DNA from: an uncultured Eubacteriales bacterium
GTDB taxonomy: Bacteria; Bacillota; Clostridia; Peptostreptococcales; Anaerovoracaceae
Reading direction: 5' to 3'
Length of the DNA stretch: 55,412 bases
NCBI GenBank assembly: GCA_902775345.1
Contig: CACYLW010000011.1
Coordinates: forward strand, 1 to 55,412
Program-made: the position numbers and the translations under genes
Shown: piece after piece, positions 1 through 55,412 of the stretch
Position numbering within the stretch: the stretch's first letter is position 1
How the letters are laid out: the number at the start of each line of letters is the position of its first letter
Notes under the pieces: model-generated
What the model was told of the DNA's origin: nothing
The model's input: the letters and a program-made list of their open reading frames with translations, nothing else
The model's database searches: none

Positions 1-123
1 CATTATGCGTCATTATTGTGCTTTGAATTTTCGAGGACTAACAAGTTTTGCTTGTTTGTCTTTTCTTTCAAAGTCTTTCATTTTCAGGGCTTTTGCCCTA
101 TTAATTCAAGACCTGTTCTGCAC

Positions 124-199
124 TATGAAGTTTTCAAGGTTCCGCTGTGCTTTTCAGCGACAGCTTGTTCAGTATACACAACTCAATCGTTTCTGTCAA
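124..199 (-). promoter_or_regulatory. rRNA-type promoter P2 and start of rRNA leader
   Basis: Read on the minus strand there is a perfect -35 TTGACA (194-199), a 17-nt spacer and -10 TATACT (171-176), preceded by an A/T-rich tract (about 200-245) like an UP element. Just downstream (124-142) is ACCTTGAAAACTTCATA, close to the CCTTGAAAACT leader/boxA-type element found in Firmicute rRNA operons. No gene follows inside the window, so transcription runs off the left edge, most likely into 16S rRNA. The promoter is read directly; the rRNA assignment is inference. Confidence 0.7.
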
Positions 200-275
200 G
201 AACTTTTTTGGAATTTTTTAAATTCTTTTTAAGTTCTTTATTGAGCTGCGGCAGCGCTCAGCTGCTCACTGGCTT

Positions 276-302
276 AAAAAATCAGGGCTTTTATTTGCCC
301 TG
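276..302 (-). terminator. Terminator-like hairpin between P1 and P2
   Basis: Minus strand: CAGGGC, 8-nt loop, GCCCTG, then ATTTTTT. It has a stem and U-tract suited to rho-independent termination and may end the DUF308 gene transcript about 100 nt after its stop codon. It may instead attenuate P1. A second AGGGC/GCCCT hairpin without a U-tract lies near 85-98. Confidence 0.55.
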
Positions 303-319
303 TTTTCAAGCGCTCACTT

Positions 320-347
320 ATATTACTACTTTAAATAAAATAGTCAA
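320..347 (-). promoter_or_regulatory. Possible upstream promoter P1 of the same operon
   Basis: Minus strand: -35 TTGACT (342-347), 16-nt spacer, -10 TAATAT (320-325). It lies about 150 bp upstream of P2, giving the tandem P1/P2 arrangement common for rRNA operons. A terminator-like hairpin (280-302) lies between the two, which is odd if P1 feeds the operon. Confidence 0.45.
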
Positions 348-408
348 TACCTTTTTGCGATTTTTAATTTTATTTTTTAAGTATTTGCGAACGTATCTGC
401 AGCCCTTT

Positions 409-1140
409 TTATTCCTCCATTTCGCGCTCGGCTTCTCTCTCCTGACGCGTGATCGCCGCGCTCATCATGATGTCCTGCTCTGCTGCCATGTCCGCTTTTA
501 TCTTAGCGATCCGCCTCTGAGCGTTCTTCTGCTCGCGTATGCCCTCCTTCGCCTTGGCAAGCGCCCGCTTCTCGTCTTCCTGGGCTTCCATGAGCTTCTC
601 TTCATTGCCTGTAACAAAGCTCGGCCTGGAGTATTCGATGCTGAACGACTGCCAGAACCTTCTGAGTCCGAGTATTATCATGCAGATGCCGATGAGCAGT
701 GTCTGGCTCAGTCTGAGCGTGGAGTTATTGAAGAACATGTATCCGCCCGCGATGAGCATGAGCGTGCAGAGCGTTACGCCTATCCTCTGGTCTGCATCAG
801 ACTCCATGATATCGAGCCATTCTGATCTGAATGCAAGGACGCCTTCGATGAGCATCCAGAGAGCGAACATCATCAGCGCGCTGTTGTCGTCTGTGACCTG
901 ACCCGAAACTATGACGATGCCGAAGATGAGCATGAGGAATCCGTCTTTTGCAATTCCGACGCCGGTCTCGGACACATCAAAATCCGCCCGCCTTCCGATG
1001 AGTATTTCAAAAGCACCGAGCAGTATGAATATGAGTCCTATAACAAATGCGACCGACAGAAAGGCTGCGCTGGCATTTGCGACGCAGAATATTCCCGCGC
1101 CTATCATCGCGACGCTCGCGATCATCATCAATGTTCTCAT
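409..1140 (-). CDS. DUF308 / HdeD-like multi-pass membrane protein
   Basis: A 243-aa protein with five or six hydrophobic segments in the first 180 residues and a charged, Ala/Glu/Arg-rich tail that probably forms a coiled coil in the cytoplasm. The N-terminal helices with small-residue patterns (segment starting MRTLMMIASVAMIGAGIF) resemble the HdeD/DUF308 family, whose biochemical role is unclear. The start at 1140 was chosen over an upstream in-frame start because GGAGG sits 5 nt before it and the extra residues are basic and non-membrane. It has its own promoter (1166-1194) and follows the iorB terminator, so it is monocistronic. The family call is moderate and the function unknown. Confidence 0.7.
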   Translation of the reverse strand: MRTLMMIASVAMIGAGIFCVANASAAFLSVAFVIGLIFILLGAFEILIGRRADFDVSETGVGIAKDGFLMLIFGIVIVSGQVTDDNSALMMFALWMLIEGVLAFRSEWLDIMESDADQRIGVTLCTLMLIAGGYMFFNNSTLRLSQTLLIGICMIILGLRRFWQSFSIEYSRPSFVTGNEEKLMEAQEDEKRALAKAKEGIREQKNAQRRIAKIKADMAAEQDIMMSAAITRQEREAEREMEE

Positions 1141-1165
1141 TACTTCCTCCTTTGAAATCCGTTTT

Positions 1166-1194
1166 ATACTATCACGCCGCGCGCCGCGTTTCAA
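1166..1194 (-). promoter_or_regulatory. Promoter of the DUF308 gene
   Basis: Minus strand -35 TTGAAA (1189-1194), 17-nt GC-rich spacer, -10 TAGTAT (1166-1171), about 25 nt before the start codon. Confidence 0.6.
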
Positions 1195-1207
1195 GGATGC
1201 GCAAATC

Positions 1208-1238
1208 AAAAGGTGCCGGCGTATTGCCGCCGGCACCT
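1208..1238 (-). terminator. Terminator of iorAB
   Basis: Minus strand: AGGTGCCGGC, 8-nt loop, GCCGGCACCT, then TTTGATTT. A perfect 10-bp GC-rich stem just downstream of the iorB stop. Confidence 0.85.
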
Positions 1239-1260
1239 CAGGAATCTTTTAAAGACTTCA

Positions 1261-1833
1261 CTACAGGCTGTAACCTGCGTGGAACGCCTTCTTGTTGAGG
1301 TCGATGAATTTTGCCTTTACGTTTGCTTCGATCTCAGCATCCCAGTCGATCTCATCGAGTCCCATTGCCTTTACGAGGGCTCCGAGAAGAACGATGTTCA
1401 TGGCCTTTGGATTGCCGAGTTCTGTAGCTACCTCAGCAGCCTTGAAGGACAGCACTTCGCATTTCTCCTTGAGATGCTCGATGATTCCCTCAGGATACTC
1501 AGCTGCGCCGAGATTGACCGGTACAGGCTGGATGCGATAGTCATTGATGACCATCTTGCCGCCGATCTTGAGGTGGTCGAGCCATCTGAGAGCTTCCATC
1601 TCTTCGAACGCAACGATAACGTCTGCCGATCCCTTTCCTACGATAGGGCTGTATACCTTATCACCGTATCTGACCTGTGTGGATACGGAGCCGCCTCTCT
1701 GCGACATTCCGTGGATCTCACTCATCTTGACATCATAGCCGGCCTTGATGAGACCGCTTGTCAGGATCTTGCTTGCCAGGATAGTTCCCTGTCCGCCTAC
1801 TCCTACCAGGAGGATATTCTTTACTTCACTCAT
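1261..1833 (-). CDS. iorB: Indolepyruvate:ferredoxin oxidoreductase, beta subunit
   Basis: A 190-aa gamma-type subunit of the 2-oxoacid:ferredoxin oxidoreductase family. It opens with the typical NILLVGVGGQGTILAS stretch and carries the conserved EIHGMSQRGG motif near residues 38-47. With IorA it oxidatively decarboxylates aryl pyruvates (indolepyruvate, phenylpyruvate) made by transamination of aromatic amino acids, giving aryl-acetyl-CoA and reduced ferredoxin in the cytoplasm. Its ATG overlaps the iorA stop by one base (TAATG), with GAGGAGG inside iorA, so the two are translationally coupled. It is the last gene before a strong terminator. The assignment is firm at family level; substrate preference comes from the pairing with the fused IorA. 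Confidence 0.95.
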   Translation of the reverse strand: MSEVKNILLVGVGGQGTILASKILTSGLIKAGYDVKMSEIHGMSQRGGSVSTQVRYGDKVYSPIVGKGSADVIVAFEEMEALRWLDHLKIGGKMVINDYRIQPVPVNLGAAEYPEGIIEHLKEKCEVLSFKAAEVATELGNPKAMNIVLLGALVKAMGLDEIDWDAEIEANVKAKFIDLNKKAFHAGYSL

Positions 1834-3611
1834 TACCTTGTCACCTCCTCAATAGCCTTGAATGGGCAAACCTGCTTGCAGACTGTACATCCGTTGCAGC
1901 TTGTCTTGTCGATGACTACCTTCTCCTTTGTGCTGATCAGAGCCGGGCATCCGGTCTTTACGCACATCTTGCAGTTCTTACACTTGTCCTGATCGATCAC
2001 GCACTGTGTCTTGTGCAGTGTCGGGAACTCGTCGATATCCTGCTGGCTGAACTTCTTGAGCACGCACGGCCATCTTGTGATGAGTACGCATGGCTCATCC
2101 TTCGGCAGCAGCTTGTCGAGAGCAGCGTTGACCTCGTCGAGGTGGTTAGGATTTACAGTAATGATATTATCTTCCTTGACTCCGATAGCCTTGCAGAGTG
2201 CAGGGATGTCTACCTCAGGAGCTTCCTTGCCCATGAGTGTGTAGCCTGTTCCAGGGTTCTGCTGGTGACCGGTCATGCCTGTGATACGGTTGTCGAGGAT
2301 GATGGACAGGTTGCTGCCGCTGTTATATACAGCATCCATCAGCGAGTTGACACCTGTATGGAAGAATGTAGAGTCTCCGATGACCGAAACTACCTTTGTA
2401 TCCTTGCCGGCATCCCTGAAAGCGATCGAAGCGCCGTGTCCCTGAGAGATCGAAGCGCCCATGCAGATGCAGGAGTGCAGAGCGTTCAGAGGTGCTGCCA
2501 TACCGAGTGTATAGCATCCGATGTCTCCTGTGATCATGATGCCTTTTCTCTTGGAGAGAGCATAGAACAGTCCTCTGTGTGGGCAGCCTGCGCAAAGTGC
2601 AGGAGGTCTGACTACAGTCTTCATGTCTGTAGTGTAAGTCTCAGGCTCTACTCCGAGGAATGCCTTTCTTACGATATCAGTATTGAGCTCATCGAATCTT
2701 GGAATCACATCCTTGCCTGTGCACTCGATACCGAGAGTCTTTACGAACTCTTCGATATACGGATCCATTTCCTCAACGATGTATACTTTGTCGACCTTGC
2801 TGCAGAAGTCCTTGATCAGCTTGTCAGGCATAGGGAATGTGAGACCGAGCTTCAGATAAGAAGCGTTCTCACCGAATGTTTCCTTTGCATACTGATAGGA
2901 GATACCCGATGTGATAACACCGATCTTTGTATCGAACATCTCGACTCTGTTGAATTCGCAGTCATTGGAGAACTCTCTTGCTGCCGCGATCCTGTCTTCG
3001 AGTGTCGCTCTGAGAACCTTGGCATTAGCCGGAGCGGTTACATACTTCCTGATCTTTGGCTCATAGTCAGGTACTTCAGCTTCTTCTCTGTCGCCAAGCT
3101 CTACAAGTCCCTTGGAGTGGCATGTTCTTGTTGTGACATGGAAGAGTACCGGCATGTCGAATCTTTCCGAAAGCGCGAATGCCTTCTTCATGAAGTCCTT
3201 GGACTCCTGGCTGTCGGACGGCTCAAGCATGAGAAGCCTTGCTGCCTTTGCCTGGTTTCTGTTGTCCTGCTCGTTCTGTGAACTGTGCTGGCCCGGATCG
3301 TCCGCTACTACCATTACGAAACCGCCGGTAACGCCGGTGTACGCGAATGTGTAGATAGGGTCTGCCGCAACGTTCATTCCTACGTGCTTCATGGCACAGA
3401 AGGATCTTACGCCTGCGATGGAAGCACCGATTGCTGCCTCTGTGGCTACCTTCTCATTAGGTGCCCACTCGGAGTAGCACTCTGCTCCGTACTGAGGCAT
3501 GTTTTCGAGGATCTCGGTGCTCGGTGTTCCCGGATATGCCGAAGCGAATCTCGCGCCGCCTTCCCATGCTCCGCGAGCGGTCGCTTCGTTACCGGACATG
3601 ATAACTTTCAT
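1833..3611 (-). CDS. iorA: Indolepyruvate:ferredoxin oxidoreductase, alpha subunit
   Basis: A 592-aa large subunit. The N-terminal pyrimidine-binding domain contains YPGTPSTEI near residues 23-31. The central-to-C-terminal TPP-binding domain has CAGCPHRG and a GDIGCYTLG Mg/TPP region. Two [4Fe-4S] ferredoxin motifs at the very C-terminus are CKNCKMC and CNGCTVC. This full-length architecture is typical of IorA and binds TPP and Fe-S clusters to transfer electrons to ferredoxin. The start at 3611 is preferred over an in-frame start 63 nt upstream because GGGAGG precedes it and the family's N-terminus aligns there. It is the first gene of the iorAB operon, driven by a consensus-like promoter at 3739-3767. 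Confidence 0.96.
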   Translation of the reverse strand: MKVIMSGNEATARGAWEGGARFASAYPGTPSTEILENMPQYGAECYSEWAPNEKVATEAAIGASIAGVRSFCAMKHVGMNVAADPIYTFAYTGVTGGFVMVVADDPGQHSSQNEQDNRNQAKAARLLMLEPSDSQESKDFMKKAFALSERFDMPVLFHVTTRTCHSKGLVELGDREEAEVPDYEPKIRKYVTAPANAKVLRATLEDRIAAAREFSNDCEFNRVEMFDTKIGVITSGISYQYAKETFGENASYLKLGLTFPMPDKLIKDFCSKVDKVYIVEEMDPYIEEFVKTLGIECTGKDVIPRFDELNTDIVRKAFLGVEPETYTTDMKTVVRPPALCAGCPHRGLFYALSKRKGIMITGDIGCYTLGMAAPLNALHSCICMGASISQGHGASIAFRDAGKDTKVVSVIGDSTFFHTGVNSLMDAVYNSGSNLSIILDNRITGMTGHQQNPGTGYTLMGKEAPEVDIPALCKAIGVKEDNIITVNPNHLDEVNAALDKLLPKDEPCVLITRWPCVLKKFSQQDIDEFPTLHKTQCVIDQDKCKNCKMCVKTGCPALISTKEKVVIDKTSCNGCTVCKQVCPFKAIEEVTR

Positions 3612-3738
3612 AAAGCATTTCCTCCCTTTTACATAATGCAGGTACCGCCTGTAAGGCGATACCGTTGTTTTCAAATGCCCTTACGCCATCATTAGCTTCT
3701 ATTTATATATAGAAGAAAAACTATATTTTGCATTGATT

Positions 3739-3767
3739 ATTATACATCGTGCAGACGCCTCTTTCAA
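3739..3767 (-). promoter_or_regulatory. iorAB promoter
   Basis: Minus strand -35 TTGAAA (3762-3767), 17-nt spacer, -10 TATAAT (3739-3744). The leader is about 120 nt and has an AT-rich partial inverted repeat (CTTCTATATATAAATAGAAG) just after the -10. Confidence 0.75.
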
Positions 3768-3782
3768 TCTCACGCTTGCACT

Positions 3783-3813
3783 AAAAAGAAGCAAGGGCTC
3801 TCGCCCCCGCTTC
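3783..3813 (-). terminator. Terminator of the pentapeptide-repeat gene
   Basis: Minus strand: GAAGCGGGGGC, GAGA loop, GCCCTTGCTTC (two G-T pairs), then TTTTT. It lies 10 nt after the stop at 3824. Confidence 0.8.
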
Positions 3814-3823
3814 AGATCATCTT

Positions 3824-4627
3824 TTATTTAGACTGGTAATCGACACACTGCTGACGGTCGAGGAAGAAATGGATGCCAGGCGAGCTGTCCTTCCAGCGGT
3901 CCGTCTGGAACCCGTTGGCCGGCTCCAGCCACTTGCCGACTTCATAGTAGAAGTCCGGGTCGACAGTCGACTGCGCCCATGTGTAGTTTTCAGTTTCATC
4001 TATGCTGGTTATCTTGAGCACTTTCACCCTGGATACCCTTCCGGTCTCCATTGTTGCCATGCAGCGGTGCGCGTCTCTCGGCACAAGCATCATCACGACA
4101 CGCAGATCAGTACAGCACTTCCACGCGATAAAAGCCTCCCCTTCCTCAGGACAGCGCATCTTATACCACTGTGTATCATCATCGATGATGACCTTATCCT
4201 GATTAAGCGCATCCTCAAGGACGGATGAATAGATATTTGCTCCTCTGAGGTCAATGCCCGTCATGTCCTGAAAACGGAAGCTGCATCCGCGGGCCTTGCA
4301 TCCGCAGAGCTTCATTCCCGTAAGGTCATTATTATAGAAGGCAACGTTATCCATCTGCGATCCGCTGAAGTCAGTTTCATGCAGATTGCAGCCATCAAAA
4401 GTGGCGCGTCTGAAATCTATGCCCGTAAGGTCGCGGCCGGCAAGATCTATCCCCTTTATGATGCAGTGCCGCATGTCTGGCATGGCTCCGGCCGCAGCAT
4501 CCCGCATCCTTTCAAGTTCAGCGTCAAAAGCCTCCGCCGATTCGAGGCGCCGTTTGTCACTTTCCGGGACAGGCCTGTATGCCTCATTCTCTTTTACAAA
4601 ATCCATTTCGCTGGAAGTAAAATTCAT
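3824..4627 (-). CDS. Pentapeptide-repeat protein with a C-terminal domain like DUF5758
   Basis: A 267-aa cytoplasmic protein. Residues about 55-135 form A(D/N)LxX repeats (for example IDLAGRDLTGIDFRRATFDG and MTGIDLRGANIYSS) expected to fold as a right-handed quadrilateral beta-helix. The remaining 130 residues form a globular domain with the ending PGIHFFLDRQQCVDY, which I recognise as similar to the DUF5758 domain found behind pentapeptide repeats in gut Firmicutes. There is no signal peptide or membrane helix. The gene is monocistronic, with a weak AGAGAGG ribosome site. Its function is unknown; some pentapeptide proteins bind topoisomerases as DNA mimics, but nothing here specifies that. 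Confidence 0.85.
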   Translation of the reverse strand: MNFTSSEMDFVKENEAYRPVPESDKRRLESAEAFDAELERMRDAAAGAMPDMRHCIIKGIDLAGRDLTGIDFRRATFDGCNLHETDFSGSQMDNVAFYNNDLTGMKLCGCKARGCSFRFQDMTGIDLRGANIYSSVLEDALNQDKVIIDDDTQWYKMRCPEEGEAFIAWKCCTDLRVVMMLVPRDAHRCMATMETGRVSRVKVLKITSIDETENYTWAQSTVDPDFYYEVGKWLEPANGFQTDRWKDSSPGIHFFLDRQQCVDYQSK

Positions 4628-4685
4628 CTCTGTTCCCTCTCTTTGCTCATGACCTCTTTTCAGTAATTATACTCCAACGCGTAAA

Positions 4686-4721
4686 GAAAAACACAGCCCG
4701 CGGCTAAGCTGCGGACTGTGT
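4686..4721 (-). terminator. Terminator of lysW
   Basis: Minus strand: ACACAGTCCGCAGC, short loop, GCCGCGGGCTGTGT, then TTTTC. It ends the transporter transcript and overlaps the upstream region of the pentapeptide gene, whose -10 TATAAT is near 4666-4671. Confidence 0.85.
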
Positions 4722-4752
4722 TTCATTATTCTTTATTATAGTGTCTGTTTTT

Positions 4753-6312
4753 TTAGTTTACAGCGGCGCTGTTGGTATTTGCCGACTCAGGTACTCTGTA
4801 GCTGCCTTCGCGGCCCCTGAGGAAGAAGAGTGTTCCGACGAGCAGAACGACTCCTACGATCAGAGGGATCACCGGGCTGCTTACGTAGCCTGCTATCACA
4901 TATGATATGGCAGATACTACAGCAACAGTTGTAGCGTAAGGAAGCTGTGTCGATACGTGCGATACGTGGTTGCAGTTAGCGCCTGCGGAAGCCATGATCG
5001 TTGTATCCGAGATCGGTGAGCAGTGGTCTCCGTATACGGCACCGGCCATGCAGGCTGCGATGATCGGTGTGGAAAGCTCCGGATGCGAGTTTGTGATAGC
5101 CAGTCCGAGCGGGATCAGGATACCGAATGTTCCCCATGATGTTCCGGAAGCGAATGCCAGTACGCAGGCGATTAGGAAGAGTGCCGCAGGGATAACGCCT
5201 ACTGCAGCTCCGCTCATGCCCTCAACAAGCCCGCTTACAAAATCAGCAAGGCCGAGGCTGTCAGTCATGGCTTTGAGTGACCATGCAAGTGTCAGTACCA
5301 GGATCGGCGGTACCATTGCCTTCATGCCCTCAGGGATGCAGCTCATGCATTCAGTGAAGCTGATGGTACGTCTTATTGTGTAGTAAGCGATAATGATCAC
5401 CAGCGCAACGAGAGCTCCCATAGAGAGACCGACAGATGCGTCTGAATCAGAGAATGCTGTTACGAAGCCCGCGCCGTCGAAGAATCCGCCTGTGTAGACC
5501 ATTCCAAGCACGCAGCTTATTACCAGTACCACTACAGGGAGTACGAGGTCGAGTACTGTGCCGTTATCGCTTCCCTGCTCTACAGCATCAGCGGTGGCTG
5601 CGTTAGCGTCCTCGACTGTGAAGAGATCTCCGTTTTCGATCGCGTTCTTCTCAAACTGCGACATGTTTGCATAGTCGAATTTCATGAAGATGAGCGCAAA
5701 CATCATTACAAGTGTAAAGATCGCATAGAAGTTATAAGGTATGCATCTGATGAAGAGCGAAATGCCTTCTCCTTCACCTGCGAAGCTCGATACTGCAGCT
5801 GCCCATGAAGATACAGGAGCGATGATGCAGACAGGAGCAGCAGTTGCGTCGATGATGTAAGCGAGCTTAGCTCTCGACACTTTGAACTCGTCTGTTACAG
5901 GCTTCATAACACTGCCGACTGTGAGGCAGTTGAAGTAGTCGTCAACGAAGATCACGATACCGAGAAGGACTGTAGCGACCTCAGCTGCTACACGTGTCCT
6001 GACACGTCTCAGCGCCCAGGCTCCGAAAGCCTTTGAACCTCCGGAGAGATTCATCAGCGCTACGATGATTCCGAGGATGACCAGGAATATGAGGATTCCT
6101 ACGTTCCATCCGTCTGTAAGTGATGCGATAAGTCCGTCCTGAAGAACGTGATTTACTATGCCATCGAAGTCAGCGCCGGCGAAAAGGATTCCGCCTACGA
6201 GCACGCCCAGGAAGAGCGAGCTGTATACCTCTTTTGTAATGAGCGCCAATACGATAGCAATGAGTGGCGGCAGAACCGCCCATGCGGTTGCGTAAAGAGC
6301 AGGTGTGTCCAT
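4753..6312 (-). CDS. lysW: NhaC-family transporter under lysine riboswitch (LysW-like)
   Basis: A 519-aa integral membrane protein with about 11-13 hydrophobic segments and the NhaC superfamily signatures GTSWGTFGILIPLG and YGDHCSPISDTTIMAS. NhaC proteins are usually annotated Na+/H+ antiporters. Here the gene stands alone behind a full lysine (L-box) riboswitch, and comparative genomics has proposed that such NhaC-like proteins (LysW) are lysine transporters. Lysine uptake, probably Na+ or H+ coupled, is therefore the best reading. The start at 6312 was chosen because GGAGG precedes it and the family N-terminus (start of MDTPALYATAWAVLPP) fits; two upstream in-frame ATGs lie in the regulatory leader. 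Transport specificity is inferred from regulation, not from sequence. Confidence 0.88.
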   Translation of the reverse strand: MDTPALYATAWAVLPPLIAIVLALITKEVYSSLFLGVLVGGILFAGADFDGIVNHVLQDGLIASLTDGWNVGILIFLVILGIIVALMNLSGGSKAFGAWALRRVRTRVAAEVATVLLGIVIFVDDYFNCLTVGSVMKPVTDEFKVSRAKLAYIIDATAAPVCIIAPVSSWAAAVSSFAGEGEGISLFIRCIPYNFYAIFTLVMMFALIFMKFDYANMSQFEKNAIENGDLFTVEDANAATADAVEQGSDNGTVLDLVLPVVVLVISCVLGMVYTGGFFDGAGFVTAFSDSDASVGLSMGALVALVIIIAYYTIRRTISFTECMSCIPEGMKAMVPPILVLTLAWSLKAMTDSLGLADFVSGLVEGMSGAAVGVIPAALFLIACVLAFASGTSWGTFGILIPLGLAITNSHPELSTPIIAACMAGAVYGDHCSPISDTTIMASAGANCNHVSHVSTQLPYATTVAVVSAISYVIAGYVSSPVIPLIVGVVLLVGTLFFLRGREGSYRVPESANTNSAAVN

Positions 6313-6333
6313 AAATAATACCTCCATATAATG

Positions 6334-6378
6334 AAAATGATCCATGAATAACGCTTGAAACGAAACTGCCATGGATCA
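6334..6378 (-). promoter_or_regulatory. lysW expression-platform hairpin
   Basis: Minus strand: TGATCCATG, 23-nt loop, CATGGATCA, then TTTTC. It sits between the riboswitch and the ribosome binding site. The 3' strand of the aptamer's closing stem (CTATCATGG) can pair with its CCATG, which suggests a switch between antiterminator and terminator. The stem is only 9 bp with a short U-run, so a different mechanism is possible. Confidence 0.5.
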
Positions 6379-6397
6379 GGTTTTATATTATTCCTAC

Positions 6398-6558
6398 CAT
6401 GATAGCGCTCCACTTTCGTGACAGTCCGGCGCATCTTATTGCACCGTCCCAGCTAGCCGGTTTCGGGTTTCCGGTAAGCTTCGGCGGATCATCCTTTCCT
6501 GACCGCGCCCCCCTGCGCTTAACCGGCCAGTACTGATAATCTCCGCAACCTCTATCGG
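6398..6558 (-). ncRNA. Lysine riboswitch (L-box)
   Basis: Minus strand, in order: GATAGAGGTTGCG (start of the five-way junction), AGTAC (internal-loop motif), GGAAAGGATGATC with CGCCGAAGC, CTGGGACGG, GGACTGTCACG and TGGAGCGCTATC closing the GATAG/CTATC stem. These are the conserved blocks of the Rfam lysine class, in correct order and spacing over about 160 nt. It binds lysine and represses the downstream transporter. A family covariance-model scan would be expected to hit it strongly. Confidence 0.95.
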
Positions 6559-6588
6559 GTCAGGGTTATTCATTTGTCGATATGATAG

Positions 6589-6617
6589 ATAATAATTACA
6601 ACAAAATGTGTTGTCAA
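6589..6617 (-). promoter_or_regulatory. lysW promoter
   Basis: Minus strand -35 TTGACA (6612-6617), 17-nt spacer, -10 TATTAT (6589-6594). Transcription would start about 20-25 nt before the riboswitch. Confidence 0.8.
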
Positions 6618-6692
6618 CTGATTTTGTGAATTAATACAAAAACAATGCGGCAAATCAGCACGCCTGATGTATTGATTCACAAAAGCGCTTTT

Positions 6693-8051
6693 CTATTCTT
6701 CATAGGTGCCGAGAGACCGGATCACGCGTGCCGCGATAGGAGCCGCTACCTCCGATCCGAAGCCTCCATCCTTTACCCAGACTACGAAGGCATACGGCGC
6801 ATCCTCGTCAGCAGTGAATCCCACGAACCACGCATCCGGATTCCACGAACCCACTTCAGCAGTACCGGACTTGGCATACATGTCCATGCCCTCGAAGTTC
6901 CACTCTCCGTAGTTCTCTACGACATTGTTCTTCATCATGTCCTTGAGCTCAGCCGCAGTATCCTTGTCCAGATATCTTCCCAGGCTCTTGCCTCCGGTAA
7001 GTTCCTTTATGAATGTAGCGCTCTTGATGAGGGTCGGCTGCATCGCTTCGCCTTCATTCGCGATAGCTCCCATGTAGACCATCATGGCGCATGGATTCAC
7101 GAGATCGTCGGCCTGGCCTATGCCCGCCCAGCTGAGCTTCACGTCATTGTCTTTCGGGAAGTCGAAAGAACCCGCCGCTGTTTCGATGCCGTCGACATGC
7201 ACCGGTTCAGTGAGACCGGCCTTTTCAGCGTATTTTGCCATGGCCTTTGCTCCGACCTTGCGTGTCAGGGCGCCGAAAGCACCGTTGCACGACTGCGCAA
7301 GTGCGCCCCTGAAGTCGACTTCACCATGAGCAGTTACGTCGGTAAGCTGGGTATCATCGCCCTCTCCGAGCTGGTTGACTCCGTCGCATTCGTATGTGAA
7401 CGAATCCCTGTCAGACACATTGTCTATGACAGCAGCAGCTGTGACCAGCTTGAAGGTGGATCCCGGAGTAAGCAGTCCGTCAAGGAAGTTGTTGAAGAAG
7501 TATGAGTTATCCTCTTCAGCCGAGGCTTCCGGTTCGTATGCCGGGTCGAACGTCGGTGTACTGACCATGCACACGACCTCACCTGTCTTCCAGTTATATA
7601 CACCTACCGTTCCGGTCCTGCCGGCCAGCGCTTCATATGCCGTACGGTTCGCGTTGGCGTCTATGGTGAGGGCTATGCGTTTGCCGTTAGCCGTAGTGTC
7701 ATAGGTGCCGTTCATTATGTCGTAGCCTATGAGCTGGCTCTTGAAAATGGATATCGCTCCGTCGGATATGTTGCCCTGCGGGTCACCCACAGCGTGTACG
7801 GTAGCGACCCTCGTCTCATAGTCGCCGCTGTAATAGAAGCCGTCAGGGGTGCAGCTGAGGAGCTCTTCCCCGTAGCGGTCCGTAATGGTGCCGCGGTTTA
7901 TCATGCCGTCCGTATATATCTGTGTATTCCCGTAGAATGTCGCCCATTCTCCGCCGTGCTTAACGAATCTGTATCCGAAAAGCCCCGTGCCTGCAAGAAG
8001 CATGATCACCAGCAGGAGGCATATCCACGCTCTTCTTTCCTGTTTTCGCAT
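6693..8051 (-). CDS. Class B penicillin-binding protein (PbpA-like transpeptidase)
   Basis: A 452-aa peptidoglycan D,D-transpeptidase anchored by one N-terminal membrane helix (about residues 9-27), with the catalytic domain outside. Active-site motifs are complete: STFK (Ser198, Lys201), SCN (254-256) and KSGT (394-397). The short RGTITDRYGE segment (53-62) is the class B N-terminal motif. At about 450 aa it is short for a class B PBP and resembles the PbpA of actinobacterial rodA-pbpA operons. The start codon lies 2 bp after the stop of the FHA-FtsW gene, so a SEDS glycosyltransferase and its cognate transpeptidase are co-transcribed. The role is septal or lateral wall synthesis; which one cannot be told from sequence. 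Confidence 0.93.
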   Translation of the reverse strand: MRKQERRAWICLLLVIMLLAGTGLFGYRFVKHGGEWATFYGNTQIYTDGMINRGTITDRYGEELLSCTPDGFYYSGDYETRVATVHAVGDPQGNISDGAISIFKSQLIGYDIMNGTYDTTANGKRIALTIDANANRTAYEALAGRTGTVGVYNWKTGEVVCMVSTPTFDPAYEPEASAEEDNSYFFNNFLDGLLTPGSTFKLVTAAAVIDNVSDRDSFTYECDGVNQLGEGDDTQLTDVTAHGEVDFRGALAQSCNGAFGALTRKVGAKAMAKYAEKAGLTEPVHVDGIETAAGSFDFPKDNDVKLSWAGIGQADDLVNPCAMMVYMGAIANEGEAMQPTLIKSATFIKELTGGKSLGRYLDKDTAAELKDMMKNNVVENYGEWNFEGMDMYAKSGTAEVGSWNPDAWFVGFTADEDAPYAFVVWVKDGGFGSEVAAPIAARVIRSLGTYEE

Positions 8052-8053
8052 GG

Positions 8054-9781
8054 CTATTCCTCCTTCCTCACCGCGAGGCTCGCGTTCCGCCGCATGTCAG
8101 CGGCCTTGAAATACGCAAGCATCGCCCACGAAGTCATAAGGCTTGTTCCGCCCGTCGATACGAACGGGAACGTGACTCCCGTCAGCGGGAAGAGGTCGAT
8201 GGCTCCGAACATGTTGAGCATCGTCTGCACAAGGAACATCGTTGCCGCGCTGCACGCGAGTATGGTATAGATGGTGGACCTGCCGGCTACTATATGCATG
8301 ACGGCGAACACGGAGAGTGTGGCGATGCAGAGCACCGCAAGCACGGCTATGATGAAGCCCCACTCCTCCATGACGAAGCCGAACACGAGGTCTGTATTGG
8401 ACGCCCCTACATACTTGAGCGAGCCGTTGCCTGCACCGAGACCGAGAAGTCCCCCGCCGGCGCCGAACGACATGGTACGCGTCTGCTGATATCCGAGGTC
8501 ATCCATGAACTCAGCTTCCCAGACGTGTCCCCAGGCGTCGAACCTGGACGCGATGTATGGTTTGAACTTGAGCACGATGAGTCCAAGCGCACCGGCAGCT
8601 ACACCCGTAAGGATGAAGCGCGAGAAGTCTCCGCTCCTGAGGAATGAGACTACCAGATAAGTCGCGAAGAATATGAGAGCCGTTCCGAAGTCGCTCATCA
8701 GCGCGAGGCATCCCAGGCAGAACAGCGAGAACACCGCGTAAACGACCGTATTTCTTTTTTCGTACAGTTCTTCCAGCGTGCCGGCGCCTATGAGGATGAA
8801 TGCCAGTTTTACTATTTCTGACGGCTGTATCGATCCGCTCTCACCTATCTTTATCCAGTTTGTAGCCCCGTATTTGGCTGTACCAAATATGAGGTTGATT
8901 ATCAGGGCGACGACCGAAAGTCCTATAAGGACAGGTTTTATTTTATGCAGTCTGTTTATGTCGCGCATGTATATGCACATGAATATCATGAGCGCGAGAC
9001 CGAGCAGTATCGCTATGAGTTCCTTGAACACTGCCCCCGGATCCGATGACGCAGTGACCGCAAGATTGATAGTCGAGAGGAAGAACGCTATCATCTCCAT
9101 CTCGAAGCCGCGTCTTCCCATCGCATTGAATACCATTATATAAGTCCACATGACGACCATGAGGATCGCTATGCTGATGAGCGCCGACGCCGTTATCTCA
9201 GTGCCCATGCCAAGCACCAGCTGCACTATGGTCATCAGCTGGAACGCCGTGATCGCAAGAAGGATCTTCCACGGAGCGACAGGTTCGTTATCAAGGCGGC
9301 GCATGTATCTGTTGTTGCGGGTCTCCTCAATGCTCGGCGGGCTTATGGTGGATCTGGTGCCGCCCATTTCTATGAGGTCTCCCGGGCTTATCACATAGCG
9401 CTTCTCCGCATCCAGCCTGAAGCCGTTCACCTTGATGCCGCTGGTGGAGCCGAGGTCCTTTATCATCCATTTATCTTCCGCCCTCCTTACCAGAAGCGCG
9501 TGATTATTCGAAACAGTCCTGAGAGGAATCCTTATGTCGCACGATCTCGACCTTCCGATCACGTTTTCCCAGTGGGTTATCGGGTAACTTCCGCCGTCCT
9601 CCACCATGAAGTAGCCCCAGATCTCCGGGGTCGCCCTGGTGGAAAGAAGCGACACTATGGATATGAGGAGTATGTATGCCGCAAGCACAACAAAGATCCA
9701 CCGGAAAACGGTGGTTATGTGTACCGCGATCTCAGGGTTGTTCTCTGAGAATGTCAGAATCTCATTGATAAGTGTTTCTAT
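8054..9781 (-). CDS. FtsW/RodA/SpoVE (SEDS) protein with N-terminal FHA domain; apparent ATA start
   Basis: A SEDS-family peptidoglycan glycosyltransferase of about 575 aa. An N-terminal membrane helix is followed by an FHA domain with IGRSRSCDIRIP and SNNHALLV, a phosphothreonine-binding fold, and then about ten membrane segments. SEDS hallmarks include the segment around GATNWIKI, SDFGTALIFF and FVSTGGTSLM. The only good ribosome site, AGGAGG, lies 6 nt before an ATA codon (9779-9781). No in-frame ATG, GTG or TTG occurs before GTG at 9688, which would cut through the first membrane helix and lacks a ribosome site. An in-frame TAA lies at 9806-9808. The gene precedes the PbpA-like gene by 2 bp. 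FHA fusion suggests control by a Ser/Thr kinase, but none is encoded here. Confidence 0.9.
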   Translation of the reverse strand: METLINEILTFSENNPEIAVHITTVFRWIFVVLAAYILLISIVSLLSTRATPEIWGYFMVEDGGSYPITHWENVIGRSRSCDIRIPLRTVSNNHALLVRRAEDKWMIKDLGSTSGIKVNGFRLDAEKRYVISPGDLIEMGGTRSTISPPSIEETRNNRYMRRLDNEPVAPWKILLAITAFQLMTIVQLVLGMGTEITASALISIAILMVVMWTYIMVFNAMGRRGFEMEMIAFFLSTINLAVTASSDPGAVFKELIAILLGLALMIFMCIYMRDINRLHKIKPVLIGLSVVALIINLIFGTAKYGATNWIKIGESGSIQPSEIVKLAFILIGAGTLEELYEKRNTVVYAVFSLFCLGCLALMSDFGTALIFFATYLVVSFLRSGDFSRFILTGVAAGALGLIVLKFKPYIASRFDAWGHVWEAEFMDDLGYQQTRTMSFGAGGGLLGLGAGNGSLKYVGASNTDLVFGFVMEEWGFIIAVLAVLCIATLSVFAVMHIVAGRSTIYTILACSAATMFLVQTMLNMFGAIDLFPLTGVTFPFVSTGGTSLMTSWAMLAYFKAADMRRNASLAVRKEE

Positions 9782-9825
9782 GGTTATCCTCCTGTATGCA
9801 GACAGTTACCCTATCATACATAGTA

Positions 9826-9854
9826 ATTATACGTAGCAAATCCGCAGAATTCCC
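9826..9854 (-). promoter_or_regulatory. Possible promoter of the FHA-FtsW/PBP operon
   Basis: Minus strand -10 TATAAT (9826-9831) with a poor -35 (GGGAAT, 17-nt spacing). The call rests on the -10 alone. Confidence 0.35.
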
Positions 9855-9887
9855 GAACCTTAAAGAATATACACATTTTCAGGCAAT

Positions 9888-9912
9888 AAAAAGGAGGTGT
9901 ATATACACCTCC
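9888..9912 (-). terminator. Terminator of glnS
   Basis: Minus strand: perfect 20-nt palindrome GGAGGTGTATATACACCTCC followed by TTTTTATT, 7 nt after the glnS stop. Confidence 0.85.
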
Positions 9913-9919
9913 CTGTTTT

Positions 9920-11578
9920 CTACTTCCAGGAGCTCTTCAGTCCTACGATGCTGTTGAATACCTTTTCGTCGTCTGTTGTGAGCTTTGTATCCGCGATGTA
10001 GTAGCCTTTGCGGAAGAACTGGAATCTTTCGCCCGGCTTGACATCCTTTACGGATGGCTCTGCATAGCCCCATGTCTCGACAAGTGATTCAGGATCGAAC
10101 TCCTGCTCTCCTGTCTCCTCGTTCTCCTTCATGAGATAGCCGTACTCCCTGATTTTGATCTTTACGGCCGAGGAAGCTTCAACGAAGTGGATGGTGCCCT
10201 TTACCTTGCGGCCTTCGAATCCGCTGCCGCTGTGTGTCTCCGGATCATATGTGCAGTGGAGCGCTGCGATATTGCCGTCAGCGTCCTTCTCGACCTCATT
10301 GCACCTGATGAAATAAGCTCCCTTGAATCTTACCTCATTGCCCGGGAAGAGCCTGAAGTACTTCTTTACAGGGAATTCCATGAAGTCGTCTCCGTCTACC
10401 CAGAGTTCACGGCCGAACGGGATCTCGCGTGTTCCCATCTCAGGTACTTTCGCGTTGTTCTCAACAGTGCACATCTCGATCTTGTCTTCAGGATAGTTGT
10501 CGATGATGACCTTGATAGGGTTCTTTACGACATTGACAGCAGGGACCTTCAGCTGGAGATCTTCTCTTACGCACTGCTCAAGCTGAGCTATGTCGATCAT
10601 TGTATCCGCTTTTGTGACTCCGATGTCATTGCAGAACTTGCGGATCGCTTCAGGTGTATAACCCCTGCGGCGGATTCCTGCGAGTGTGCAGAGTCTAGGA
10701 TCGTCCCAACCTTCTACCTTGCCGTCTTCTACAAGTCTGCGGATGAATCTCTTGCTCATCAGCATCGTTGTGATGTTGAGCGGCGCAAACTCGATCTGGC
10801 GAGGAGGATTCGGCCACCAGCCTACCTCATTGACTACCCAGTCATAAAGAGGTCTGTGGTCTTCAAACTCGAGCGTGCAGATGGAGTGCGTGATGCCCTC
10901 GATCGCGTCCTCGATAGGATGCGCGAAATCGTACATCGGATATACGCACCATTTGTCGCCTGTATTGTGATGCGACGCATGAACGACTCTGTAGATGACA
11001 GGGTCTCTCATGTTGATGTTAGGGCTGGCCATGTCGATCTTGGCTCTGAGGCAGACTTCTCCGTCCTTGAACTCACCTGCTCTCATTCTCTCGAAGAGCT
11101 CGAGATTCTCTTCTACAGGTCTGTTTCTGTATGGGCTCTCCTTGCCCGGCTTTGTCAGCGTACCCCTGTACTCTCTGATCTGATCCGGAGTGAGTTCGCA
11201 CACGAAAGCCTTGCCCTGCTTGATGAGCTCGACTGCAGCGTCATACATCGTATCGAAATAATCAGAAGCCCAGAGCTTTTCATCCCACTGGAATCCGAGC
11301 CAGTTTACGTCAGCTTCGATGGACTTTACGAATTCGATGTCTTCTTTGGTCGGGTTGGTGTCGTCATATCTGAGATTGCAGCGGCCGCCATACTTCAGAG
11401 CCGTACCGAAGTTGAGGCAGAGCGACTTGGCGTGTCCGATGTGCAGGTAGCCGTTCGGCTCCGGCGGGAATCTCGTAACGATCGTAGTGTGCTTTCCGCT
11501 GGCGAGGTCTTCGTTGATGATATCGTGGATGAAGTTGCCCGCCATGTTCTTATATTCTTCTGCTGTTGCAAATGCCAT
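9920..11578 (-). CDS. glnS: Glutaminyl-tRNA synthetase
   Basis: A 552-aa class I aminoacyl-tRNA synthetase that charges tRNA-Gln with glutamine in the cytoplasm. The HIGH motif is in [15 protein letters not shown] (about 38-52), KMSKS is present as MSKRF, and the catalytic domain is followed by the two anticodon-binding beta-barrels, matching the full length of bacterial GlnRS. GlnRS is patchily distributed in Firmicutes, many of which use GluRS plus the GatCAB amidotransferase, so its presence is informative about the lineage. It is monocistronic, with GGAGG before the ATG, an extended -10 promoter and a strong terminator. Confidence 0.97.
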
Positions 11579-11617
11579 TTAAATACCTCCGGATCATTGT
11601 CCCAAAAATTCTTATAT

Positions 11618-11640
11618 ATTATAGCACAAGGCACACCTTG
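11618..11640 (-). promoter_or_regulatory. glnS promoter with inverted repeat
   Basis: Minus strand extended -10 TGCTATAAT (TATAAT at 11618-11623) without a good -35. A perfect inverted repeat CAAGG-N4-CCTTG (11627-11640) fills the spacer and could be an operator. Confidence 0.55.
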
Positions 11641-11663
11641 CCGTGCAGTGTTATCAGAAGTTA

Positions 11664-11672
11664 TGTTATAAT
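11664..11672 (+). promoter_or_regulatory. Promoter of the sensory hydrogenase operon
   Basis: Plus strand extended -10 TGTTATAAT (TATAAT at 11667-11672) with no recognisable -35. It is divergent from the glnS promoter, with the two -10 boxes 43 bp apart. Confidence 0.55.
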
Positions 11673-11681
11673 TTTATTTGC

Positions 11682-11719
11682 GGGCACCGCTCCGGAACAC
11701 TATCACTTCCGGGCTGCCC
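11682..11719 (+). promoter_or_regulatory. Stem-loop in the leader of the hydrogenase gene
   Basis: GGGCA (11682-11686) pairs with TGCCC (11715-11719), enclosing CCGGAA, a 9-nt loop and TTCCGG. It begins a few nt after the expected transcription start and ends 20 nt before the ribosome site. It may stabilise the mRNA; no switch partner was seen. Confidence 0.5.
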
Positions 11720-11750
11720 AGCACAGCTAATAATCATTGGAGGTACTGTT

Positions 11751-13535
11751 TTGGAAAAGTATCCTATTTATACGGAAATCAACAACTGCCGTGACTGCTA
11801 CCGCTGCGTCAGGCACTGCCCTGTAAAGGCGATCCAGATCAAAGACGCGCACGCGGAGATCATCTATGACCGCTGCACGTTCTGCGGCACATGCGTAAAC
11901 GAATGCCCTAACTCAGTAAAGGTCATCAGGAACGACACCGACAGAGTAAGGATGGCATTCCTTTCTAACCGCAAGGTCATCGTATCTCTGGCTCCTGCAT
12001 ACGTTTCGGAATTCAGGGGATACGAAGACAACTTCGTAAGAGCCCTCTACAGGCTCGGCTTCCACGCCGTCTCAGAGACCGCGATCGGAGCTGCGCTGGT
12101 ATCCCAGGCTCTCGACCTTTACATTAAAGATCATGGAGAAGCACCATTCATTTCTACAGCCTGCCCTTCCGTAGTGCAGCTGATCAGAAAATACTTCCCT
12201 AAAGATATAAAGGCACTGGCACCGGTACCGAGCCCGCTGCAGACTCACAGCGCTTATCTGCGCAAGCTGTACGGCAATGATATCGTCATTGTATTCATCG
12301 GACCTTGCATCGCGAAGAAAGTCGAAGCAGACGAGCATCCGGGATATCCTGACATCGCGCTCACCTTCAGAGAGGTTCGCGAGTGGCTCGAAGAGGAAAA
12401 CATCGACCTCGCCAACATGGATACCGGCATCCCTATCGATTTCGTACCTGCAAAAGCCGGCAAGGCTGCCATCTATCCAATAGAGAACGGTCAGATAGAG
12501 ACTTCAAAGATATGGGAAGGCCGCTTTGTTGAGCAGTCCGCCCTTTCTGTCTCTGGCGTTACAAGAGTCATGTCATCGCTCATGGGCACACATACGGATG
12601 ACTTCCTTGAGGCGCTGAACTGCGACGGCGGATGCATCAGCGGTCCGGGAACCTCTCATAACGATTCAGCAGTAGTCAGAAAAAAGGCTGTTGCATCTTA
12701 TGTTCTTGACCGTATCAATGACCCTGATGTTTTCGACGGTGACGAAGAGTTTGCCAGAGAAGTATACGAGAAAGGCTACGGCATACTCGATGCGGAATTC
12801 CCTGCCCCGACGGGACTGACTTCGTCTGATTACTCCGAAGAAGAGATCCGCGGAGCTCTCGCCAGACTCGGCAAGACATCTACAGAAGATGAGCTCAACT
12901 GCGGAGGCTGCGGTTACCCTACATGCCGCGACATGGCAAAGGCATTGCTGGCAGGCCTCGCAGAGACCGAGATGTGCGTTACCAAGATGCGCAAGGACGC
13001 AGAGACCAAGGTCGACATCCTTCTCTCTACGATACCTCACGGCGTAGTCATAGTAGACAGCGATCTTTCCATCGCGGAGTGCAACAAGCGCTTTATCAAG
13101 ATATTTGAAGATTATCCTGATGAGTTCCTCGATTCAGAAGGTCTGAGATCTTTCCGCGGTTATCCGGTATCGGCATTCGTTCCGTTTGAAGAAAAGTTCC
13201 GCGAGCAGTTCTTCATGAGCAAGCCTCAGCAGTACAGGTTCCGTCATAAGGGCAAAATTTACAGGATCACTTTCTTCCTCGTAGAAAACAAGGAGCTTCT
13301 CGGAGCAATGTTCGAAGATATAACGACACCTTCAGTAAGAAGAGAGGCCGTTGTGGGGAAAGCCGAAGAAGTCATCAGAAAGTCAATGACGTCAGTTCAG
13401 CAGATAGCCGCTCTCCTCGGTGACAACGCCGCCGAGACAGAGATAATGCTCAACTCTATCATTGAGGAATTCAACGTTAACAACAGTGAAGCCGGAGAAG
13501 ACGGCCTGATGGCCGAAGAAAGCAGTGAGGTCTAG
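11751..13535 (+). CDS. hydS: Sensory [FeFe]-hydrogenase-like protein with PAS domain
   Basis: A 594-aa soluble protein starting at TTG, with GGAGG 6 nt upstream. The order is two [4Fe-4S] motifs (CRDCYRC, CTFCGTC), the hydrogenase H-domain (about 60-370), a CX2CX4CX16C iron-sulfur motif (Cys384, 387, 392, 409), a PAS domain (about 425-540) and a C-terminal helix. All four expected H-cluster cysteines are present: Cys138 in STACP, Cys186 in GPC and Cys291/Cys295 in CDGGC. The proton-relay cysteine of catalytic enzymes (TSCCP) is Ala here. This matches the putative sensory [FeFe]-hydrogenases that occur next to a phosphatase. It probably senses H2 or redox state and signals to the SpoIIE-like protein that starts 2 nt after its stop codon. 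The hydrogenase maturases are not in the window. Confidence 0.9.
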   Translation: MEKYPIYTEINNCRDCYRCVRHCPVKAIQIKDAHAEIIYDRCTFCGTCVNECPNSVKVIRNDTDRVRMAFLSNRKVIVSLAPAYVSEFRGYEDNFVRALYRLGFHAVSETAIGAALVSQALDLYIKDHGEAPFISTACPSVVQLIRKYFPKDIKALAPVPSPLQTHSAYLRKLYGNDIVIVFIGPCIAKKVEADEHPGYPDIALTFREVREWLEEENIDLANMDTGIPIDFVPAKAGKAAIYPIENGQIETSKIWEGRFVEQSALSVSGVTRVMSSLMGTHTDDFLEALNCDGGCISGPGTSHNDSAVVRKKAVASYVLDRINDPDVFDGDEEFAREVYEKGYGILDAEFPAPTGLTSSDYSEEEIRGALARLGKTSTEDELNCGGCGYPTCRDMAKALLAGLAETEMCVTKMRKDAETKVDILLSTIPHGVVIVDSDLSIAECNKRFIKIFEDYPDEFLDSEGLRSFRGYPVSAFVPFEEKFREQFFMSKPQQYRFRHKGKIYRITFFLVENKELLGAMFEDITTPSVRREAVVGKAEEVIRKSMTSVQQIAALLGDNAAETEIMLNSIIEEFNVNNSEAGEDGLMAEESSEV

Positions 13536-13536
13536 A

Positions 13537-14817
13537 ATGAACGATTTATGTATCGATATCGATTATTCACAGCTTTTCAAGCACGGTCAGAACATCGGCG
13601 GAGATGTCTACTATATTGACAGGAACCCGGACAGCAACGTAATGACAGTCATCCTTTCGGATGGCCTTGGAAGTGGTGTAAGAGCCAACGTGCTGGCATC
13701 TCTGACTTCCCACATGGCAAGTAAGCTGTCGCTGTCTACCATGGATCTCGAGAAGTCTGCGGAAGTCATAATGGATACTCTTCCTATCGACAGCGTAAAG
13801 GGCATCAGTTATTCCACATTCACCATCGCCAGGGTCATCTTCTCCGATGACAAATCCTTTATCCGCGTGGAACTTGCCGAGTACGACAACCCTGAAAGTC
13901 TCAGGTTCACAGGCAGTGAACCTGTAGAATGGGATAAGACGGCAATCAGACTTAAACGTAAAAAAGCCATAAAGGAAGAAATCGTATATTCATCGACCTT
14001 TGAGATGAAAGAAGGCGACAGGCTGATATTCTTCAGCGACGGAGTAGCTCAGTCAGGCATCGCGCTTGGACCGTCAAACAAAGAACGGGAAGACGATCCG
14101 GCATATGCTGTATTTAGGTCTCAGAGACGCATTGTTCAGTCACTGCCATCCGTCGTTAAGGCAACAGGCTGGGGAACAGACAATGTTTCTGAGTTCATTC
14201 AGAGAAAGCTGACAAATAATCCGGACATATCCTCGAGACAGCTCGCACGCGCGATCGTCACTGAGGCAAATAAAAACGACAAGTATACGCCTAACGACGA
14301 CATTACATGCTGCGTCATAGGTGTCAAGAAGCCTCGCCGCACGCTTATAGTGACCGGCGCGCCACGCAGCCGCGAGTCCGACAAGAAGCTCGGAGAACGC
14401 ATTAAGAACTTCGACGGTCAGGTCATCGTATGCGGCGGAACAACCGCCAAGATAGTTGCGCGCGAGCTCGGCAAGGATGTCAAGGCTGATAAGTCCCCTG
14501 CAGGCAACCTGCCTCCTGCAAGCAAGATCGACGGGATCGATCTTGTCACAGAGGGCATGCTCACGCTCTCCGAAGTAGCCAAAAGGCTTACCAACGGCAC
14601 ACTGCTCAAACACATGAGCGAAGATGCCGCCAAGCGCATGATAGCTATTCTGAGAGAGACGGATCAGGTGGAAATCATCGTAGGAACAAAGATAAACGAT
14701 GAAGTCGATGACCCGTCCATGGCAGCAAAGATCGGTCTGAGGTTCCCTACCGTCGACGAGATAAGGAGAGCTCTCATCAAAAACTACTTCAAGGAATGTG
14801 AAGTGCAGTACTTATAG
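13537..14817 (+). CDS. SpoIIE-type (PP2C) serine phosphatase, partner of the hydrogenase sensor
   Basis: A 426-aa cytoplasmic protein. The N-terminal half has PP2C/SpoIIE hallmarks: GGDVYYI, ILSDGLGSG (metal-binding Asp), RLIFFSDGV and DDITCCVI. The last third, from about residue 260, is a separate segment with VCGGTTAKIVARELG and a C-terminal helix; it is conserved in such hydrogenase-linked phosphatases, but I cannot name its role. The ATG follows the upstream stop after one base, so the pair is co-translated. The likely job is to dephosphorylate an unknown protein, possibly an anti-sigma antagonist or Ser/Thr phosphoprotein, in response to H2 or redox. The target is not encoded nearby. Confidence 0.88.
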   Translation: MNDLCIDIDYSQLFKHGQNIGGDVYYIDRNPDSNVMTVILSDGLGSGVRANVLASLTSHMASKLSLSTMDLEKSAEVIMDTLPIDSVKGISYSTFTIARVIFSDDKSFIRVELAEYDNPESLRFTGSEPVEWDKTAIRLKRKKAIKEEIVYSSTFEMKEGDRLIFFSDGVAQSGIALGPSNKEREDDPAYAVFRSQRRIVQSLPSVVKATGWGTDNVSEFIQRKLTNNPDISSRQLARAIVTEANKNDKYTPNDDITCCVIGVKKPRRTLIVTGAPRSRESDKKLGERIKNFDGQVIVCGGTTAKIVARELGKDVKADKSPAGNLPPASKIDGIDLVTEGMLTLSEVAKRLTNGTLLKHMSEDAAKRMIAILRETDQVEIIVGTKINDEVDDPSMAAKIGLRFPTVDEIRRALIKNYFKECEVQYL

Positions 14818-14837
14818 CAAAAACAGGAACAGCGAAA

Positions 14838-14865
14838 ACGCCGGCTGAGGAGCCGGCGTTTTTTG
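14838..14865. terminator. Bidirectional terminator between convergent operons
   Basis: AACGCCGGC, GAGGA-containing loop, GCCGGCGTT, with T-run on the plus side and TTTTC on the minus side. It serves both the phosphatase (plus) and the ABC pair (minus). Confidence 0.9.
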
Positions 14866-14885
14866 TATGCTTTTGACTGTTCTGA

Positions 14886-17333
14886 TCAGATGTCCGTCCT
14901 GGCAAGTATCTGTGCCGGTGTCTTGCGCATCGTCACGTAAACAGGGATGAGTCCCGCGATCAGGTTGAACAGCAGGATGATGCCGAGCGTGATCGCGGCT
15001 ATCGCAGGTGTTATCAGGTAAAGGCCTTCGACATAATAGGTTATCTTTACCACCTGAGTCAGGGCAAAGTACATGATTGCTATGCCCGGTATTGCAGTCA
15101 GGAATGTGATCACCATGATCTCACCCGTGAACATCCTGTATATATCTCTCTTCTTGAGGCCGATGGCTCTGAGAGTACCGACTTCCTTGATCCTTGAGAG
15201 GAATGACGACCTGAGCATCAGGAACATCTCGATCAGCGAGATGAGCATGATGATTCCCGCCACAACTATGGCAGAAGTAAGCTGATCCTTGCGGGTATTG
15301 ATATACGTCTTCTTATCACGCGCATCGTTCAGCTTGGACTGCAGGTTCTCCTTATTGAGCATGTGCTTGAGCAGCGCTGTGTTTTCGGCATATGCGGAGA
15401 ACTCCTTCTGCTGCATTATATAATCCTCTTTTATGGTGTCTGCATGCACGTAGTAAGTATCGTCATCGGCATTGTCACTGGTGAAGAATCCTACGACGGT
15501 CAGCTTGCGCCCTGCAGCCTTGACCGAAAGTGTGCTGCCGATCTCGTATTCTTCGTTGTGTTCGATGTTGATGACCGCCTCACAAAGCTGCTGCGGTTCG
15601 CGGCCTTCCTTGACTTTCACATTATTCTTGGCCAGGGCGAGGTCCTTGACCTTTCCGCTTCTGATCAGATTCTCATATCCCTCTTCCTCCATGAAAGTGA
15701 ATTCTTCATCAGCATCTTCTCCGTTGGTCAGTATATACATCACCTGGCTCTCATCCACGAAAAGTGATGGAGATTCCGTTTCCGCTATACCGCAGATATG
15801 GTAGTCATCGAGATTCTGGACCGTGATCCTTCGCCCCAGAAATTCTTCCATTGTGTCAAGTCCCACTGCTTTTCCCAGATTCTCTCTGAGGAAATTGTCG
15901 ATCAGAGACTTGTCAATCACCACATCATGCGGATCCTCAGGCATCTTTCCAGCAATAAGCTGTTCCGGCTTGAGGACTTTAGTCATCACGACAGAAACGG
16001 TAAGATCCTCCTGCGCGTAACTGGTCTGCAGGTAATCATCCATCGGGAGCGTTACTCTCTTCTTTGTATTTCCCGGTATCACGAAAGACACATTCTCAAG
16101 GCTTCCTACAAGATCGAGCATGTCCTCCGTCTTATCGGTATTCGCGATCGTAACGTAATTGCCGTTGGTAGTCCTGTAGTCGACCGGTTTCACCTCAAGA
16201 AGTCCGAGGACATTACTGACGGCGAGGAAGGCAAACATCGCGGCAAATACGAATCCCAGCATGAGGAATTTCCTTATCTTCTTGAATCCCTTTACCGTCT
16301 TCCACCCATTGCTCAGCATATTGCTGAGACGGTATATTGACGTATATTTCGCCTTGTATTTCTGCGGCAGGCATGCAGTATAGTCGAAATCCTTCTCGTC
16401 AAAGTATGTTTCGTCCATCGCGGTGTAATGATCGTCCACCATCTCGATGTTTGAACTCTCATCTACTATGTTGAGCCTTCCGCCTGTATTGATGTAGAGA
16501 TTGTTTCCTCTTATTACTACTTTGATGTCAGCCTGGCGCTCTTCATCGCTGTACACATCGATGCTGACGTCATCCTTCTTGAATCCCTTGTGGACAGCCA
16601 TGTCCTTCAGATAGATCTTGTTCTCGAGCTGATAGTCGAGATATCTGGAGGAGTCGTTATTATAAGCTTTTACGATGCGCCCGTCCTTCATCTCCGCAAC
16701 ATGATCGGAGTAGAACTGCGCGATGTTTCTCTCGTGAGTGACGAGGATGACCAGCCTTTCCTCTGAGATCGTCTTGATGATGTTCATGATCTCGAGGGTG
16801 TTTGCGCTGTCGAGGTTGCCCGTAGGCTCGTCAGCTATGATTATCCTAGGATTCTTGACTATCGCCCTGGCGATCGCGACCCTCTGTCTCTGACCTCCCG
16901 ACAGTGAGCCGGCAAGCTTGTTTCTGTACTGATCGATGCCGACCATCTCGAGACAATATCTTACACGCGCGGTGACCGTTGTGTTGTCTCTGATACCTAT
17001 CATGCGGAGTGCTATGGCTACGTTCTCAAACACCGTCTTGTCATCAAGCAGGTTGAAGTTCTGGAATATGTAGCCTATACGCGCGTTACGAATGCTGTCT
17101 ATCTTGCTCGACGAAAATCTTGTGATGCGCTGTCCGTCGATCGTGATGGTTCCGCTGTCGACCTTGTCAAGTCCGCCGATGGCATTCAGGAGTGTCGTCT
17201 TGCCGCATCCGGAAGGACCAAGCAGACATACCATGCCCTTGTCAGGCAGTGTCATGGAGGTATTGTCGATGACATGTATCTGGTTGGCCTTTCCTTTGTA
17301 GTAATACTTGTTGACCTTTTCGATCTTTATCAT
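14886..17333 (-). CDS. ABC transporter, fused ATPase and FtsX-type permease (second of pair)
   Basis: An 815-aa single-chain ABC protein. The N-terminal ATPase (1-225) has Walker A GPSGCGKTT, signature LSGGQRQR, Walker B IIIADEPTGNLDS and His in LVTHE, as in the LolD/MacB group. A linker leads to a first membrane helix near 355-375. A large extracytoplasmic domain follows, and the three-helix FtsX domain lies at the C-terminus (about 675-810) with EVGTLRAIGLKKRDI. MacB-type transporters work by mechanotransmission on lipoproteins, peptides or antibiotics outside the membrane rather than by classic translocation. The start lies 3 bp after the stop of the upstream homologue, so the two probably form a heterodimer. 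The substrate is unknown. Confidence 0.9.
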   Translation of the reverse strand: MIKIEKVNKYYYKGKANQIHVIDNTSMTLPDKGMVCLLGPSGCGKTTLLNAIGGLDKVDSGTITIDGQRITRFSSSKIDSIRNARIGYIFQNFNLLDDKTVFENVAIALRMIGIRDNTTVTARVRYCLEMVGIDQYRNKLAGSLSGGQRQRVAIARAIVKNPRIIIADEPTGNLDSANTLEIMNIIKTISEERLVILVTHERNIAQFYSDHVAEMKDGRIVKAYNNDSSRYLDYQLENKIYLKDMAVHKGFKKDDVSIDVYSDEERQADIKVVIRGNNLYINTGGRLNIVDESSNIEMVDDHYTAMDETYFDEKDFDYTACLPQKYKAKYTSIYRLSNMLSNGWKTVKGFKKIRKFLMLGFVFAAMFAFLAVSNVLGLLEVKPVDYRTTNGNYVTIANTDKTEDMLDLVGSLENVSFVIPGNTKKRVTLPMDDYLQTSYAQEDLTVSVVMTKVLKPEQLIAGKMPEDPHDVVIDKSLIDNFLRENLGKAVGLDTMEEFLGRRITVQNLDDYHICGIAETESPSLFVDESQVMYILTNGEDADEEFTFMEEEGYENLIRSGKVKDLALAKNNVKVKEGREPQQLCEAVINIEHNEEYEIGSTLSVKAAGRKLTVVGFFTSDNADDDTYYVHADTIKEDYIMQQKEFSAYAENTALLKHMLNKENLQSKLNDARDKKTYINTRKDQLTSAIVVAGIIMLISLIEMFLMLRSSFLSRIKEVGTLRAIGLKKRDIYRMFTGEIMVITFLTAIPGIAIMYFALTQVVKITYYVEGLYLITPAIAAITLGIILLFNLIAGLIPVYVTMRKTPAQILARTDI

Positions 17334-17336
17334 CTG

Positions 17337-19754
17337 CTACGCCCCCTCTCTGAATGCCTTCATGGCACTCTTTGTAAAGATGTGCCTGGAGTATCTGTTG
17401 GCGATAAGGAGCGACATGAGAAGGAGCAGGCATCCCAGGACTCCGTAATCGACCGGAGTCAGGTAATGCAGCAGCTTCATCACAGGAGTAAGATCGTTAT
17501 GCACGAGCTCCTGCAGTATGCCCTTTTTCACGAGCACTACGAAAGCTATGTCCACGCCGTAAGCGATGATCATCATGAGTATGAGCTCAACTCTGAGTAT
17601 TGTGTCAGTGTTGCTCTTGGACGCTCCGAGTATCCTGAGCGTCGAGTAGTACGAATTCCTTGATCTCATGATCAGCCTGATAACAGCATAGGCAATGAAG
17701 AAGAGAATCACGAACTCAAGAAGCAGTCTGCCGTATGTCATGAGATTGAGCACCACGTTGAATCCGCCCGTCATGTCTGTCAGCGAGTCCTTGAGCGCAA
17801 GTGTTGTGAACCCCTTTCCGTTGAGTTCCGCCAGAGTCTCCTCGGAGTCCTGCTCATTTTCCATGTATGCGCTTACCTGGAAGTAGCCTTTGTCGAAGAG
17901 CTTCCTGAAATCATTCTTGCTGATGAATACACAGTTGTAGAACATGTCGTAATCATCTTTAGGTATGCCGAGCAGGTCCTTGCAGTTGTCACTGGTGACC
18001 ACTTTATCAACGGTGTATTTCCCTTCGGACTCGAAGAATCTGTTCTTCACCGTAAGGCTGAAGTCCTTTCCCACGGCCAGCTCATCCGGATAGTAATAAA
18101 TCTGGTCTTCAAGCAGATAGACCGATCCGTCAGGTATCTTTGAAGATGTATAGATGGATCTTTCGTATTCGTTGCTTATGCGCGTACCATTGAAGTCCAG
18201 CTCGGACCTCGACATTGCAGCCATCATGGATATCAGCAGCTCGTTTTCGACCGCGTCACTTGCATATACCGTCGAATAGCCGTAAAGAGCATAGTCGGAA
18301 TCGTCATTCGTTGATTCTTCGATTATGATGCCCGCTATCCTGATCGGTTCAGCGAATTCGTATTTTTGCATCTGACCCATGTCCTTGAGCGTGACTTCCT
18401 GATCGATATATTCATTCGGATCGGCCATGGAAACGTACGCGTCACTCGAAGGGTCTACCTTCAGCACTATTTCATAATCACCTGCCGGCATATGTCCGTA
18501 TGTGAGTTCGCTTTCGTTCACATCCGCGACAGGCATGACCGGACCCTCTACGAAGGCATCACCCATGTTGAAGCTGACTCCGCTGTCGATGGCGAGATCA
18601 TTCTTCACGACTTCCCTGATATTTGCCGTTGACTCTACCGCCGAAAAATCCTCATCAGTAAAGTTGCTCTCGTCTGCTTTTTTGATGATTATCCTGTCAG
18701 AGCTCGAATTGAGGAAGTACGGGTTGTTTCCGAGAAGGTCGCTCTCATGCATGCTGTTCTTCGTAGTAGCGTACTGCGAAAGTACTGCCGTCGAAACGAA
18801 GAAGTACACAATGAAGAGCAGTATGAATTTGGCCGGAAGGTTGAATGTGTTCCTGACTCCGAGGCGGAGTTCCGCGCCCTTGCGCATCTTTCTCGGCGCC
18901 AGCACTTCTCCGTGCTGAGTATCCTTTCCTTCCTCAGCCGCCTGTTCTGCTTTTTCGCTTCTGGCGACACGGCCTTCTCTTTTCTGCGTACCGGCAGCAG
19001 CCGCGTCAGGATCTGCGCTGTATTCACCAACCTCAGCATAATAATCCTCGGCGCTGTTGAGCCGCGAGTGAGAAAGCTTCTTATCCTCGATTATCTTGCC
19101 GTCATACATGGTGAGCTTACGGGTCACATACGGCTCAGCCTGCTCGTAGTTATGCGTTACGATAACCACCAGCCTGTCCGATGAGACCTTTGCAAGCGTT
19201 TCCATTACGCTTTCAGCTGAAGCGCTGTCGAGGTTTCCTGTAGGCTCGTCCGCGACTATTATCGGCGCGTTCTTTGCGAGAGCTCTGGCTATTGCGACAC
19301 GCTGCTTCTGTCCGCCGGAGAGCTTGGACACCTTTGTGCGGCGGTATTTTGTGAGTCCCACGAGCTCTATAAGCTCATTGATGCGTTCCCTGCACTCTCT
19401 CTTTCTTTTTCCGCACAAAAGCATCACGGCCTCTATGTTCTGATAGACCGTGTAGCTGTTTATCAGGTTGAAATCCTGAAAAATGTTTCCTATGTAAGTC
19501 TTACGGTAGATCTCGTAGTCCTCGGTCCCGTATGCAGTGGTATCTTCACCGCACACGAACATCTCGCCCTCTTCATAGGTATCGAGACCGCTAATGACGT
19601 TGAGCAGCGTGGACTTGCCGCTTCCGCTCTCACCGGTTATCGCTACGAATTCACCTATGTCGAGGTCAAGATCGATACGCGAAAAACCCATGCTGACGGA
19701 ATCTTCGCCGGCATAGTACTTCGAGACCTTTCTTAATTCTATGGTATGAGACAA
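17337..19754 (-). CDS. ABC transporter, fused ATPase and FtsX-type permease (first of pair)
   Basis: An 805-aa protein with the same plan as its downstream neighbour: Walker A GESGSGKST, signature LSGGQKQR, Walker B IIVADEPTGNLDS, a charged linker rich in Glu/Lys/Ala (about 230-300), a first membrane helix near residue 310, an extracytoplasmic domain and a C-terminal FtsX domain. It starts at TTG (19754) with GGGAGG 7 nt upstream; an in-frame ATG 36 nt upstream lies before that site and is less likely. The extended -10 promoter at 19801-19806 drives both genes. The two proteins are clearly diverged, which favours a heterodimeric exporter or mechanotransducer. No two-component system adjoins, unlike BceAB/VraFG-type peptide resistance modules. 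Confidence 0.9.
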   Translation of the reverse strand: MSHTIELRKVSKYYAGEDSVSMGFSRIDLDLDIGEFVAITGESGSGKSTLLNVISGLDTYEEGEMFVCGEDTTAYGTEDYEIYRKTYIGNIFQDFNLINSYTVYQNIEAVMLLCGKRKRECRERINELIELVGLTKYRRTKVSKLSGGQKQRVAIARALAKNAPIIVADEPTGNLDSASAESVMETLAKVSSDRLVVIVTHNYEQAEPYVTRKLTMYDGKIIEDKKLSHSRLNSAEDYYAEVGEYSADPDAAAAGTQKREGRVARSEKAEQAAEEGKDTQHGEVLAPRKMRKGAELRLGVRNTFNLPAKFILLFIVYFFVSTAVLSQYATTKNSMHESDLLGNNPYFLNSSSDRIIIKKADESNFTDEDFSAVESTANIREVVKNDLAIDSGVSFNMGDAFVEGPVMPVADVNESELTYGHMPAGDYEIVLKVDPSSDAYVSMADPNEYIDQEVTLKDMGQMQKYEFAEPIRIAGIIIEESTNDDSDYALYGYSTVYASDAVENELLISMMAAMSRSELDFNGTRISNEYERSIYTSSKIPDGSVYLLEDQIYYYPDELAVGKDFSLTVKNRFFESEGKYTVDKVVTSDNCKDLLGIPKDDYDMFYNCVFISKNDFRKLFDKGYFQVSAYMENEQDSEETLAELNGKGFTTLALKDSLTDMTGGFNVVLNLMTYGRLLLEFVILFFIAYAVIRLIMRSRNSYYSTLRILGASKSNTDTILRVELILMMIIAYGVDIAFVVLVKKGILQELVHNDLTPVMKLLHYLTPVDYGVLGCLLLLMSLLIANRYSRHIFTKSAMKAFREGA

Positions 19755-19800
19755 GTTATATCCTCCCTGCCACGATATATGGCACATCATATTCCCGTGT

Positions 19801-19809
19801 ATTATAACA
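19801..19809 (-). promoter_or_regulatory. Promoter of the ABC pair
   Basis: Minus strand extended -10 TGTTATAAT (TATAAT at 19801-19806), with no good -35. A small stem (TGCCA/TGGCA) lies in the leader just before the ribosome site. Confidence 0.5.
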
Positions 19810-19875
19810 TCCGGGGCTGACTCCAGTCTGAATCCTTACAGAATATACATAATGAGCAGGGGCTTCAAAGCACTG

Positions 19876-19905
19876 AAAAAACGGCGCAGAACCATATCTG
19901 CGCCG
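19876..19905 (-). terminator. Terminator of fba
   Basis: Minus strand: CGGCGCAG, 8-nt loop, CTGCGCCG, then TTTTTT. Confidence 0.88.
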
Positions 19906-19944
19906 CCTTTTGTATTACCGTTTCTGATTGACTGCTTCTGATCT

Positions 19945-20913
19945 TTAGATCTTGCCGTCCGATCCGAGTACGTTCACGATCTTGTGAGCTACCATGTCCT
20001 TTACAGCCTGTCTTGCCGGCTTCAGGTACTGACGTGGGTCGAAGTGCTCAGGATGCTCTGCGAAGTACTTGCGGATGTTTCCTGTCATGGCGAGACGGAT
20101 ATCCGAGTCGATGTTGATCTTGCATACTGCAGATCTGGCTGCCTTACGGAGCTGCTCTTCAGGAATACCTACAGCATCAGGCATGTTGCCGCCGTACATA
20201 TTGACCATCTTTACGAATTCCTGTGGAACCGATGAGGATCCGTGGAGAACGATCGGGAATCCCGGCAGTCTCTTTGTTACTTCCTCGAGTACGTCGAAAC
20301 GCAGTGGAGGCGGTACGAGTATGCCTTCTTCGTTTCTTGTGCACTGTGCCGGTGTGAACTTGTATGCACCGTGGGATGTTCCGATCGCGATAGCCAGCGA
20401 ATCGCAGCCTGTTCTGCTTACGAATTCCTCAACCTCTTCAGGTCTTGTATAGCTCTCGTGTCCTGCTTCTACTACTACCTCGTCCTCTACTCCGGCAAGT
20501 GTTCCGAGTTCAGCCTCAACAACTACGCCATGAGCATGGGCATATTCTACTACCTGTTTTGTTACAGCGATATTCTCCTCGAATGGCTTCGAAGACATAT
20601 CGATCATTACCGATGTGAATCCTCCGTCGATGCAGCTCTTGCAAAGCTCGAATGAATCACCGTGGTCAAGGTGAAGTGCAATAGGGATCTCAGGGTTTTC
20701 AATGATTGCAGCCTCTACCAGCTTAACCAGGTATGTATGGTTAGCATAAGCACGCGCGCCCTTTGAAACCTGCAGGATGACCGGGCTCTTGAGTTCGCCG
20801 GCAGCTTCTGTGATACCCTGTACGATCTCCATATTGTTTACGTTGAAAGCTCCGATAGCATAACCGCCGTCATAAGCCTTCTTGAACATTTCGGTTGTTG
20901 TTACGAGTGGCAT
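19945..20913 (-). CDS. fba: Class II fructose-1,6-bisphosphate aldolase
   Basis: A 322-aa zinc-dependent aldolase that cleaves fructose 1,6-bisphosphate to DHAP and glyceraldehyde 3-phosphate in glycolysis and acts in reverse in gluconeogenesis. The signature ALHLDHGDSFE (about 77-87) carries the zinc ligand His and catalytic Asp. Further ligand and loop regions, VEAELGTLAG and VLHGSSS, are intact. The N-terminus (MPLVTTTEMFKKAYDG) and length fit the family, and AAAAAGGAGG precedes the ATG. It is monocistronic between a good promoter and a strong terminator. A close relative such as tagatose-bisphosphate aldolase (GatY/AgaY) cannot be wholly excluded, but stand-alone placement favours Fba. 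Confidence 0.93.
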   Translation of the reverse strand: MPLVTTTEMFKKAYDGGYAIGAFNVNNMEIVQGITEAAGELKSPVILQVSKGARAYANHTYLVKLVEAAIIENPEIPIALHLDHGDSFELCKSCIDGGFTSVMIDMSSKPFEENIAVTKQVVEYAHAHGVVVEAELGTLAGVEDEVVVEAGHESYTRPEEVEEFVSRTGCDSLAIAIGTSHGAYKFTPAQCTRNEEGILVPPPLRFDVLEEVTKRLPGFPIVLHGSSSVPQEFVKMVNMYGGNMPDAVGIPEEQLRKAARSAVCKINIDSDIRLAMTGNIRKYFAEHPEHFDPRQYLKPARQAVKDMVAHKIVNVLGSDGKI

Positions 20914-20948
20914 ATATCTACCTCCTTTTTGCGAAATAACACACTTAT

Positions 20949-20977
20949 ATTTTACCCGTTAAACAGCGCACATTCAA
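20949..20977 (-). promoter_or_regulatory. fba promoter
   Basis: Minus strand -35 TTGAAT (20972-20977), 17-nt spacer, -10 TAAAAT (20949-20954), 36 nt before the start codon. Confidence 0.7.
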
Positions 20978-21002
20978 CCGCAATTGTGCTTCTTTAAAAT
21001 AC

Positions 21003-21174
21003 ATATGGCGAAGGTGCGGCCGGGAACGTCCTCGAAAGCACGAAGCACATGCCGCTTCATCGCTCCTCCGATGGCCCGCGGGAAAGTTCCCGCGGTTCCT
21101 TTCGCCGTCAGAGCGCTGCCGCGGTGTGCTTCTGCACTTTCTGCGGAGTGTTCTCAGCCGCACCTTCGCCATAT
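21003..21174. ncRNA. 172-bp rod-like inverted-repeat element; candidate structured RNA
   Basis: The ends are a perfect 18-bp inverted repeat (21003-21020 with 21157-21174, ATATGGCGAAGGTGCGGC and its complement). Inside, further blocks pair in register: GAAC/GTTC, GAAAG/CTTTC, GAAGCACA/TGTGCTTC and CCGC/GCGG. A 20-nt hairpin CCGCGGGAA-AG-TTCCCGCGG lies at about 21076-21095. The result is a long interrupted rod in a space with no convincing ORF, between nifJ and fba. Such a shape recalls 6S RNA, but I see no conserved 6S sequence and no clear promoter, so the strand and identity are open. A palindromic mobile repeat is an alternative. Confidence 0.45.
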
Positions 21175-21181
21175 AAGTAAG

Positions 21182-21207
21182 AAGAGCCGGTCCGAAGACC
21201 GGCTCCT
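21182..21207 (-). terminator. Probable terminator of nifJ
   Basis: Minus strand: GAGCCGGTC, TTCG loop, GACCGGCTC, followed by TTCTTACTT. The stem is strong and the U-tract weak, 23 nt after the nifJ stop. Confidence 0.65.
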
Positions 21208-21229
21208 TCAATCTGATGTTTCGCCGCGA

Positions 21230-24200
21230 TTAAGCTTCCGGTGCGTAGAAGTCTACGAACTTCTTCAGCTTCTCGTAACGTGCCATTGCAGCTGCCTCGT
21301 TCTCCGCGAAGAGCTTCTCTGCTCTTTCCGGATTCTCTCTGGTCAGTCTGTTGTAACGTGCTTCGTTCTTCAGGAACTCCTGATATCCACCTGCAGGTAC
21401 CTTGCTGTCCAGTGTGAACGGGTTCTTGCCCTCTGCTTTTGCAGCAGGGTTGAATCTGAAGAGGTTCCAGTAACCGCACTCTACGGCCTTCTTCATTTCC
21501 ATCTGGCAGTTCATCATGCCGCCCTTGATGGAGTGCATCTCGCATGGCGAGTAGCCGATGATCAGGGATGGGCCGTCGTAAGCGATAGCTTCGTTCATTG
21601 CCTTCAGAGTCTGGTTCGGATCAGCACCCATAGCTACCTGAGCTACGTATACATAACCGTAAGCCATAGCGATCTGAGACAGTGACTTCTTCTCGATTGC
21701 CTTACCGGCAGCAGCGAACTGTGCTACCTGACCGATGTTGGAAGCCTTGGAAGCCTGTCCGCCTGTGTTGGAGTAAACCTCTGTATCGAATACCATTACG
21801 TTTACGTTCTCGCCGCTTGCGAGTACGTGGTCGAGTCCGCCGTAACCGATATCGTATGCCCAGCCGTCTCCGCCGAAGATCCATACTGTCTTCTCTCCGA
21901 GGAGGTCTTTGCGCGCTACGATCTCAGCTCCGATGCCTGCCTTCTCGAGTGCTGCTGCGAGCTCTTCGCCCTTAGCTCTTGACTCAACAGGATCATTGAA
22001 TACTGCGAACCATGCATCAGCTGCGTCCTTGACCTCTGCAGGTACTCCTGCAGCTACGAGATCTTCAACGTCAGCTTTGATCTTAGCTCTTCTGGCCTTG
22101 ATAGCCATTCTCATGCCGAGACCGTGCTCTGCGTTGTCCTCGAAGAGGGAGTTGTTCCATGCAGGACCGTGTCCGCATGCATCAGTTGTGTAAGGTGCTG
22201 TTGCTCCAGGGCCGCCCCAGATGGAGGAGCATCCTGTTGCGTTGGAGATAAATGTGTGATCTCCGCAAAGCTGTGTGATAAGTCTTGCGTATGAAGTCTC
22301 AGCACACCCTGCGCAGGATCCCGAGAACTCGAGGAGAGGAGTCTTGAACTGCGACTTGATTACGTTGCTGTTGTCTGCGAATTCCTTCTTGACAGATACG
22401 CTCTTTACAGCATAGTCGAAGTTCTTCTGCTCTGGGAGCTGCTCCTCAAGCGGCTTCATTTCCAGTGACTTGGTTGGGCATACTGTTACGCATACTCCGC
22501 ATCCCATACAATCGAGCGGGGATACAGCGAGGCCATATTTATATGCGCCCTTGCTCAGCTTGTGATCAACAGCCTTGAATCCTGCAGGAGCGGCTGCCAT
22601 CTCAGCTTCGTCAAGCAGATATGGTCTGATAGTAGCGTGTGGGCATACGAATGCGCATCTGTTGCACTGTGCGCACTTTGTGCCATCCCATTCAGGAACC
22701 ATAACAGCAACGCCTCTCTTCTCGTATGCGGAAGCTCCGAGTTCCCACTCACCGTCAACGTGTGGCAGGAATGCGGATACAGGCAGGCTGTCTCCATCCA
22801 TGTTGTCGATCGGCATGAGGATGTTCTTGACCTGCTTAACGAGAGCTTCAGGTCCTTCAAGAGCAGCCTTCTCAGCGTCAGCAGCAGGGTTAGCCCACTC
22901 AGCAGGAACATCGATCTTGACGAGAGCGTCAGCACCGGCATCGATAGCCTTGTGGTTCATGTCTACGATATCCTGGCCCTTCTTGAGGTAGGACTTCGTA
23001 GCAGCGTCCTTCATGTACTTGATAGCGTCTGCCTTCGGCAGTACCTCTGCGAGTGAGAAGAATGCGGACTGGAGAGTTGTATTTGTTCTCTTGCCCATTC
23101 CGATCTTAGCGCAGAGATCGATAGCGTCGATGATGTACAGCTGGATGTTGTTCTCAGCGATGTACTTCTTGGCAGCAGCATTGAGGTGATGTCCGACTTC
23201 TTCCGGCTTCCACTGGCAGTTGATGAGGAAGATTCCGCCCGGCTTAACGTCCTGAACGATCTTGAATCCCTTATCAATGTAGGATGGGTTGTGGCAAGCT
23301 ACGAAGTCAGCCTTGTTGATGTAGTATGAGCTCTTGATCGGCTTGTCACCGAATCTCAGGTGGGAAATCGTAACACCGCCTGTCTTCTTGGAGTCATACT
23401 GGAAGTAAGCCTGTACGTACTTGTCTGTGTGGTCTCCGATGATCTTGATGGAGTTCTTGTTGGCTCCGACTGTTCCGTCGCCGCCGAGACCCCAGAACTT
23501 GCACTCGATCGTTCCCGAAGGAGCTGTGATCGGAGCCGGCTTCTCTTCGAGTGAGAGGTTCGTAACGTCATCTACGATGCCGATAGTGAACTTTCTCTTT
23601 GGCTCGTCCTTGAGAAGCTCATCGTAAACTGCGAATACTGATGCCGGAGGAGTATCCTTCGAACCGAGTCCGTAACGTCCGCCGATAACCTTAACGTCGC
23701 TCATTCCTGCCTCAGCGAATGCTGTCATTACGTCGAGGTAGAGTGGCTCGCCGAGAGCACCAGGCTCTTTTGTTCTGTCGAGAACTGCAACTTTCTTGCA
23801 TGTCTTTGGCAGAGCTGCGATCAGCTTGTCTGCTCTGAACGGCCTGTAGAGTCTTACCTTGATGAGACCGACCTTCTCGCCCTTTGCGTTGAGGTAGTCG
23901 ATAACTTCCTCAGCAACGTCGCAGATGGATCCCATGGCGATGATGACTCTGTCAGCATCAGGTGCACCATAGTAATTGAAGAGCTGATAATCTGTTCCGA
24001 GTTTCTCGTTGATCTTGGCCATGTACTTCTCAACAACGTCAGGAACTGCATCATAGAACTTGTTGCATGCTTCTCTGTGCTGGAAGAATACGTCGCCATT
24101 CTCGTGAGATCCTCTCAGATGAGGATGATCAGGATTCAGGCAAGCATCACGGAATGCCTTAACAGCGTCCATGTTGCACATTTCCTTGAGGTCCTCATAG

Positions 24201-24760
24201 TCCCATACAGCGACTTTCTGGATCTCGTGGGATGTTCTGAATCCGTCGAAGAAGTTCAGGAAAGGAACTCTGCCCTCGATAGCAGCCAGGTGAGCTACTG
24301 GAGCGAGGTCCATAACTTCCTGTACGTTGCTCTCTGCGAGCATTGCGAATCCTGTCTGACGGCAAGCGTAAACGTCTGAGTGGTCTCCGAAGATATTCAG
24401 CGCGTGAGTCGAAACTGTACGTGCTGATACATGGAATACTGCCGGCAGAAGTTCACCAGCGATCTTGTACATGTTCGGGATCATCAGGAGAAGTCCCTGG
24501 GAAGCTGTGTAAGTTGTGGTGAGTGCGCCAGCTCCGAGTGAGCCGTGTACAGCACCAGCAGCACCAGCTTCAGACTCCATCTCGACTACCTGTACAGTGG
24601 ATCCGAAGATGTTCTTGCGTCCGGCGGCTGCCCACTGGTCTACATAGTCTGCCATCGGCGAAGACGGAGTGATCGGATAGATTCCGGATACCTCTGTGAA
24701 CGCGTAGGAGACATGTGCAGCAGCGTTGTTGCCGTCCATTGTTTTGAATTGTCTCTTCAT
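21230..24760 (-). CDS. nifJ: Pyruvate:ferredoxin (flavodoxin) oxidoreductase
   Basis: An 1176-aa single-chain PFOR converting pyruvate and CoA to acetyl-CoA, CO2 and reduced ferredoxin in the cytoplasm. The N-terminus has YPITPSSPMAD (domain I). Then come the gamma-like domain (GLGGDGTVGANKNS near 425), two [4Fe-4S] motifs (CAQCNRC and CMGCGVC), and the TPP domain with GCAGCAETSYARL and the GDGWAYDIGYGG Mg/TPP segment. Length matches clostridial PFOR (about 1170-1190). A GGGAGATG ribosome site precedes the ATG. It lies just downstream of ackA in the same direction, with 119 bp between. Together with AckA it fits pyruvate fermentation to acetate, though phosphotransacetylase is not in the window. 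Confidence 0.97.
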   Translation of the reverse strand: MKRQFKTMDGNNAAAHVSYAFTEVSGIYPITPSSPMADYVDQWAAAGRKNIFGSTVQVVEMESEAGAAGAVHGSLGAGALTTTYTASQGLLLMIPNMYKIAGELLPAVFHVSARTVSTHALNIFGDHSDVYACRQTGFAMLAESNVQEVMDLAPVAHLAAIEGRVPFLNFFDGFRTSHEIQKVAVWDYEDLKEMCNMDAVKAFRDACLNPDHPHLRGSHENGDVFFQHREACNKFYDAVPDVVEKYMAKINEKLGTDYQLFNYYGAPDADRVIIAMGSICDVAEEVIDYLNAKGEKVGLIKVRLYRPFRADKLIAALPKTCKKVAVLDRTKEPGALGEPLYLDVMTAFAEAGMSDVKVIGGRYGLGSKDTPPASVFAVYDELLKDEPKRKFTIGIVDDVTNLSLEEKPAPITAPSGTIECKFWGLGGDGTVGANKNSIKIIGDHTDKYVQAYFQYDSKKTGGVTISHLRFGDKPIKSSYYINKADFVACHNPSYIDKGFKIVQDVKPGGIFLINCQWKPEEVGHHLNAAAKKYIAENNIQLYIIDAIDLCAKIGMGKRTNTTLQSAFFSLAEVLPKADAIKYMKDAATKSYLKKGQDIVDMNHKAIDAGADALVKIDVPAEWANPAADAEKAALEGPEALVKQVKNILMPIDNMDGDSLPVSAFLPHVDGEWELGASAYEKRGVAVMVPEWDGTKCAQCNRCAFVCPHATIRPYLLDEAEMAAAPAGFKAVDHKLSKGAYKYGLAVSPLDCMGCGVCVTVCPTKSLEMKPLEEQLPEQKNFDYAVKSVSVKKEFADNSNVIKSQFKTPLLEFSGSCAGCAETSYARLITQLCGDHTFISNATGCSSIWGGPGATAPYTTDACGHGPAWNNSLFEDNAEHGLGMRMAIKARRAKIKADVEDLVAAGVPAEVKDAADAWFAVFNDPVESRAKGEELAAALEKAGIGAEIVARKDLLGEKTVWIFGGDGWAYDIGYGGLDHVLASGENVNVMVFDTEVYSNTGGQASKASNIGQVAQFAAAGKAIEKKSLSQIAMAYGYVYVAQVAMGADPNQTLKAMNEAIAYDGPSLIIGYSPCEMHSIKGGMMNCQMEMKKAVECGYWNLFRFNPAAKAEGKNPFTLDSKVPAGGYQEFLKNEARYNRLTRENPERAEKLFAENEAAAMARYEKLKKFVDFYAPEA

Positions 24761-24879
24761 TCTTTCATCTCCCTTATAAAAGATTTTGAAATTGAGTGAT
24801 AGTTAGTAAAAAAGCACTTTTTTGAAATAATATGGTGAAATAATTATTTCCGTTGGTTGTTTAGCCCCAAACCCTCTTT
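24761..24879 (-). other. nifJ upstream region
   Basis: An A/T-rich 119-bp spacer. It holds the palindromes GAAATAATTATTTC and AAAAAAG-TG-CTTTTTT and no consensus promoter pair that I trust; TATTAT near 24826-24831 could be a -10. Whether nifJ is read through from ackA is undecided. Confidence 0.3.
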
Positions 24880-26076
24880 TTACATGTTTTCTACGAGGGC
24901 CTGTGTATCCTTAGCGATCATCAGCTCTTCGTTGGTCGGGATCACGAATACTCTTACCTTTGAACCTTCGCCTGTGATCTCAACTTCCTTGCCTCTGCAG
25001 TTGTTCTTCTCTTTGTCGATGTAAAGATCCATGAATCCGAGGTTTGCGCAGACCTTCTCTCTCAGCTCGATGTCGTTCTCGCCGATACCTGCTGTGAAGA
25101 CCATGGCATCTACATGACCGAGTTCTGCAGCGTAAGCACCGATGAAGCGCTTAACGGATCTGAGAAGCATTTCTCTTGCAACGTGAGCCTTGTGGTTGCC
25201 CTCAGCCTCTGCCTTTGTTATGTCTCTGCAGTCGCCGGAGATCTCGGAGATAGCGAGGAGTCCGGACTTCTTTGTCATCATGTCTGTGATCTCTTTTACA
25301 GGCATTCCTGTCTGCTCATAGATGAAGCTGACGACTGTAGGGTCGATCGATCCACAGCGTGTTCCCATTACGAGACCTTCGAGCGGCGTGAGGCCCATCG
25401 ATGTATCATAGCACTTTCCGTCCTTGACAGCTGTGATGGAGGAGCCGTTTCCGAGGTGGCATGTGATGACGTTGATGTCCTTGAGATCCTTGCCCATAAG
25501 TTCTGCTACTCTGTTGGCAACATAGCGGTGGCTTGTGCCGTGAGCTCCGTATCTCTGAACATGATACTTCTCGGCATATACCCAAGGAATAGCATAGTAT
25601 TTGCACTCATCAGGCATTGTTCTGTGGAATGTCGTGTCGAATACGACAACGCCCGGTGTGTTCGGGAGAACCTTCTTGCAGGCTCTGATTCCTACGAGTG
25701 CAGGCGGATTGTGGAGAGGTCCGAGCGTGCAGAGTTCTTCGATTCCTGCCTCAACCTCGTCAGTGATGATCTCCGACTTATCGAAGATATATCCTCCCTG
25801 TACGATCCTGTGGCCTACAGCACCGATCTCGTCCATGCTTGAGATAACACCGTGCTCCTTGTCAGTCAGAGCATCGATTACCAGCTGCATTGCAACGCCG
25901 TGATCAGGCAGCGCGATGTCCTTGTCAAATACAGTACCCGCGTCTGTCTTATAATTCATGTGACCGTCTTCGCCGATCCTCTCGCAGAGGCCCTTCGCGA
26001 GAACTGCCTCGTTGTCCATGTTGATCAGCTGATACTTCAGGGATGAACTTCCTGTGTTGACTACCAGAATTATCAT
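24880..26076 (-). CDS. ackA: Acetate kinase
   Basis: A 398-aa ASKHA-fold kinase making ATP and acetate from acetyl phosphate and ADP. The N-terminus VVNTGSSSLKYQLI is the first acetate-kinase signature. The second, GHRIVQGG, is present, as are the phosphate/adenosine loops GNGSSITAV and GIGEND. The length is standard. A GAAAGGA site precedes the ATG by 7 nt. It sits upstream of nifJ on the same strand and downstream of the histidine kinase terminator, which separates the two transcripts. There is no adjacent pta, which is unusual but not rare. Propionate kinase is the only realistic alternative, and the signatures fit AckA better. Confidence 0.96.
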   Translation of the reverse strand: MIILVVNTGSSSLKYQLINMDNEAVLAKGLCERIGEDGHMNYKTDAGTVFDKDIALPDHGVAMQLVIDALTDKEHGVISSMDEIGAVGHRIVQGGYIFDKSEIITDEVEAGIEELCTLGPLHNPPALVGIRACKKVLPNTPGVVVFDTTFHRTMPDECKYYAIPWVYAEKYHVQRYGAHGTSHRYVANRVAELMGKDLKDINVITCHLGNGSSITAVKDGKCYDTSMGLTPLEGLVMGTRCGSIDPTVVSFIYEQTGMPVKEITDMMTKKSGLLAISEISGDCRDITKAEAEGNHKAHVAREMLLRSVKRFIGAYAAELGHVDAMVFTAGIGENDIELREKVCANLGFMDLYIDKEKNNCRGKEVEITGEGSKVRVFVIPTNEELMIAKDTQALVENM

Positions 26077-26100
26077 GTTTTGTTTCCTTTCATTTATAAA

Positions 26101-26149
26101 TTTTTAGACGCAACGTAAGACAGGTGGGCGTCTGAAACGTCGCTAAAAA
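26101..26149 (-). promoter_or_regulatory. Inverted repeat in the ackA leader
   Basis: TTTTTAG (26101-26107) pairs with CTAAAAA (26143-26149), with AGACGC/GCGTCT nested inside. It lies 25 nt upstream of ackA and abuts the upstream terminator. No known riboswitch class was recognised. A promoter for ackA was not found with confidence. Confidence 0.35.
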
Positions 26150-26181
26150 TCCGCATATATTGTATCACAATAATGCGGATT
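26145..26181 (-). terminator. Terminator of the histidine kinase gene
   Basis: Minus strand: AATCCGCAT, then an inner ATTGT/ACAAT stem, ATGCGGATT and TTTAG. It lies 37 nt after the stop at 26218. Confidence 0.8.
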
Positions 26182-26217
26182 TTCTCTACCCTATCGGGAG
26201 TATTATTGCTCTTATTT

Positions 26218-28050
26218 TTAAACCGACTCTTCTTCCTCTTTCTCTGCCTGTATCCTGGCGAGTTCTTTCCGGATGAGATTTACGCTGTATCGCTTCGTAT
26301 CGAACTTTCCTTCGCCGCCCGGGCCCCACGCGAGGCTCTCCATGTCGGCACCGGCCAGCGGTATGTAGATCCTGAATTCAGTGCCCTCGCCCGGTTCTGA
26401 GTCCACGTATATCTTTCCGCCATGTGTTTCCACGATCTGCGCTACTATGGCCAGCCCCAGACCGGTCCCCTTACCGGATTCCTTAGTCGTGTAGAACGGA
26501 TCGAATATCCTCGACATCGTCTCGGTGTCCATTCCGCATCCGTTATCCTTGAACCTGATGACCACCTCTTCTCCTGAAATTCTTGTGGACACCAGGAGCG
26601 TGCCGCCTTTTTCCTTCATAGCATCGTAGGCGTTCAGCACTATGTTCATGACAAGCTGCGAGATCTGTGTGCGGTCGGCTTTTATCATCTCGCCCTCCGC
26701 GTTGAAGTTTGCCTTGACCTCAACTTCCTTCGGCTTGGCAGGCAGAGTCACCTTGAGTGCGCTCTGGATGACATCATCGACTTCTATCTCCTTGAAGTTC
26801 TCCTCATTGCCCTTCTTGGTAAGATCAGCAAGTCTTGTCACGATATCCTTGGCCTTTACCGAGGCATCATATATCTCAAGCAGATTGTCCTGAAGATCGG
26901 TCGCGTCCGCAGGAAGCATCTCCATGGTCATGATGCTGTATCCCATGATAGGTGTAAGGAGATTGTTGAAGTCATGTGCGATGCTCGCCGTCATTGTACC
27001 GATGGTCTCAAGGCGCTGGTGATGAGCAAGCGCCTGCATCTTCTGGTTGATCTCTTCCATGGTCTCGTTTTTCTTTTTGAGGACACGGAGTTCCGCCGAG
27101 CTCGCGGCGTTGGCGCGTCTCATCATTACGAGGAGCAGGAGCAGGCCTGCAACGCCGACTACAGCGAGGCCGCCGTACAGAAGTATCTCTTCAGCAGCCT
27201 TCCTCGACGGAGCGATCGCGTCTTCATAATTTGCGAGTATGCCCATGGCGAATTCGCCGTTTACGGTGCTTTCGCTCGGGAGGGCAACCATTCTGGCCGT
27301 ATACGGATGTCCTGCATCATCAGTTGTATCAACAGATATGCCGTCGGCTATGCCCTCTTTCTGACAGCTCATCATGAAGTCCCTGAAGTTCGAGAGCCTT
27401 TCGCCGGTCTCAGCTTCTGTTTCAATTATGACCGGTCCGTCCGGCCCTGCTGTCATGGCCAGCACGGAAGCAGCGTCCAGCAACATGATCTCGCGGTCGT
27501 TGCTGTTGCCTATCGCCAGGCTGTAAAGCCTCAGCAGGTCGATCAGGATATCGTAAGTGATGTCTCCCGCAGCCTCCTGATGCCACGCCATGTAGTACGC
27601 ATTATTGCCGTCTTTCCACAGGGACATGCCGTTTGCGTCGCTGCCTGTCACCGGAGCATATGAGTTGCTGCCGGATGCGGTGCAGACGACCTTGCCTTTG
27701 TGGCTCATGACAAGATCAGCGTAGATCGGGTTTGTAACCAGAGTGTTGCTGCTGATGTAGTTTTTAAGGCCTTCGGTTTCTCCGCTTTCCTTCCAGTAAG
27801 CTATCTCCGCCTTGAGCCTTTCGCGTCCGAGGAACGTCTCCGTTTCGCGCTGCAGCGCATTGATGGAGTTCTCGATGTTTATGTCTCCGGAGCGCATCAA
27901 ACTATACAGCTGGGTATCTTTCTCTGCAAGGATGCTGTTGTCGAACCTCTCGAAAGATCTCCACACGCCATTTATTCCAAGGGCTATGCATAAAACCGCC
28001 ACCACGAGAGCTATTATGAAAACTTCTCTTCCGGCAGTCCTCTTTTTCAA
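26218..28050 (-). CDS. Sensor histidine kinase, extracytoplasmic sensor domain, HDFNN-type H-box
   Basis: A 610-aa membrane kinase. TM1 lies at about 10-30, an extracytoplasmic sensor of about 250 residues follows, and TM2 is near 290-308. A coiled-coil linker (about 315-345) leads to the dimerisation domain with H-box TIGTMTASIAHDFNNLLTP and the HATPase domain (N box with Asn, GCGMD, GTGLGLAIV). A 35-aa charged tail follows the ATPase. The HDFNN H-box is typical of NtrB-like or hybrid kinases rather than OmpR partners. It starts at TTG, with GGAGG 6 nt upstream. It is divergent from an OmpR-family regulator (28215), its likely partner. The ligand is unknown; proximity to ackA/nifJ hints at central metabolism but proves nothing. 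Confidence 0.9.
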   Translation of the reverse strand: MKKRTAGREVFIIALVVAVLCIALGINGVWRSFERFDNSILAEKDTQLYSLMRSGDINIENSINALQRETETFLGRERLKAEIAYWKESGETEGLKNYISSNTLVTNPIYADLVMSHKGKVVCTASGSNSYAPVTGSDANGMSLWKDGNNAYYMAWHQEAAGDITYDILIDLLRLYSLAIGNSNDREIMLLDAASVLAMTAGPDGPVIIETEAETGERLSNFRDFMMSCQKEGIADGISVDTTDDAGHPYTARMVALPSESTVNGEFAMGILANYEDAIAPSRKAAEEILLYGGLAVVGVAGLLLLLVMMRRANAASSAELRVLKKKNETMEEINQKMQALAHHQRLETIGTMTASIAHDFNNLLTPIMGYSIMTMEMLPADATDLQDNLLEIYDASVKAKDIVTRLADLTKKGNEENFKEIEVDDVIQSALKVTLPAKPKEVEVKANFNAEGEMIKADRTQISQLVMNIVLNAYDAMKEKGGTLLVSTRISGEEVVIRFKDNGCGMDTETMSRIFDPFYTTKESGKGTGLGLAIVAQIVETHGGKIYVDSEPGEGTEFRIYIPLAGADMESLAWGPGGEGKFDTKRYSVNLIRKELARIQAEKEEEESV

Positions 28051-28214
28051 AAAACACCTCCGATGTCCAGGGGGTCCCCGGAGGACCCGCGCATGTTTTA
28101 CGTGTCATATTTTAACACGAAGAGAAACAAAAAAGTACATATTCTGTGGCAAGTGTGGTAATATTACGCTAGGTATGGGGTCTGAGAACAAAACAGTAAA
28201 GATAGGAGGCTCAC

Positions 28215-28904
28215 ATGGCAGACAAAGTTCTGGTAGTGGACGATGATAAAGCGATCCTGACTATGCTCCATAAGGCTCTTAAGAGCAACGGAATCGAAAA
28301 CGACCTGGCTATTAGCGGCGAGGCTGCTCTTGACCTGCTCGGAGTCAATACATACGACCTTATTCTGCTCGATATAAACATGCGCGGCATCAACGGCTTT
28401 GAGGTCATTCAGCGCATAAGGTCCATGGGCCTGACCACACCGATCATGGTTGTCAGCGGACGCAAGGAGGATCAGGACGCACTTTACGGACTCGAGATCG
28501 GCGCAGACGATTACATCATCAAGCCGTTCAACCCCGTAACGCTTGTTGCAAAGGCAAAGGCTCTCATAAGGAGGAGCCGCGAACGCTCTCCTCAGAGCAC
28601 TTCGAACATAATCGAGGCAGGTCCTTTCACATACAACACCTCGACACTGAGGTTCTACAAGAATGATGTTGAGATCCCTCTGTCCGCCAAAGAGAACTCC
28701 ATGATCAAGCTCTTCATAGACAATGTAGACCACATTTTCTCAAAAGACATGATCTACAGCGTCATCTGGGGCGAGACAATAATCGACGAGAACGCCATCA
28801 TGGTTTATGTAAACAGGCTCAGACAGAAGATCGAGGATGATCCGTCGAACCCGCGTTATCTCATCACCGTAAGGGGCCTGGGATACAGGTTCACAGTCAG
28901 ATAG
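28215..28904 (+). CDS. OmpR/PhoB-family response regulator
   Basis: A 229-aa regulator with a receiver domain (acid pocket Asp9-Asp11, phosphorylated Asp53 in LILLDINMRG, Lys in DYIIKPFNP) and a C-terminal winged helix (about 130-229) ending RYLITVRGLGYRF. It binds DNA as a dimer when phosphorylated. GGAGG precedes the ATG. It diverges from the histidine kinase at 26218-28050 across 164 bp, so both probably share a regulated intergenic region. I found no convincing direct-repeat operator or -35/-10 pair there. It is monocistronic, ending in a bidirectional terminator. Confidence 0.92.
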   Translation: MADKVLVVDDDKAILTMLHKALKSNGIENDLAISGEAALDLLGVNTYDLILLDINMRGINGFEVIQRIRSMGLTTPIMVVSGRKEDQDALYGLEIGADDYIIKPFNPVTLVAKAKALIRRSRERSPQSTSNIIEAGPFTYNTSTLRFYKNDVEIPLSAKENSMIKLFIDNVDHIFSKDMIYSVIWGETIIDENAIMVYVNRLRQKIEDDPSNPRYLITVRGLGYRFTVR

Positions 28905-28936
28905 CACTCTGTCAGATCCAAACCATAAGAGGACAT

Positions 28937-28982
28937 AAAAAAGTTACATATCCCGGCAAGCCGCCCGTTATGTAACTTTTTT
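28937..28982. terminator. Bidirectional terminator
   Basis: AAAAAAGTTACATA and its exact complement flank an 18-nt loop, so both strands end in a T-run. It serves the response regulator (plus) and the membrane protein gene at 29032 (minus). Confidence 0.88.
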
Positions 28983-29031
28983 GATTTCTCTTATTCAGAT
29001 ATTCAGAAGCGCAGGTTTTCTGATGGTTTTA

Positions 29032-29676
29032 CTAGTCTTCACTCTCTGCCGCATCATCTTCTGCCGCGGCATCGGTATCGACTTCTGTTTCTTCAGCTTC
29101 TTCAGCCTCCTTCTCAGCTTTTTCCTGTGCCTCCTTGACGAACTTCTTTGCTTCGCTGTACGACATCTTCAGGTAGTTGACCGTCTCATCGCCCTGTTTC
29201 ACCTTTACCTTTACGGTTCCGCTGAGAGCTCGTGTTTCCGGTTTCGTTGAAGTCAGGAAGTAAGCTCCCATGTTCTTGAGAGTCTCGGTTCCGTCCTCGC
29301 CTTTGTACTGCTTTATCTCTTTCTTCGGCGCGTCTTCATCTATGTTGAGCCAGATCTTGATGGTGTTTTTGTCAGCACCGAGCTTCATTGTCGTGTGTTC
29401 ACTGACCGGAACGTCCTGATACATATCGAGTACGCCGTTGTCCTTCATGTACTTTTCGATATTTGCCGGCTTCTGGAAGTAGTTGTATCCGCCCGCGAAG
29501 GCAAACATGAGAATAATTACTCCGAAGATCATTAAAGCAAGCACGATGTTGTTAGGTCTGCTCTTCTTCTCTTCTACCCTGTTTGCTTCCTTGCGTGCCG
29601 CCTTTGCGTCTCTTCTCTCAGCCTTTTTCTGGCGCTTCGCTTCGGTTGATGCCTTGAGTTCTTTATTTTCTGCCAT
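29032..29676 (-). CDS. Uncharacterised single-span membrane protein
   Basis: A 214-aa protein of unknown function. A basic, Lys/Arg/Ala-rich cytoplasmic N-terminus (1-43) leads to one membrane helix (about 44-66). An extracytoplasmic domain of about 115 residues follows, then a very acidic Glu/Ala/Asp tail (last 40 residues) that is probably disordered or coiled. I do not recognise a domain. The soluble part contains several short Lys-rich beta-type segments. It has its own promoter (29711-29739) and terminator, so it stands alone. Confidence 0.75.
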   Translation of the reverse strand: MAENKELKASTEAKRQKKAERRDAKAARKEANRVEEKKSRPNNIVLALMIFGVIILMFAFAGGYNYFQKPANIEKYMKDNGVLDMYQDVPVSEHTTMKLGADKNTIKIWLNIDEDAPKKEIKQYKGEDGTETLKNMGAYFLTSTKPETRALSGTVKVKVKQGDETVNYLKMSYSEAKKFVKEAQEKAEKEAEEAEETEVDTDAAAEDDAAESED

Positions 29677-29710
29677 TTTATGTCTCTCTTCCTGTTACAA
29701 ATTCCCGTAT

Positions 29711-29739
29711 ATTATAGCCCTGACAGCCTTTTCAGGCAA
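29711..29739 (-). promoter_or_regulatory. Promoter of the gene at 29032-29676
   Basis: Minus strand -35 TTGCCT (29734-29739), 17-nt spacer, -10 TATAAT (29711-29716). Confidence 0.65.
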
Positions 29740-29753
29740 TGCGTTTTTTATTA

Positions 29754-30626
29754 TTAAAAAGCAATGCCCAGCATGTCGATCAGCACTCCCCAACATATGC
29801 CAAGCACCAAAAGTACCGCGGTTATCGCGATGTTTTCCTTATGATGATTGTTGGTCCTGAAAAGCACGAGCAGTCCGACTCCGGCTCCGACGAGCAGTCC
29901 CGACATCAGCTGGCCGCCTGTAAGCAGACCCTCGAGGTACATCTGAGTTATGACTACCGACGCGGCACAGTTAGGGATAAGCCCGATAACACCTGTCAGG
30001 ATCGTGCTGAGCAGCGGGGCTGCCGACAGCAGCGACGCGATCGTGTTCTTGCCTGCAAATCCCATGAGAAGACTCAGCGCAAAGGATATCACAAAGATGA
30101 ATCCCGTGATCTTCAGTGTATGTATGAGCGCGGAACGGACTATGCCGCCCTCTTCATCTTCACATCCGCAGTGGTCGCGCTCACAGAGATCATGTATGTG
30201 TTTGTCAGCATGGAAGCCGTAGCGTATCACGTGCGAGGCAGCATCGATCACGATACCGCTTATGAGCGCGATGACGAACTTGGCCGCGAGGATCCGTCCT
30301 ATAGTGGCCGGCGCCACCGATGAGCTGAGAAATATAGGGATCATCTCATCGGAGGTGGAGAGGAACACGGCCACAAGCGTGCCCGCCGTGATCACTCCAC
30401 CCGAGTACAGACTCGCGGCGCCGGCCGAGAATCCGCACTGCGGAATAAGTCCGATCCCTGCTCCCAGGACATGACTGAATCTGCTGATACGCGAAAGCAT
30501 GGCGACCGACTGCTCTTCGGTTTTGTCCTCGAGCCATTCCATCACCAGATATGTTATAAAAAGGAACGGTATCAGTGTGACTGTGTCCTTTACGGTATCA
30601 ATTATCGAATCAATTATTACAGCCAT
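29754..30626 (-). CDS. ArsP_2-type putative heavy-metal exporter; probable leaderless mRNA
   Basis: A 290-aa membrane protein with about eight to ten hydrophobic segments in two similar halves; both carry a G-L-I-P-x-C-G/A motif (GLIPQCGFSAG and GLIPNCAASVV). This matches the ArsP_2 / putative manganese or arsenic exporter family. A Cys/His/Asp-rich cytoplasmic loop (about 140-165, with HIHDLCERDHCGC) looks like a metal-binding site. The ATG at 30626 has no ribosome site and lies 6 nt after a -10 TATAAT, so transcription would start at or next to the ATG. TTG at 30647 is a weaker alternative start. Metal specificity is unknown. Confidence 0.8.
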   Translation of the reverse strand: MAVIIDSIIDTVKDTVTLIPFLFITYLVMEWLEDKTEEQSVAMLSRISRFSHVLGAGIGLIPQCGFSAGAASLYSGGVITAGTLVAVFLSTSDEMIPIFLSSSVAPATIGRILAAKFVIALISGIVIDAASHVIRYGFHADKHIHDLCERDHCGCEDEEGGIVRSALIHTLKITGFIFVISFALSLLMGFAGKNTIASLLSAAPLLSTILTGVIGLIPNCAASVVITQMYLEGLLTGGQLMSGLLVGAGVGLLVLFRTNNHHKENIAITAVLLVLGICWGVLIDMLGIAF

Positions 30627-30632
30627 GCGCCC

Positions 30633-30660
30633 ATTATAATACAACAAGTTTCAATGTAAA
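30633..30660 (-). promoter_or_regulatory. Promoter giving a leaderless transcript
   Basis: Minus strand -35 TTTACA (30655-30660), 16-nt spacer, -10 TATAAT (30633-30638). The expected start point, about 7 nt downstream, falls on the ATG at 30626. Confidence 0.65.
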
Positions 30661-30688
30661 CAAAAACTTTTTCCTCCTCTTGATTTTG

Positions 30689-30739
30689 ATGTGAAAGCAC
30701 CGGTGCAAAGCGTGCGCCCGGGCAGGATTTATTTCACAT
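30689..30739 (+). repeat. Inverted repeats upstream of the SPFH promoter
   Basis: ATGTGAAA (30689-30696) and TTTCACAT (30732-30739) form a perfect 8-bp pair 35 bp apart, enclosing the palindrome GCACCGGTGC. They end 5 bp before the -35 box, so an activator site is conceivable. Confidence 0.4.
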
Positions 30740-30744
30740 GCCTG

Positions 30745-30773
30745 TTGACAGCAGCCTTCCTGAGTGATATATA
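30745..30773 (+). promoter_or_regulatory. Promoter of the SPFH/RHH operon
   Basis: -35 TTGACA (30745-30750), 17-nt spacer, -10 TATATA (30768-30773). Confidence 0.75.
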
Positions 30774-30797
30774 AATGATATCAAAATGATATCACTT
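30765..30797 (+). promoter_or_regulatory. Three 11-bp direct repeats over the -10 and start site (operator)
   Basis: TGATATATAAA, TGATATCAAAA and TGATATCACTT follow one another with an exact 11-bp period, one helical turn. The second and third copies hold the palindrome TGATATCA. Tandem palindromic boxes on one DNA face suit ribbon-helix-helix repressors, and the second gene of this operon encodes such a protein. Confidence 0.6.
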
Positions 30798-30817
30798 CTC
30801 AGAAGGAGGTTTATATT

Positions 30818-31903
30818 ATGGCAGACGATAAAAATGTTGAATTCGAAACCCAGGTAACGGACGCTGCTGAAGCCCATGAGGTCGCTAAGGCCACGCCGGT
30901 CCAGCAGAAGGTGATCAATCCGCCGAGCGGAATACTCGTGCTGGTCATACTCATATTCCTGTGCCTCATGGTACCGGTGCTCTTCATCAGCGGCGTGACA
31001 GCATGGGGAGGCGGCGCGATCAGGATAATGCTCGCGTTTCTGCTCACCATTATTCTCCCGTTCATGTTCGCCGGACTCCGCAGCGTAAGGCCTAACGAAG
31101 CCCTCGTACTCACCCTCTTCGGCAAGTACTACGGCACCATCGTAAAACCGGGATTTTTCTTCGTAAATCCTTTCGCGAGATATAACAACCCGGCTTACGA
31201 AAGCCAGGCTGCTGCTGAGCTGACAGAAGTCAGCAACACCATGAAGGGCAGCAGCATGAAGACCAGCAAGACAGGCAGCACGAGAGTAAGAAAGACCGTT
31301 TCCCTGAAGCGCGCGACTCTCGACAACGGCACACAGAAGGTCAATGACGCGCTCGGCAACCCTATCATCATCGGCGCAGTCGTGCTCTGGCACGTCGAAG
31401 ACCCGACGAAGGCCGTGTTCAACGTAGAAAACTACACCGAATTCCTGTCGATACAGACAGACTCCACGATCAGAAACATGGCAAGGCTCTACCCTTACGA
31501 TGTGTTTGACGACGGACTCGACGACGACACCACCGCCAAGGCTGAGCAGACGCTCCGCGGCAGTTCCCAGGAGATCGCCGAAAAGATGCAGGTCGAGCTC
31601 GCTGAAAAGGTAGCATTCGCCGGACTCGTCATCGAGGAAGTTCGCATAACACACATCGCGTACGCTGAGGAGATCGCCGCAGCCATGCTCCAGAGGCAGC
31701 AGGCTTCCGCAATAATAGCTGCCCGCGCCAAGATCGTTGACGGTGCAGTCAGCATGGTCAAGATGGCCATCGACAAGCTGAACGATGAGGATATCGTCGA
31801 ACTCGACCAGGAACGTAAGGCTCAGATGGTATCCAACCTGCTCGTAGTGCTCTGCGGCAACAAGGATGCGCAGCCGATAGTCAACAGCGGCTCGATCTAT
31901 TAA
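30818..31903 (+). CDS. SPFH / band 7 domain membrane protein
   Basis: A 361-aa protein with two adjacent membrane helices (about 38-60 and 68-86) near the N-terminus. An SPFH (band 7/prohibitin) domain follows, starting RSVRPNEALVLTLFGKYYGT, and then a C-terminal alpha-helical region (about 270-345) rich in Ala/Glu. SPFH proteins assemble into large membrane rings or rafts, such as flotillins and HflKC. AGAAGGAGG precedes the ATG. It is transcribed with the RHH gene 31 bp downstream from a promoter covered by candidate operators. A Ser/Thr/Lys-rich insert (about 140-170) interrupts the SPFH domain. The specific role is unknown. Confidence 0.9.
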   Translation: MADDKNVEFETQVTDAAEAHEVAKATPVQQKVINPPSGILVLVILIFLCLMVPVLFISGVTAWGGGAIRIMLAFLLTIILPFMFAGLRSVRPNEALVLTLFGKYYGTIVKPGFFFVNPFARYNNPAYESQAAAELTEVSNTMKGSSMKTSKTGSTRVRKTVSLKRATLDNGTQKVNDALGNPIIIGAVVLWHVEDPTKAVFNVENYTEFLSIQTDSTIRNMARLYPYDVFDDGLDDDTTAKAEQTLRGSSQEIAEKMQVELAEKVAFAGLVIEEVRITHIAYAEEIAAAMLQRQQASAIIAARAKIVDGAVSMVKMAIDKLNDEDIVELDQERKAQMVSNLLVVLCGNKDAQPIVNSGSIY

Positions 31904-31934
31904 CAAGTTCTGACGAAGAAGATAAGAGGTAATC

Positions 31935-32216
31935 ATGCCCGGAAACAACGCTGACAGCAATGGAATAAGCGGCCCTGAGCTGGACGCCCGCGAAGAAAAA
32001 CTCATGCGGCGCAAGGAGCGGCTGGACGCTCTTGAAGCCGGCATAAAAGCCCGCGAGCGCGAGCTGGCAGCCAAGGAATCAAAGCGCAAGCAGATAGTGC
32101 TCAGGCTGCCGGAATCGCTATGGAACGAGATAGCGCGATGGGCCGAAGATGATTTCAGATCCATAAACGGACAGATAGAATATCTGCTCACAAAAAGTGT
32201 CAGAGAGCGCAAGTAG
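31935..32216 (+). CDS. Arc-type ribbon-helix-helix DNA-binding protein
   Basis: A 93-aa protein. The N-terminal half (about 15-50) is a charged coiled coil of Arg/Glu/Ala heptads. Residues 52-90 form an RHH domain: beta strand KQIVLRLPESLWNEI, then helix A and the SINGQIEYLL turn-helix, as in Arc/MetJ-type repressors. GAGGTAATC precedes the ATG. As the second gene of the SPFH operon it is the natural candidate to bind the three 11-bp repeats at 30765-30797. The stop codon lies in the loop of the terminator hairpin. No toxin gene is adjacent, so an antitoxin role is not supported. Confidence 0.88.
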   Translation: MPGNNADSNGISGPELDAREEKLMRRKERLDALEAGIKARERELAAKESKRKQIVLRLPESLWNEIARWAEDDFRSINGQIEYLLTKSVRERK

Positions 32217-32232
32217 CTCTCTGACACTTTTT
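32192..32232. terminator. Bidirectional terminator overlapping the RHH stop codon
   Basis: AAAAAGTGTCAGAGAGC, 7-nt loop including the TAG stop, and the exact complement ending TTTTT. It also ends the minus-strand transcript of the hydrolase at 32245. Confidence 0.9.
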
Positions 32233-32244
32233 ATTTAAGCCTTT

Positions 32245-33054
32245 TTATTTGTGTCTTTTCAGGAATTCCAACACTCTGCCGTTGAAGTCCTTTGCCTGCT
32301 CGTACACGCCGTGGCTGTACCCCTCATACATAAACAGCTCTGACCCCGGTATCCTTCCGGCGATCTCTTTCGACGCTTCCCCTCCGAGCACCTTGTCTCC
32401 TTCAGCTCCGATAATGAACGCGGGACAGCTTATCTTATCCAGATCGTCATAAGCGTCATGTTCAAGGCACGATTCGCACAGTATCCTGAATCTGGTGTAG
32501 TCTTTCGGCTTTGCGAGCGCGAGTATGTTGTTCAGCCTTCTGCCCCTCTCAAGGTAGGCGCCGGTATACGAGCGCTCAGCCGTGTCGAGCATGATGCTTT
32601 TGTAGTCGCCTTTATCCGCCATTTTGAGCCATGTTTCCAGAGAATCTTTCATCACCTCGTTAGGACACGGAGCTGTCACGGCAAGCACCAGACTCTTTAC
32701 TTTTCCGGGATGACGTATGGCCATCTGCTGAGCTATCATGCCGCCCTGCGACACTCCGAATACGTGCGCAGACTCCAGGCCGAGTTTATCCATGATCGCT
32801 GCAAGGTCATCAGCCATGTCTTTCGCAGTGAAGCCCCTGAGCATCCTGTTCCTTCTGCTGAATACGAACACTCTGAAGTCTTTGGCGAAGCACCGGTACA
32901 TAAGTGAGAACGGTAACGCGACTCCTTTTGCAGTCTTGAATCCGTCTCCCACGCCGGGAAGCATGATCAGTACTTCGCTCCCGGATCCGAAGCTTATGTA
33001 ATCGCAGTCATGGCCGCCGAATCTTACATTTCCGTTTTTTGCATCAAGAAGCAT
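32245..33054 (-). CDS. Alpha/beta-fold hydrolase
   Basis: A 269-aa cytoplasmic serine hydrolase. The nucleophile elbow is GVSQGG (Ser102), the oxyanion strand LIMLPGVGDG precedes it, and likely acid/base residues lie in IIGAEGDKVLGG (Asp) and GYSHGVYE (His). It resembles the MhpC/BioH/esterase group, for which substrates vary widely. The start overlaps the end of the EamA gene by 11 bp, so the two are translationally coupled. It is the last gene of the long minus-strand series before the shared terminator. There is no signal peptide, and the substrate is unknown. Confidence 0.88.
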   Translation of the reverse strand: MLLDAKNGNVRFGGHDCDYISFGSGSEVLIMLPGVGDGFKTAKGVALPFSLMYRCFAKDFRVFVFSRRNRMLRGFTAKDMADDLAAIMDKLGLESAHVFGVSQGGMIAQQMAIRHPGKVKSLVLAVTAPCPNEVMKDSLETWLKMADKGDYKSIMLDTAERSYTGAYLERGRRLNNILALAKPKDYTRFRILCESCLEHDAYDDLDKISCPAFIIGAEGDKVLGGEASKEIAGRIPGSELFMYEGYSHGVYEQAKDFNGRVLEFLKRHK

Positions 33055-33943
33055 CTCTGTCCTCCGTTCTGCGGTTCATCAGCATGATCGATATAAGTAT
33101 CATCGCGGTGCCAGCCAGCGACGCCGGCGGCATGACCTCACTGAAGATCAGGCCTCCGAGCACTGTCGCCACCACCAGCTCCAGCGAGCAGAACACAGGC
33201 ACCTTGCTCGTTTCTTCAAGACCCTGTATCCCGGCGAAGTACAGCAGATACGCGATCGTTGTCGGGATCAGTCCGAACAGGAGTCCCCATATCAGTATCT
33301 GCGGATCAAGCGGGTCGCTGACAGTCGAAAAAGGTCTGGCGACGATCAGCGTGAAAAGAGCCGCAAAGAAGAAGTTGTATGTAGCCACCACGAACGGGGA
33401 CCCTTCGTCAGTAGCCAGCCTGCCGAATATGTTCTGCGTCGAATACGCGAATGCTGCCCCGATACCGAAAAGCAGGCCTATGACCGATACGCCTTCGAGC
33501 GACAGTTTTCCGCCGGTAGCGGCAAGCACGCATCCGAGTACATTGACTGCGAGGGCTATTATCTTGTTTCTCCCAATCTTCTCATGGAAGAACACTTTTG
33601 ACTGTATGCTGGTAAATATGGGAGCCATGTACAGTATCGCTGCCGCAAGCGACATGCCAAGCCTGCTGACCGCGTTCGTGTAACACAGATTGTTCAGGGA
33701 CATGGACACGAAGCCGAGAAGCGCGCACGAGAGCATGGTACGTTTTCCTATCCTGAACGCGCCGCTACCCTCCCTGACGAGAGTGATGGCAAAAAGGAGC
33801 AGGAACGCAAAGAACATCCTCAGAAATGTTGTATATTCTGAAGATGATCCTTTTGCATCGAGCACCTTGACGAACATCCCGATGGTTCCCCACAGGATGC
33901 CCGCAAACATTATAAGAGAATACTTTCTTATATTCCTGTCCAT
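33044..33943 (-). CDS. EamA / DMT-family transporter
   Basis: A 299-aa inner-membrane protein with ten predicted helices in two EamA repeats (for example AGILWGTIGMFVKV near the N-terminus and FGLIPTTIAYLLYFAGI in the second half). The drug/metabolite superfamily exports amino acids, nucleosides or other small metabolites. It follows the GPx gene by 16 bp and overlaps the hydrolase. The pairing suggests export of, or exchange with, a product of the hydrolase, but this is only context. Confidence 0.9.
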   Translation of the reverse strand: MDRNIRKYSLIMFAGILWGTIGMFVKVLDAKGSSSEYTTFLRMFFAFLLLFAITLVREGSGAFRIGKRTMLSCALLGFVSMSLNNLCYTNAVSRLGMSLAAAILYMAPIFTSIQSKVFFHEKIGRNKIIALAVNVLGCVLAATGGKLSLEGVSVIGLLFGIGAAFAYSTQNIFGRLATDEGSPFVVATYNFFFAALFTLIVARPFSTVSDPLDPQILIWGLLFGLIPTTIAYLLYFAGIQGLEETSKVPVFCSLELVVATVLGGLIFSEVMPPASLAGTAMILISIMLMNRRTEDRDAS

Positions 33944-33959
33944 CTGCTGAACCGTGTTG

Positions 33960-34505
33960 TTACAGGGCAGCCGCTACTTCTTCCTTTACTTTTGCCATGT
34001 CGAAGGTCGGCTCGAATCTTGCGATGACCTTACCTTCCCTGTCTACGAGGAACTTGGTGAAATTCCATCCGATATACGTCTTGTCGCCGTATTTCTTGTT
34101 GTTTGCTGCAGCGAATTTGTTGAGCGCCGCATTTTTGAGACCCTTTCCGAATCCGTTGAACGGTATCTCGGATGCCAGATATGCAAAGAGAGGATCAGCT
34201 GTCTCGCCGTTAACATCGATCTTTGCGAACTGAGGGAACTCAGTACCGAACTTCAGCGTGCAGAACTCATGGATCTCATCGTCCGTGCCCGGAGCCTGAT
34301 CCGCAAACTGGTTGCACGGGAAGTCGAGGATCTCAAATCCCTTGTCCCTGAACTCAGCATACATGACCTCGAGCGGTTCATAGTGAGGTGTGAATCCGCA
34401 GCCTGTCGCGGTGTTTACTATAAGAAGGACTTTTCCTTCATAGTCCTTAAGGCACACATCATTTCCGAATCTGTCTTTTACTGTGAAATCATAAACCGTA
34501 CTCAT
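33960..34505 (-). CDS. Glutathione-peroxidase-family thiol peroxidase
   Basis: A 181-aa cytoplasmic peroxidase. The peroxidatic residue is Cys36 in VNTATGCGFTPHY, where vertebrate enzymes have selenocysteine. The catalytic partners Gln66 (FPCNQFADQ) and Trp (GWNFTKFLV) are present. Bacterial members usually use thioredoxin and reduce H2O2 or organic hydroperoxides. The start at 34505 has GGGAGG upstream; the in-frame ATG 42 nt earlier would place that site inside the gene. A candidate operator and extended -10 lie at 34543-34564, so it may start its own transcript (GPx, EamA, hydrolase). Oxidative-stress defence fits an anaerobe exposed to air. Confidence 0.93.
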   Translation of the reverse strand: MSTVYDFTVKDRFGNDVCLKDYEGKVLLIVNTATGCGFTPHYEPLEVMYAEFRDKGFEILDFPCNQFADQAPGTDDEIHEFCTLKFGTEFPQFAKIDVNGETADPLFAYLASEIPFNGFGKGLKNAALNKFAAANNKKYGDKTYIGWNFTKFLVDREGKVIARFEPTFDMAKVKEEVAAAL

Positions 34506-34542
34506 TGTCTGTTGTTCCTCCCTTTTTCTATTGTTAACTGTA

Positions 34543-34564
34543 AGCAAATAATACCATATTTGCT
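34543..34564 (-). promoter_or_regulatory. Promoter with overlapping 22-bp inverted repeat upstream of GPx
   Basis: AGCAAAT-N8-ATTTGCT is a perfect inverted repeat and contains an extended -10 TGGTATTAT (TATTAT at 34548-34553 on the minus strand). The repeat would block the promoter if bound by a repressor. There is no U-tract, so it is not a terminator. Confidence 0.5.
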
Positions 34565-34569
34565 CTGTT

Positions 34570-35781
34570 TTATACCGCTCTTTTTCCGGATGTCTTTATG
34601 GTTGCAGCGTAAGCGCTGTTGCAGAGTCCGAGAACCGCTGAAAGCATGAACAGCGTCTCTATGCCGAGCGTCTTCCAGATCCAGCCTCCGAACAGAGCGA
34701 CCAGAATGGTTATGAGATGGTTGACGGATACTCCCGTGGATATCGTGGCACGCATCTCTTCGGCACTGTCCGATATGTCCTGAACGTAGACGTTCGAAGC
34801 CATGGAGGCAAGCGATATCACCGAATCAAGAACATAGTTGATGCAGCACACCACGAACGCGATGTTCATCGGGAATATGTGATGCGCGAAACCATAGAAG
34901 AAGCACACGATCACAAGGATGAGCGTATCGCTTATCATCACGATCTTATATCCGAATCTGTCTATTATCTTTCCTACCAGCGGTGAAGCGAAGAAGCCGC
35001 ATACCGATGACACCGCGAAGAGTATGCTTATGGTCATCGCGTTGGCGCCATAGAACAGCACCAGCACGTAAGGTCCGAAAGTGAAGAACACCTGCTTGCG
35101 TGCGCCGTAGAACACCTCAAGCATGTAAAACTTGGAAAACTTCTTCCGGAAATAGAATCTGTGCTTCGCGGAATCGGCGGCACTCGTGCCGGTCATCCTG
35201 AAGGTCGACACCGTGCCGATACCGATGATCGCAGCGCTGACGGCAAATACCGTCTTGAAGAGATGCTCCGTGCTTTCGAGTCTCCAGAACACCACGATGA
35301 TGACCGCGTAACCGGCAAGCATTCCCACCTGGTAAACGGCATTCTGAAGTCCCAGGGCCTCTCCCCCGCGTCCCTCTTTTGAGTACTGAAGGGTCAGCGT
35401 ATTGCGCATCCCAAGCTGTATGTGATCTCCGAGCGAGAATATGAATATGCAGAGGATCACAAGCACCTTGTCTGCCGGCACCAGCGACTGTGCAGCCAGT
35501 CCGATAAGCATTATGACCGCACCGATGCGGTATATCCTTTCGGCAGACAACGTATACAGTGCAGCGAGCACAAAAACCAATGCCAGGCCCGGCATCTCCC
35601 GGAAGAATTCCGAAACGCCCTTATCCCAGCCTGACATCGATACCACCTCAGCCAGATAGTTGTCAATAACGCCCTTATACATACCGTACGCCAGCGCGAA
35701 GGTCAGCATCGATATGAAAAACGCCTTATATCCCGACTCCTGCCTGAATACTTCTTTCAAACGGTCATAAGTCCTGTTCAC
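34570..35781 (-). CDS. Major facilitator superfamily transporter
   Basis: A 403-aa membrane protein with about 12 helices. A charged inter-helix loop near residues 270-280 (GKIIDRFGYKIVM) is MFS-like (G-x-x-x-D-R-x-G). It starts 9 bp after the GPH symporter stop and so belongs to the same transcript. Membership of a catabolic cluster suggests efflux of a product or uptake of a second compound. I cannot assign a substrate. Confidence 0.85.
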   Translation of the reverse strand: MNRTYDRLKEVFRQESGYKAFFISMLTFALAYGMYKGVIDNYLAEVVSMSGWDKGVSEFFREMPGLALVFVLAALYTLSAERIYRIGAVIMLIGLAAQSLVPADKVLVILCIFIFSLGDHIQLGMRNTLTLQYSKEGRGGEALGLQNAVYQVGMLAGYAVIIVVFWRLESTEHLFKTVFAVSAAIIGIGTVSTFRMTGTSAADSAKHRFYFRKKFSKFYMLEVFYGARKQVFFTFGPYVLVLFYGANAMTISILFAVSSVCGFFASPLVGKIIDRFGYKIVMISDTLILVIVCFFYGFAHHIFPMNIAFVVCCINYVLDSVISLASMASNVYVQDISDSAEEMRATISTGVSVNHLITILVALFGGWIWKTLGIETLFMLSAVLGLCNSAYAATIKTSGKRAV

Positions 35782-35790
35782 CTTATATTA

Positions 35791-37290
35791 TTACAGGCTT
35801 TTCTTCAGGCCTGCATTTTCCTTGCTCCAGAGTCTGTCGTATGAGAAACCTGTCACTTTCTCGAGCATGCGTTTCTCCTCATCCGTGGTGACTCCGCTTT
35901 CCTCACCCTTCCTGCGGGCAACTTCCTTCTGCACAAGGTCAAACTCAGTGCTCGTCATAGGGAAGAGCACCGCTACGATGAGCAGCAGCGCCGAGAGGAT
36001 GGCCGGCGCCAGTATGAAGCATACGCCTATTCCATGCTGGGTCGCGGCGCTCTGTGCCATGCCGGCGTTCGCGAGCGCTTCGTCATAGTGTACGGCCGAA
36101 AGCATGAATCCGATAAGCGCAGCCGAGATACCCGAAGCTATCTTCCTGATGAACGTAGCCATGCTGGATACGATACCAGGTCTGCGGATCGATGTTATGA
36201 GTTCATCGACGTCTGTCATGTCTGCCATGATCGCAAAGATACCTGTGAGCGAGCCCGCGTTGCCCAGTCCGATCAGAGCCGCAAGAGCAAGCACCGGCGC
36301 AAGCGATACTCCGCTGTGCGAGAACCCGAACAGCCCAAGCACACCGATCAGCCTTACAGGAGCAGCGATCATGATCGCCATCTTCTTCGAGGTCTTTCTC
36401 ATGACCGGTCCGAAGATAAGCATTCCGATGAGCTGGGCTATCATGAGGACTGCCAGGATCGGCAGATAGTAATTGACTTTGTCATTGTACGCGTCGAGCG
36501 TGTGCTTTACATAGTAGACGGCCATACCCGAGATGAAGTCCATGCCGCCCTGTCCGAAGAGGTAGAGCCCCAGGAACAGCAGGAACGAACGGCTTCTGAA
36601 CACGCTTGCAGCCTGTGTGAAACTCTCGCCCAGCGTCGTCCTGACCGGTTCCTTCTGTTTTTCCCATGTCCCGAAGAAAACCGTTATCGATACAACGAAG
36701 AACAGCACGCCGAATATGAGTCCGCACTTCATGTATAATGCAGGCTCATTGGTAGGATTGATGATCATTCCCGGTACCAAACCGCAGATCATCGCTCCGA
36801 GAGTCGAGAATATCATACGCATGTTGGAGAATTTCGCGCGCATCCTGTAATCGTCCATCATGTCCGGAAGGAGACCGTTGTACGGCACGCTCAGGACCGT
36901 GAAGGCTGTATTGAACAGGCAGTACATTACCATGTAGAATACGTACTTCGCAGTCATGGACGGCGCATTTATATTCATCCAGATAAGCACAAAAGTGATT
37001 GCCGAAGCAAAACTGCCGACGAGGATGTAAAACCTCTTGGCTCCGAACTTCGAATGCGTCCTCTCGGTGATGTTGCCCATTATAGGGTCAGTGATGGCGT
37101 CCCAGATCTTTCCGACCATAGGGATGGTTCCTGCGAGAGCCGCATTCATTCCCATGGCGTCTGTGAGAAATACGATGAAGAACGCGTTGATGATAACGAA
37201 GCATCCTCCGCCGAAGATCTCTCCGACTCCATAAGTCAGTCTGTTAAAAAAGCCGTATGCCGGCTTTCTGCCTGCGATTTCCTCTTTCAT
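35791..37290 (-). CDS. GPH-family (glycoside-pentoside-hexuronide:cation) symporter
   Basis: A 499-aa membrane protein with 12 helices. Its N-terminus YGFFNRLTYGVGEIFGGGCF and first-loop segment WDAITDPIMGNITERT are the MFS_2/GPH hallmarks seen in MelB, XynB-type and glucuronide carriers. Members bring in glycosides with Na+ or H+. GAGGGACG precedes the ATG. It starts a transcript of its own at an operator-covered promoter (37332-37362), 133 bp after the esterase gene. The co-encoded hydrolases point to an imported glycoside or glycerol conjugate as substrate. Confidence 0.92.
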   Translation of the reverse strand: MKEEIAGRKPAYGFFNRLTYGVGEIFGGGCFVIINAFFIVFLTDAMGMNAALAGTIPMVGKIWDAITDPIMGNITERTHSKFGAKRFYILVGSFASAITFVLIWMNINAPSMTAKYVFYMVMYCLFNTAFTVLSVPYNGLLPDMMDDYRMRAKFSNMRMIFSTLGAMICGLVPGMIINPTNEPALYMKCGLIFGVLFFVVSITVFFGTWEKQKEPVRTTLGESFTQAASVFRSRSFLLFLGLYLFGQGGMDFISGMAVYYVKHTLDAYNDKVNYYLPILAVLMIAQLIGMLIFGPVMRKTSKKMAIMIAAPVRLIGVLGLFGFSHSGVSLAPVLALAALIGLGNAGSLTGIFAIMADMTDVDELITSIRRPGIVSSMATFIRKIASGISAALIGFMLSAVHYDEALANAGMAQSAATQHGIGVCFILAPAILSALLLIVAVLFPMTSTEFDLVQKEVARRKGEESGVTTDEEKRMLEKVTGFSYDRLWSKENAGLKKSL

Positions 37291-37331
37291 GTGATCGTCC
37301 CTCTCTCAGATAAAACTCTGCTGCTTTATCA

Positions 37332-37362
37332 ATATTAGCATAGTCATGCCTGCTAAATCCAA
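37332..37362 (-). promoter_or_regulatory. GPH symporter promoter with palindromic operator
   Basis: Minus strand extended -10 TGCTAATAT (TAATAT at 37332-37337) and -35 TTGGAT (37357-37362), 19-nt spacing. The perfect inverted repeat TTAGCA-N10-TGCTAA (37335-37356) fills the spacer and overlaps the -10. It looks like a repressor site, for example for a LacI or GntR family protein, which is not encoded here. Confidence 0.55.
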
Positions 37363-37423
37363 AACAAAGATGTATGGCTGCACGCCGAAGATGCAGCATA
37401 TAAGTTTAGGTACTGATGAATTT

Positions 37424-38767
37424 TTACATTGGCCCCTTGTCGCGCAGGAAGCTGTTCCACTCCTTGAGGCGGCATTGTGCCGGACCGATCAGGCCGCCGC
37501 CTTTTCCGTCGAAAAGCCGGAACCTGCTGTTTCTTTTGCTGATCGCGGGCCAGTCCTGCAGGCCTGCGCCGTTAGGATCTCCGGTCTTTACAAAGTTCGC
37601 CACATAGTCCGCCATCTCGTCCTTGAGCCTGCGGTCGTTCTCATCGAACGGGCGCCAGCTCTTGTCAAAGTTTCCGAACATGTACCAGAGATCCGCCGCA
37701 TGATATGCCTTGAACCTGTCTCCCGGCGGAGTCCTGTCAAACATGTAGCCCCATACCGGTGACTGACCGCGTTTCGCATGCAGCTTTCCCAGGCTCAGAG
37801 CGAGGTCGTATATGAGGTAAGGCATGAAGTCCTGCGACGTGACACCGGCTATTACCGGCACATCGAGGTATGAGCCCTCCTTCATTATCTTTGACGGCAT
37901 CTTCGGTATTATGGTGCCGTCGATGCCCGGCTGCTGAGTGCGCACGCTTCCGATCTCCCTGCCTGTGGCATACCAGGCATCAAATATCGTCTGATCAGGC
38001 AGCGTCCTGAATTCCTCTTCAGTCTCCGCCCCCGCGCGCTCCCTTACCTTTGACCAGAACTTTTCGTCTGATTCCTCCGGAGTGTAAGGGCCCGCAAAGT
38101 CAGGTACACTGCCGGCACCCGACATCATGACTGCGCCCTTGACAACATCCTTGAGCATCTGTGTGTAAAGCAGATCCATGACAGCCATCGCCCCGGCAGA
38201 CTGTCCCATTATCGTGATACGTTCAGGGTCACCGCCGAAATCCGCTATGTGTTCCTTGATCCAGCGCAGACCAAACACCATGTCGTGGAGCCCGTAGTTG
38301 CCGGATTTATAAAGGCCGAACACATTGAGTCTGTATCCGAGCGAAACATATACGATACCGCGTCTTGCGTATTCAGTGCTCGTTCCGTACGGGTGCTCTC
38401 CCACATTTCCGTTCTCGAATGAGCCTCCGTGGATGAAAACCAGCACCGGATCCTTCCGGGCTTCCTCCCTCGCGATGACATTGAGCGTCATCGGGGACTC
38501 TGCGAATTTCCAGTCCGGAATATCCTGGCCGTATCTGAACTCGCTGTGATAAAACCAGTAGCGTCCGATGGATTCCTTATGGTACGCCCTGAACTGGAAG
38601 CAGTCTGTCTCAGGCCCGGTCGCATCAAACTCTTCCCACGCCGGATACGGTTTAGGGAGTTCGAAGCGCTCCGTGACCGCGTACGGTATGCCGCGGAACA
38701 TGCGTATTCCGTTTTCTTCGGTACCGGTGACCTTGCCGAGCCCGGTCTCTATGGTTACTTTTTTCAT
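37424..38767 (-). CDS. Type-B carboxylesterase (PnbA-like)
   Basis: A 447-aa cytoplasmic alpha/beta hydrolase, at the short end for the family. It shows RGIPYA at the N-terminus, the oxyanion motif FIHGGSFENG, the nucleophile Ser190 in IMGQSAGAMA, and a probable catalytic His in FKAYHAADLWYMFGNF. The partner region GNYGLHDMVFGLRWI aligns with the family's GNxGLxDQ segment. There is no signal peptide, so the substrate is hydrolysed inside the cell; acetyl or aryl esters of imported glycosides are plausible. The gene starts 18 bp after the GDPD stop. Confidence 0.9.
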   Translation of the reverse strand: MKKVTIETGLGKVTGTEENGIRMFRGIPYAVTERFELPKPYPAWEEFDATGPETDCFQFRAYHKESIGRYWFYHSEFRYGQDIPDWKFAESPMTLNVIAREEARKDPVLVFIHGGSFENGNVGEHPYGTSTEYARRGIVYVSLGYRLNVFGLYKSGNYGLHDMVFGLRWIKEHIADFGGDPERITIMGQSAGAMAVMDLLYTQMLKDVVKGAVMMSGAGSVPDFAGPYTPEESDEKFWSKVRERAGAETEEEFRTLPDQTIFDAWYATGREIGSVRTQQPGIDGTIIPKMPSKIMKEGSYLDVPVIAGVTSQDFMPYLIYDLALSLGKLHAKRGQSPVWGYMFDRTPPGDRFKAYHAADLWYMFGNFDKSWRPFDENDRRLKDEMADYVANFVKTGDPNGAGLQDWPAISKRNSRFRLFDGKGGGLIGPAQCRLKEWNSFLRDKGPM

Positions 38768-38785
38768 CGGTCTCCTTTAGCTGCG

Positions 38786-39838
38786 TTAATATGCTGCGTC
38801 TCTTCCGCTTTCAGACTTTTTGTCTCCGGCTTCAAAATGATCCGGTTCGAGGTGATAAGGCAGATCCACCGCTCTTGCAGGAAGCAGTTTCTCGCCTTTT
38901 TTCTCCAGGAACTCTCTCAGCGCCCACGGTCTGTCCGTGATGATGCCGTCGACGCCCATCTCATACATGATCTCAAAATCGTCCACGAAGTTCACAGTCC
39001 ACGGCACGACTTTCATTCCCAGTCCGTGCGCCTCTTCTGTTAGTTCCTTGGTTATCTCCTTAAAGTACGGGCTTACATCGTCGATCCCGAGCGAATGCGC
39101 CGCCCGCACCGGATCCCCGCCAAAGTCACGGATGTCTATGCCCGCAAGCCATGGTGACGGTTCGTCCCTGTCAAGCCACAGCGTGGTCGCGTCCGCCGTT
39201 CCCCAGGACGGCTGCTCACTGTAGAGCGCTATCGTCCTGATGCCCGGATCGAGTTCTTTCATTTTCACGAGCACAAGCCAGTCGAATGACTGCAGTATCA
39301 CCTGTTCACGGAAACCGAATTCATTCACAAGAGACAGAAACTCTCTGAGCAGTTTGTCGTAGTCGGGATTCTTTTCGTATCTGGTTCCGAGCGCGGGATC
39401 CGGATAGGCCTTAGCCTCTATGCTCATCCTGATGTCTTCGTTGCCGCTGTCCCTGACCAGCTCAAACATCTGGCGCAGCGACGGTATGAACGCATCCGTC
39501 TGCACCTGTGTGCGTCCGTGCAGTTCATGGTATTCGACGGACGGATCCATGCGGCCGACATTGAACGACTGCACTTCAGCCAGCGTCATGTCGTGGATAT
39601 AGCGGTCATGGCCCTCGATGCGTCTGCCTTCGCTGTCTGTTGTCAGGTCAGGATTCAGCGCCGGATTGTGCGACATCACTATCCGGCCGTCTCCGGTCAG
39701 CTGCATGTCGCATTCGATGGTCATCGCGCCGTTCTCAAGCGAATACTGATAAGACCAGAGCGTGTTCTCGGGACGCGCGTCCCTTCCGCCCCTGTGAAAC
39801 TCCATGTCGTAATATTTTACTGATTCTTCATTTACCAT
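38786..39838 (-). CDS. Glycerophosphodiester phosphodiesterase
   Basis: A 350-aa TIM-barrel enzyme. The catalytic entry FHRGGRDARPENT and the metal-binding TIECDMQLTGDGRIVMSHNP segment are the GDPD hallmarks, and the C-terminal part has WTVNFVDDFEIMYEMGVDGI. It hydrolyses glycerophosphodiesters to glycerol 3-phosphate plus an alcohol. There is no signal peptide, unlike secreted GlpQ. The ATG overlaps the end of the beta-helix gene by 7 bp and has no clear ribosome site, so translation is probably coupled. Its placement between a carbohydrate-type beta-helix protein and an esterase is unusual. Confidence 0.92.
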   Translation of the reverse strand: MVNEESVKYYDMEFHRGGRDARPENTLWSYQYSLENGAMTIECDMQLTGDGRIVMSHNPALNPDLTTDSEGRRIEGHDRYIHDMTLAEVQSFNVGRMDPSVEYHELHGRTQVQTDAFIPSLRQMFELVRDSGNEDIRMSIEAKAYPDPALGTRYEKNPDYDKLLREFLSLVNEFGFREQVILQSFDWLVLVKMKELDPGIRTIALYSEQPSWGTADATTLWLDRDEPSPWLAGIDIRDFGGDPVRAAHSLGIDDVSPYFKEITKELTEEAHGLGMKVVPWTVNFVDDFEIMYEMGVDGIITDRPWALREFLEKKGEKLLPARAVDLPYHLEPDHFEAGDKKSESGRDAAY

Positions 39839-41748
39839 TTTTTCAATATCTGTTTTCTGCCATCCGTTATGATCTCATGTTTCAGATCGGCAAACGGTCC
39901 CGGCACTATTTTACCTGTACGTTCAACACCGTAGAAATCAGTGTCAAGAACTATATCCGAACCGTCCGGCGACTCGAAACGCTGCTCAGGTTCGAAAGCC
40001 TTGCCAAGTACGTCCGAGCTGATCATCCTGCACTCACCTTTCTTCTCATGTCTGCAGGCTCTGGCTCCATTCAGATAGATGTTGCCTTCTGCCCAGACCG
40101 GCAGATGCCCGAAGTGCGCTTTCTCAAGTTCCGCCATGTCCGCCGGCCGTGAGAAATCGAACTGCGAATACCACTCCTCAAAAGTCGGATATCCGTCGAA
40201 TACCCAGGTTCCGACCCTGCGGTTCTCATACTCCTTTCCGTCATCTGTATCGTGCAGTATCTCCGCATCTTCTGACGGCCAGGTCTGTATGAATATGTTG
40301 TTGCAGAACCTGTTGTCGCCGTGCAGTATCGTCATGAATCCCATGACCTCTGTGCGGTGCGGTATGTGATAAGGCGTGTACCGCCAGTCCGTGCCGGCTC
40401 CCACGCAGGTAAAGGCTCCGCAGATGAGATTATGTACCATAGCTATTCCCTGAGCAGCGAACCTGAGGCTCACATCAGAGAACAGTATGTTGTTGTCGAT
40501 CAGTGTCGGACCGTGGCTCACCTCGATGAACAGATCCTGCGACATCATGCCGCCATTCAGCTGCCTGACACCCTTCGGCCGCTGGTTGTCATGCAGGTAA
40601 TTGCAGCTTATCCTTGTTCCCTGGGCTTCCCAGTCACACCATATGCCCATCGTGCAGTGGTGGATGTGGTTCCTCCTGATGATCACATCTATGGCTGCAT
40701 GCAGCTTTATGCCCGCGATCTCAGCTCCGCCCAGTTCCATCATGTTATTGATATGATGGATGTGATTGTCTTCGATTATGCTGAAGACGCCGCCCATGCG
40801 TCCGATGATGCCGCCCTGCTGGCAGTGGTGTATGTTGTTGCGCCGTATGATATGTCCGCCGATATTCTCCTTCAGCCATCCGTGATACTGTCCGCGGCAC
40901 ACGGCTTCCCTTTCCATCTGCGTAGGGCTTTTAACGTATTTTGTAGTAAAGTAATTGTCATTATCCGGATCATAGTATCTTCCTAGCGAGATCCCTGCGC
41001 ACTTGCTGTTTGCAATCTCGCAGTCTTCTATGATCCAGCCCCTGCTCCAGTGCGGTCCTATCATACCATCCTGAAAAGCAGCCGGAGGCGCCCATGTCGT
41101 GGCGGCTTTCTCCACCCTGAAGCCTCTGACAGTGATGCAGTTTATGCCCGTTTCAGACGGCCAGAAACATTCTCTTCTGACATTTATCTCAACGTTTTCA
41201 CGGTTCGGATCCGCGCCCTGAAAGTTCGCGTATATCACGGTCTCGTCAAGCTGTTCATCCTGCTCCGTATACCATTTCAGCCTCGAGTTGCCCGGGTCCC
41301 AGCTGACATCGCTGATCTCTCCGCGCATGCACTCCTCAATATCCGAGGTCTCATACAAAGCCTCATCGTTGAGATACACGCAGCCTGTGTGCTTGTCCGC
41401 TCTGGCAAAATACCAGTCGCCATACACGAGCGTAGTGTATGGATTGTAGTCCCCGAACAGGCTGTTTCCGATCCTTGTTACCCAGACATTGTCTGAATAC
41501 TTTTCCCAGCCGGAGATCTGCTCGGCTCCCGTGATCACTGCAGCGAGAGGCTCGGTACTTACGTAGGTGATCCTTTCATCCTCAGTGCCGGAGTTTACCG
41601 GATCTACCGTTTCGCGGTAGATACCCGGGCATACATGGACTGTATCTCCCGGTTTTGCAGACACGGCCGCCTCGCTTATGCTTCTGAACGGGCTTGCCTG
41701 GCTGCCGTCGCCATGAGGTTTCGCATTTATATCTACGTAAATATCCAT
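39832..41748 (-). CDS. Right-handed parallel beta-helix protein, putative glycan-active enzyme
   Basis: A 638-aa protein. The N-terminus YVDINAKPHGDGSQASPF is the DUF1565-like entry, followed by the GIYRETV turn. From about residue 200 to 480 there are repeated coils such as IIRRNNIHHCQQGGI, IIEDNHIHHI and VIIRRNHIHHCTMGI. It resembles the beta-helix glycoside hydrolases and lyases (for example GH141 or pectate-lyase-like proteins). I could not confirm catalytic residues. There is no signal peptide, which is unusual for this class. A start at ATG 41748 with GGTG upstream is preferred to GTG 41757, which overlaps the upstream stop. Confidence 0.82.
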   Translation of the reverse strand: MDIYVDINAKPHGDGSQASPFRSISEAAVSAKPGDTVHVCPGIYRETVDPVNSGTEDERITYVSTEPLAAVITGAEQISGWEKYSDNVWVTRIGNSLFGDYNPYTTLVYGDWYFARADKHTGCVYLNDEALYETSDIEECMRGEISDVSWDPGNSRLKWYTEQDEQLDETVIYANFQGADPNRENVEINVRRECFWPSETGINCITVRGFRVEKAATTWAPPAAFQDGMIGPHWSRGWIIEDCEIANSKCAGISLGRYYDPDNDNYFTTKYVKSPTQMEREAVCRGQYHGWLKENIGGHIIRRNNIHHCQQGGIIGRMGGVFSIIEDNHIHHINNMMELGGAEIAGIKLHAAIDVIIRRNHIHHCTMGIWCDWEAQGTRISCNYLHDNQRPKGVRQLNGGMMSQDLFIEVSHGPTLIDNNILFSDVSLRFAAQGIAMVHNLICGAFTCVGAGTDWRYTPYHIPHRTEVMGFMTILHGDNRFCNNIFIQTWPSEDAEILHDTDDGKEYENRRVGTWVFDGYPTFEEWYSQFDFSRPADMAELEKAHFGHLPVWAEGNIYLNGARACRHEKKGECRMISSDVLGKAFEPEQRFESPDGSDIVLDTDFYGVERTGKIVPGPFADLKHEIITDGRKQILKKW

Positions 41749-41753
41749 TTCAT

Positions 41754-43382
41754 TCACCAGTTTATGCCGCTGACCGGCTTGGTCTGTTCAGAAACGCACA
41801 CGGTCTCACGGCAGATATCTCTTTCCGAATACTCTTTTCCTATGCCTTCTCCGATGTTAGGTCCGAAAATATTGCAGCAGATAATATCGATCACGAAGAG
41901 CGTTATCAGTATGGAGCATATGACCTTTGCCTTCTTGTCACCGAGTCTGTGCACAAGGTTCTTGATAAGCGGCCCCACAATGAATATTCCCAGGAAACCG
42001 CCTATGTCGAACGCGATAAGACCTGCCAGGCACACTCTTCCGTTCAGGTTCAGCTGCATGTCATGGTAGTCCCAGTACGACCTGTTGCTGAAGAACTCGA
42101 TTACGAAGCTGGTGAAATATTCCAGTATGCCGCACAGTATCATTGTCGAGATGAAGAGTTTTAGTTTGTGGTGCTTGAGTTTGTTAAGCAAGGCTATGAT
42201 GAACACTCCTCCCGCACCGTATATCGGAAGCCACGGGCCGTACATGACACCTCTGTTAACGAAGACCTGTTCCTGTACAAGATGCAGACCGACCTCCCAC
42301 AGCCAGCCGATAAAGCAGAAAATGAAGAACATAGCTATGTAGTCAATGATCCGGTATTCATCCGCGGCATCAAAGCTTGAATTCCTGATGTGCATGTCAG
42401 GCATCAGATATTCCGGATGGATGTCCTCCGGCTTTTCTCCGGCTTTGACCCTGTCAACATATGCGCAGCCGTCAAATGCAGGCTCTATGAACTTGCTCCT
42501 GTCGATGTCAGGTCTCTGCCTGAGAACGGAATAGACTTCAGCCCCGACTGTGTAATCGATCGGAAGCATGATGAAAAGGTCCGTGAACGGCATGATAAAC
42601 CCCGGTACAAGGAGATAAAGGTATGACATGTCGATCAGGAACATTTTCCACTTGTACCCATATGTCATCTCCTTTGACAGATTCCTGGCTTCCTTCCAGC
42701 TCAGGTCAGGGTTTTCAGCTAATATATAAGGCACGCAGAAGTACTGATAGTGCTTTATGATGCCTCCTATGACGGTGATCCACCATAAGGCTATCACTAA
42801 AACATAAATGCTCATCACGCCTATCACATGCAGGAATTTATGGTTGCCGAAAGGGGCAAGGATACGCCGTATCTTGACATCCCTCTGGAACCTGTTTTCA
42901 AGAACCGCCCTGTCAAGTCCGACAGCCAGTGTTTTCTTGAAAAACGAGGTGACGCCTTTATACAGCACCATGAACAGCATGATAAAGACGAAGACCTCTC
43001 CCAGGTTTCGTTCCATGTATGCATGGTTCATGGCGAAAAGGTTGATAAGCCAGCTGTATGTGGACAATATGCCCCAGACGACGTCTACGACAATTTCCTC
43101 TCTTACAAACTCAGGCAGGGACTGTACAAGCGGGGTATTTCTGACGTAGTCAAGAATGCTGAGTATGTCGTCTTTCTGCACGACCCCCCTGCCGTATTTC
43201 ATGTCCAGATTGTTTATGAGGCCGGAAGCGTTAAACTCCAGTATTCCGACAAATGAGAATATAAAGATTATGAGAACGAGTACGAAATACGGTTTTACCC
43301 CCTTGGTAAAAATCGTCCGCCTGACTCTGCTTCTGATCTCTCTGAACCCCAATCTGAATTCAGCTGTTTCACTTTGCATCAT
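41754..43382 (-). CDS. DUF975-like and PF06541-like fused membrane protein
   Basis: A 542-aa membrane protein made of two parts. Residues 1 to about 290 look like DUF975, starting FRLGFREIRSRVRR and including YILAENPDLSWKEARNLS. Residues about 325-530 look like the 'putative ABC transporter permease' family PF06541, with FFIFCFIGWLWEVGLH, GPWLPIYGAGGV and the WDYHDMQLNLNGRVCL segment. Each half is usually a separate protein. The function of either is unproven, and no ATPase is near. GGAGG lies 6 nt before the ATG at 43382. It follows the phosphoesterase by 26 bp and ends at the start of the beta-helix gene. Confidence 0.82.
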   Translation of the reverse strand: MMQSETAEFRLGFREIRSRVRRTIFTKGVKPYFVLVLIIFIFSFVGILEFNASGLINNLDMKYGRGVVQKDDILSILDYVRNTPLVQSLPEFVREEIVVDVVWGILSTYSWLINLFAMNHAYMERNLGEVFVFIMLFMVLYKGVTSFFKKTLAVGLDRAVLENRFQRDVKIRRILAPFGNHKFLHVIGVMSIYVLVIALWWITVIGGIIKHYQYFCVPYILAENPDLSWKEARNLSKEMTYGYKWKMFLIDMSYLYLLVPGFIMPFTDLFIMLPIDYTVGAEVYSVLRQRPDIDRSKFIEPAFDGCAYVDRVKAGEKPEDIHPEYLMPDMHIRNSSFDAADEYRIIDYIAMFFIFCFIGWLWEVGLHLVQEQVFVNRGVMYGPWLPIYGAGGVFIIALLNKLKHHKLKLFISTMILCGILEYFTSFVIEFFSNRSYWDYHDMQLNLNGRVCLAGLIAFDIGGFLGIFIVGPLIKNLVHRLGDKKAKVICSILITLFVIDIICCNIFGPNIGEGIGKEYSERDICRETVCVSEQTKPVSGINW

Positions 43383-43408
43383 GAATATCCTCCGATGTAC
43401 CAGCAATA

Positions 43409-44590
43409 CTATTTAAACGTGACATTGATCACTGTAACTTCGCTGTCAGTTCCGAAACGGATCGGCGGGCCGTAATAACCGACTCCGGCAGTTACGACCG
43501 TTGTTGCTCCATACAGTTCTTTCACTCCGTATGCATTTTCGTTAAAGAACGGAACGACGAGATTTCCCGGGAATATCTGACCGTTATGCGTGTGTCCGCA
43601 GAGGATCAGATCCGCTCCGTTTTCAGCCAGGTTTTCGAAATCTATCGGCTCATGCTGAAGAACAACGATCGGCTTTGACTTGTCTGCATCCTTTAAAAGC
43701 ACATCTGCGCTCAGCCTGTCGGCAGTACCGTCGCCGGCCTTTTCTCCGTCGATCCTTCCGGAAAGAGTGAACAGTCCGTCACCGATCTCAACATTTTCAT
43801 CGTACAGCACTCTGAATCCCGAATCGGCAAAGAACTTCTCCATGTCAGGAGTTCTGAACGCTTCGGAAATAGGTGAGATGGAAAAACCGCCGATAAGATT
43901 TTCATCCACGTCATGATTTCCGCACACAGCGTAAACTCCGTACTTCGCATGCATCCTGCTGAGAGCGGCTGAGTATTTCTCAGGATCCCTTAAACCGTCA
44001 AAGTTGCTTGTGAAAATATCGCCTGCGATAACAACGATGTCAGGATCGCACTCATTTGTCAGCTCAACCATTTTCTCCGTAGCCTTTACGTCTGAATTGA
44101 CGCTGAGATGCAGATCCGCAAGCAGGACTATTTTTACCTTTTCACCCTTAGCAGCCTCATTTGCCAGTTCAACATCATAGTTGACGAGTTTTGGCTGCTG
44201 AGCGTGAACGAGGCCGTATGCCAGTATGATGAACGCCGCAATGAAAGCGAACTGGAACGCCTTCCCCACAAGCGACTTATCGTCTCTATTCTTTTTCTTA
44301 ATGATGATCTGGCAGGCAGGGAAAAGCAGCAGGACAAAGATGGAATAAAACATGAAGAAGCCGAGCCAGACATTACCCAGTCCCATGCAGAGGAACTTGA
44401 ACTGCGATTTAGGAAGATATGCGCCCAGCACAGGAACGGCTGCCAGAAGCACATAAATGATGATCCTGATCACTCTGGTCTTGCTTCCGATCCTGCTGAA
44501 TCTCCTGCTGTTTTTAACGGAATATTCCGTTAGAACGGAAACCACAGCCTGGGCCAGAACATAAAGAACGAGAAAAATTTTACCAAACAT
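43409..44590 (-). CDS. Membrane-anchored metallophosphoesterase
   Basis: A 393-aa calcineurin-like phosphoesterase. Four N-terminal membrane helices (about 4-22, 42-60, 70-94 and 108-128) precede the catalytic domain. Metal-binding motifs are in order: LADLHL, VIAGDIF, VCGNHD, LQHEP and CGHTHNGQ. The family acts on phosphodiesters and phosphomonoesters; related YkuE/LpxH-type proteins work at the membrane surface. GGAG precedes the ATG. A -10 TGCTATAAT (44687-44692) upstream suggests it begins a transcript. It lies next to GDPD and beta-helix genes, which supports a role in phospho-glycan or phospholipid-derived substrates, but this is inference. Confidence 0.92.
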   Translation of the reverse strand: MFGKIFLVLYVLAQAVVSVLTEYSVKNSRRFSRIGSKTRVIRIIIYVLLAAVPVLGAYLPKSQFKFLCMGLGNVWLGFFMFYSIFVLLLFPACQIIIKKKNRDDKSLVGKAFQFAFIAAFIILAYGLVHAQQPKLVNYDVELANEAAKGEKVKIVLLADLHLSVNSDVKATEKMVELTNECDPDIVVIAGDIFTSNFDGLRDPEKYSAALSRMHAKYGVYAVCGNHDVDENLIGGFSISPISEAFRTPDMEKFFADSGFRVLYDENVEIGDGLFTLSGRIDGEKAGDGTADRLSADVLLKDADKSKPIVVLQHEPIDFENLAENGADLILCGHTHNGQIFPGNLVVPFFNENAYGVKELYGATTVVTAGVGYYGPPIRFGTDSEVTVINVTFK

Positions 44591-44683
44591 ACTTACTCCA
44601 AAAATTTACAGTATCTTATTGAAAAAATGGTGGCCGGCGTTTGCGGTGTACTGCACAAACAATCAGCCCCCAATGGTAGCAAA

Positions 44684-44695
44684 AAAATTATAGCA
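44684..44695 (-). promoter_or_regulatory. Promoter of the metallophosphoesterase operon
   Basis: Minus strand extended -10 TGCTATAAT (TATAAT at 44687-44692) with no good -35. The leader is about 95 nt, in a 124-bp gap that holds no gene. Confidence 0.5.
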
Positions 44696-44714
44696 TATAC
44701 CGGGTTAAGTTCGT

Positions 44715-46406
44715 TTACCTAATCGTCGACCCTCTTTTGAGTTCAAGAAGCATGCATTGCCAGGCCTGCAGCTGTAAACGGCCGTGACGGGTCGTATTGC
44801 ATGGATCCATATTGTCAAGAAGGACCCTGTATTCACAGCCGGTATCGATCTCTTCAGATTCTGACTTGAGGTTTGCCAGGATCAGCAGGACCCGGTCGGC
44901 TGTGCGGTAATATGCCAGCAGCCCTTTACGGTCTTCATACGCCGGTTCAAATTCCCCCCATACCAGGGTCTCGCGGTATTCCGGGGAATTTCTCAGGGCG
45001 ATCAGCTGTCTGTAAAAACTGTAAACGGAATCCGGACGTTCAGTCTGCTCATTCACATTTATCAGTTTATGATCCGGATTGACCGGAAGCCATGGTTCCG
45101 CCTCGCTGAAGCCTGCATTATGACCGGCACTCCACTGCATCGGCGTTCTGGCATTATCTCTTGAATACAGACTCACCACTTTCAGAGCTTCCTCTTCACT
45201 CAGCCCCGCTTCAACAGACACACGGTACTCATCAATGGAGCCGATATCATCGAATTCATCAGGTGAGCTGAACACGGTGTTTTCCATGCCTATCTCCTGC
45301 CCCTGATAAATAAAAGGCAGACCTCTGAGCATGAAGTATGCCAGAGCCAGACACTTTTTGCCTTCTTCCGTCCTGCCGGATTCAGGAAGGTAATAGCTTG
45401 CCGCCCGCGGCCTGTCATGGTTTTCGATCACATTTGAGAAAAAACCCGTATCTCCTATTCTTTTCTGTGCGGCAAATACGCAGCGTTTATAATCATCAAC
45501 ACCGATCCTCCTGTGGGCATAACAGCCGAGGCGGCTCTGCCCCTCCACGACATGCGAGAAGTCGAACATAGAAGAGAAGTATCCGTTTTCTCCTATGAAA
45601 TCCTCCAGTTCGTCATACTTCTCATTGAACACTTCGCCTATAGTAAGTGCTTTATATGGTGCAAAGGCCACGTCTCTCATTTCACCGAGGAATTCTCCGA
45701 TACCCTCTGCATTCTCAAGCATTGCGCTTATATCGCACAGGCCGTCTTCTCTTCCGGCTGCATAATTCCTGAAAGGAAGCGCCTTTTTGATGTCGATTAT
45801 GGCATCGATCCTGAACCCTGCAATGCCTTTTTCCATCCACCACTTTATGATGTTATACACTTCTTCGCGCACTTCAGGGTTTTCCCAGTTCAGATCAGGC
45901 TGCTTTTTATGGAACAGATGGAGATAGCACTTGTCCGGATGTCCCGGAAGCGGTTCCCATACAGACCCGCCGAAAGCAGACCGCCAGTTGCACGGTACTC
46001 CGCCAGACGGATCCCTGTCTTCGATGTAGAAGTACTTTCCGTATCTGCCGTCAGGATCCTCACATGCCTTTCTGAACCACTCATGCTCGTCCGAGCAGTG
46101 ATTCACCACCAGATCCATCAGTATGTACATGCCACGCCCGCGGGCCTCCCTGATCAGCTGATCCATGTCGTCCATGGTGCCGAATCTCGGGTCCACGTTA
46201 TAGTAATCGGAAATATCGTAGCCCTGGTCGGCCCACGGAGACGGATAACACGGCGAGATCCATATTATGTCAACGCCAAGCGACTTCAGATAATCAAGCC
46301 GGGAAATGATGCCCTGTATGTCTCCGATACCATCCCCGTTTGAATCGCAGTAACTTTTCGGATATATCTGATATGCTGTTTTGTCGTGCCACCACTTCTT
46401 TGTCAT
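44715..46406 (-). CDS. GH13 alpha-glucosidase
   Basis: A 563-aa cytoplasmic enzyme of the oligo-1,6-glucosidase/alpha-glucosidase group. The nucleophile is Asp201 (GFRIDAI), the acid/base Glu258 (LTIGEVF) and the third carboxylate Asp331 (NVIENHD). Conserved region I is DLVVNHCSDEHEW and the N-terminal segment is WWHDKTAYQIYPKSY. The residue after the nucleophile is Ala; by family rules, alpha-1,6-specific members usually have Val and alpha-1,4-preferring ones Thr or Ala, so maltose-type activity is likely. The start overlaps the HAD gene's end by 4 bp (ATGA). There is no signal peptide. Confidence 0.94.
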   Translation of the reverse strand: MTKKWWHDKTAYQIYPKSYCDSNGDGIGDIQGIISRLDYLKSLGVDIIWISPCYPSPWADQGYDISDYYNVDPRFGTMDDMDQLIREARGRGMYILMDLVVNHCSDEHEWFRKACEDPDGRYGKYFYIEDRDPSGGVPCNWRSAFGGSVWEPLPGHPDKCYLHLFHKKQPDLNWENPEVREEVYNIIKWWMEKGIAGFRIDAIIDIKKALPFRNYAAGREDGLCDISAMLENAEGIGEFLGEMRDVAFAPYKALTIGEVFNEKYDELEDFIGENGYFSSMFDFSHVVEGQSRLGCYAHRRIGVDDYKRCVFAAQKRIGDTGFFSNVIENHDRPRAASYYLPESGRTEEGKKCLALAYFMLRGLPFIYQGQEIGMENTVFSSPDEFDDIGSIDEYRVSVEAGLSEEEALKVVSLYSRDNARTPMQWSAGHNAGFSEAEPWLPVNPDHKLINVNEQTERPDSVYSFYRQLIALRNSPEYRETLVWGEFEPAYEDRKGLLAYYRTADRVLLILANLKSESEEIDTGCEYRVLLDNMDPCNTTRHGRLQLQAWQCMLLELKRGSTIR

Positions 46407-47059
46407 TTTGCTTCCTTCTGAATGTTAATAAGATCTGATGGTGCTGCCAGTAAGTAATCAGCGCCCGCATTCATCAGTTCATCTTTGCTTCCGTATCCCC
46501 ACAGCACTCCCGCACAGTGAAGACTGTTCGCTTTCGCCCCGTCAATATCCTGATCACGGTCTCCGACCATCAGAACAGACTCCATATCTATATCTCCCAA
46601 CTCATCAATAAGATGCCTGATAACATCTGCTTTTCTGCTGATGCGTCCATCCATCGTTGCTGCTCCGATATAGTCAAAGTACTGATAAAGGCCGAAATGC
46701 TCGAGTATCTGAACCGAAAATTCATACGGCTTGGATGTGGAAAGCGCAATTACCGCATTACCGGCCTTCAGCTCTCCGAGCATCTCCGGTATTCCTTTAT
46801 ATACCTTGTTTTCAAAGATCCCGTCTGCGCGGAAATACTCTCTGTAATACTCAACGGCCTGAAGCGCCTGCTCTTCAGTAAAGTCAAAGTACTTTCTGAA
46901 TGAGTCTGTAAGCGGCGGGCCGATAAACGGATAAAGCTCGCTTCTGTCGGATACATGGATGCCGAACTTTTCCAGCGCATGCATGACAGAATTGGTTATT
47001 CCGATGCCCGGATCCGTCAGAGTTCCGTCAAGATCAAATAAATAATACTTGTATTCCAT
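46403..47059 (-). CDS. HAD-superfamily phosphatase (Gph/PgmB-like)
   Basis: A 218-aa cytoplasmic enzyme of HAD subfamily IA. Motif I is FDLDGTLTD (about 8-16), motif II ALSTSKP, and motif III/IV Lys plus MVGDRDQDIDGAK. A helical cap lies between residues 20 and 90. It may dephosphorylate phosphoglycolate, a sugar phosphate or a nucleotide; Gph/PpaX-like is the closest general match. It overlaps the GH13 gene by 4 bp and follows the 159-aa membrane protein after 5 bp. Coupling to an alpha-glucosidase suggests a sugar-phosphate substrate, a hypothesis only. Confidence 0.9.
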   Translation of the reverse strand: MEYKYYLFDLDGTLTDPGIGITNSVMHALEKFGIHVSDRSELYPFIGPPLTDSFRKYFDFTEEQALQAVEYYREYFRADGIFENKVYKGIPEMLGELKAGNAVIALSTSKPYEFSVQILEHFGLYQYFDYIGAATMDGRISRKADVIRHLIDELGDIDMESVLMVGDRDQDIDGAKANSLHCAGVLWGYGSKDELMNAGADYLLAAPSDLINIQKEAK

Positions 47060-47064
47060 TATCT

Positions 47065-47544
47065 CTATCCCGCCTCCTTTACTTCCAGTCTGATATCGCT
47101 GATAGGCTTCAGCAGCTTTTTCAGGTTTTTGATGTCGTGATTGAACGTAGTTTCTATCGTGACGGCATCTTTGATGCCCATTGTACCCAGAAGCGAAATG
47201 ATCGTCAGAAACAGCTCATCCATGTATGCTGCAAGCATTATGCCGAGGGCACAGAATAAGACGCCGAGAATACCTTCCCATATCATTCTGCGGTTGTTCC
47301 TGGCGATCTGCCTGTCAAACTCCGCAATATCTCTTTCAACAGCATCATGAAGGACGCTCCGGAACCTGTCCGCATCTATCGGGTTTTCCGTAATGATCTG
47401 AAGAGTGTCATGAGCGTGTTTCGAGGCCTCAAGCGGCGAACAATACGATTTCAGATAGTGATAAACTCCCTCATTTATCCTCGTCCGGGAAGGATCATAT
47501 GGATTGTACAAATCGGATTCATTTTTTACCAGCAATTGGATCAT
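47065..47544 (-). CDS. Uncharacterised small membrane protein
   Basis: A 159-aa protein of unknown function. A soluble N-terminal part (1-85) with many acidic and basic residues is followed by one hairpin of two membrane helices (about 87-105 and 109-128) and a 30-residue C-terminal helix. GGAGCC precedes the ATG. It ends 5 bp before the HAD phosphatase, so it shares that transcript. I do not recognise a named family. Confidence 0.7.
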   Translation of the reverse strand: MIQLLVKNESDLYNPYDPSRTRINEGVYHYLKSYCSPLEASKHAHDTLQIITENPIDADRFRSVLHDAVERDIAEFDRQIARNNRRMIWEGILGVLFCALGIMLAAYMDELFLTIISLLGTMGIKDAVTIETTFNHDIKNLKKLLKPISDIRLEVKEAG

Positions 47545-47605
47545 TGTTATTCAGGCTCCTTTCTTTCTCCCATATTATTGATCTCTTTTGTCCCGTCCGT
47601 CTTTA

Positions 47606-48721
47606 TCATAACAATTCACGTATCAGGTCAGCTCCGCCGGGTGCTATGCACGGTATCGTTTTGCCTAAAACGCGCACATCTTCAAAAAAGCCTTCGTCCA
47701 GCAGGAGCCGCTTCCCGTCGGTCGCAGTGAGCACTGCAGATCCGTCCGGCTCAAACAGGCACGGAAATATCCTGAGTTCACCGTATTTCTCGCTGTAATA
47801 GCTCCTGACACCATCCGCGTATCTGTGTTTCGCCTCATATCGCGCGTGCTTTATCCACGCGAGAAACTCATCGACATGGTCGATATCATAAGCAAGGTCT
47901 ATTCGCTTATAAGAATAATGCTTGTCGCCTCTTATCAGGCCGAGAGCCCACCTTCCGCACACCCAGAATGAGACCTTCATGCTTTTTGAATCGTTCAGCA
48001 TGCTGAAAAGGTCGTACCAGGTGACTACTTCCTTGCGGCTCGTACTGTACACGGATATGCACAGCATCAGAAACGCCGCAGTATAAATGGTAGTCGTTAC
48101 GAAATAAGTATACTTGTTGTTGGAAAGCGAGACCCGCAGAAGGCCGGTGATATCCGAGATAGCGAACACGATGCCTGCCAGGCAGAAAAACCGGTTCGAC
48201 AGGGAAAGCACCATTGTCGCAGTGACAATAACGGCATATAACGACCCTACTATAATGAGCCTCATGTCTTTCACGAAACACATGAGCAGCGTTATCGCCG
48301 CCAGGGCGCACAGTATCAGCGTTATGTTCTGCCATCTGTGAATGTATGTAGTCTCAAGTATGGCCCACATCATGAACAGATGACCAACGCAATACAGCAC
48401 AGCTCCCACGGGATACGAGAACATGACCGCGATGTCGCCGAGCGTGTACCAGATCAGCGTCCACATGAGGATCCTGTTTCTTTTTGTCGGATAGTACTTC
48501 GTCCCGAGCATGGCTGCCGCGATCCAGAATATATCCGTTCCGGTCTTCAGGAAGATCCTCAGCGTACGGTATGCTCTTTCCGGAGAAGAGAGCAGTATAA
48601 CGCTGTTTATGATGAACAGCAGCATTCCTATGGCAAACAGGGCTTCAGTTACATGTGCCGCAGACCGATTCCCATCAAAATGAACTCTCAGTTTATCAGT
48701 GATCTTTCCGCTTTTCTGCAT
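47606..48721 (-). CDS. YhhN-like membrane protein with C-terminal extension
   Basis: A 371-aa protein. The first 220 residues contain seven or eight membrane helices with the YhhN/TMEM86-like pattern: KTGTDIFWIAAAML, TLGDIAVMFSYPVGAV and CVGHLFMMWAI. YhhN/TMEM86 members include lysoplasmalogenases, which cleave vinyl-ether lipids. Clostridia make plasmalogens anaerobically, so such an enzyme would make sense. The last 140 residues form a soluble domain, from about KVSFWVCGRWALGL to the C-terminus, which I cannot name. The gene has a promoter and a palindrome (48742-48815) and probably begins its own transcript. Confidence 0.65.
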   Translation of the reverse strand: MQKSGKITDKLRVHFDGNRSAAHVTEALFAIGMLLFIINSVILLSSPERAYRTLRIFLKTGTDIFWIAAAMLGTKYYPTKRNRILMWTLIWYTLGDIAVMFSYPVGAVLYCVGHLFMMWAILETTYIHRWQNITLILCALAAITLLMCFVKDMRLIIVGSLYAVIVTATMVLSLSNRFFCLAGIVFAISDITGLLRVSLSNNKYTYFVTTTIYTAAFLMLCISVYSTSRKEVVTWYDLFSMLNDSKSMKVSFWVCGRWALGLIRGDKHYSYKRIDLAYDIDHVDEFLAWIKHARYEAKHRYADGVRSYYSEKYGELRIFPCLFEPDGSAVLTATDGKRLLLDEGFFEDVRVLGKTIPCIAPGGADLIRELL

Positions 48722-48741
48722 GAATAAACGGCTCCACCATT

Positions 48742-48815
48742 ATGTGATATCACATTACCGCTGTCTCGTTTTTAAAAGCTGTAATTATATTACACCAGTA
48801 CCGAACAGCCGACAA
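48742..48815 (-). promoter_or_regulatory. Promoter and palindrome upstream of the YhhN-like gene
   Basis: Minus strand -35 TTGTCG (48810-48815), 17-nt spacer, -10 TAATAT (48787-48792). Downstream, between the start site and the gene, is the perfect 14-bp palindrome ATGTGATATCACAT (48742-48755). Its core TGATATCA is the same as in the operator repeats at 30776-30797. Confidence 0.6.
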
Positions 48816-48845
48816 TTGTGTGTTTGGGCAGATTTGCCGGACTTC

Positions 48846-48866
48846 AAAAGCCCCCTTCCGGGGGCT
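48846..48866 (-). terminator. Terminator of the two-component operon
   Basis: Minus strand: AGCCCCCGGAAGGGGGCT then TTTT, 45 nt after the kinase stop. Confidence 0.85.
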
Positions 48867-48911
48867 CATCGCGGACTGTGTTCCGTAATGTGTTTTTTAT
48901 GGTTTCTCCAA

Positions 48912-50267
48912 TTATTGGCCAGCTTCCTCAAGCGGAATGCGCAGCGAGAATGAGCTTCCCTTCCCAGGGGCACTCTTTACCGACACACTCCCACCGTGGA
49001 ACTCAGCGATCTCTTTTACCATGGACAGGCCCAGACCGCTGCTGCCGTTTTCACCCCGCGAAGGATCAGCCTGCCAGAACCGCTGCCAAATCCTGTCCTG
49101 ATCTTCCGGAGCAATGCCTATCCCATTGTCCTCTACGCTCATGACGGCCATTTTCCCGTCACGCCCGAGCGACAGCTTTACAAATCCGTTTTCACTTCCG
49201 TATTTATATGCGTTCTGCAGAAGGTTATATATTGCACGCGAGATGAGCGACGCGTTGAAGCTGCATGTGATCCCGTCTTCAATATCCGTTTCGAGCCGTA
49301 TCCCACGGTCATCCTGAGGGACGAAGCCCTCTGCCGTCAGGCTTACGAACTCGCTGAAATCACCTTCTCTCAGAGGGTATTTCTCCGTGCCCTGCTGCAG
49401 CCTCGTGATTCCCAGAAGTTCCTCTATGAGAGCAGACATGCGCTGTCCCTGCGCCTCTATATGTCCGATCGACTCGAGGTATTCTTCAGTTGTCCGGTCC
49501 TTGCGTTTCGCGTGATCGCACTCAGCCAGTATCACGGATGTAGGTGTCCTGAGCTCATGCGATGCATCGGAAGTGAACTGGCGCTCGGCTTCAAACAACT
49601 TCTCGAGCCGCTCAAACATCCTGTCGAACGACCCCGCAAGCTGCCTCATCTCCTTTGGGCCTCTTTTCAGGTTTATCCTGTCTGTCAGATCGTCAGCGTC
49701 ATTGATCGAATTGGCGGTTTCGACTATCTTCTCGATCGGCCTGAATGTGCGTGATGATATCCAGAGCGCACCCAGGAACGTGATGATCAGTATCGCCGGG
49801 AGCAATATCACGGTGAGTCTCAGTATTATTGCAGTGATCCCCTGGTGACTGTCAGTCATGGTCACCCCTCTTATCCAGAGCCCCGAGACCTCCATGTCCA
49901 CATAAGTATCATACAGGTAGAATTCACGCCCGCCGGATTCAACGGTCCTTATTTGATTTGCGACGAACGGCTCAGAGGAAAAGTCCATGTCCTCCTTGTC
50001 TGCCGAAAGCAGCAGTTCACCGTTATTGTTATAAAAAGAGCAGTAAACACCGCGCTTATAAACCGACAGGTCATCCCATTCAAAGGTCCCACGGTCAAAT
50101 TCGACATCGTTCGCATTGTCTATTACGACATCAACAAGATATGCCGCCGGATCCTCCGGCAGGCTGTGTCTGTTTATGACCAGCACAAACACAAGTACCA
50201 TAACCGATACCAGCAGCACCATAAATGTGACCCACAGGGCCAGTCTGAGTTTCGCAGACATTTTCAA
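48912..50267 (-). CDS. Sensor histidine kinase (OmpR-partner type)
   Basis: A 451-aa membrane kinase. TM1 lies at about 9-31, an extracytoplasmic domain of about 125 residues follows, TM2 is at about 155-175, and HAMP spans about 180-230. The H-box is FTSDASHELRTPTSVI. The HATPase has the N box, DNGIGIAPED and GLGLSMV. Its start overlaps the regulator's end by 4 bp (the -strand stop and start share ATGA), so it is co-translated with the OmpR regulator. The stimulus is unknown, but the short extracytoplasmic loop is typical of envelope-stress or ligand sensors. The operon terminates at 48846-48866. Confidence 0.94.
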   Translation of the reverse strand: MKMSAKLRLALWVTFMVLLVSVMVLVFVLVINRHSLPEDPAAYLVDVVIDNANDVEFDRGTFEWDDLSVYKRGVYCSFYNNNGELLLSADKEDMDFSSEPFVANQIRTVESGGREFYLYDTYVDMEVSGLWIRGVTMTDSHQGITAIILRLTVILLPAILIITFLGALWISSRTFRPIEKIVETANSINDADDLTDRINLKRGPKEMRQLAGSFDRMFERLEKLFEAERQFTSDASHELRTPTSVILAECDHAKRKDRTTEEYLESIGHIEAQGQRMSALIEELLGITRLQQGTEKYPLREGDFSEFVSLTAEGFVPQDDRGIRLETDIEDGITCSFNASLISRAIYNLLQNAYKYGSENGFVKLSLGRDGKMAVMSVEDNGIGIAPEDQDRIWQRFWQADPSRGENGSSGLGLSMVKEIAEFHGGSVSVKSAPGKGSSFSLRIPLEEAGQ

Positions 50268-50938
50268 TCATCCTCCCTGAGGACCCAGCCGGTCCCCCTC
50301 ACCGTGTGGATGAGCTTTTTGTCAAAGCCTTTATCTATCTTGCGGCGCAGGTAGCCGATGTATACATCGACCACGTTCGTTCCGCCTTCATAGTCGAAAT
50401 TCCAGAGATTGTCTTCTATCATCTCGCGCGAGAGCACCACTCCGCGGTTGCGTATCATGTATTCGAGCAGGGCGAATTCCTTCGATGTAAGTTCGATGGT
50501 CTCGCCAGCGCGGACTACGGTCCTGGCAGAAGTGTCGACCGTCAGATCCGCTATGGAGTACTCATCAGTCCTGTTTCCGGTGTACTTGCGCGCCATAACC
50601 TTTACTACGGCGCGGAGCTCATCAAAGCTGAACGGCTTGGTAAGATAGTAGTCGCCGCCGGCGCCAAGTCCCGTCACCTTGTCGGCTATGCTGTCCCTTG
50701 CGGTCAGAAACAGTACCGGTGACACGCAGCCCTCAGACCTTAACTTCTCAACCACGGCAAAGCCGTCCATCTTCGGCAGGTTCACGTCGAGTATTATCAC
50801 GTCGTAATCCACTGCCAGAGCGTAGTCCAGAGCTTCCCGCCCGTCATAGCAGCTGTCGACGCTGTACTTTTCATCTTTCATCGCCTCGCTGATAAGGCGG
50901 TTCATGTTTTTCTCGTCTTCTACTACAAGGATCCTCAT
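50264..50938 (-). CDS. OmpR-family response regulator
   Basis: A 224-aa regulator. The receiver has Asp8/Asp51 (IILDVNLPKMDG) and Lys in YYLTKPFSFDEL. The winged helix (about 125-224) ends KLIHTVRGTGWVLRED. It pairs with the kinase directly downstream. The upstream promoter (51023-51051) and three AGAATTAT-type boxes between it and the divergent 92-aa gene are likely autoregulatory and target sites. The start is ATG with a weak ribosome site. Confidence 0.94.
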   Translation of the reverse strand: MRILVVEDEKNMNRLISEAMKDEKYSVDSCYDGREALDYALAVDYDVIILDVNLPKMDGFAVVEKLRSEGCVSPVLFLTARDSIADKVTGLGAGGDYYLTKPFSFDELRAVVKVMARKYTGNRTDEYSIADLTVDTSARTVVRAGETIELTSKEFALLEYMIRNRGVVLSREMIEDNLWNFDYEGGTNVVDVYIGYLRRKIDKGFDKKLIHTVRGTGWVLREDD

Positions 50939-51012
50939 GTTACATGGCCCTCTCTCCGTATTGCACAGAACTCATCGGCAGGGAAGCATCGCGCCTCCCT
51001 TCGGCTGCAAAA

Positions 51013-51109
51013 ATAATTCTACCTTATAATTCTAAGAATTCAATTAGACAAGCGGAGTTTATCAGGTCGCAAAAAAATATTCTGAAAATAATCAGTTTCT
51101 AATAATTCT
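51013..51109. promoter_or_regulatory. Three ATAATTCT boxes between divergent genes (candidate regulator sites)
   Basis: Exact copies lie at 51013-51020, 51026-51033 (13 bp apart) and 51102-51109. The second overlaps the -10 of the minus-strand operon. The third sits where the -35 of a plus-strand promoter would be, 15 bp before a -10 TATACT (51125-51130) of the 92-aa gene, which has no -35 of its own. Confidence 0.45.
51023..51051 (-). promoter_or_regulatory. Promoter of the two-component operon
   Basis: Minus strand -35 TTGTCT (51046-51051), 17-nt spacer, -10 TATAAG (51023-51028). The EcoRI-type palindrome GAATTC lies in the spacer. Confidence 0.65.
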
Positions 51110-51220
51110 CTTAATTTTGGGTCATATACTACAACCATCAGATGAAAACAGAGCACCGGAAAACGAAGACCGGTCCTTACAGAATAAAATTGGTACTCAT
51201 GAATAAAGGAGGAAAAGAAA

Positions 51221-51499
51221 ATGACAAACAGCTTCACAACGATCTATACAATCATCACAAAGGCAGCCGCTGAGGCAGGTATCAGGGACAACGAGAATTA
51301 CAAGGTAAGGATAATCAGCAGGGACAGCGACATGCTCGAGTTTGAGCTGGAAACAGAATGGAACGTAACCACCTGCTACGCAGACATGGAGTCCACACAG
51401 ATCCTCGGCCTCATGACTGAAGCAAAGCCGATCGAAACGCTCCTTGAAGACATCACCATCACAAGAGGCAGAGCAAACAGCCCTCTCAAAGCAGCATAA
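51221..51499 (+). CDS. Uncharacterised 92-aa protein, probable target of the adjacent two-component system
   Basis: A small acidic soluble protein of unknown function. It has no signal peptide or membrane helix. The pattern suggests an N-terminal helix (about 5-20) and then alternating beta strands with YKVRIISRDSDMLEFELET and VTTCYADMES. AGGAGG precedes the ATG by 8 nt. It is divergent from a response-regulator operon, and its promoter lacks a -35 but carries a copy of the shared box there, so activation by that regulator is plausible. It is monocistronic with a strong terminator. No family was recognised. Confidence 0.75.
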   Translation: MTNSFTTIYTIITKAAAEAGIRDNENYKVRIISRDSDMLEFELETEWNVTTCYADMESTQILGLMTEAKPIETLLEDITITRGRANSPLKAA

Positions 51500-51527
51500 A
51501 GGCCCTCACCACAGTCACGCATAACGG

Positions 51528-51568
51528 AAGATCCCTGCCGCAGGCAACTGCCCGGCAGGGATCTTTCG
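51528..51568. terminator. Bidirectional terminator
   Basis: AAGATCCCTGCCG and its exact complement CGGCAGGGATCTT enclose a 12-nt loop. T-runs are modest on both sides. It serves the 92-aa gene and trpB2. Confidence 0.75.
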
Positions 51569-51605
51569 TTTCCGGTTCTGCTTTTCTCCGTCTATTGTTC
51601 CGCTT

Positions 51606-52973
51606 CTATTCTTCCGGCTGCGGAGGAACGCATTTTATTGCTTCCGCCAGATCCTCATCTGTAGGAATATAGTCTGTCATCGTGCCATCGTTGAACTGCT
51701 GATAGGCAACAAGGTCAAAGTAACCTGTTCCGGAAAGTCCGAACAGTATGGTCTTTGCTTCTCCGCTCTCTTTACATTCGAGCGCGGTATCTATTGCAGC
51801 TTTGATTGCATGGCTGCTCTCAGGAGCCGGAAGTATGCCCTCTGCTCTCGCGAATGTTTCGGCGGCCTCAAACACTTCTGTCTGCTCATATGCGACTGCT
51901 TCCATCATGCCCTGGTCATACAGTTCCGAGATTATCGTGCTCATTCCGTGGAACCTGAGTCCTCCTGCATGTATCGGTGACGGGATGAATTTATTGCCGA
52001 GAGTGTACATCTTGGCAAGCGGGCAGACATTGCCTGTATCACAGAAATCGTACATATACCTGCCTCTGGTAAGGCTCGGGCAGGAAGCAGGCTCGGCTGC
52101 GATGAATCTGTAGTCTTCCTCACCCCTGAGTTTCTCTCCCATGAACGGCGCGATGAGTCCTCCTAGGTTGGAGCCTCCTCCGGTGCATCCGATGATGATA
52201 TCAGGCTTTACACCTATCTTTTTCAGCGCCGTATACGCCTCCTGTCCTATCACACTCTGATGCAGCAGCACCTGATTGAGCACACTGCCCAGAACATACC
52301 TGTACCCCTCCGTTCCTACGGCTACTTCAACGGCCTCAGAGATCGCGCACCCGAGGCTTCCTGACGTTCCCGGGAACTGCTCGAGAAGCGCACGTCCTAC
52401 CTGAGTGGTATCAGACGGAGAAGCGAAAACATCAGCTCCATATGTACGCATGACCTCACGGCGGAACGGCTTCTGCTCATAGGAGCCTTTTACCATGAAA
52501 ACTTTGCATTCAAGTCCGAAGTGCGCGCATGCCATCGACATTGCTGTTCCCCACTGACCTGCACCCGTCTCAGTCGTTACACCCTTGAGCCCCTGCTTTT
52601 TGGCGTAGTATGCCTGAGCGGCGGCGGAGTTGAGTTTGTGTGAGCCCGAAGTGTTGTTCCCCTCGAACTTGAAGTAAATAGCCGCCGGCGTTCCAAGCTG
52701 CTTCTCAAGGTTATAAGCACGTACAACAGGTGACGGTCTGTAAATCTTGTAATACTCCCGTATTTCTTCCGGGATCTCGATATATCTGGTGTCATTATCC
52801 AGTTCCTGAGCCACGAGGTCCTCGCAGAATACGCCTGCAAGTTCTTCAGCGGTCATAGGCTGCATCGTTCCCGGATTGAGCAGCGGTGCAGGTTTTTTCT
52901 TCATGTCCGCTCTCAGATTGTAATAATGTGTAGGGATCTCTTCCTCTGTCAGATAGATGCGATAGTTTTCCAT
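51606..52973 (-). CDS. trpB: Tryptophan synthase beta-like enzyme, TrpB2 type
   Basis: A 455-aa PLP enzyme of the TrpB2 subgroup, longer than TrpB1 (about 390-400 aa). The PLP lysine is Lys113 in NTSGSHKLNSA, the phosphate loop is GCTGGGSNLGG, and ETGAGQWG is intact. It condenses indole and serine to tryptophan; TrpB2 proteins usually work without TrpA and may salvage indole. The start at 52973 is set by GGAGAAC upstream and lies after the T-box leader. It is the only gene under the Trp T-box here. No trpA or other trp gene is in the window, which supports indole salvage. Confidence 0.95.
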   Translation of the reverse strand: MENYRIYLTEEEIPTHYYNLRADMKKKPAPLLNPGTMQPMTAEELAGVFCEDLVAQELDNDTRYIEIPEEIREYYKIYRPSPVVRAYNLEKQLGTPAAIYFKFEGNNTSGSHKLNSAAAQAYYAKKQGLKGVTTETGAGQWGTAMSMACAHFGLECKVFMVKGSYEQKPFRREVMRTYGADVFASPSDTTQVGRALLEQFPGTSGSLGCAISEAVEVAVGTEGYRYVLGSVLNQVLLHQSVIGQEAYTALKKIGVKPDIIIGCTGGGSNLGGLIAPFMGEKLRGEEDYRFIAAEPASCPSLTRGRYMYDFCDTGNVCPLAKMYTLGNKFIPSPIHAGGLRFHGMSTIISELYDQGMMEAVAYEQTEVFEAAETFARAEGILPAPESSHAIKAAIDTALECKESGEAKTILFGLSGTGYFDLVAYQQFNDGTMTDYIPTDEDLAEAIKCVPPQPEE

Positions 52974-53065
52974 TTTTGTTCTCCTTTTCTCCAGTCTCTG
53001 ATTTGTGAGTAAATGTACGCGGACAGACTCTTCAGAGCCTTGTCCTCTGCCTGAAAGGGAGAAAC

Positions 53066-53368
53066 AAAAATGCTCCCGTCCCGGCAAAATACATGCTGGG
53101 ACAGAAGCATGCTAATACAAAACTTCTGCGGTGCCACCCGGCTTGACAGGGTCGCCCCTGCCCACTCACTACATACCATCATATGCATCATTTGTTAACG
53201 AAGTTTTCTCTCCGTCTCCCATACTCAGGACTTTCGCCCCTTTCCTGTCGCCCTCAGGAGTCCATTCAGTCACGCCTTTTCATGCTGCCCTCTCACCGCC
53301 GGCAGTTCGCTCATATGCAAGTATCGGGACCTACTCACTCTCCCTCAAAGGTTTGTTGGTATTAAATT
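53066..53368 (-). ncRNA. T-box riboswitch, tryptophan specifier
   Basis: Minus strand: the T-box sequence AGCCGGGTGGCACCGC has its core GGGTGGCACCGC at 53128-53139 (the antiterminator). Stem I has AGTA in the 5' part and GAATGGAC in the 3' part, giving specifier TGG (53262-53264), the Trp codon. A terminator with stem GCTTCTGTCCC/GGGACGGGAGC (53072-53108) precedes ATTTTTG. Uncharged tRNA-Trp would stabilise the antiterminator and switch on trpB2. The specifier follows the conserved GAA-codon-purine layout. Confidence 0.94.
53072..53108 (-). terminator. T-box terminator hairpin
   Basis: Minus strand, 11-bp stem GCTTCTGTCCC/GGGACGGGAGC (with G-T pairs) and a U-tract. It competes with the antiterminator that contains the T-box. 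Confidence 0.8.
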
Positions 53369-53374
53369 ATTGTT

Positions 53375-53403
53375 ATTGTAGCATCGGTTCTTGGGATTGT
53401 CAA
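53375..53403 (-). promoter_or_regulatory. Promoter of the T-box/trpB2 transcript
   Basis: Minus strand -35 TTGACA (53398-53403), 17-nt spacer, -10 TACAAT (53375-53380). Confidence 0.85.
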
Positions 53404-53516
53404 CCGCTTTATTCTGCAAAAGTCGAAAGCAGGACAATTCCCGTAACGATCCGGCTGCCGCTGTCAGCGGTTTCCTCCTATTTTTGCCCGGATTCCTCCG
53501 GCACATAATCTGATCA

Positions 53517-54284
53517 TCAGCGTCTCTTTTTATAAAGAAGGAGTTCCGGATCAGCTCCGCCTTCCCCATAGGTGCACACCAGAATGAAATCAATGTTTGC
53601 AAGTATGCCAAAGCATCTCCCGATATCTCTTTCCGGTTCAAGCTGGTTCCCAAGGTATGTAGTGCTGTCATCCAGGAATTTTGCAGTAAGTCCGCTTGGG
53701 AGCGGATACTCAAGATTGACATACCTCCCGACGAGTGCATTCAGGCCGTCTACTTCAGGCATTCCCTCAATCTGAAGATCGTTTATTTCCTTGATAAGCT
53801 GCTTCTTGAATTCATCAAACTTTCCGCCATCGCTGAGTTCGTCATGTCTCTTCCAGTAATCCAGTGAAGGAAGCAGTTCTTTCATGTATGAGCGGGCCTG
53901 CTCTTCGGTGAAACCGTCTTTTGCCATATGACCGACGCAGACATCGATAAGATCGTCCATGTCATTGTATGTGTATGTTCCGTCAGCATAGCACCATTTG
54001 CAGTAGTCCTCATTGAGCATTCCGTCTTTGTCCCTGCCAATGATCGAATCATCAAGGGGCATGCCGCAGCACTGGCATATCAGCCGGCGGGGCGAGCCCA
54101 GCAATGTATTGATGGAAACATTGAAACACTTTGACAGCAGCTTCAGTGTCTCTGTGTTAGGAACTGTTTCTCCGTTTTCCCAGCGTGATACCGCCTGTCT
54201 TGTAACAAAGACCTGTTCCGCCAGATCATCCTGTGACAAACCGTTCTTTGATCTGAGCTCATATATTATATCTTTTGTAGTCAT
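53517..54284 (-). CDS. XRE-type helix-turn-helix regulator with zinc-ribbon domain
   Basis: A 255-aa protein. The N-terminal HTH (about 1-60) has LSQDDLAEQVFVTRQAVSRW. A zinc-ribbon region follows at about 63-95 (CQCCGMPL and CKWCYADG), like the 'putative zinc ribbon' domain found in such regulators. A C-terminal part (about 165-255) with beta-type segments is of unknown identity. The start at 54284 has GGGAGG upstream and leaves the HTH intact; an in-frame ATG 21 nt earlier is less likely. It may sense a metal or ligand through the Cys cluster. No target gene is adjacent, so it may be autoregulatory or act at distance. Confidence 0.85.
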   Translation of the reverse strand: MTTKDIIYELRSKNGLSQDDLAEQVFVTRQAVSRWENGETVPNTETLKLLSKCFNVSINTLLGSPRRLICQCCGMPLDDSIIGRDKDGMLNEDYCKWCYADGTYTYNDMDDLIDVCVGHMAKDGFTEEQARSYMKELLPSLDYWKRHDELSDGGKFDEFKKQLIKEINDLQIEGMPEVDGLNALVGRYVNLEYPLPSGLTAKFLDDSTTYLGNQLEPERDIGRCFGILANIDFILVCTYGEGGADPELLLYKKRR

Positions 54285-54401
54285 ATCAATACGTCCTCCC
54301 TGCAACCCATTCTACTATGGATAGTTTATCAGAACACGCAACCCCCTGTTGCTTTCCTGTTTTCTGACCATCCGATTGACTGGGATCATCTTTATTCTAT
54401 T

Positions 54402-54423
54402 GCCTATCTGATGCCTATCTGAT
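54402..54423 (+). repeat. 11-bp tandem duplication
   Basis: GCCTATCTGAT occurs twice in direct tandem (54402-54412 and 54413-54423), followed by degenerate GATTGG-type copies. It lies in an A/T-rich, gene-free tract. Confidence 0.7.
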
Positions 54424-54585
54424 TGATACGATTGGTCTGATTTCATTGGATTTCCTCACTAAGCACCAACTAAGTGGTGCTCGAAAGCCCGATTTGATGC
54501 TATAGGCACCAACAGCATTTGCCAGTCTGATCTATTATTCAATAATGTTACATGGCTTCGAATGATTATTCAGTAAAACGCCAAT

Positions 54586-54605
54586 AAAAAACACGCATGA
54601 CGTGT
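54586..54605 (-). terminator. Terminator at the centre of the symmetric tract
   Basis: Minus strand: ACACG, TCATG loop, CGTGT then TTTTTATT. It may end the kinase transcript 330 nt downstream of its stop, or belong to the repeat element. Confidence 0.5.
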
Positions 54606-54606
54606 T

Positions 54607-54627
54607 CCTGACTTCTATCAGGTTTTT
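54607..54627 (+). terminator. Plus-strand terminator with no upstream gene
   Basis: CCTGA, 6-nt loop, TCAGG, TTTTTCT. It abuts the minus-strand terminator at 54586-54605. No plus-strand gene precedes it, so it may end an unseen small transcript or be part of the element. Confidence 0.45.
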
Positions 54628-54937
54628 CTAAAGACTGATTGTAAGCCTCATCCACCTCATCTCTAAGAAACCCGCCTTTATCTGTTGGTGCCTAAGTGTT
54701 TGAATAAATAAGAGAAACACCAAAATGTTGGTGCTTTTCGATCATTTTATTTGGTAAAGAACCAATCGTATTTATTCACTATAAGAAATCCGTCGCAAGC
54801 AGTTCCCCTTGTGACAGATATGGAGCAGGTGTACAAATAGCATTTTCTGTATCCCAGTGTTTTCAACGAGTCTGGCCTCACATTTTGCGATTCCTCCAGA
54901 AATTGACTTCAAATCCTCCAGTTGATTCAGAATGGCT

Positions 54938-55412
54938 TCAAGCCCGGTCGAGCATGACCGACGCCTTGAACATATCTCCGTCAATGCTGATCTCAAACAC
55001 TCCGCCCATAAGTGTCGTAAGATCCTTTGCGATGGCAAGACCAAGGCCAGAGCCTTCGGTGTTGCGCGAGCTGTCGCCGCGGGTGAACCTCTCCATGAGC
55101 TCATCCGGTGATATGTTGAGCTCTGCCTTAGAGATGTTTTTCACCTCCACCAGGAGTTTGCCTGATGATGTCGACGGTTCGGTTACATCTATGTATACGC
55201 GGCTTCTGTCGAGCGCATATTTGCTTATATTGCTCAGCAGATTCTCGAATACACGGTACAGGAGCTTTCCATCTGCACGCACCAATGTATTGTCCGTCCT
55301 TATATTCTTTTTAATTTTCAGCTTCTTTTTTGCCAGGCGGTCGCCCATCTCCGCAAGAGACTGGTCTATCAGCGCCGAAACATCTATATCCTCTATCTCG
55401 CAAGGTATGTTG
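54938..55412 (-). CDS. Histidine kinase, C-terminal ATPase part (cut by window edge)
   Basis: The C-terminal part of a sensor kinase whose 5' end lies beyond the window; the frame is open to base 55411. About 157 residues are visible. The N box is LYRVFENLLSNISKYAL, followed by a G1/F region around FTRGDSSRNTEGSGLGLAIA; the G2 motif GSGLGLAIA is intact. The H-box would be upstream and is not seen. It ends normally after ASVMLDRA, so it is probably a true kinase, not a fragment. A response regulator would be expected next to it off the right edge. Confidence 0.85.
   Translation of the reverse strand, partial: NIPCEIEDIDVSALIDQSLAEMGDRLAKKKLKIKKNIRTDNTLVRADGKLLYRVFENLLSNISKYALDRSRVYIDVTEPSTSSGKLLVEVKNISKAELNISPDELMERFTRGDSSRNTEGSGLGLAIAKDLTTLMGGVFEISIDGDMFKASVMLDRA

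Follow-up and report, generated by a model that had tools for sequence, protein, structure and literature searches.

Gene Content and Spacing of the Locus

The window, a 55,412-nt stretch of DNA from an uncultured Eubacteriales bacterium, contains the following genes, listed from high to low coordinates with the matching domain family.

46403..47059, minus strand: HAD-family phosphatase (PF13419, 1.9e-29); loose neighbor
44715..46406, minus strand: GH13 enzyme of the alpha-glucosidase / oligo-1,6-glucosidase type (PF00128, 2.2e-128); loose neighbor
43409..44590, minus strand: membrane-anchored metallophosphoesterase (PF00149, 6.1e-17); accessory neighbor
41754..43406, minus strand: membrane protein with DUF975 and ABC_trans_CmpB domains (PF06541, 1.1e-41; PF06161, 3.1e-11); accessory neighbor
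39832..41757, minus strand: GH120 beta-xylosidase-like enzyme, 641 aa (PF21258, 4.6e-41); core, variable member
38786..39838, minus strand: GDPD of a distinct subfamily, without signal (PF03009, 2.4e-36); core
37424..38767, minus strand: type-B carboxylesterase, 447 aa (PF00135, 1.9e-73); core
35791..37290, minus strand: GPH-family sugar:cation symporter (TIGR00792, 233.9 bits); core
34570..35781, minus strand: MFS carrier (PF07690); window-specific neighbor, outside the unit

All eight genes named in the first-pass annotation were found where it had placed them, on one strand, but its list left out a ninth, the DUF975 + CmpB gene between the metallophosphoesterase and GH120 genes; reading of the start site puts the likely start of this gene at 43382, whereas its longest frame reaches 43406. 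The short spacing reported earlier is real for HAD/GH13 and GH120/GDPD (-4 and -7 nt) and for GDPD/esterase and GPH/MFS (18 and 9 nt), but two larger gaps interrupt the run, one of 124 nt between GH13 and the metallophosphoesterase and one of 133 nt between the esterase and GPH. The next three genes downstream lie equally close to the cluster (gaps of 22, 16, and -11 nt); the first two, named from sequence, presumably encode GPx-like and EamA-like proteins, and the third is alpha/beta-hydrolase-like. The ends of the cluster are therefore arbitrary, and tight spacing alone is no evidence of one pathway. As for control by structured RNA, no Rfam match at the gathering score was detected within positions 32000-52000.

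Enzymes and Transporter of the Core

The beta-helix enzyme belongs to family GH120. In addition to PF21258, it matches XylC (PDB 3VST) over residues 7-626 (E=3.6e-135), with a right-handed beta-helix and the GH120 insertion domain. It keeps Asp and Glu at the positions of residues 382 and 405 of XylC, with positions counted along L122, which is closely related to XylC; we take these two to be the catalytic residues of XylC. The available excerpt of PMC6887791 describes the GH120 pair as an Asp nucleophile and a Glu acid/base. Thus, the enzyme shares the insertion domain and the catalytic positions with XylC of Thermoanaerobacterium saccharolyticum and BaXylB of Bifidobacterium adolescentis, and differs from them in its setting among GDPD, esterase, and GPH genes. 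Another difference is at XylC position 352, which in characterized GH120 beta-xylosidases is filled by either His (His-352 of XylC) or Trp (Trp-362 of BaXylB) (PMC6887791), but is Ala in the window protein and in 11 aligned relatives from the genus (a twelfth, L036, was left out of the alignment). In addition, 36 residues instead of 22 separate the two catalytic positions, a 14-residue insert. The Ala at position 352 weakens the case for ordinary xylosidase specificity but not the assignment to GH120, and by activity the enzyme is predicted to be beta-xylosidase-like. Since the core glycosidase is a relative of beta-xylosidases and not the GH13 glucosidase, the earlier proposal of glucosyl groups and teichoic-acid fragments loses its main support.

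The GDPD assignment follows from both profile and fold. Foldseek on a model with mean pLDDT 83.9 gave 3L12 as the best match (2.3e-28), followed by 2PZ0 (4.6e-21) and Bacillus subtilis GlpQ (5T9B, 5.8e-20), and the structural neighbors also include a phage K domain. Residues H15, R16, E42, D44, H57, E141, and K143 are present in 20/20 aligned rows, and the conserved HR, ExD, H, and E residues are presumably catalytic. Compared with 3L12, 2PZ0, and 5T9B, the window protein has the same fold and catalytic-type residues, but differs by an additional tail at the C-terminus (with DAAY or a similar sequence as its last residues in 18 of the 20 rows), the lack of a signal, the sugar-operon setting, and one fusion to GH120. 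Outside the genus, the N-terminus is strongly hydrophobic in six of the nine GDPD relatives read, and the protein here has neither signal nor TM segment, so it looks cytosolic by derivation. Viral carriage of the GDPD gene was rejected, as 17 pattern matches in viral contigs included 0 relatives.

The esterase combines the PF00135 match with residues S190, D313, and H356, aligned to Est50 (2OGT), invariant in 12 aligned rows, and taken by us as the Ser-acid-His triad; its fold model (mean pLDDT 45) was discarded. The symporter passes the TIGR00792 cut-off narrowly (233.9 vs 231.35 bits); the family is named for import of glycosides, pentosides, and hexuronides.

The earlier remark that none of the hydrolases has a signal agrees with the absence of any hydrophobic segment (19-residue Kyte-Doolittle window) from the esterase, GDPD, GH120, GH13, and HAD proteins, but not with the metallophosphoesterase, where hydropathy reveals four TM-like segments at the N-terminus. 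The absence of a signal thus does not make the latter protein cytosolic, and by the positive-inside rule its catalytic domain would face out. That the beta-helix enzyme should lack a signal had been regarded as an oddity; it is ordinary for GH120, since a signal-like N-terminus is likewise absent from 14 of 15 such proteins read from outside the genus.

Conservation of the Core in the Genus

We analyzed 47 genomes of a ruminant-gut genus labeled Mogibacterium, many of them incomplete MAGs. The core esterase was found in 15 genomes (15 and not 17, since ten matches of 680-720 bits were treated as paralogs), the GPH symporter (E<=1e-150) in 14, and the GDPD in 12. All 14 genomes with the symporter and all 12 with the GDPD are among the 15 esterase genomes (Fisher 4e-11 and 9e-9, respectively, values that overstate independence because the species are related). 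The GDPD gene adjoins the esterase gene in 12/12 genomes with a spacing of 21-27 nt, and the esterase adjoins GPH in 13/14, the remaining one being on a different contig; the 71-312 nt between the latter two could leave room for a separate promoter. GH120 is the variable member. It lies directly upstream of the GDPD gene at eight of the 12 loci and not beside it at four, and among 13 GH120 genomes found in a search of 36 of the 47, five lack this GDPD and one (G003) has it on another contig. At one locus, known from a single MAG contig (L057), GH120 and GDPD form one 968-aa open frame.

Synonymous differences of 0.55-0.72 per site for the four core genes are near saturation, and in 36 of 38 comparisons dN/dS falls between 0.02 and 0.10; the core block stays constant while the flanking genes change. 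At the four loci without GH120, dN/dS of the esterase is 0.13 (L062), 0.16 (L063), 0.04 (L059), and 0.02 (L064), so that it evolves faster at two of them. At L059 the GDPD-esterase pair is located near GH36, GH27-like, and arabinofuranosidase genes.

Outside the genus the arrangement was not seen. None of 15 GH120 regions from 14 of 16 genomes (G444, G664, and second matches in G535 and G555 were left out) contains the GDPD, the core esterase, or GPH, and ten loci with a close GDPD relative show no esterase match, three of these contigs being only about 5 kb (a 26%-identical Saprospiraceae locus, L076, was set aside). Thus the gene order, for which the first-pass annotation had proposed a search in other genomes, is kept inside the genus at near-saturated synonymous divergence, but not beyond it.

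The tightness of the GDPD-esterase pair could be explained by salvage of lipid remnants, with deacylation and diester cleavage yielding glycerol-3-phosphate and GH120 and GPH present by chance operon packing. The GDPD fold and residues do match glycerophosphodiesterases, some lipases, for example bile-salt-activated lipase, belong to the carboxylesterase superfamily, the genome encodes a glycerol kinase that scores above the cut-off, and the GDPD relatives found elsewhere, which often look exported, were not seen with the esterase. However, the co-occurrence of esterase and GPH is stronger still and is kept without this GDPD in G024, G030, and G333; GPH transporters are sugar carriers; and the GH120::GDPD fusion joins the diesterase to a glycosidase. 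We consider such a salvage pair unlikely.

Neighboring Genes

The remaining genes of the window behave differently from the core. The MFS carrier occurs at the window locus only (1/12); none of the other 11 GDPD loci fetched from the genus gave a match to it. The metallophosphoesterase and CmpB genes are at 3/12 loci (window, L056, and L060), and L055 carries a 42-aa metallophosphoesterase remnant. GH13 was found at 7/12 loci, with two contigs ending too early to tell, and HAD at 5/12, with three such contigs. Beyond the window, GH13 is present at six loci and never adjoins GH120; trpB lies between the two at four of them and other genes at two.

The GH13 protein matches PDB entries 5ZCB (3.1e-134) and 1UOK (2.1e-126). 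A phosphotrehalase was rejected (501.5 bits vs a cut-off of 799.05), as was a maltose/beta-phosphoglucomutase pair of GH13 with HAD (26.2 bits to bPGM vs a cut-off of 189.4); HAD is under every equivalog cut-off listed.

According to the original proposal, all eight genes serve the use of glycosylated glycerophosphate (teichoic-acid or glycolipid fragments) or of an acylated plant glucoside. The single strand, the short gaps, and the presence of GlpQ and the phage K domain among structural neighbors of the GDPD are in line with it, but the eight genes were not seen kept together as one cluster in relatives, the metallophosphoesterase is membrane-anchored, and the core glycosidase is GH120. The proposal is very improbable, and a single pathway of all eight genes was rejected on account of gene order in relatives. 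Only the esterase, GPH, and GDPD, and to a less strict degree GH120, are associated beyond chance; the MFS, CmpB, metallophosphoesterase, GH13, and HAD genes look like mere neighbors. The earlier observation is thus partly confirmed, having merged a conserved unit with chance neighbors.

Predicted Pathway and Candidate Substrates

The above analysis suggests that the functional unit is probably a four-gene catabolic operon for an imported sugar conjugate, GH120 - GDPD - esterase - GPH, from 41757 down to 35791, whose nucleus is formed by the esterase and GPH, with GDPD and then GH120 less constant. If the four genes form a single transcript and act on one substrate, the symporter would import a short decorated (esterified) beta-glycoside, the cytosolic esterase would take off the acyl group, GH120 would cleave off a beta-xylosyl-type sugar at the non-reducing end, and a phosphodiester would be split by the cytosolic GDPD, which would supply central metabolism with glycerol-3-phosphate or another phosphomonoester. 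The idea of import followed by cytosolic hydrolysis is partly supported: the evidence is consistent with it for this four-gene subset but does not support a part for the MFS, metallophosphoesterase, GH13, and HAD proteins.

The substrate may also be ordinary. An operon for acylated (acetylated or feruloylated) xylo-oligosaccharides would use GPH for import, the esterase for deacylation, and GH120 for xylose release; the GDPD, unrelated to this task, would salvage lipid head groups as a mere passenger. A 2019 review counts two characterized GH120 enzymes, both beta-xylosidases (PMC6887791), and the name of the GPH family covers suitable sugars. In rumen Butyrivibrio proteoclasticus, as far as the available part of PMC5217386 goes, proteomics supports a similar model, which also favors the four-gene operon proposed above and in which imported decorated oligosaccharides meet cytosolic esterases, debranching enzymes, and a beta-xylosidase. 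The set described in that part comprises ABC importers, GH3/GH43/GH51/GH67, Est1E, Est2A, and a xylulokinase, with no GDPD partner, and the window species differs further in that no xylose isomerase (TIGR02630) was found in its own genome (90.5% complete).

In the genus, xylose isomerase is present in one of the 47 genomes (G015, where no GH120 was seen) and in 0/14 known GH120 genomes. This absence is only suggestive as evidence against xylose use, since among 16 GH120 genomes from outside the genus the enzyme is present in nine but likewise missing in seven. The wider family PF01261 has matches in 6/13 genomes, in unclassified frames of 280-336 residues, and the xylulokinase-like FGGY protein is under the XylB cut-off. 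The window genes searched include no other xylan enzyme and no sugar ABC importer beside GH120. Near several GH120 genes from outside the genus there are genes that, judged by ORF starts only, resemble those for arabinofuranosidases, GH43 enzymes, and ABC proteins. Taken with the altered active-site position and the 14-residue insert of GH120, the missing xylose isomerase makes feeding on plain xylobiose doubtful. The acylated xylo-oligosaccharide operon, against which the constant adjacency of GDPD to the esterase and its one fusion to GH120 also speak, is possible, though not probable; if it is correct, the finding is a modest one.

Returning to the four-gene operon for a sugar conjugate, we tentatively propose, as a rather doubtful specific form of it, degradation of an undescribed phosphodiester-linked acylated beta-glycoside, first by the GH120 enzyme of the Ala-352/insert subclade and then by the cytosolic GDPD, with glycerol-3-phosphate or the aglycone, and not xylose, as the carbon gain. 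Such a gain would explain why no xylose isomerase is seen in the GH120 carriers of the genus, and the two enzymes would act in succession on one molecule, one species having both as a fused bifunctional enzyme. GDPDs usually act on diesters of lipid head groups or teichoic acids rather than on sugar nutrients and are normally interpreted as lipid or teichoic-acid enzymes; Mogibacterium is usually called asaccharolytic. The retention of a GDPD next to a beta-xylosidase-type enzyme (with which it is fused in one case) and in the company of a sugar symporter suggests that the diet or the microbiota of ruminants supplies a phosphodiester borne on a sugar. In the literature searched, judged by title and with subscription papers mostly outside its scope, no degradation route for such a compound is described, no work on GH120 in Mogibacterium was found, and nothing relevant appeared on a GDPD with a xylosidase operon, with carboxylesterase/GPH, or in a glycoside hydrolase fusion. 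Four compact enzymes and one fusion protein provide a handle for testing.

A partial parallel to the fusion is the multidomain beta-1,3(4)-glucanase 7WW4/7WWC, part of whose chain matches the GDPD profile, with a match by fold as well, but which is not a GH120 protein and is only weakly similar in sequence (E=5.2e-4). From the match positions, it possibly has a GDPD-like region sharing a chain with the glucanase.

Gene content and conservation of the cluster

The own genome (2.25 Mb in 26 contigs) contributes the window as its complete contig C11. The cluster comprises nine genes, listed here from the HAD to the MFS gene:

34570-47059, minus strand: HAD phosphatase; GH13 enzyme; metallophosphoesterase; DUF975/ABC_trans_CmpB membrane protein (CmpB); beta-helix enzyme (39832-41757); glycerophosphodiesterase, GDPD (38786-39838); type-B carboxylesterase (37424-38767); GPH symporter (35791-37290); MFS carrier

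The first-pass annotation had described eight closely spaced genes on one strand; all are present, but the DUF975/ABC_trans_CmpB gene was overlooked. In the same order, the intergenic distances are -4, 124, 2, -4, -7, 18, 133, and 9 nt, so that overlaps and short gaps are seen, but not at the 124- and 133-nt gaps. The flanking genes on both sides share this strand and are about as closely spaced, and therefore a pathway cannot be delimited by spacing alone. Upstream, the 159-aa protein at 47065-47544 has distant minus-strand relatives (27-29%) immediately upstream of GH120 in two other genus loci (L061:5220-5795 and L075:4991-5623). A 371-aa protein (47606-48721) combines a membrane half that resembles YhhN weakly, at a score under the cut-off, with a C-terminus matching PF10706, aminoglycoside-2''-adenylyltransferase (8.3e-12); parts of it are also found upstream of GDPD in locus L062.

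An alignment search with GDPD yielded 11 other loci in the ruminant-gut, Mogibacterium-labelled genus of this organism, deposited as Mogibacterium sp. from sheep or goat gut (seven) or as 'uncultured Clostridiales' RUG MAGs (four). A GDPD of the window type thus occurs in 12 of the 47 genus genomes (window, L055-L064, and L075). The core esterase adjoins it in all 12, 21-27 nt away; GPH adjoins the esterase in 13 of the 14 genomes having both (separate contigs in genome G329), and the beta-helix (GH120) gene lies directly upstream of GDPD in eight (window, L055-L058, L060, L061, and L075). The other members are inconstant, and the proposed eight-gene order is not kept. Metallophosphoesterase and CmpB precede GH120 in three of the 12 loci (window, L056, and L060); L055 retains a 42-aa metallophosphoesterase remnant, and other genes hold this slot in L057, L058, L061, and L075. 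GH13 is present in 7/12 and HAD in 5/12 loci, the contigs of L057 and L060 ending too early for both and that of L061 for HAD. Among the six other GH13 loci, trpB separates GH13 from GH120 in four (L055, L056, L058, and L061), a different gene does so in L075, and L064 lacks GH120. No MFS match was found within the 11 other locus regions (1/12 with the window). The genes 3' of GPH, named from the sequence start or by family search, also vary: MFS and GPx-like (window), aspartokinase-like (L060), homocysteine-methyltransferase-like (L057), or FAD oxidoreductases (L055 and L058). In L059 (7876-14387), GDPD-esterase is not followed by GPH, which lies on a different contig of that genome, but by a MATE-like gene (assigned from sequence) and by genes for GH36, a GH27-like alpha-galactosidase, and an arabinofuranosidase.

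The core esterase (at least 848 bits) was detected in 15 of the 47 genomes, including all 14 with GPH (E<=1e-150) and all 12 with GDPD; ten weaker matches of 680-720 bits were excluded as paralogs, including two from genomes lacking the core copy. Fisher p-values for co-occurrence with the esterase are 4e-11 (GPH) and 9e-9 (GDPD), both overstating significance because the genomes have common ancestry and include incomplete MAGs. Genomes G024, G030, and G333 have esterase and GPH without this GDPD, and G022 has the esterase and GDPD but no GPH. Of 297 evenly drawn genomes of the order, counting the own genome, four carry GDPD (E<=1e-50) and five the esterase (E<=1e-80).

Gene order is thus conserved within the genus for the core pairs, but the core was not seen together outside it. 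Ten outside loci carry GDPD relatives at 56-70% identity (L076, at 26%, was left out), labelled Bacillota, Lachnospiraceae, Clostridiales, Erysipelotrichaceae, Clostridia, Coriobacteriaceae, Atopobiaceae, and Acholeplasmatales; none has a core esterase match, L067, L073, and L074 spanning only about 5 kb. GDPD, core esterase, and GPH have no match in any of 15 GH120 regions outside the genus.

Synonymous differences between the window and its relatives are 0.55-0.72 per site for the four core genes, near saturation. Among matches above 70% identity, dN/dS is 0.02-0.04 for GPH (nine comparisons), 0.02-0.04 for the esterase in 9/11 comparisons (0.13 and 0.16 in L062 and L063), 0.05-0.10 for GDPD (11), and 0.05-0.07 for GH120 (7); the TrpB yardstick gives 0.01-0.05 (6). 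Judged by these substitution patterns, preservation of the core genes would reflect selection rather than recency.

Second esterase copies, 64% (G000:C1:79605-80933; L051:9606-10937) and 60% (G016:C51; L052:9235-10566) identical to that of the window, sit in another conserved neighbourhood, where adjacent genes resemble two parts of aconitase X (sequence start only). They suggest that this esterase family is used in more than one pathway.

The GH120 enzyme and the GDPD

The beta-helix enzyme contains the GH120 insertion domain (PF21258, 4.6e-41), and its single distinct PDB match at E<=0.001 is the xylosidase 3VST (E=3.6e-135, residues 7-626). We aligned it with 15 proteins from 14 of the 16 GH120 genomes found outside the genus and with 11 of the 12 fetched genus regions, numbering positions by L122, a close relative of XylC. 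Asp and Glu are retained at 382 and 405, whereas position 352, His in XylC and Trp in BaXylB (PMC6887791), is Ala. The two catalytic positions are separated by 36 residues versus 22. Ala and the 36-residue spacing are common to 10 of the 11 aligned genus relatives and to L129-L132; the remaining genus relative, L035, combines Ala with 42 residues, L133 Ala with 23, and the divergent L135 Ser with 23. We know of no characterised member of the Ala/36 subclade. The enzyme does lack a secretion signal, as first annotated, but this is nothing unusual: in 14 of the 15 outside proteins the N-terminus is not strongly hydrophobic (15-residue mean at most 1.29), L135 (2.87) being the exception, and the signal-less state is therefore the norm for GH120.

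Catalytic-type GDPD residues are invariant in all 20 rows of the A4 alignment. Beyond the Pfam match, a C-terminal tail (window 38789-38860; PYHLEPDH ... DAAY), of low confidence in the structure model, ends in DAAY or a close variant in 18/20 rows, spanning several bacterial families (absent in L070 and L071). Six of the nine outside GDPDs in alignment A3 (L065-L068, L073, and L074) are strongly hydrophobic at the N-terminus (15-residue mean 2.1-3.1), unlike L069, L070, L072, and the window protein. A single open frame of 968 residues joins GH120 cleanly to GDPD at L057, a locus that coincides with G014:C32. It may be a genuine fusion, or an assembly or sequencing error, since it is seen in one MAG contig. 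Another frame of 706 residues (L062:8921-11041) ends in GDPD, its first 353 residues having no Pfam or NCBIfam match. Two loci, L062 (2898-4679) and L053 (3885-5666), contain a second, distant GDPD-like gene (24%, 593 residues), located a few genes 5' of the core esterase.

Possible function of the core unit

The import and cytosolic breakdown initially ascribed to all eight genes is best supported for GH120-GDPD-esterase-GPH, as MFS, metallophosphoesterase, GH13, and HAD are inconstant at GDPD loci. In this four-gene unit, GPH would import a putative substrate, and the esterase, GH120, and GDPD would hydrolyse it in the cytosol. For rumen Butyrivibrio there is support for import of decorated oligosaccharides that are then attacked by esterases and a beta-xylosidase in the cytosol (PMC5217386), and therefore this logic is not new; the unusual features are the partnership with a GDPD and the variant GH120. 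A bolder proposal, that the substrate is a phosphodiester-linked acylated beta-glycoside, we consider rather unlikely.

Of the 47 genus genomes, one (G015), in which no GH120 was seen, yielded a xylose isomerase; none was found in the 13 GH120 genus genomes or in G330 (the L056 genome), which are 77-95% complete. The absence is not unique to the genus, since 7 of the 16 outside GH120 genomes also lack the gene (9/16 have it). A xylulokinase-like FGGY protein scores 291.5 bits, below its 380.25 cut-off, and glycerol kinase, at 708.5 bits, is above its own. Released xylose would thus have no obvious standard route, and glycerol-3-phosphate plausibly would have one.
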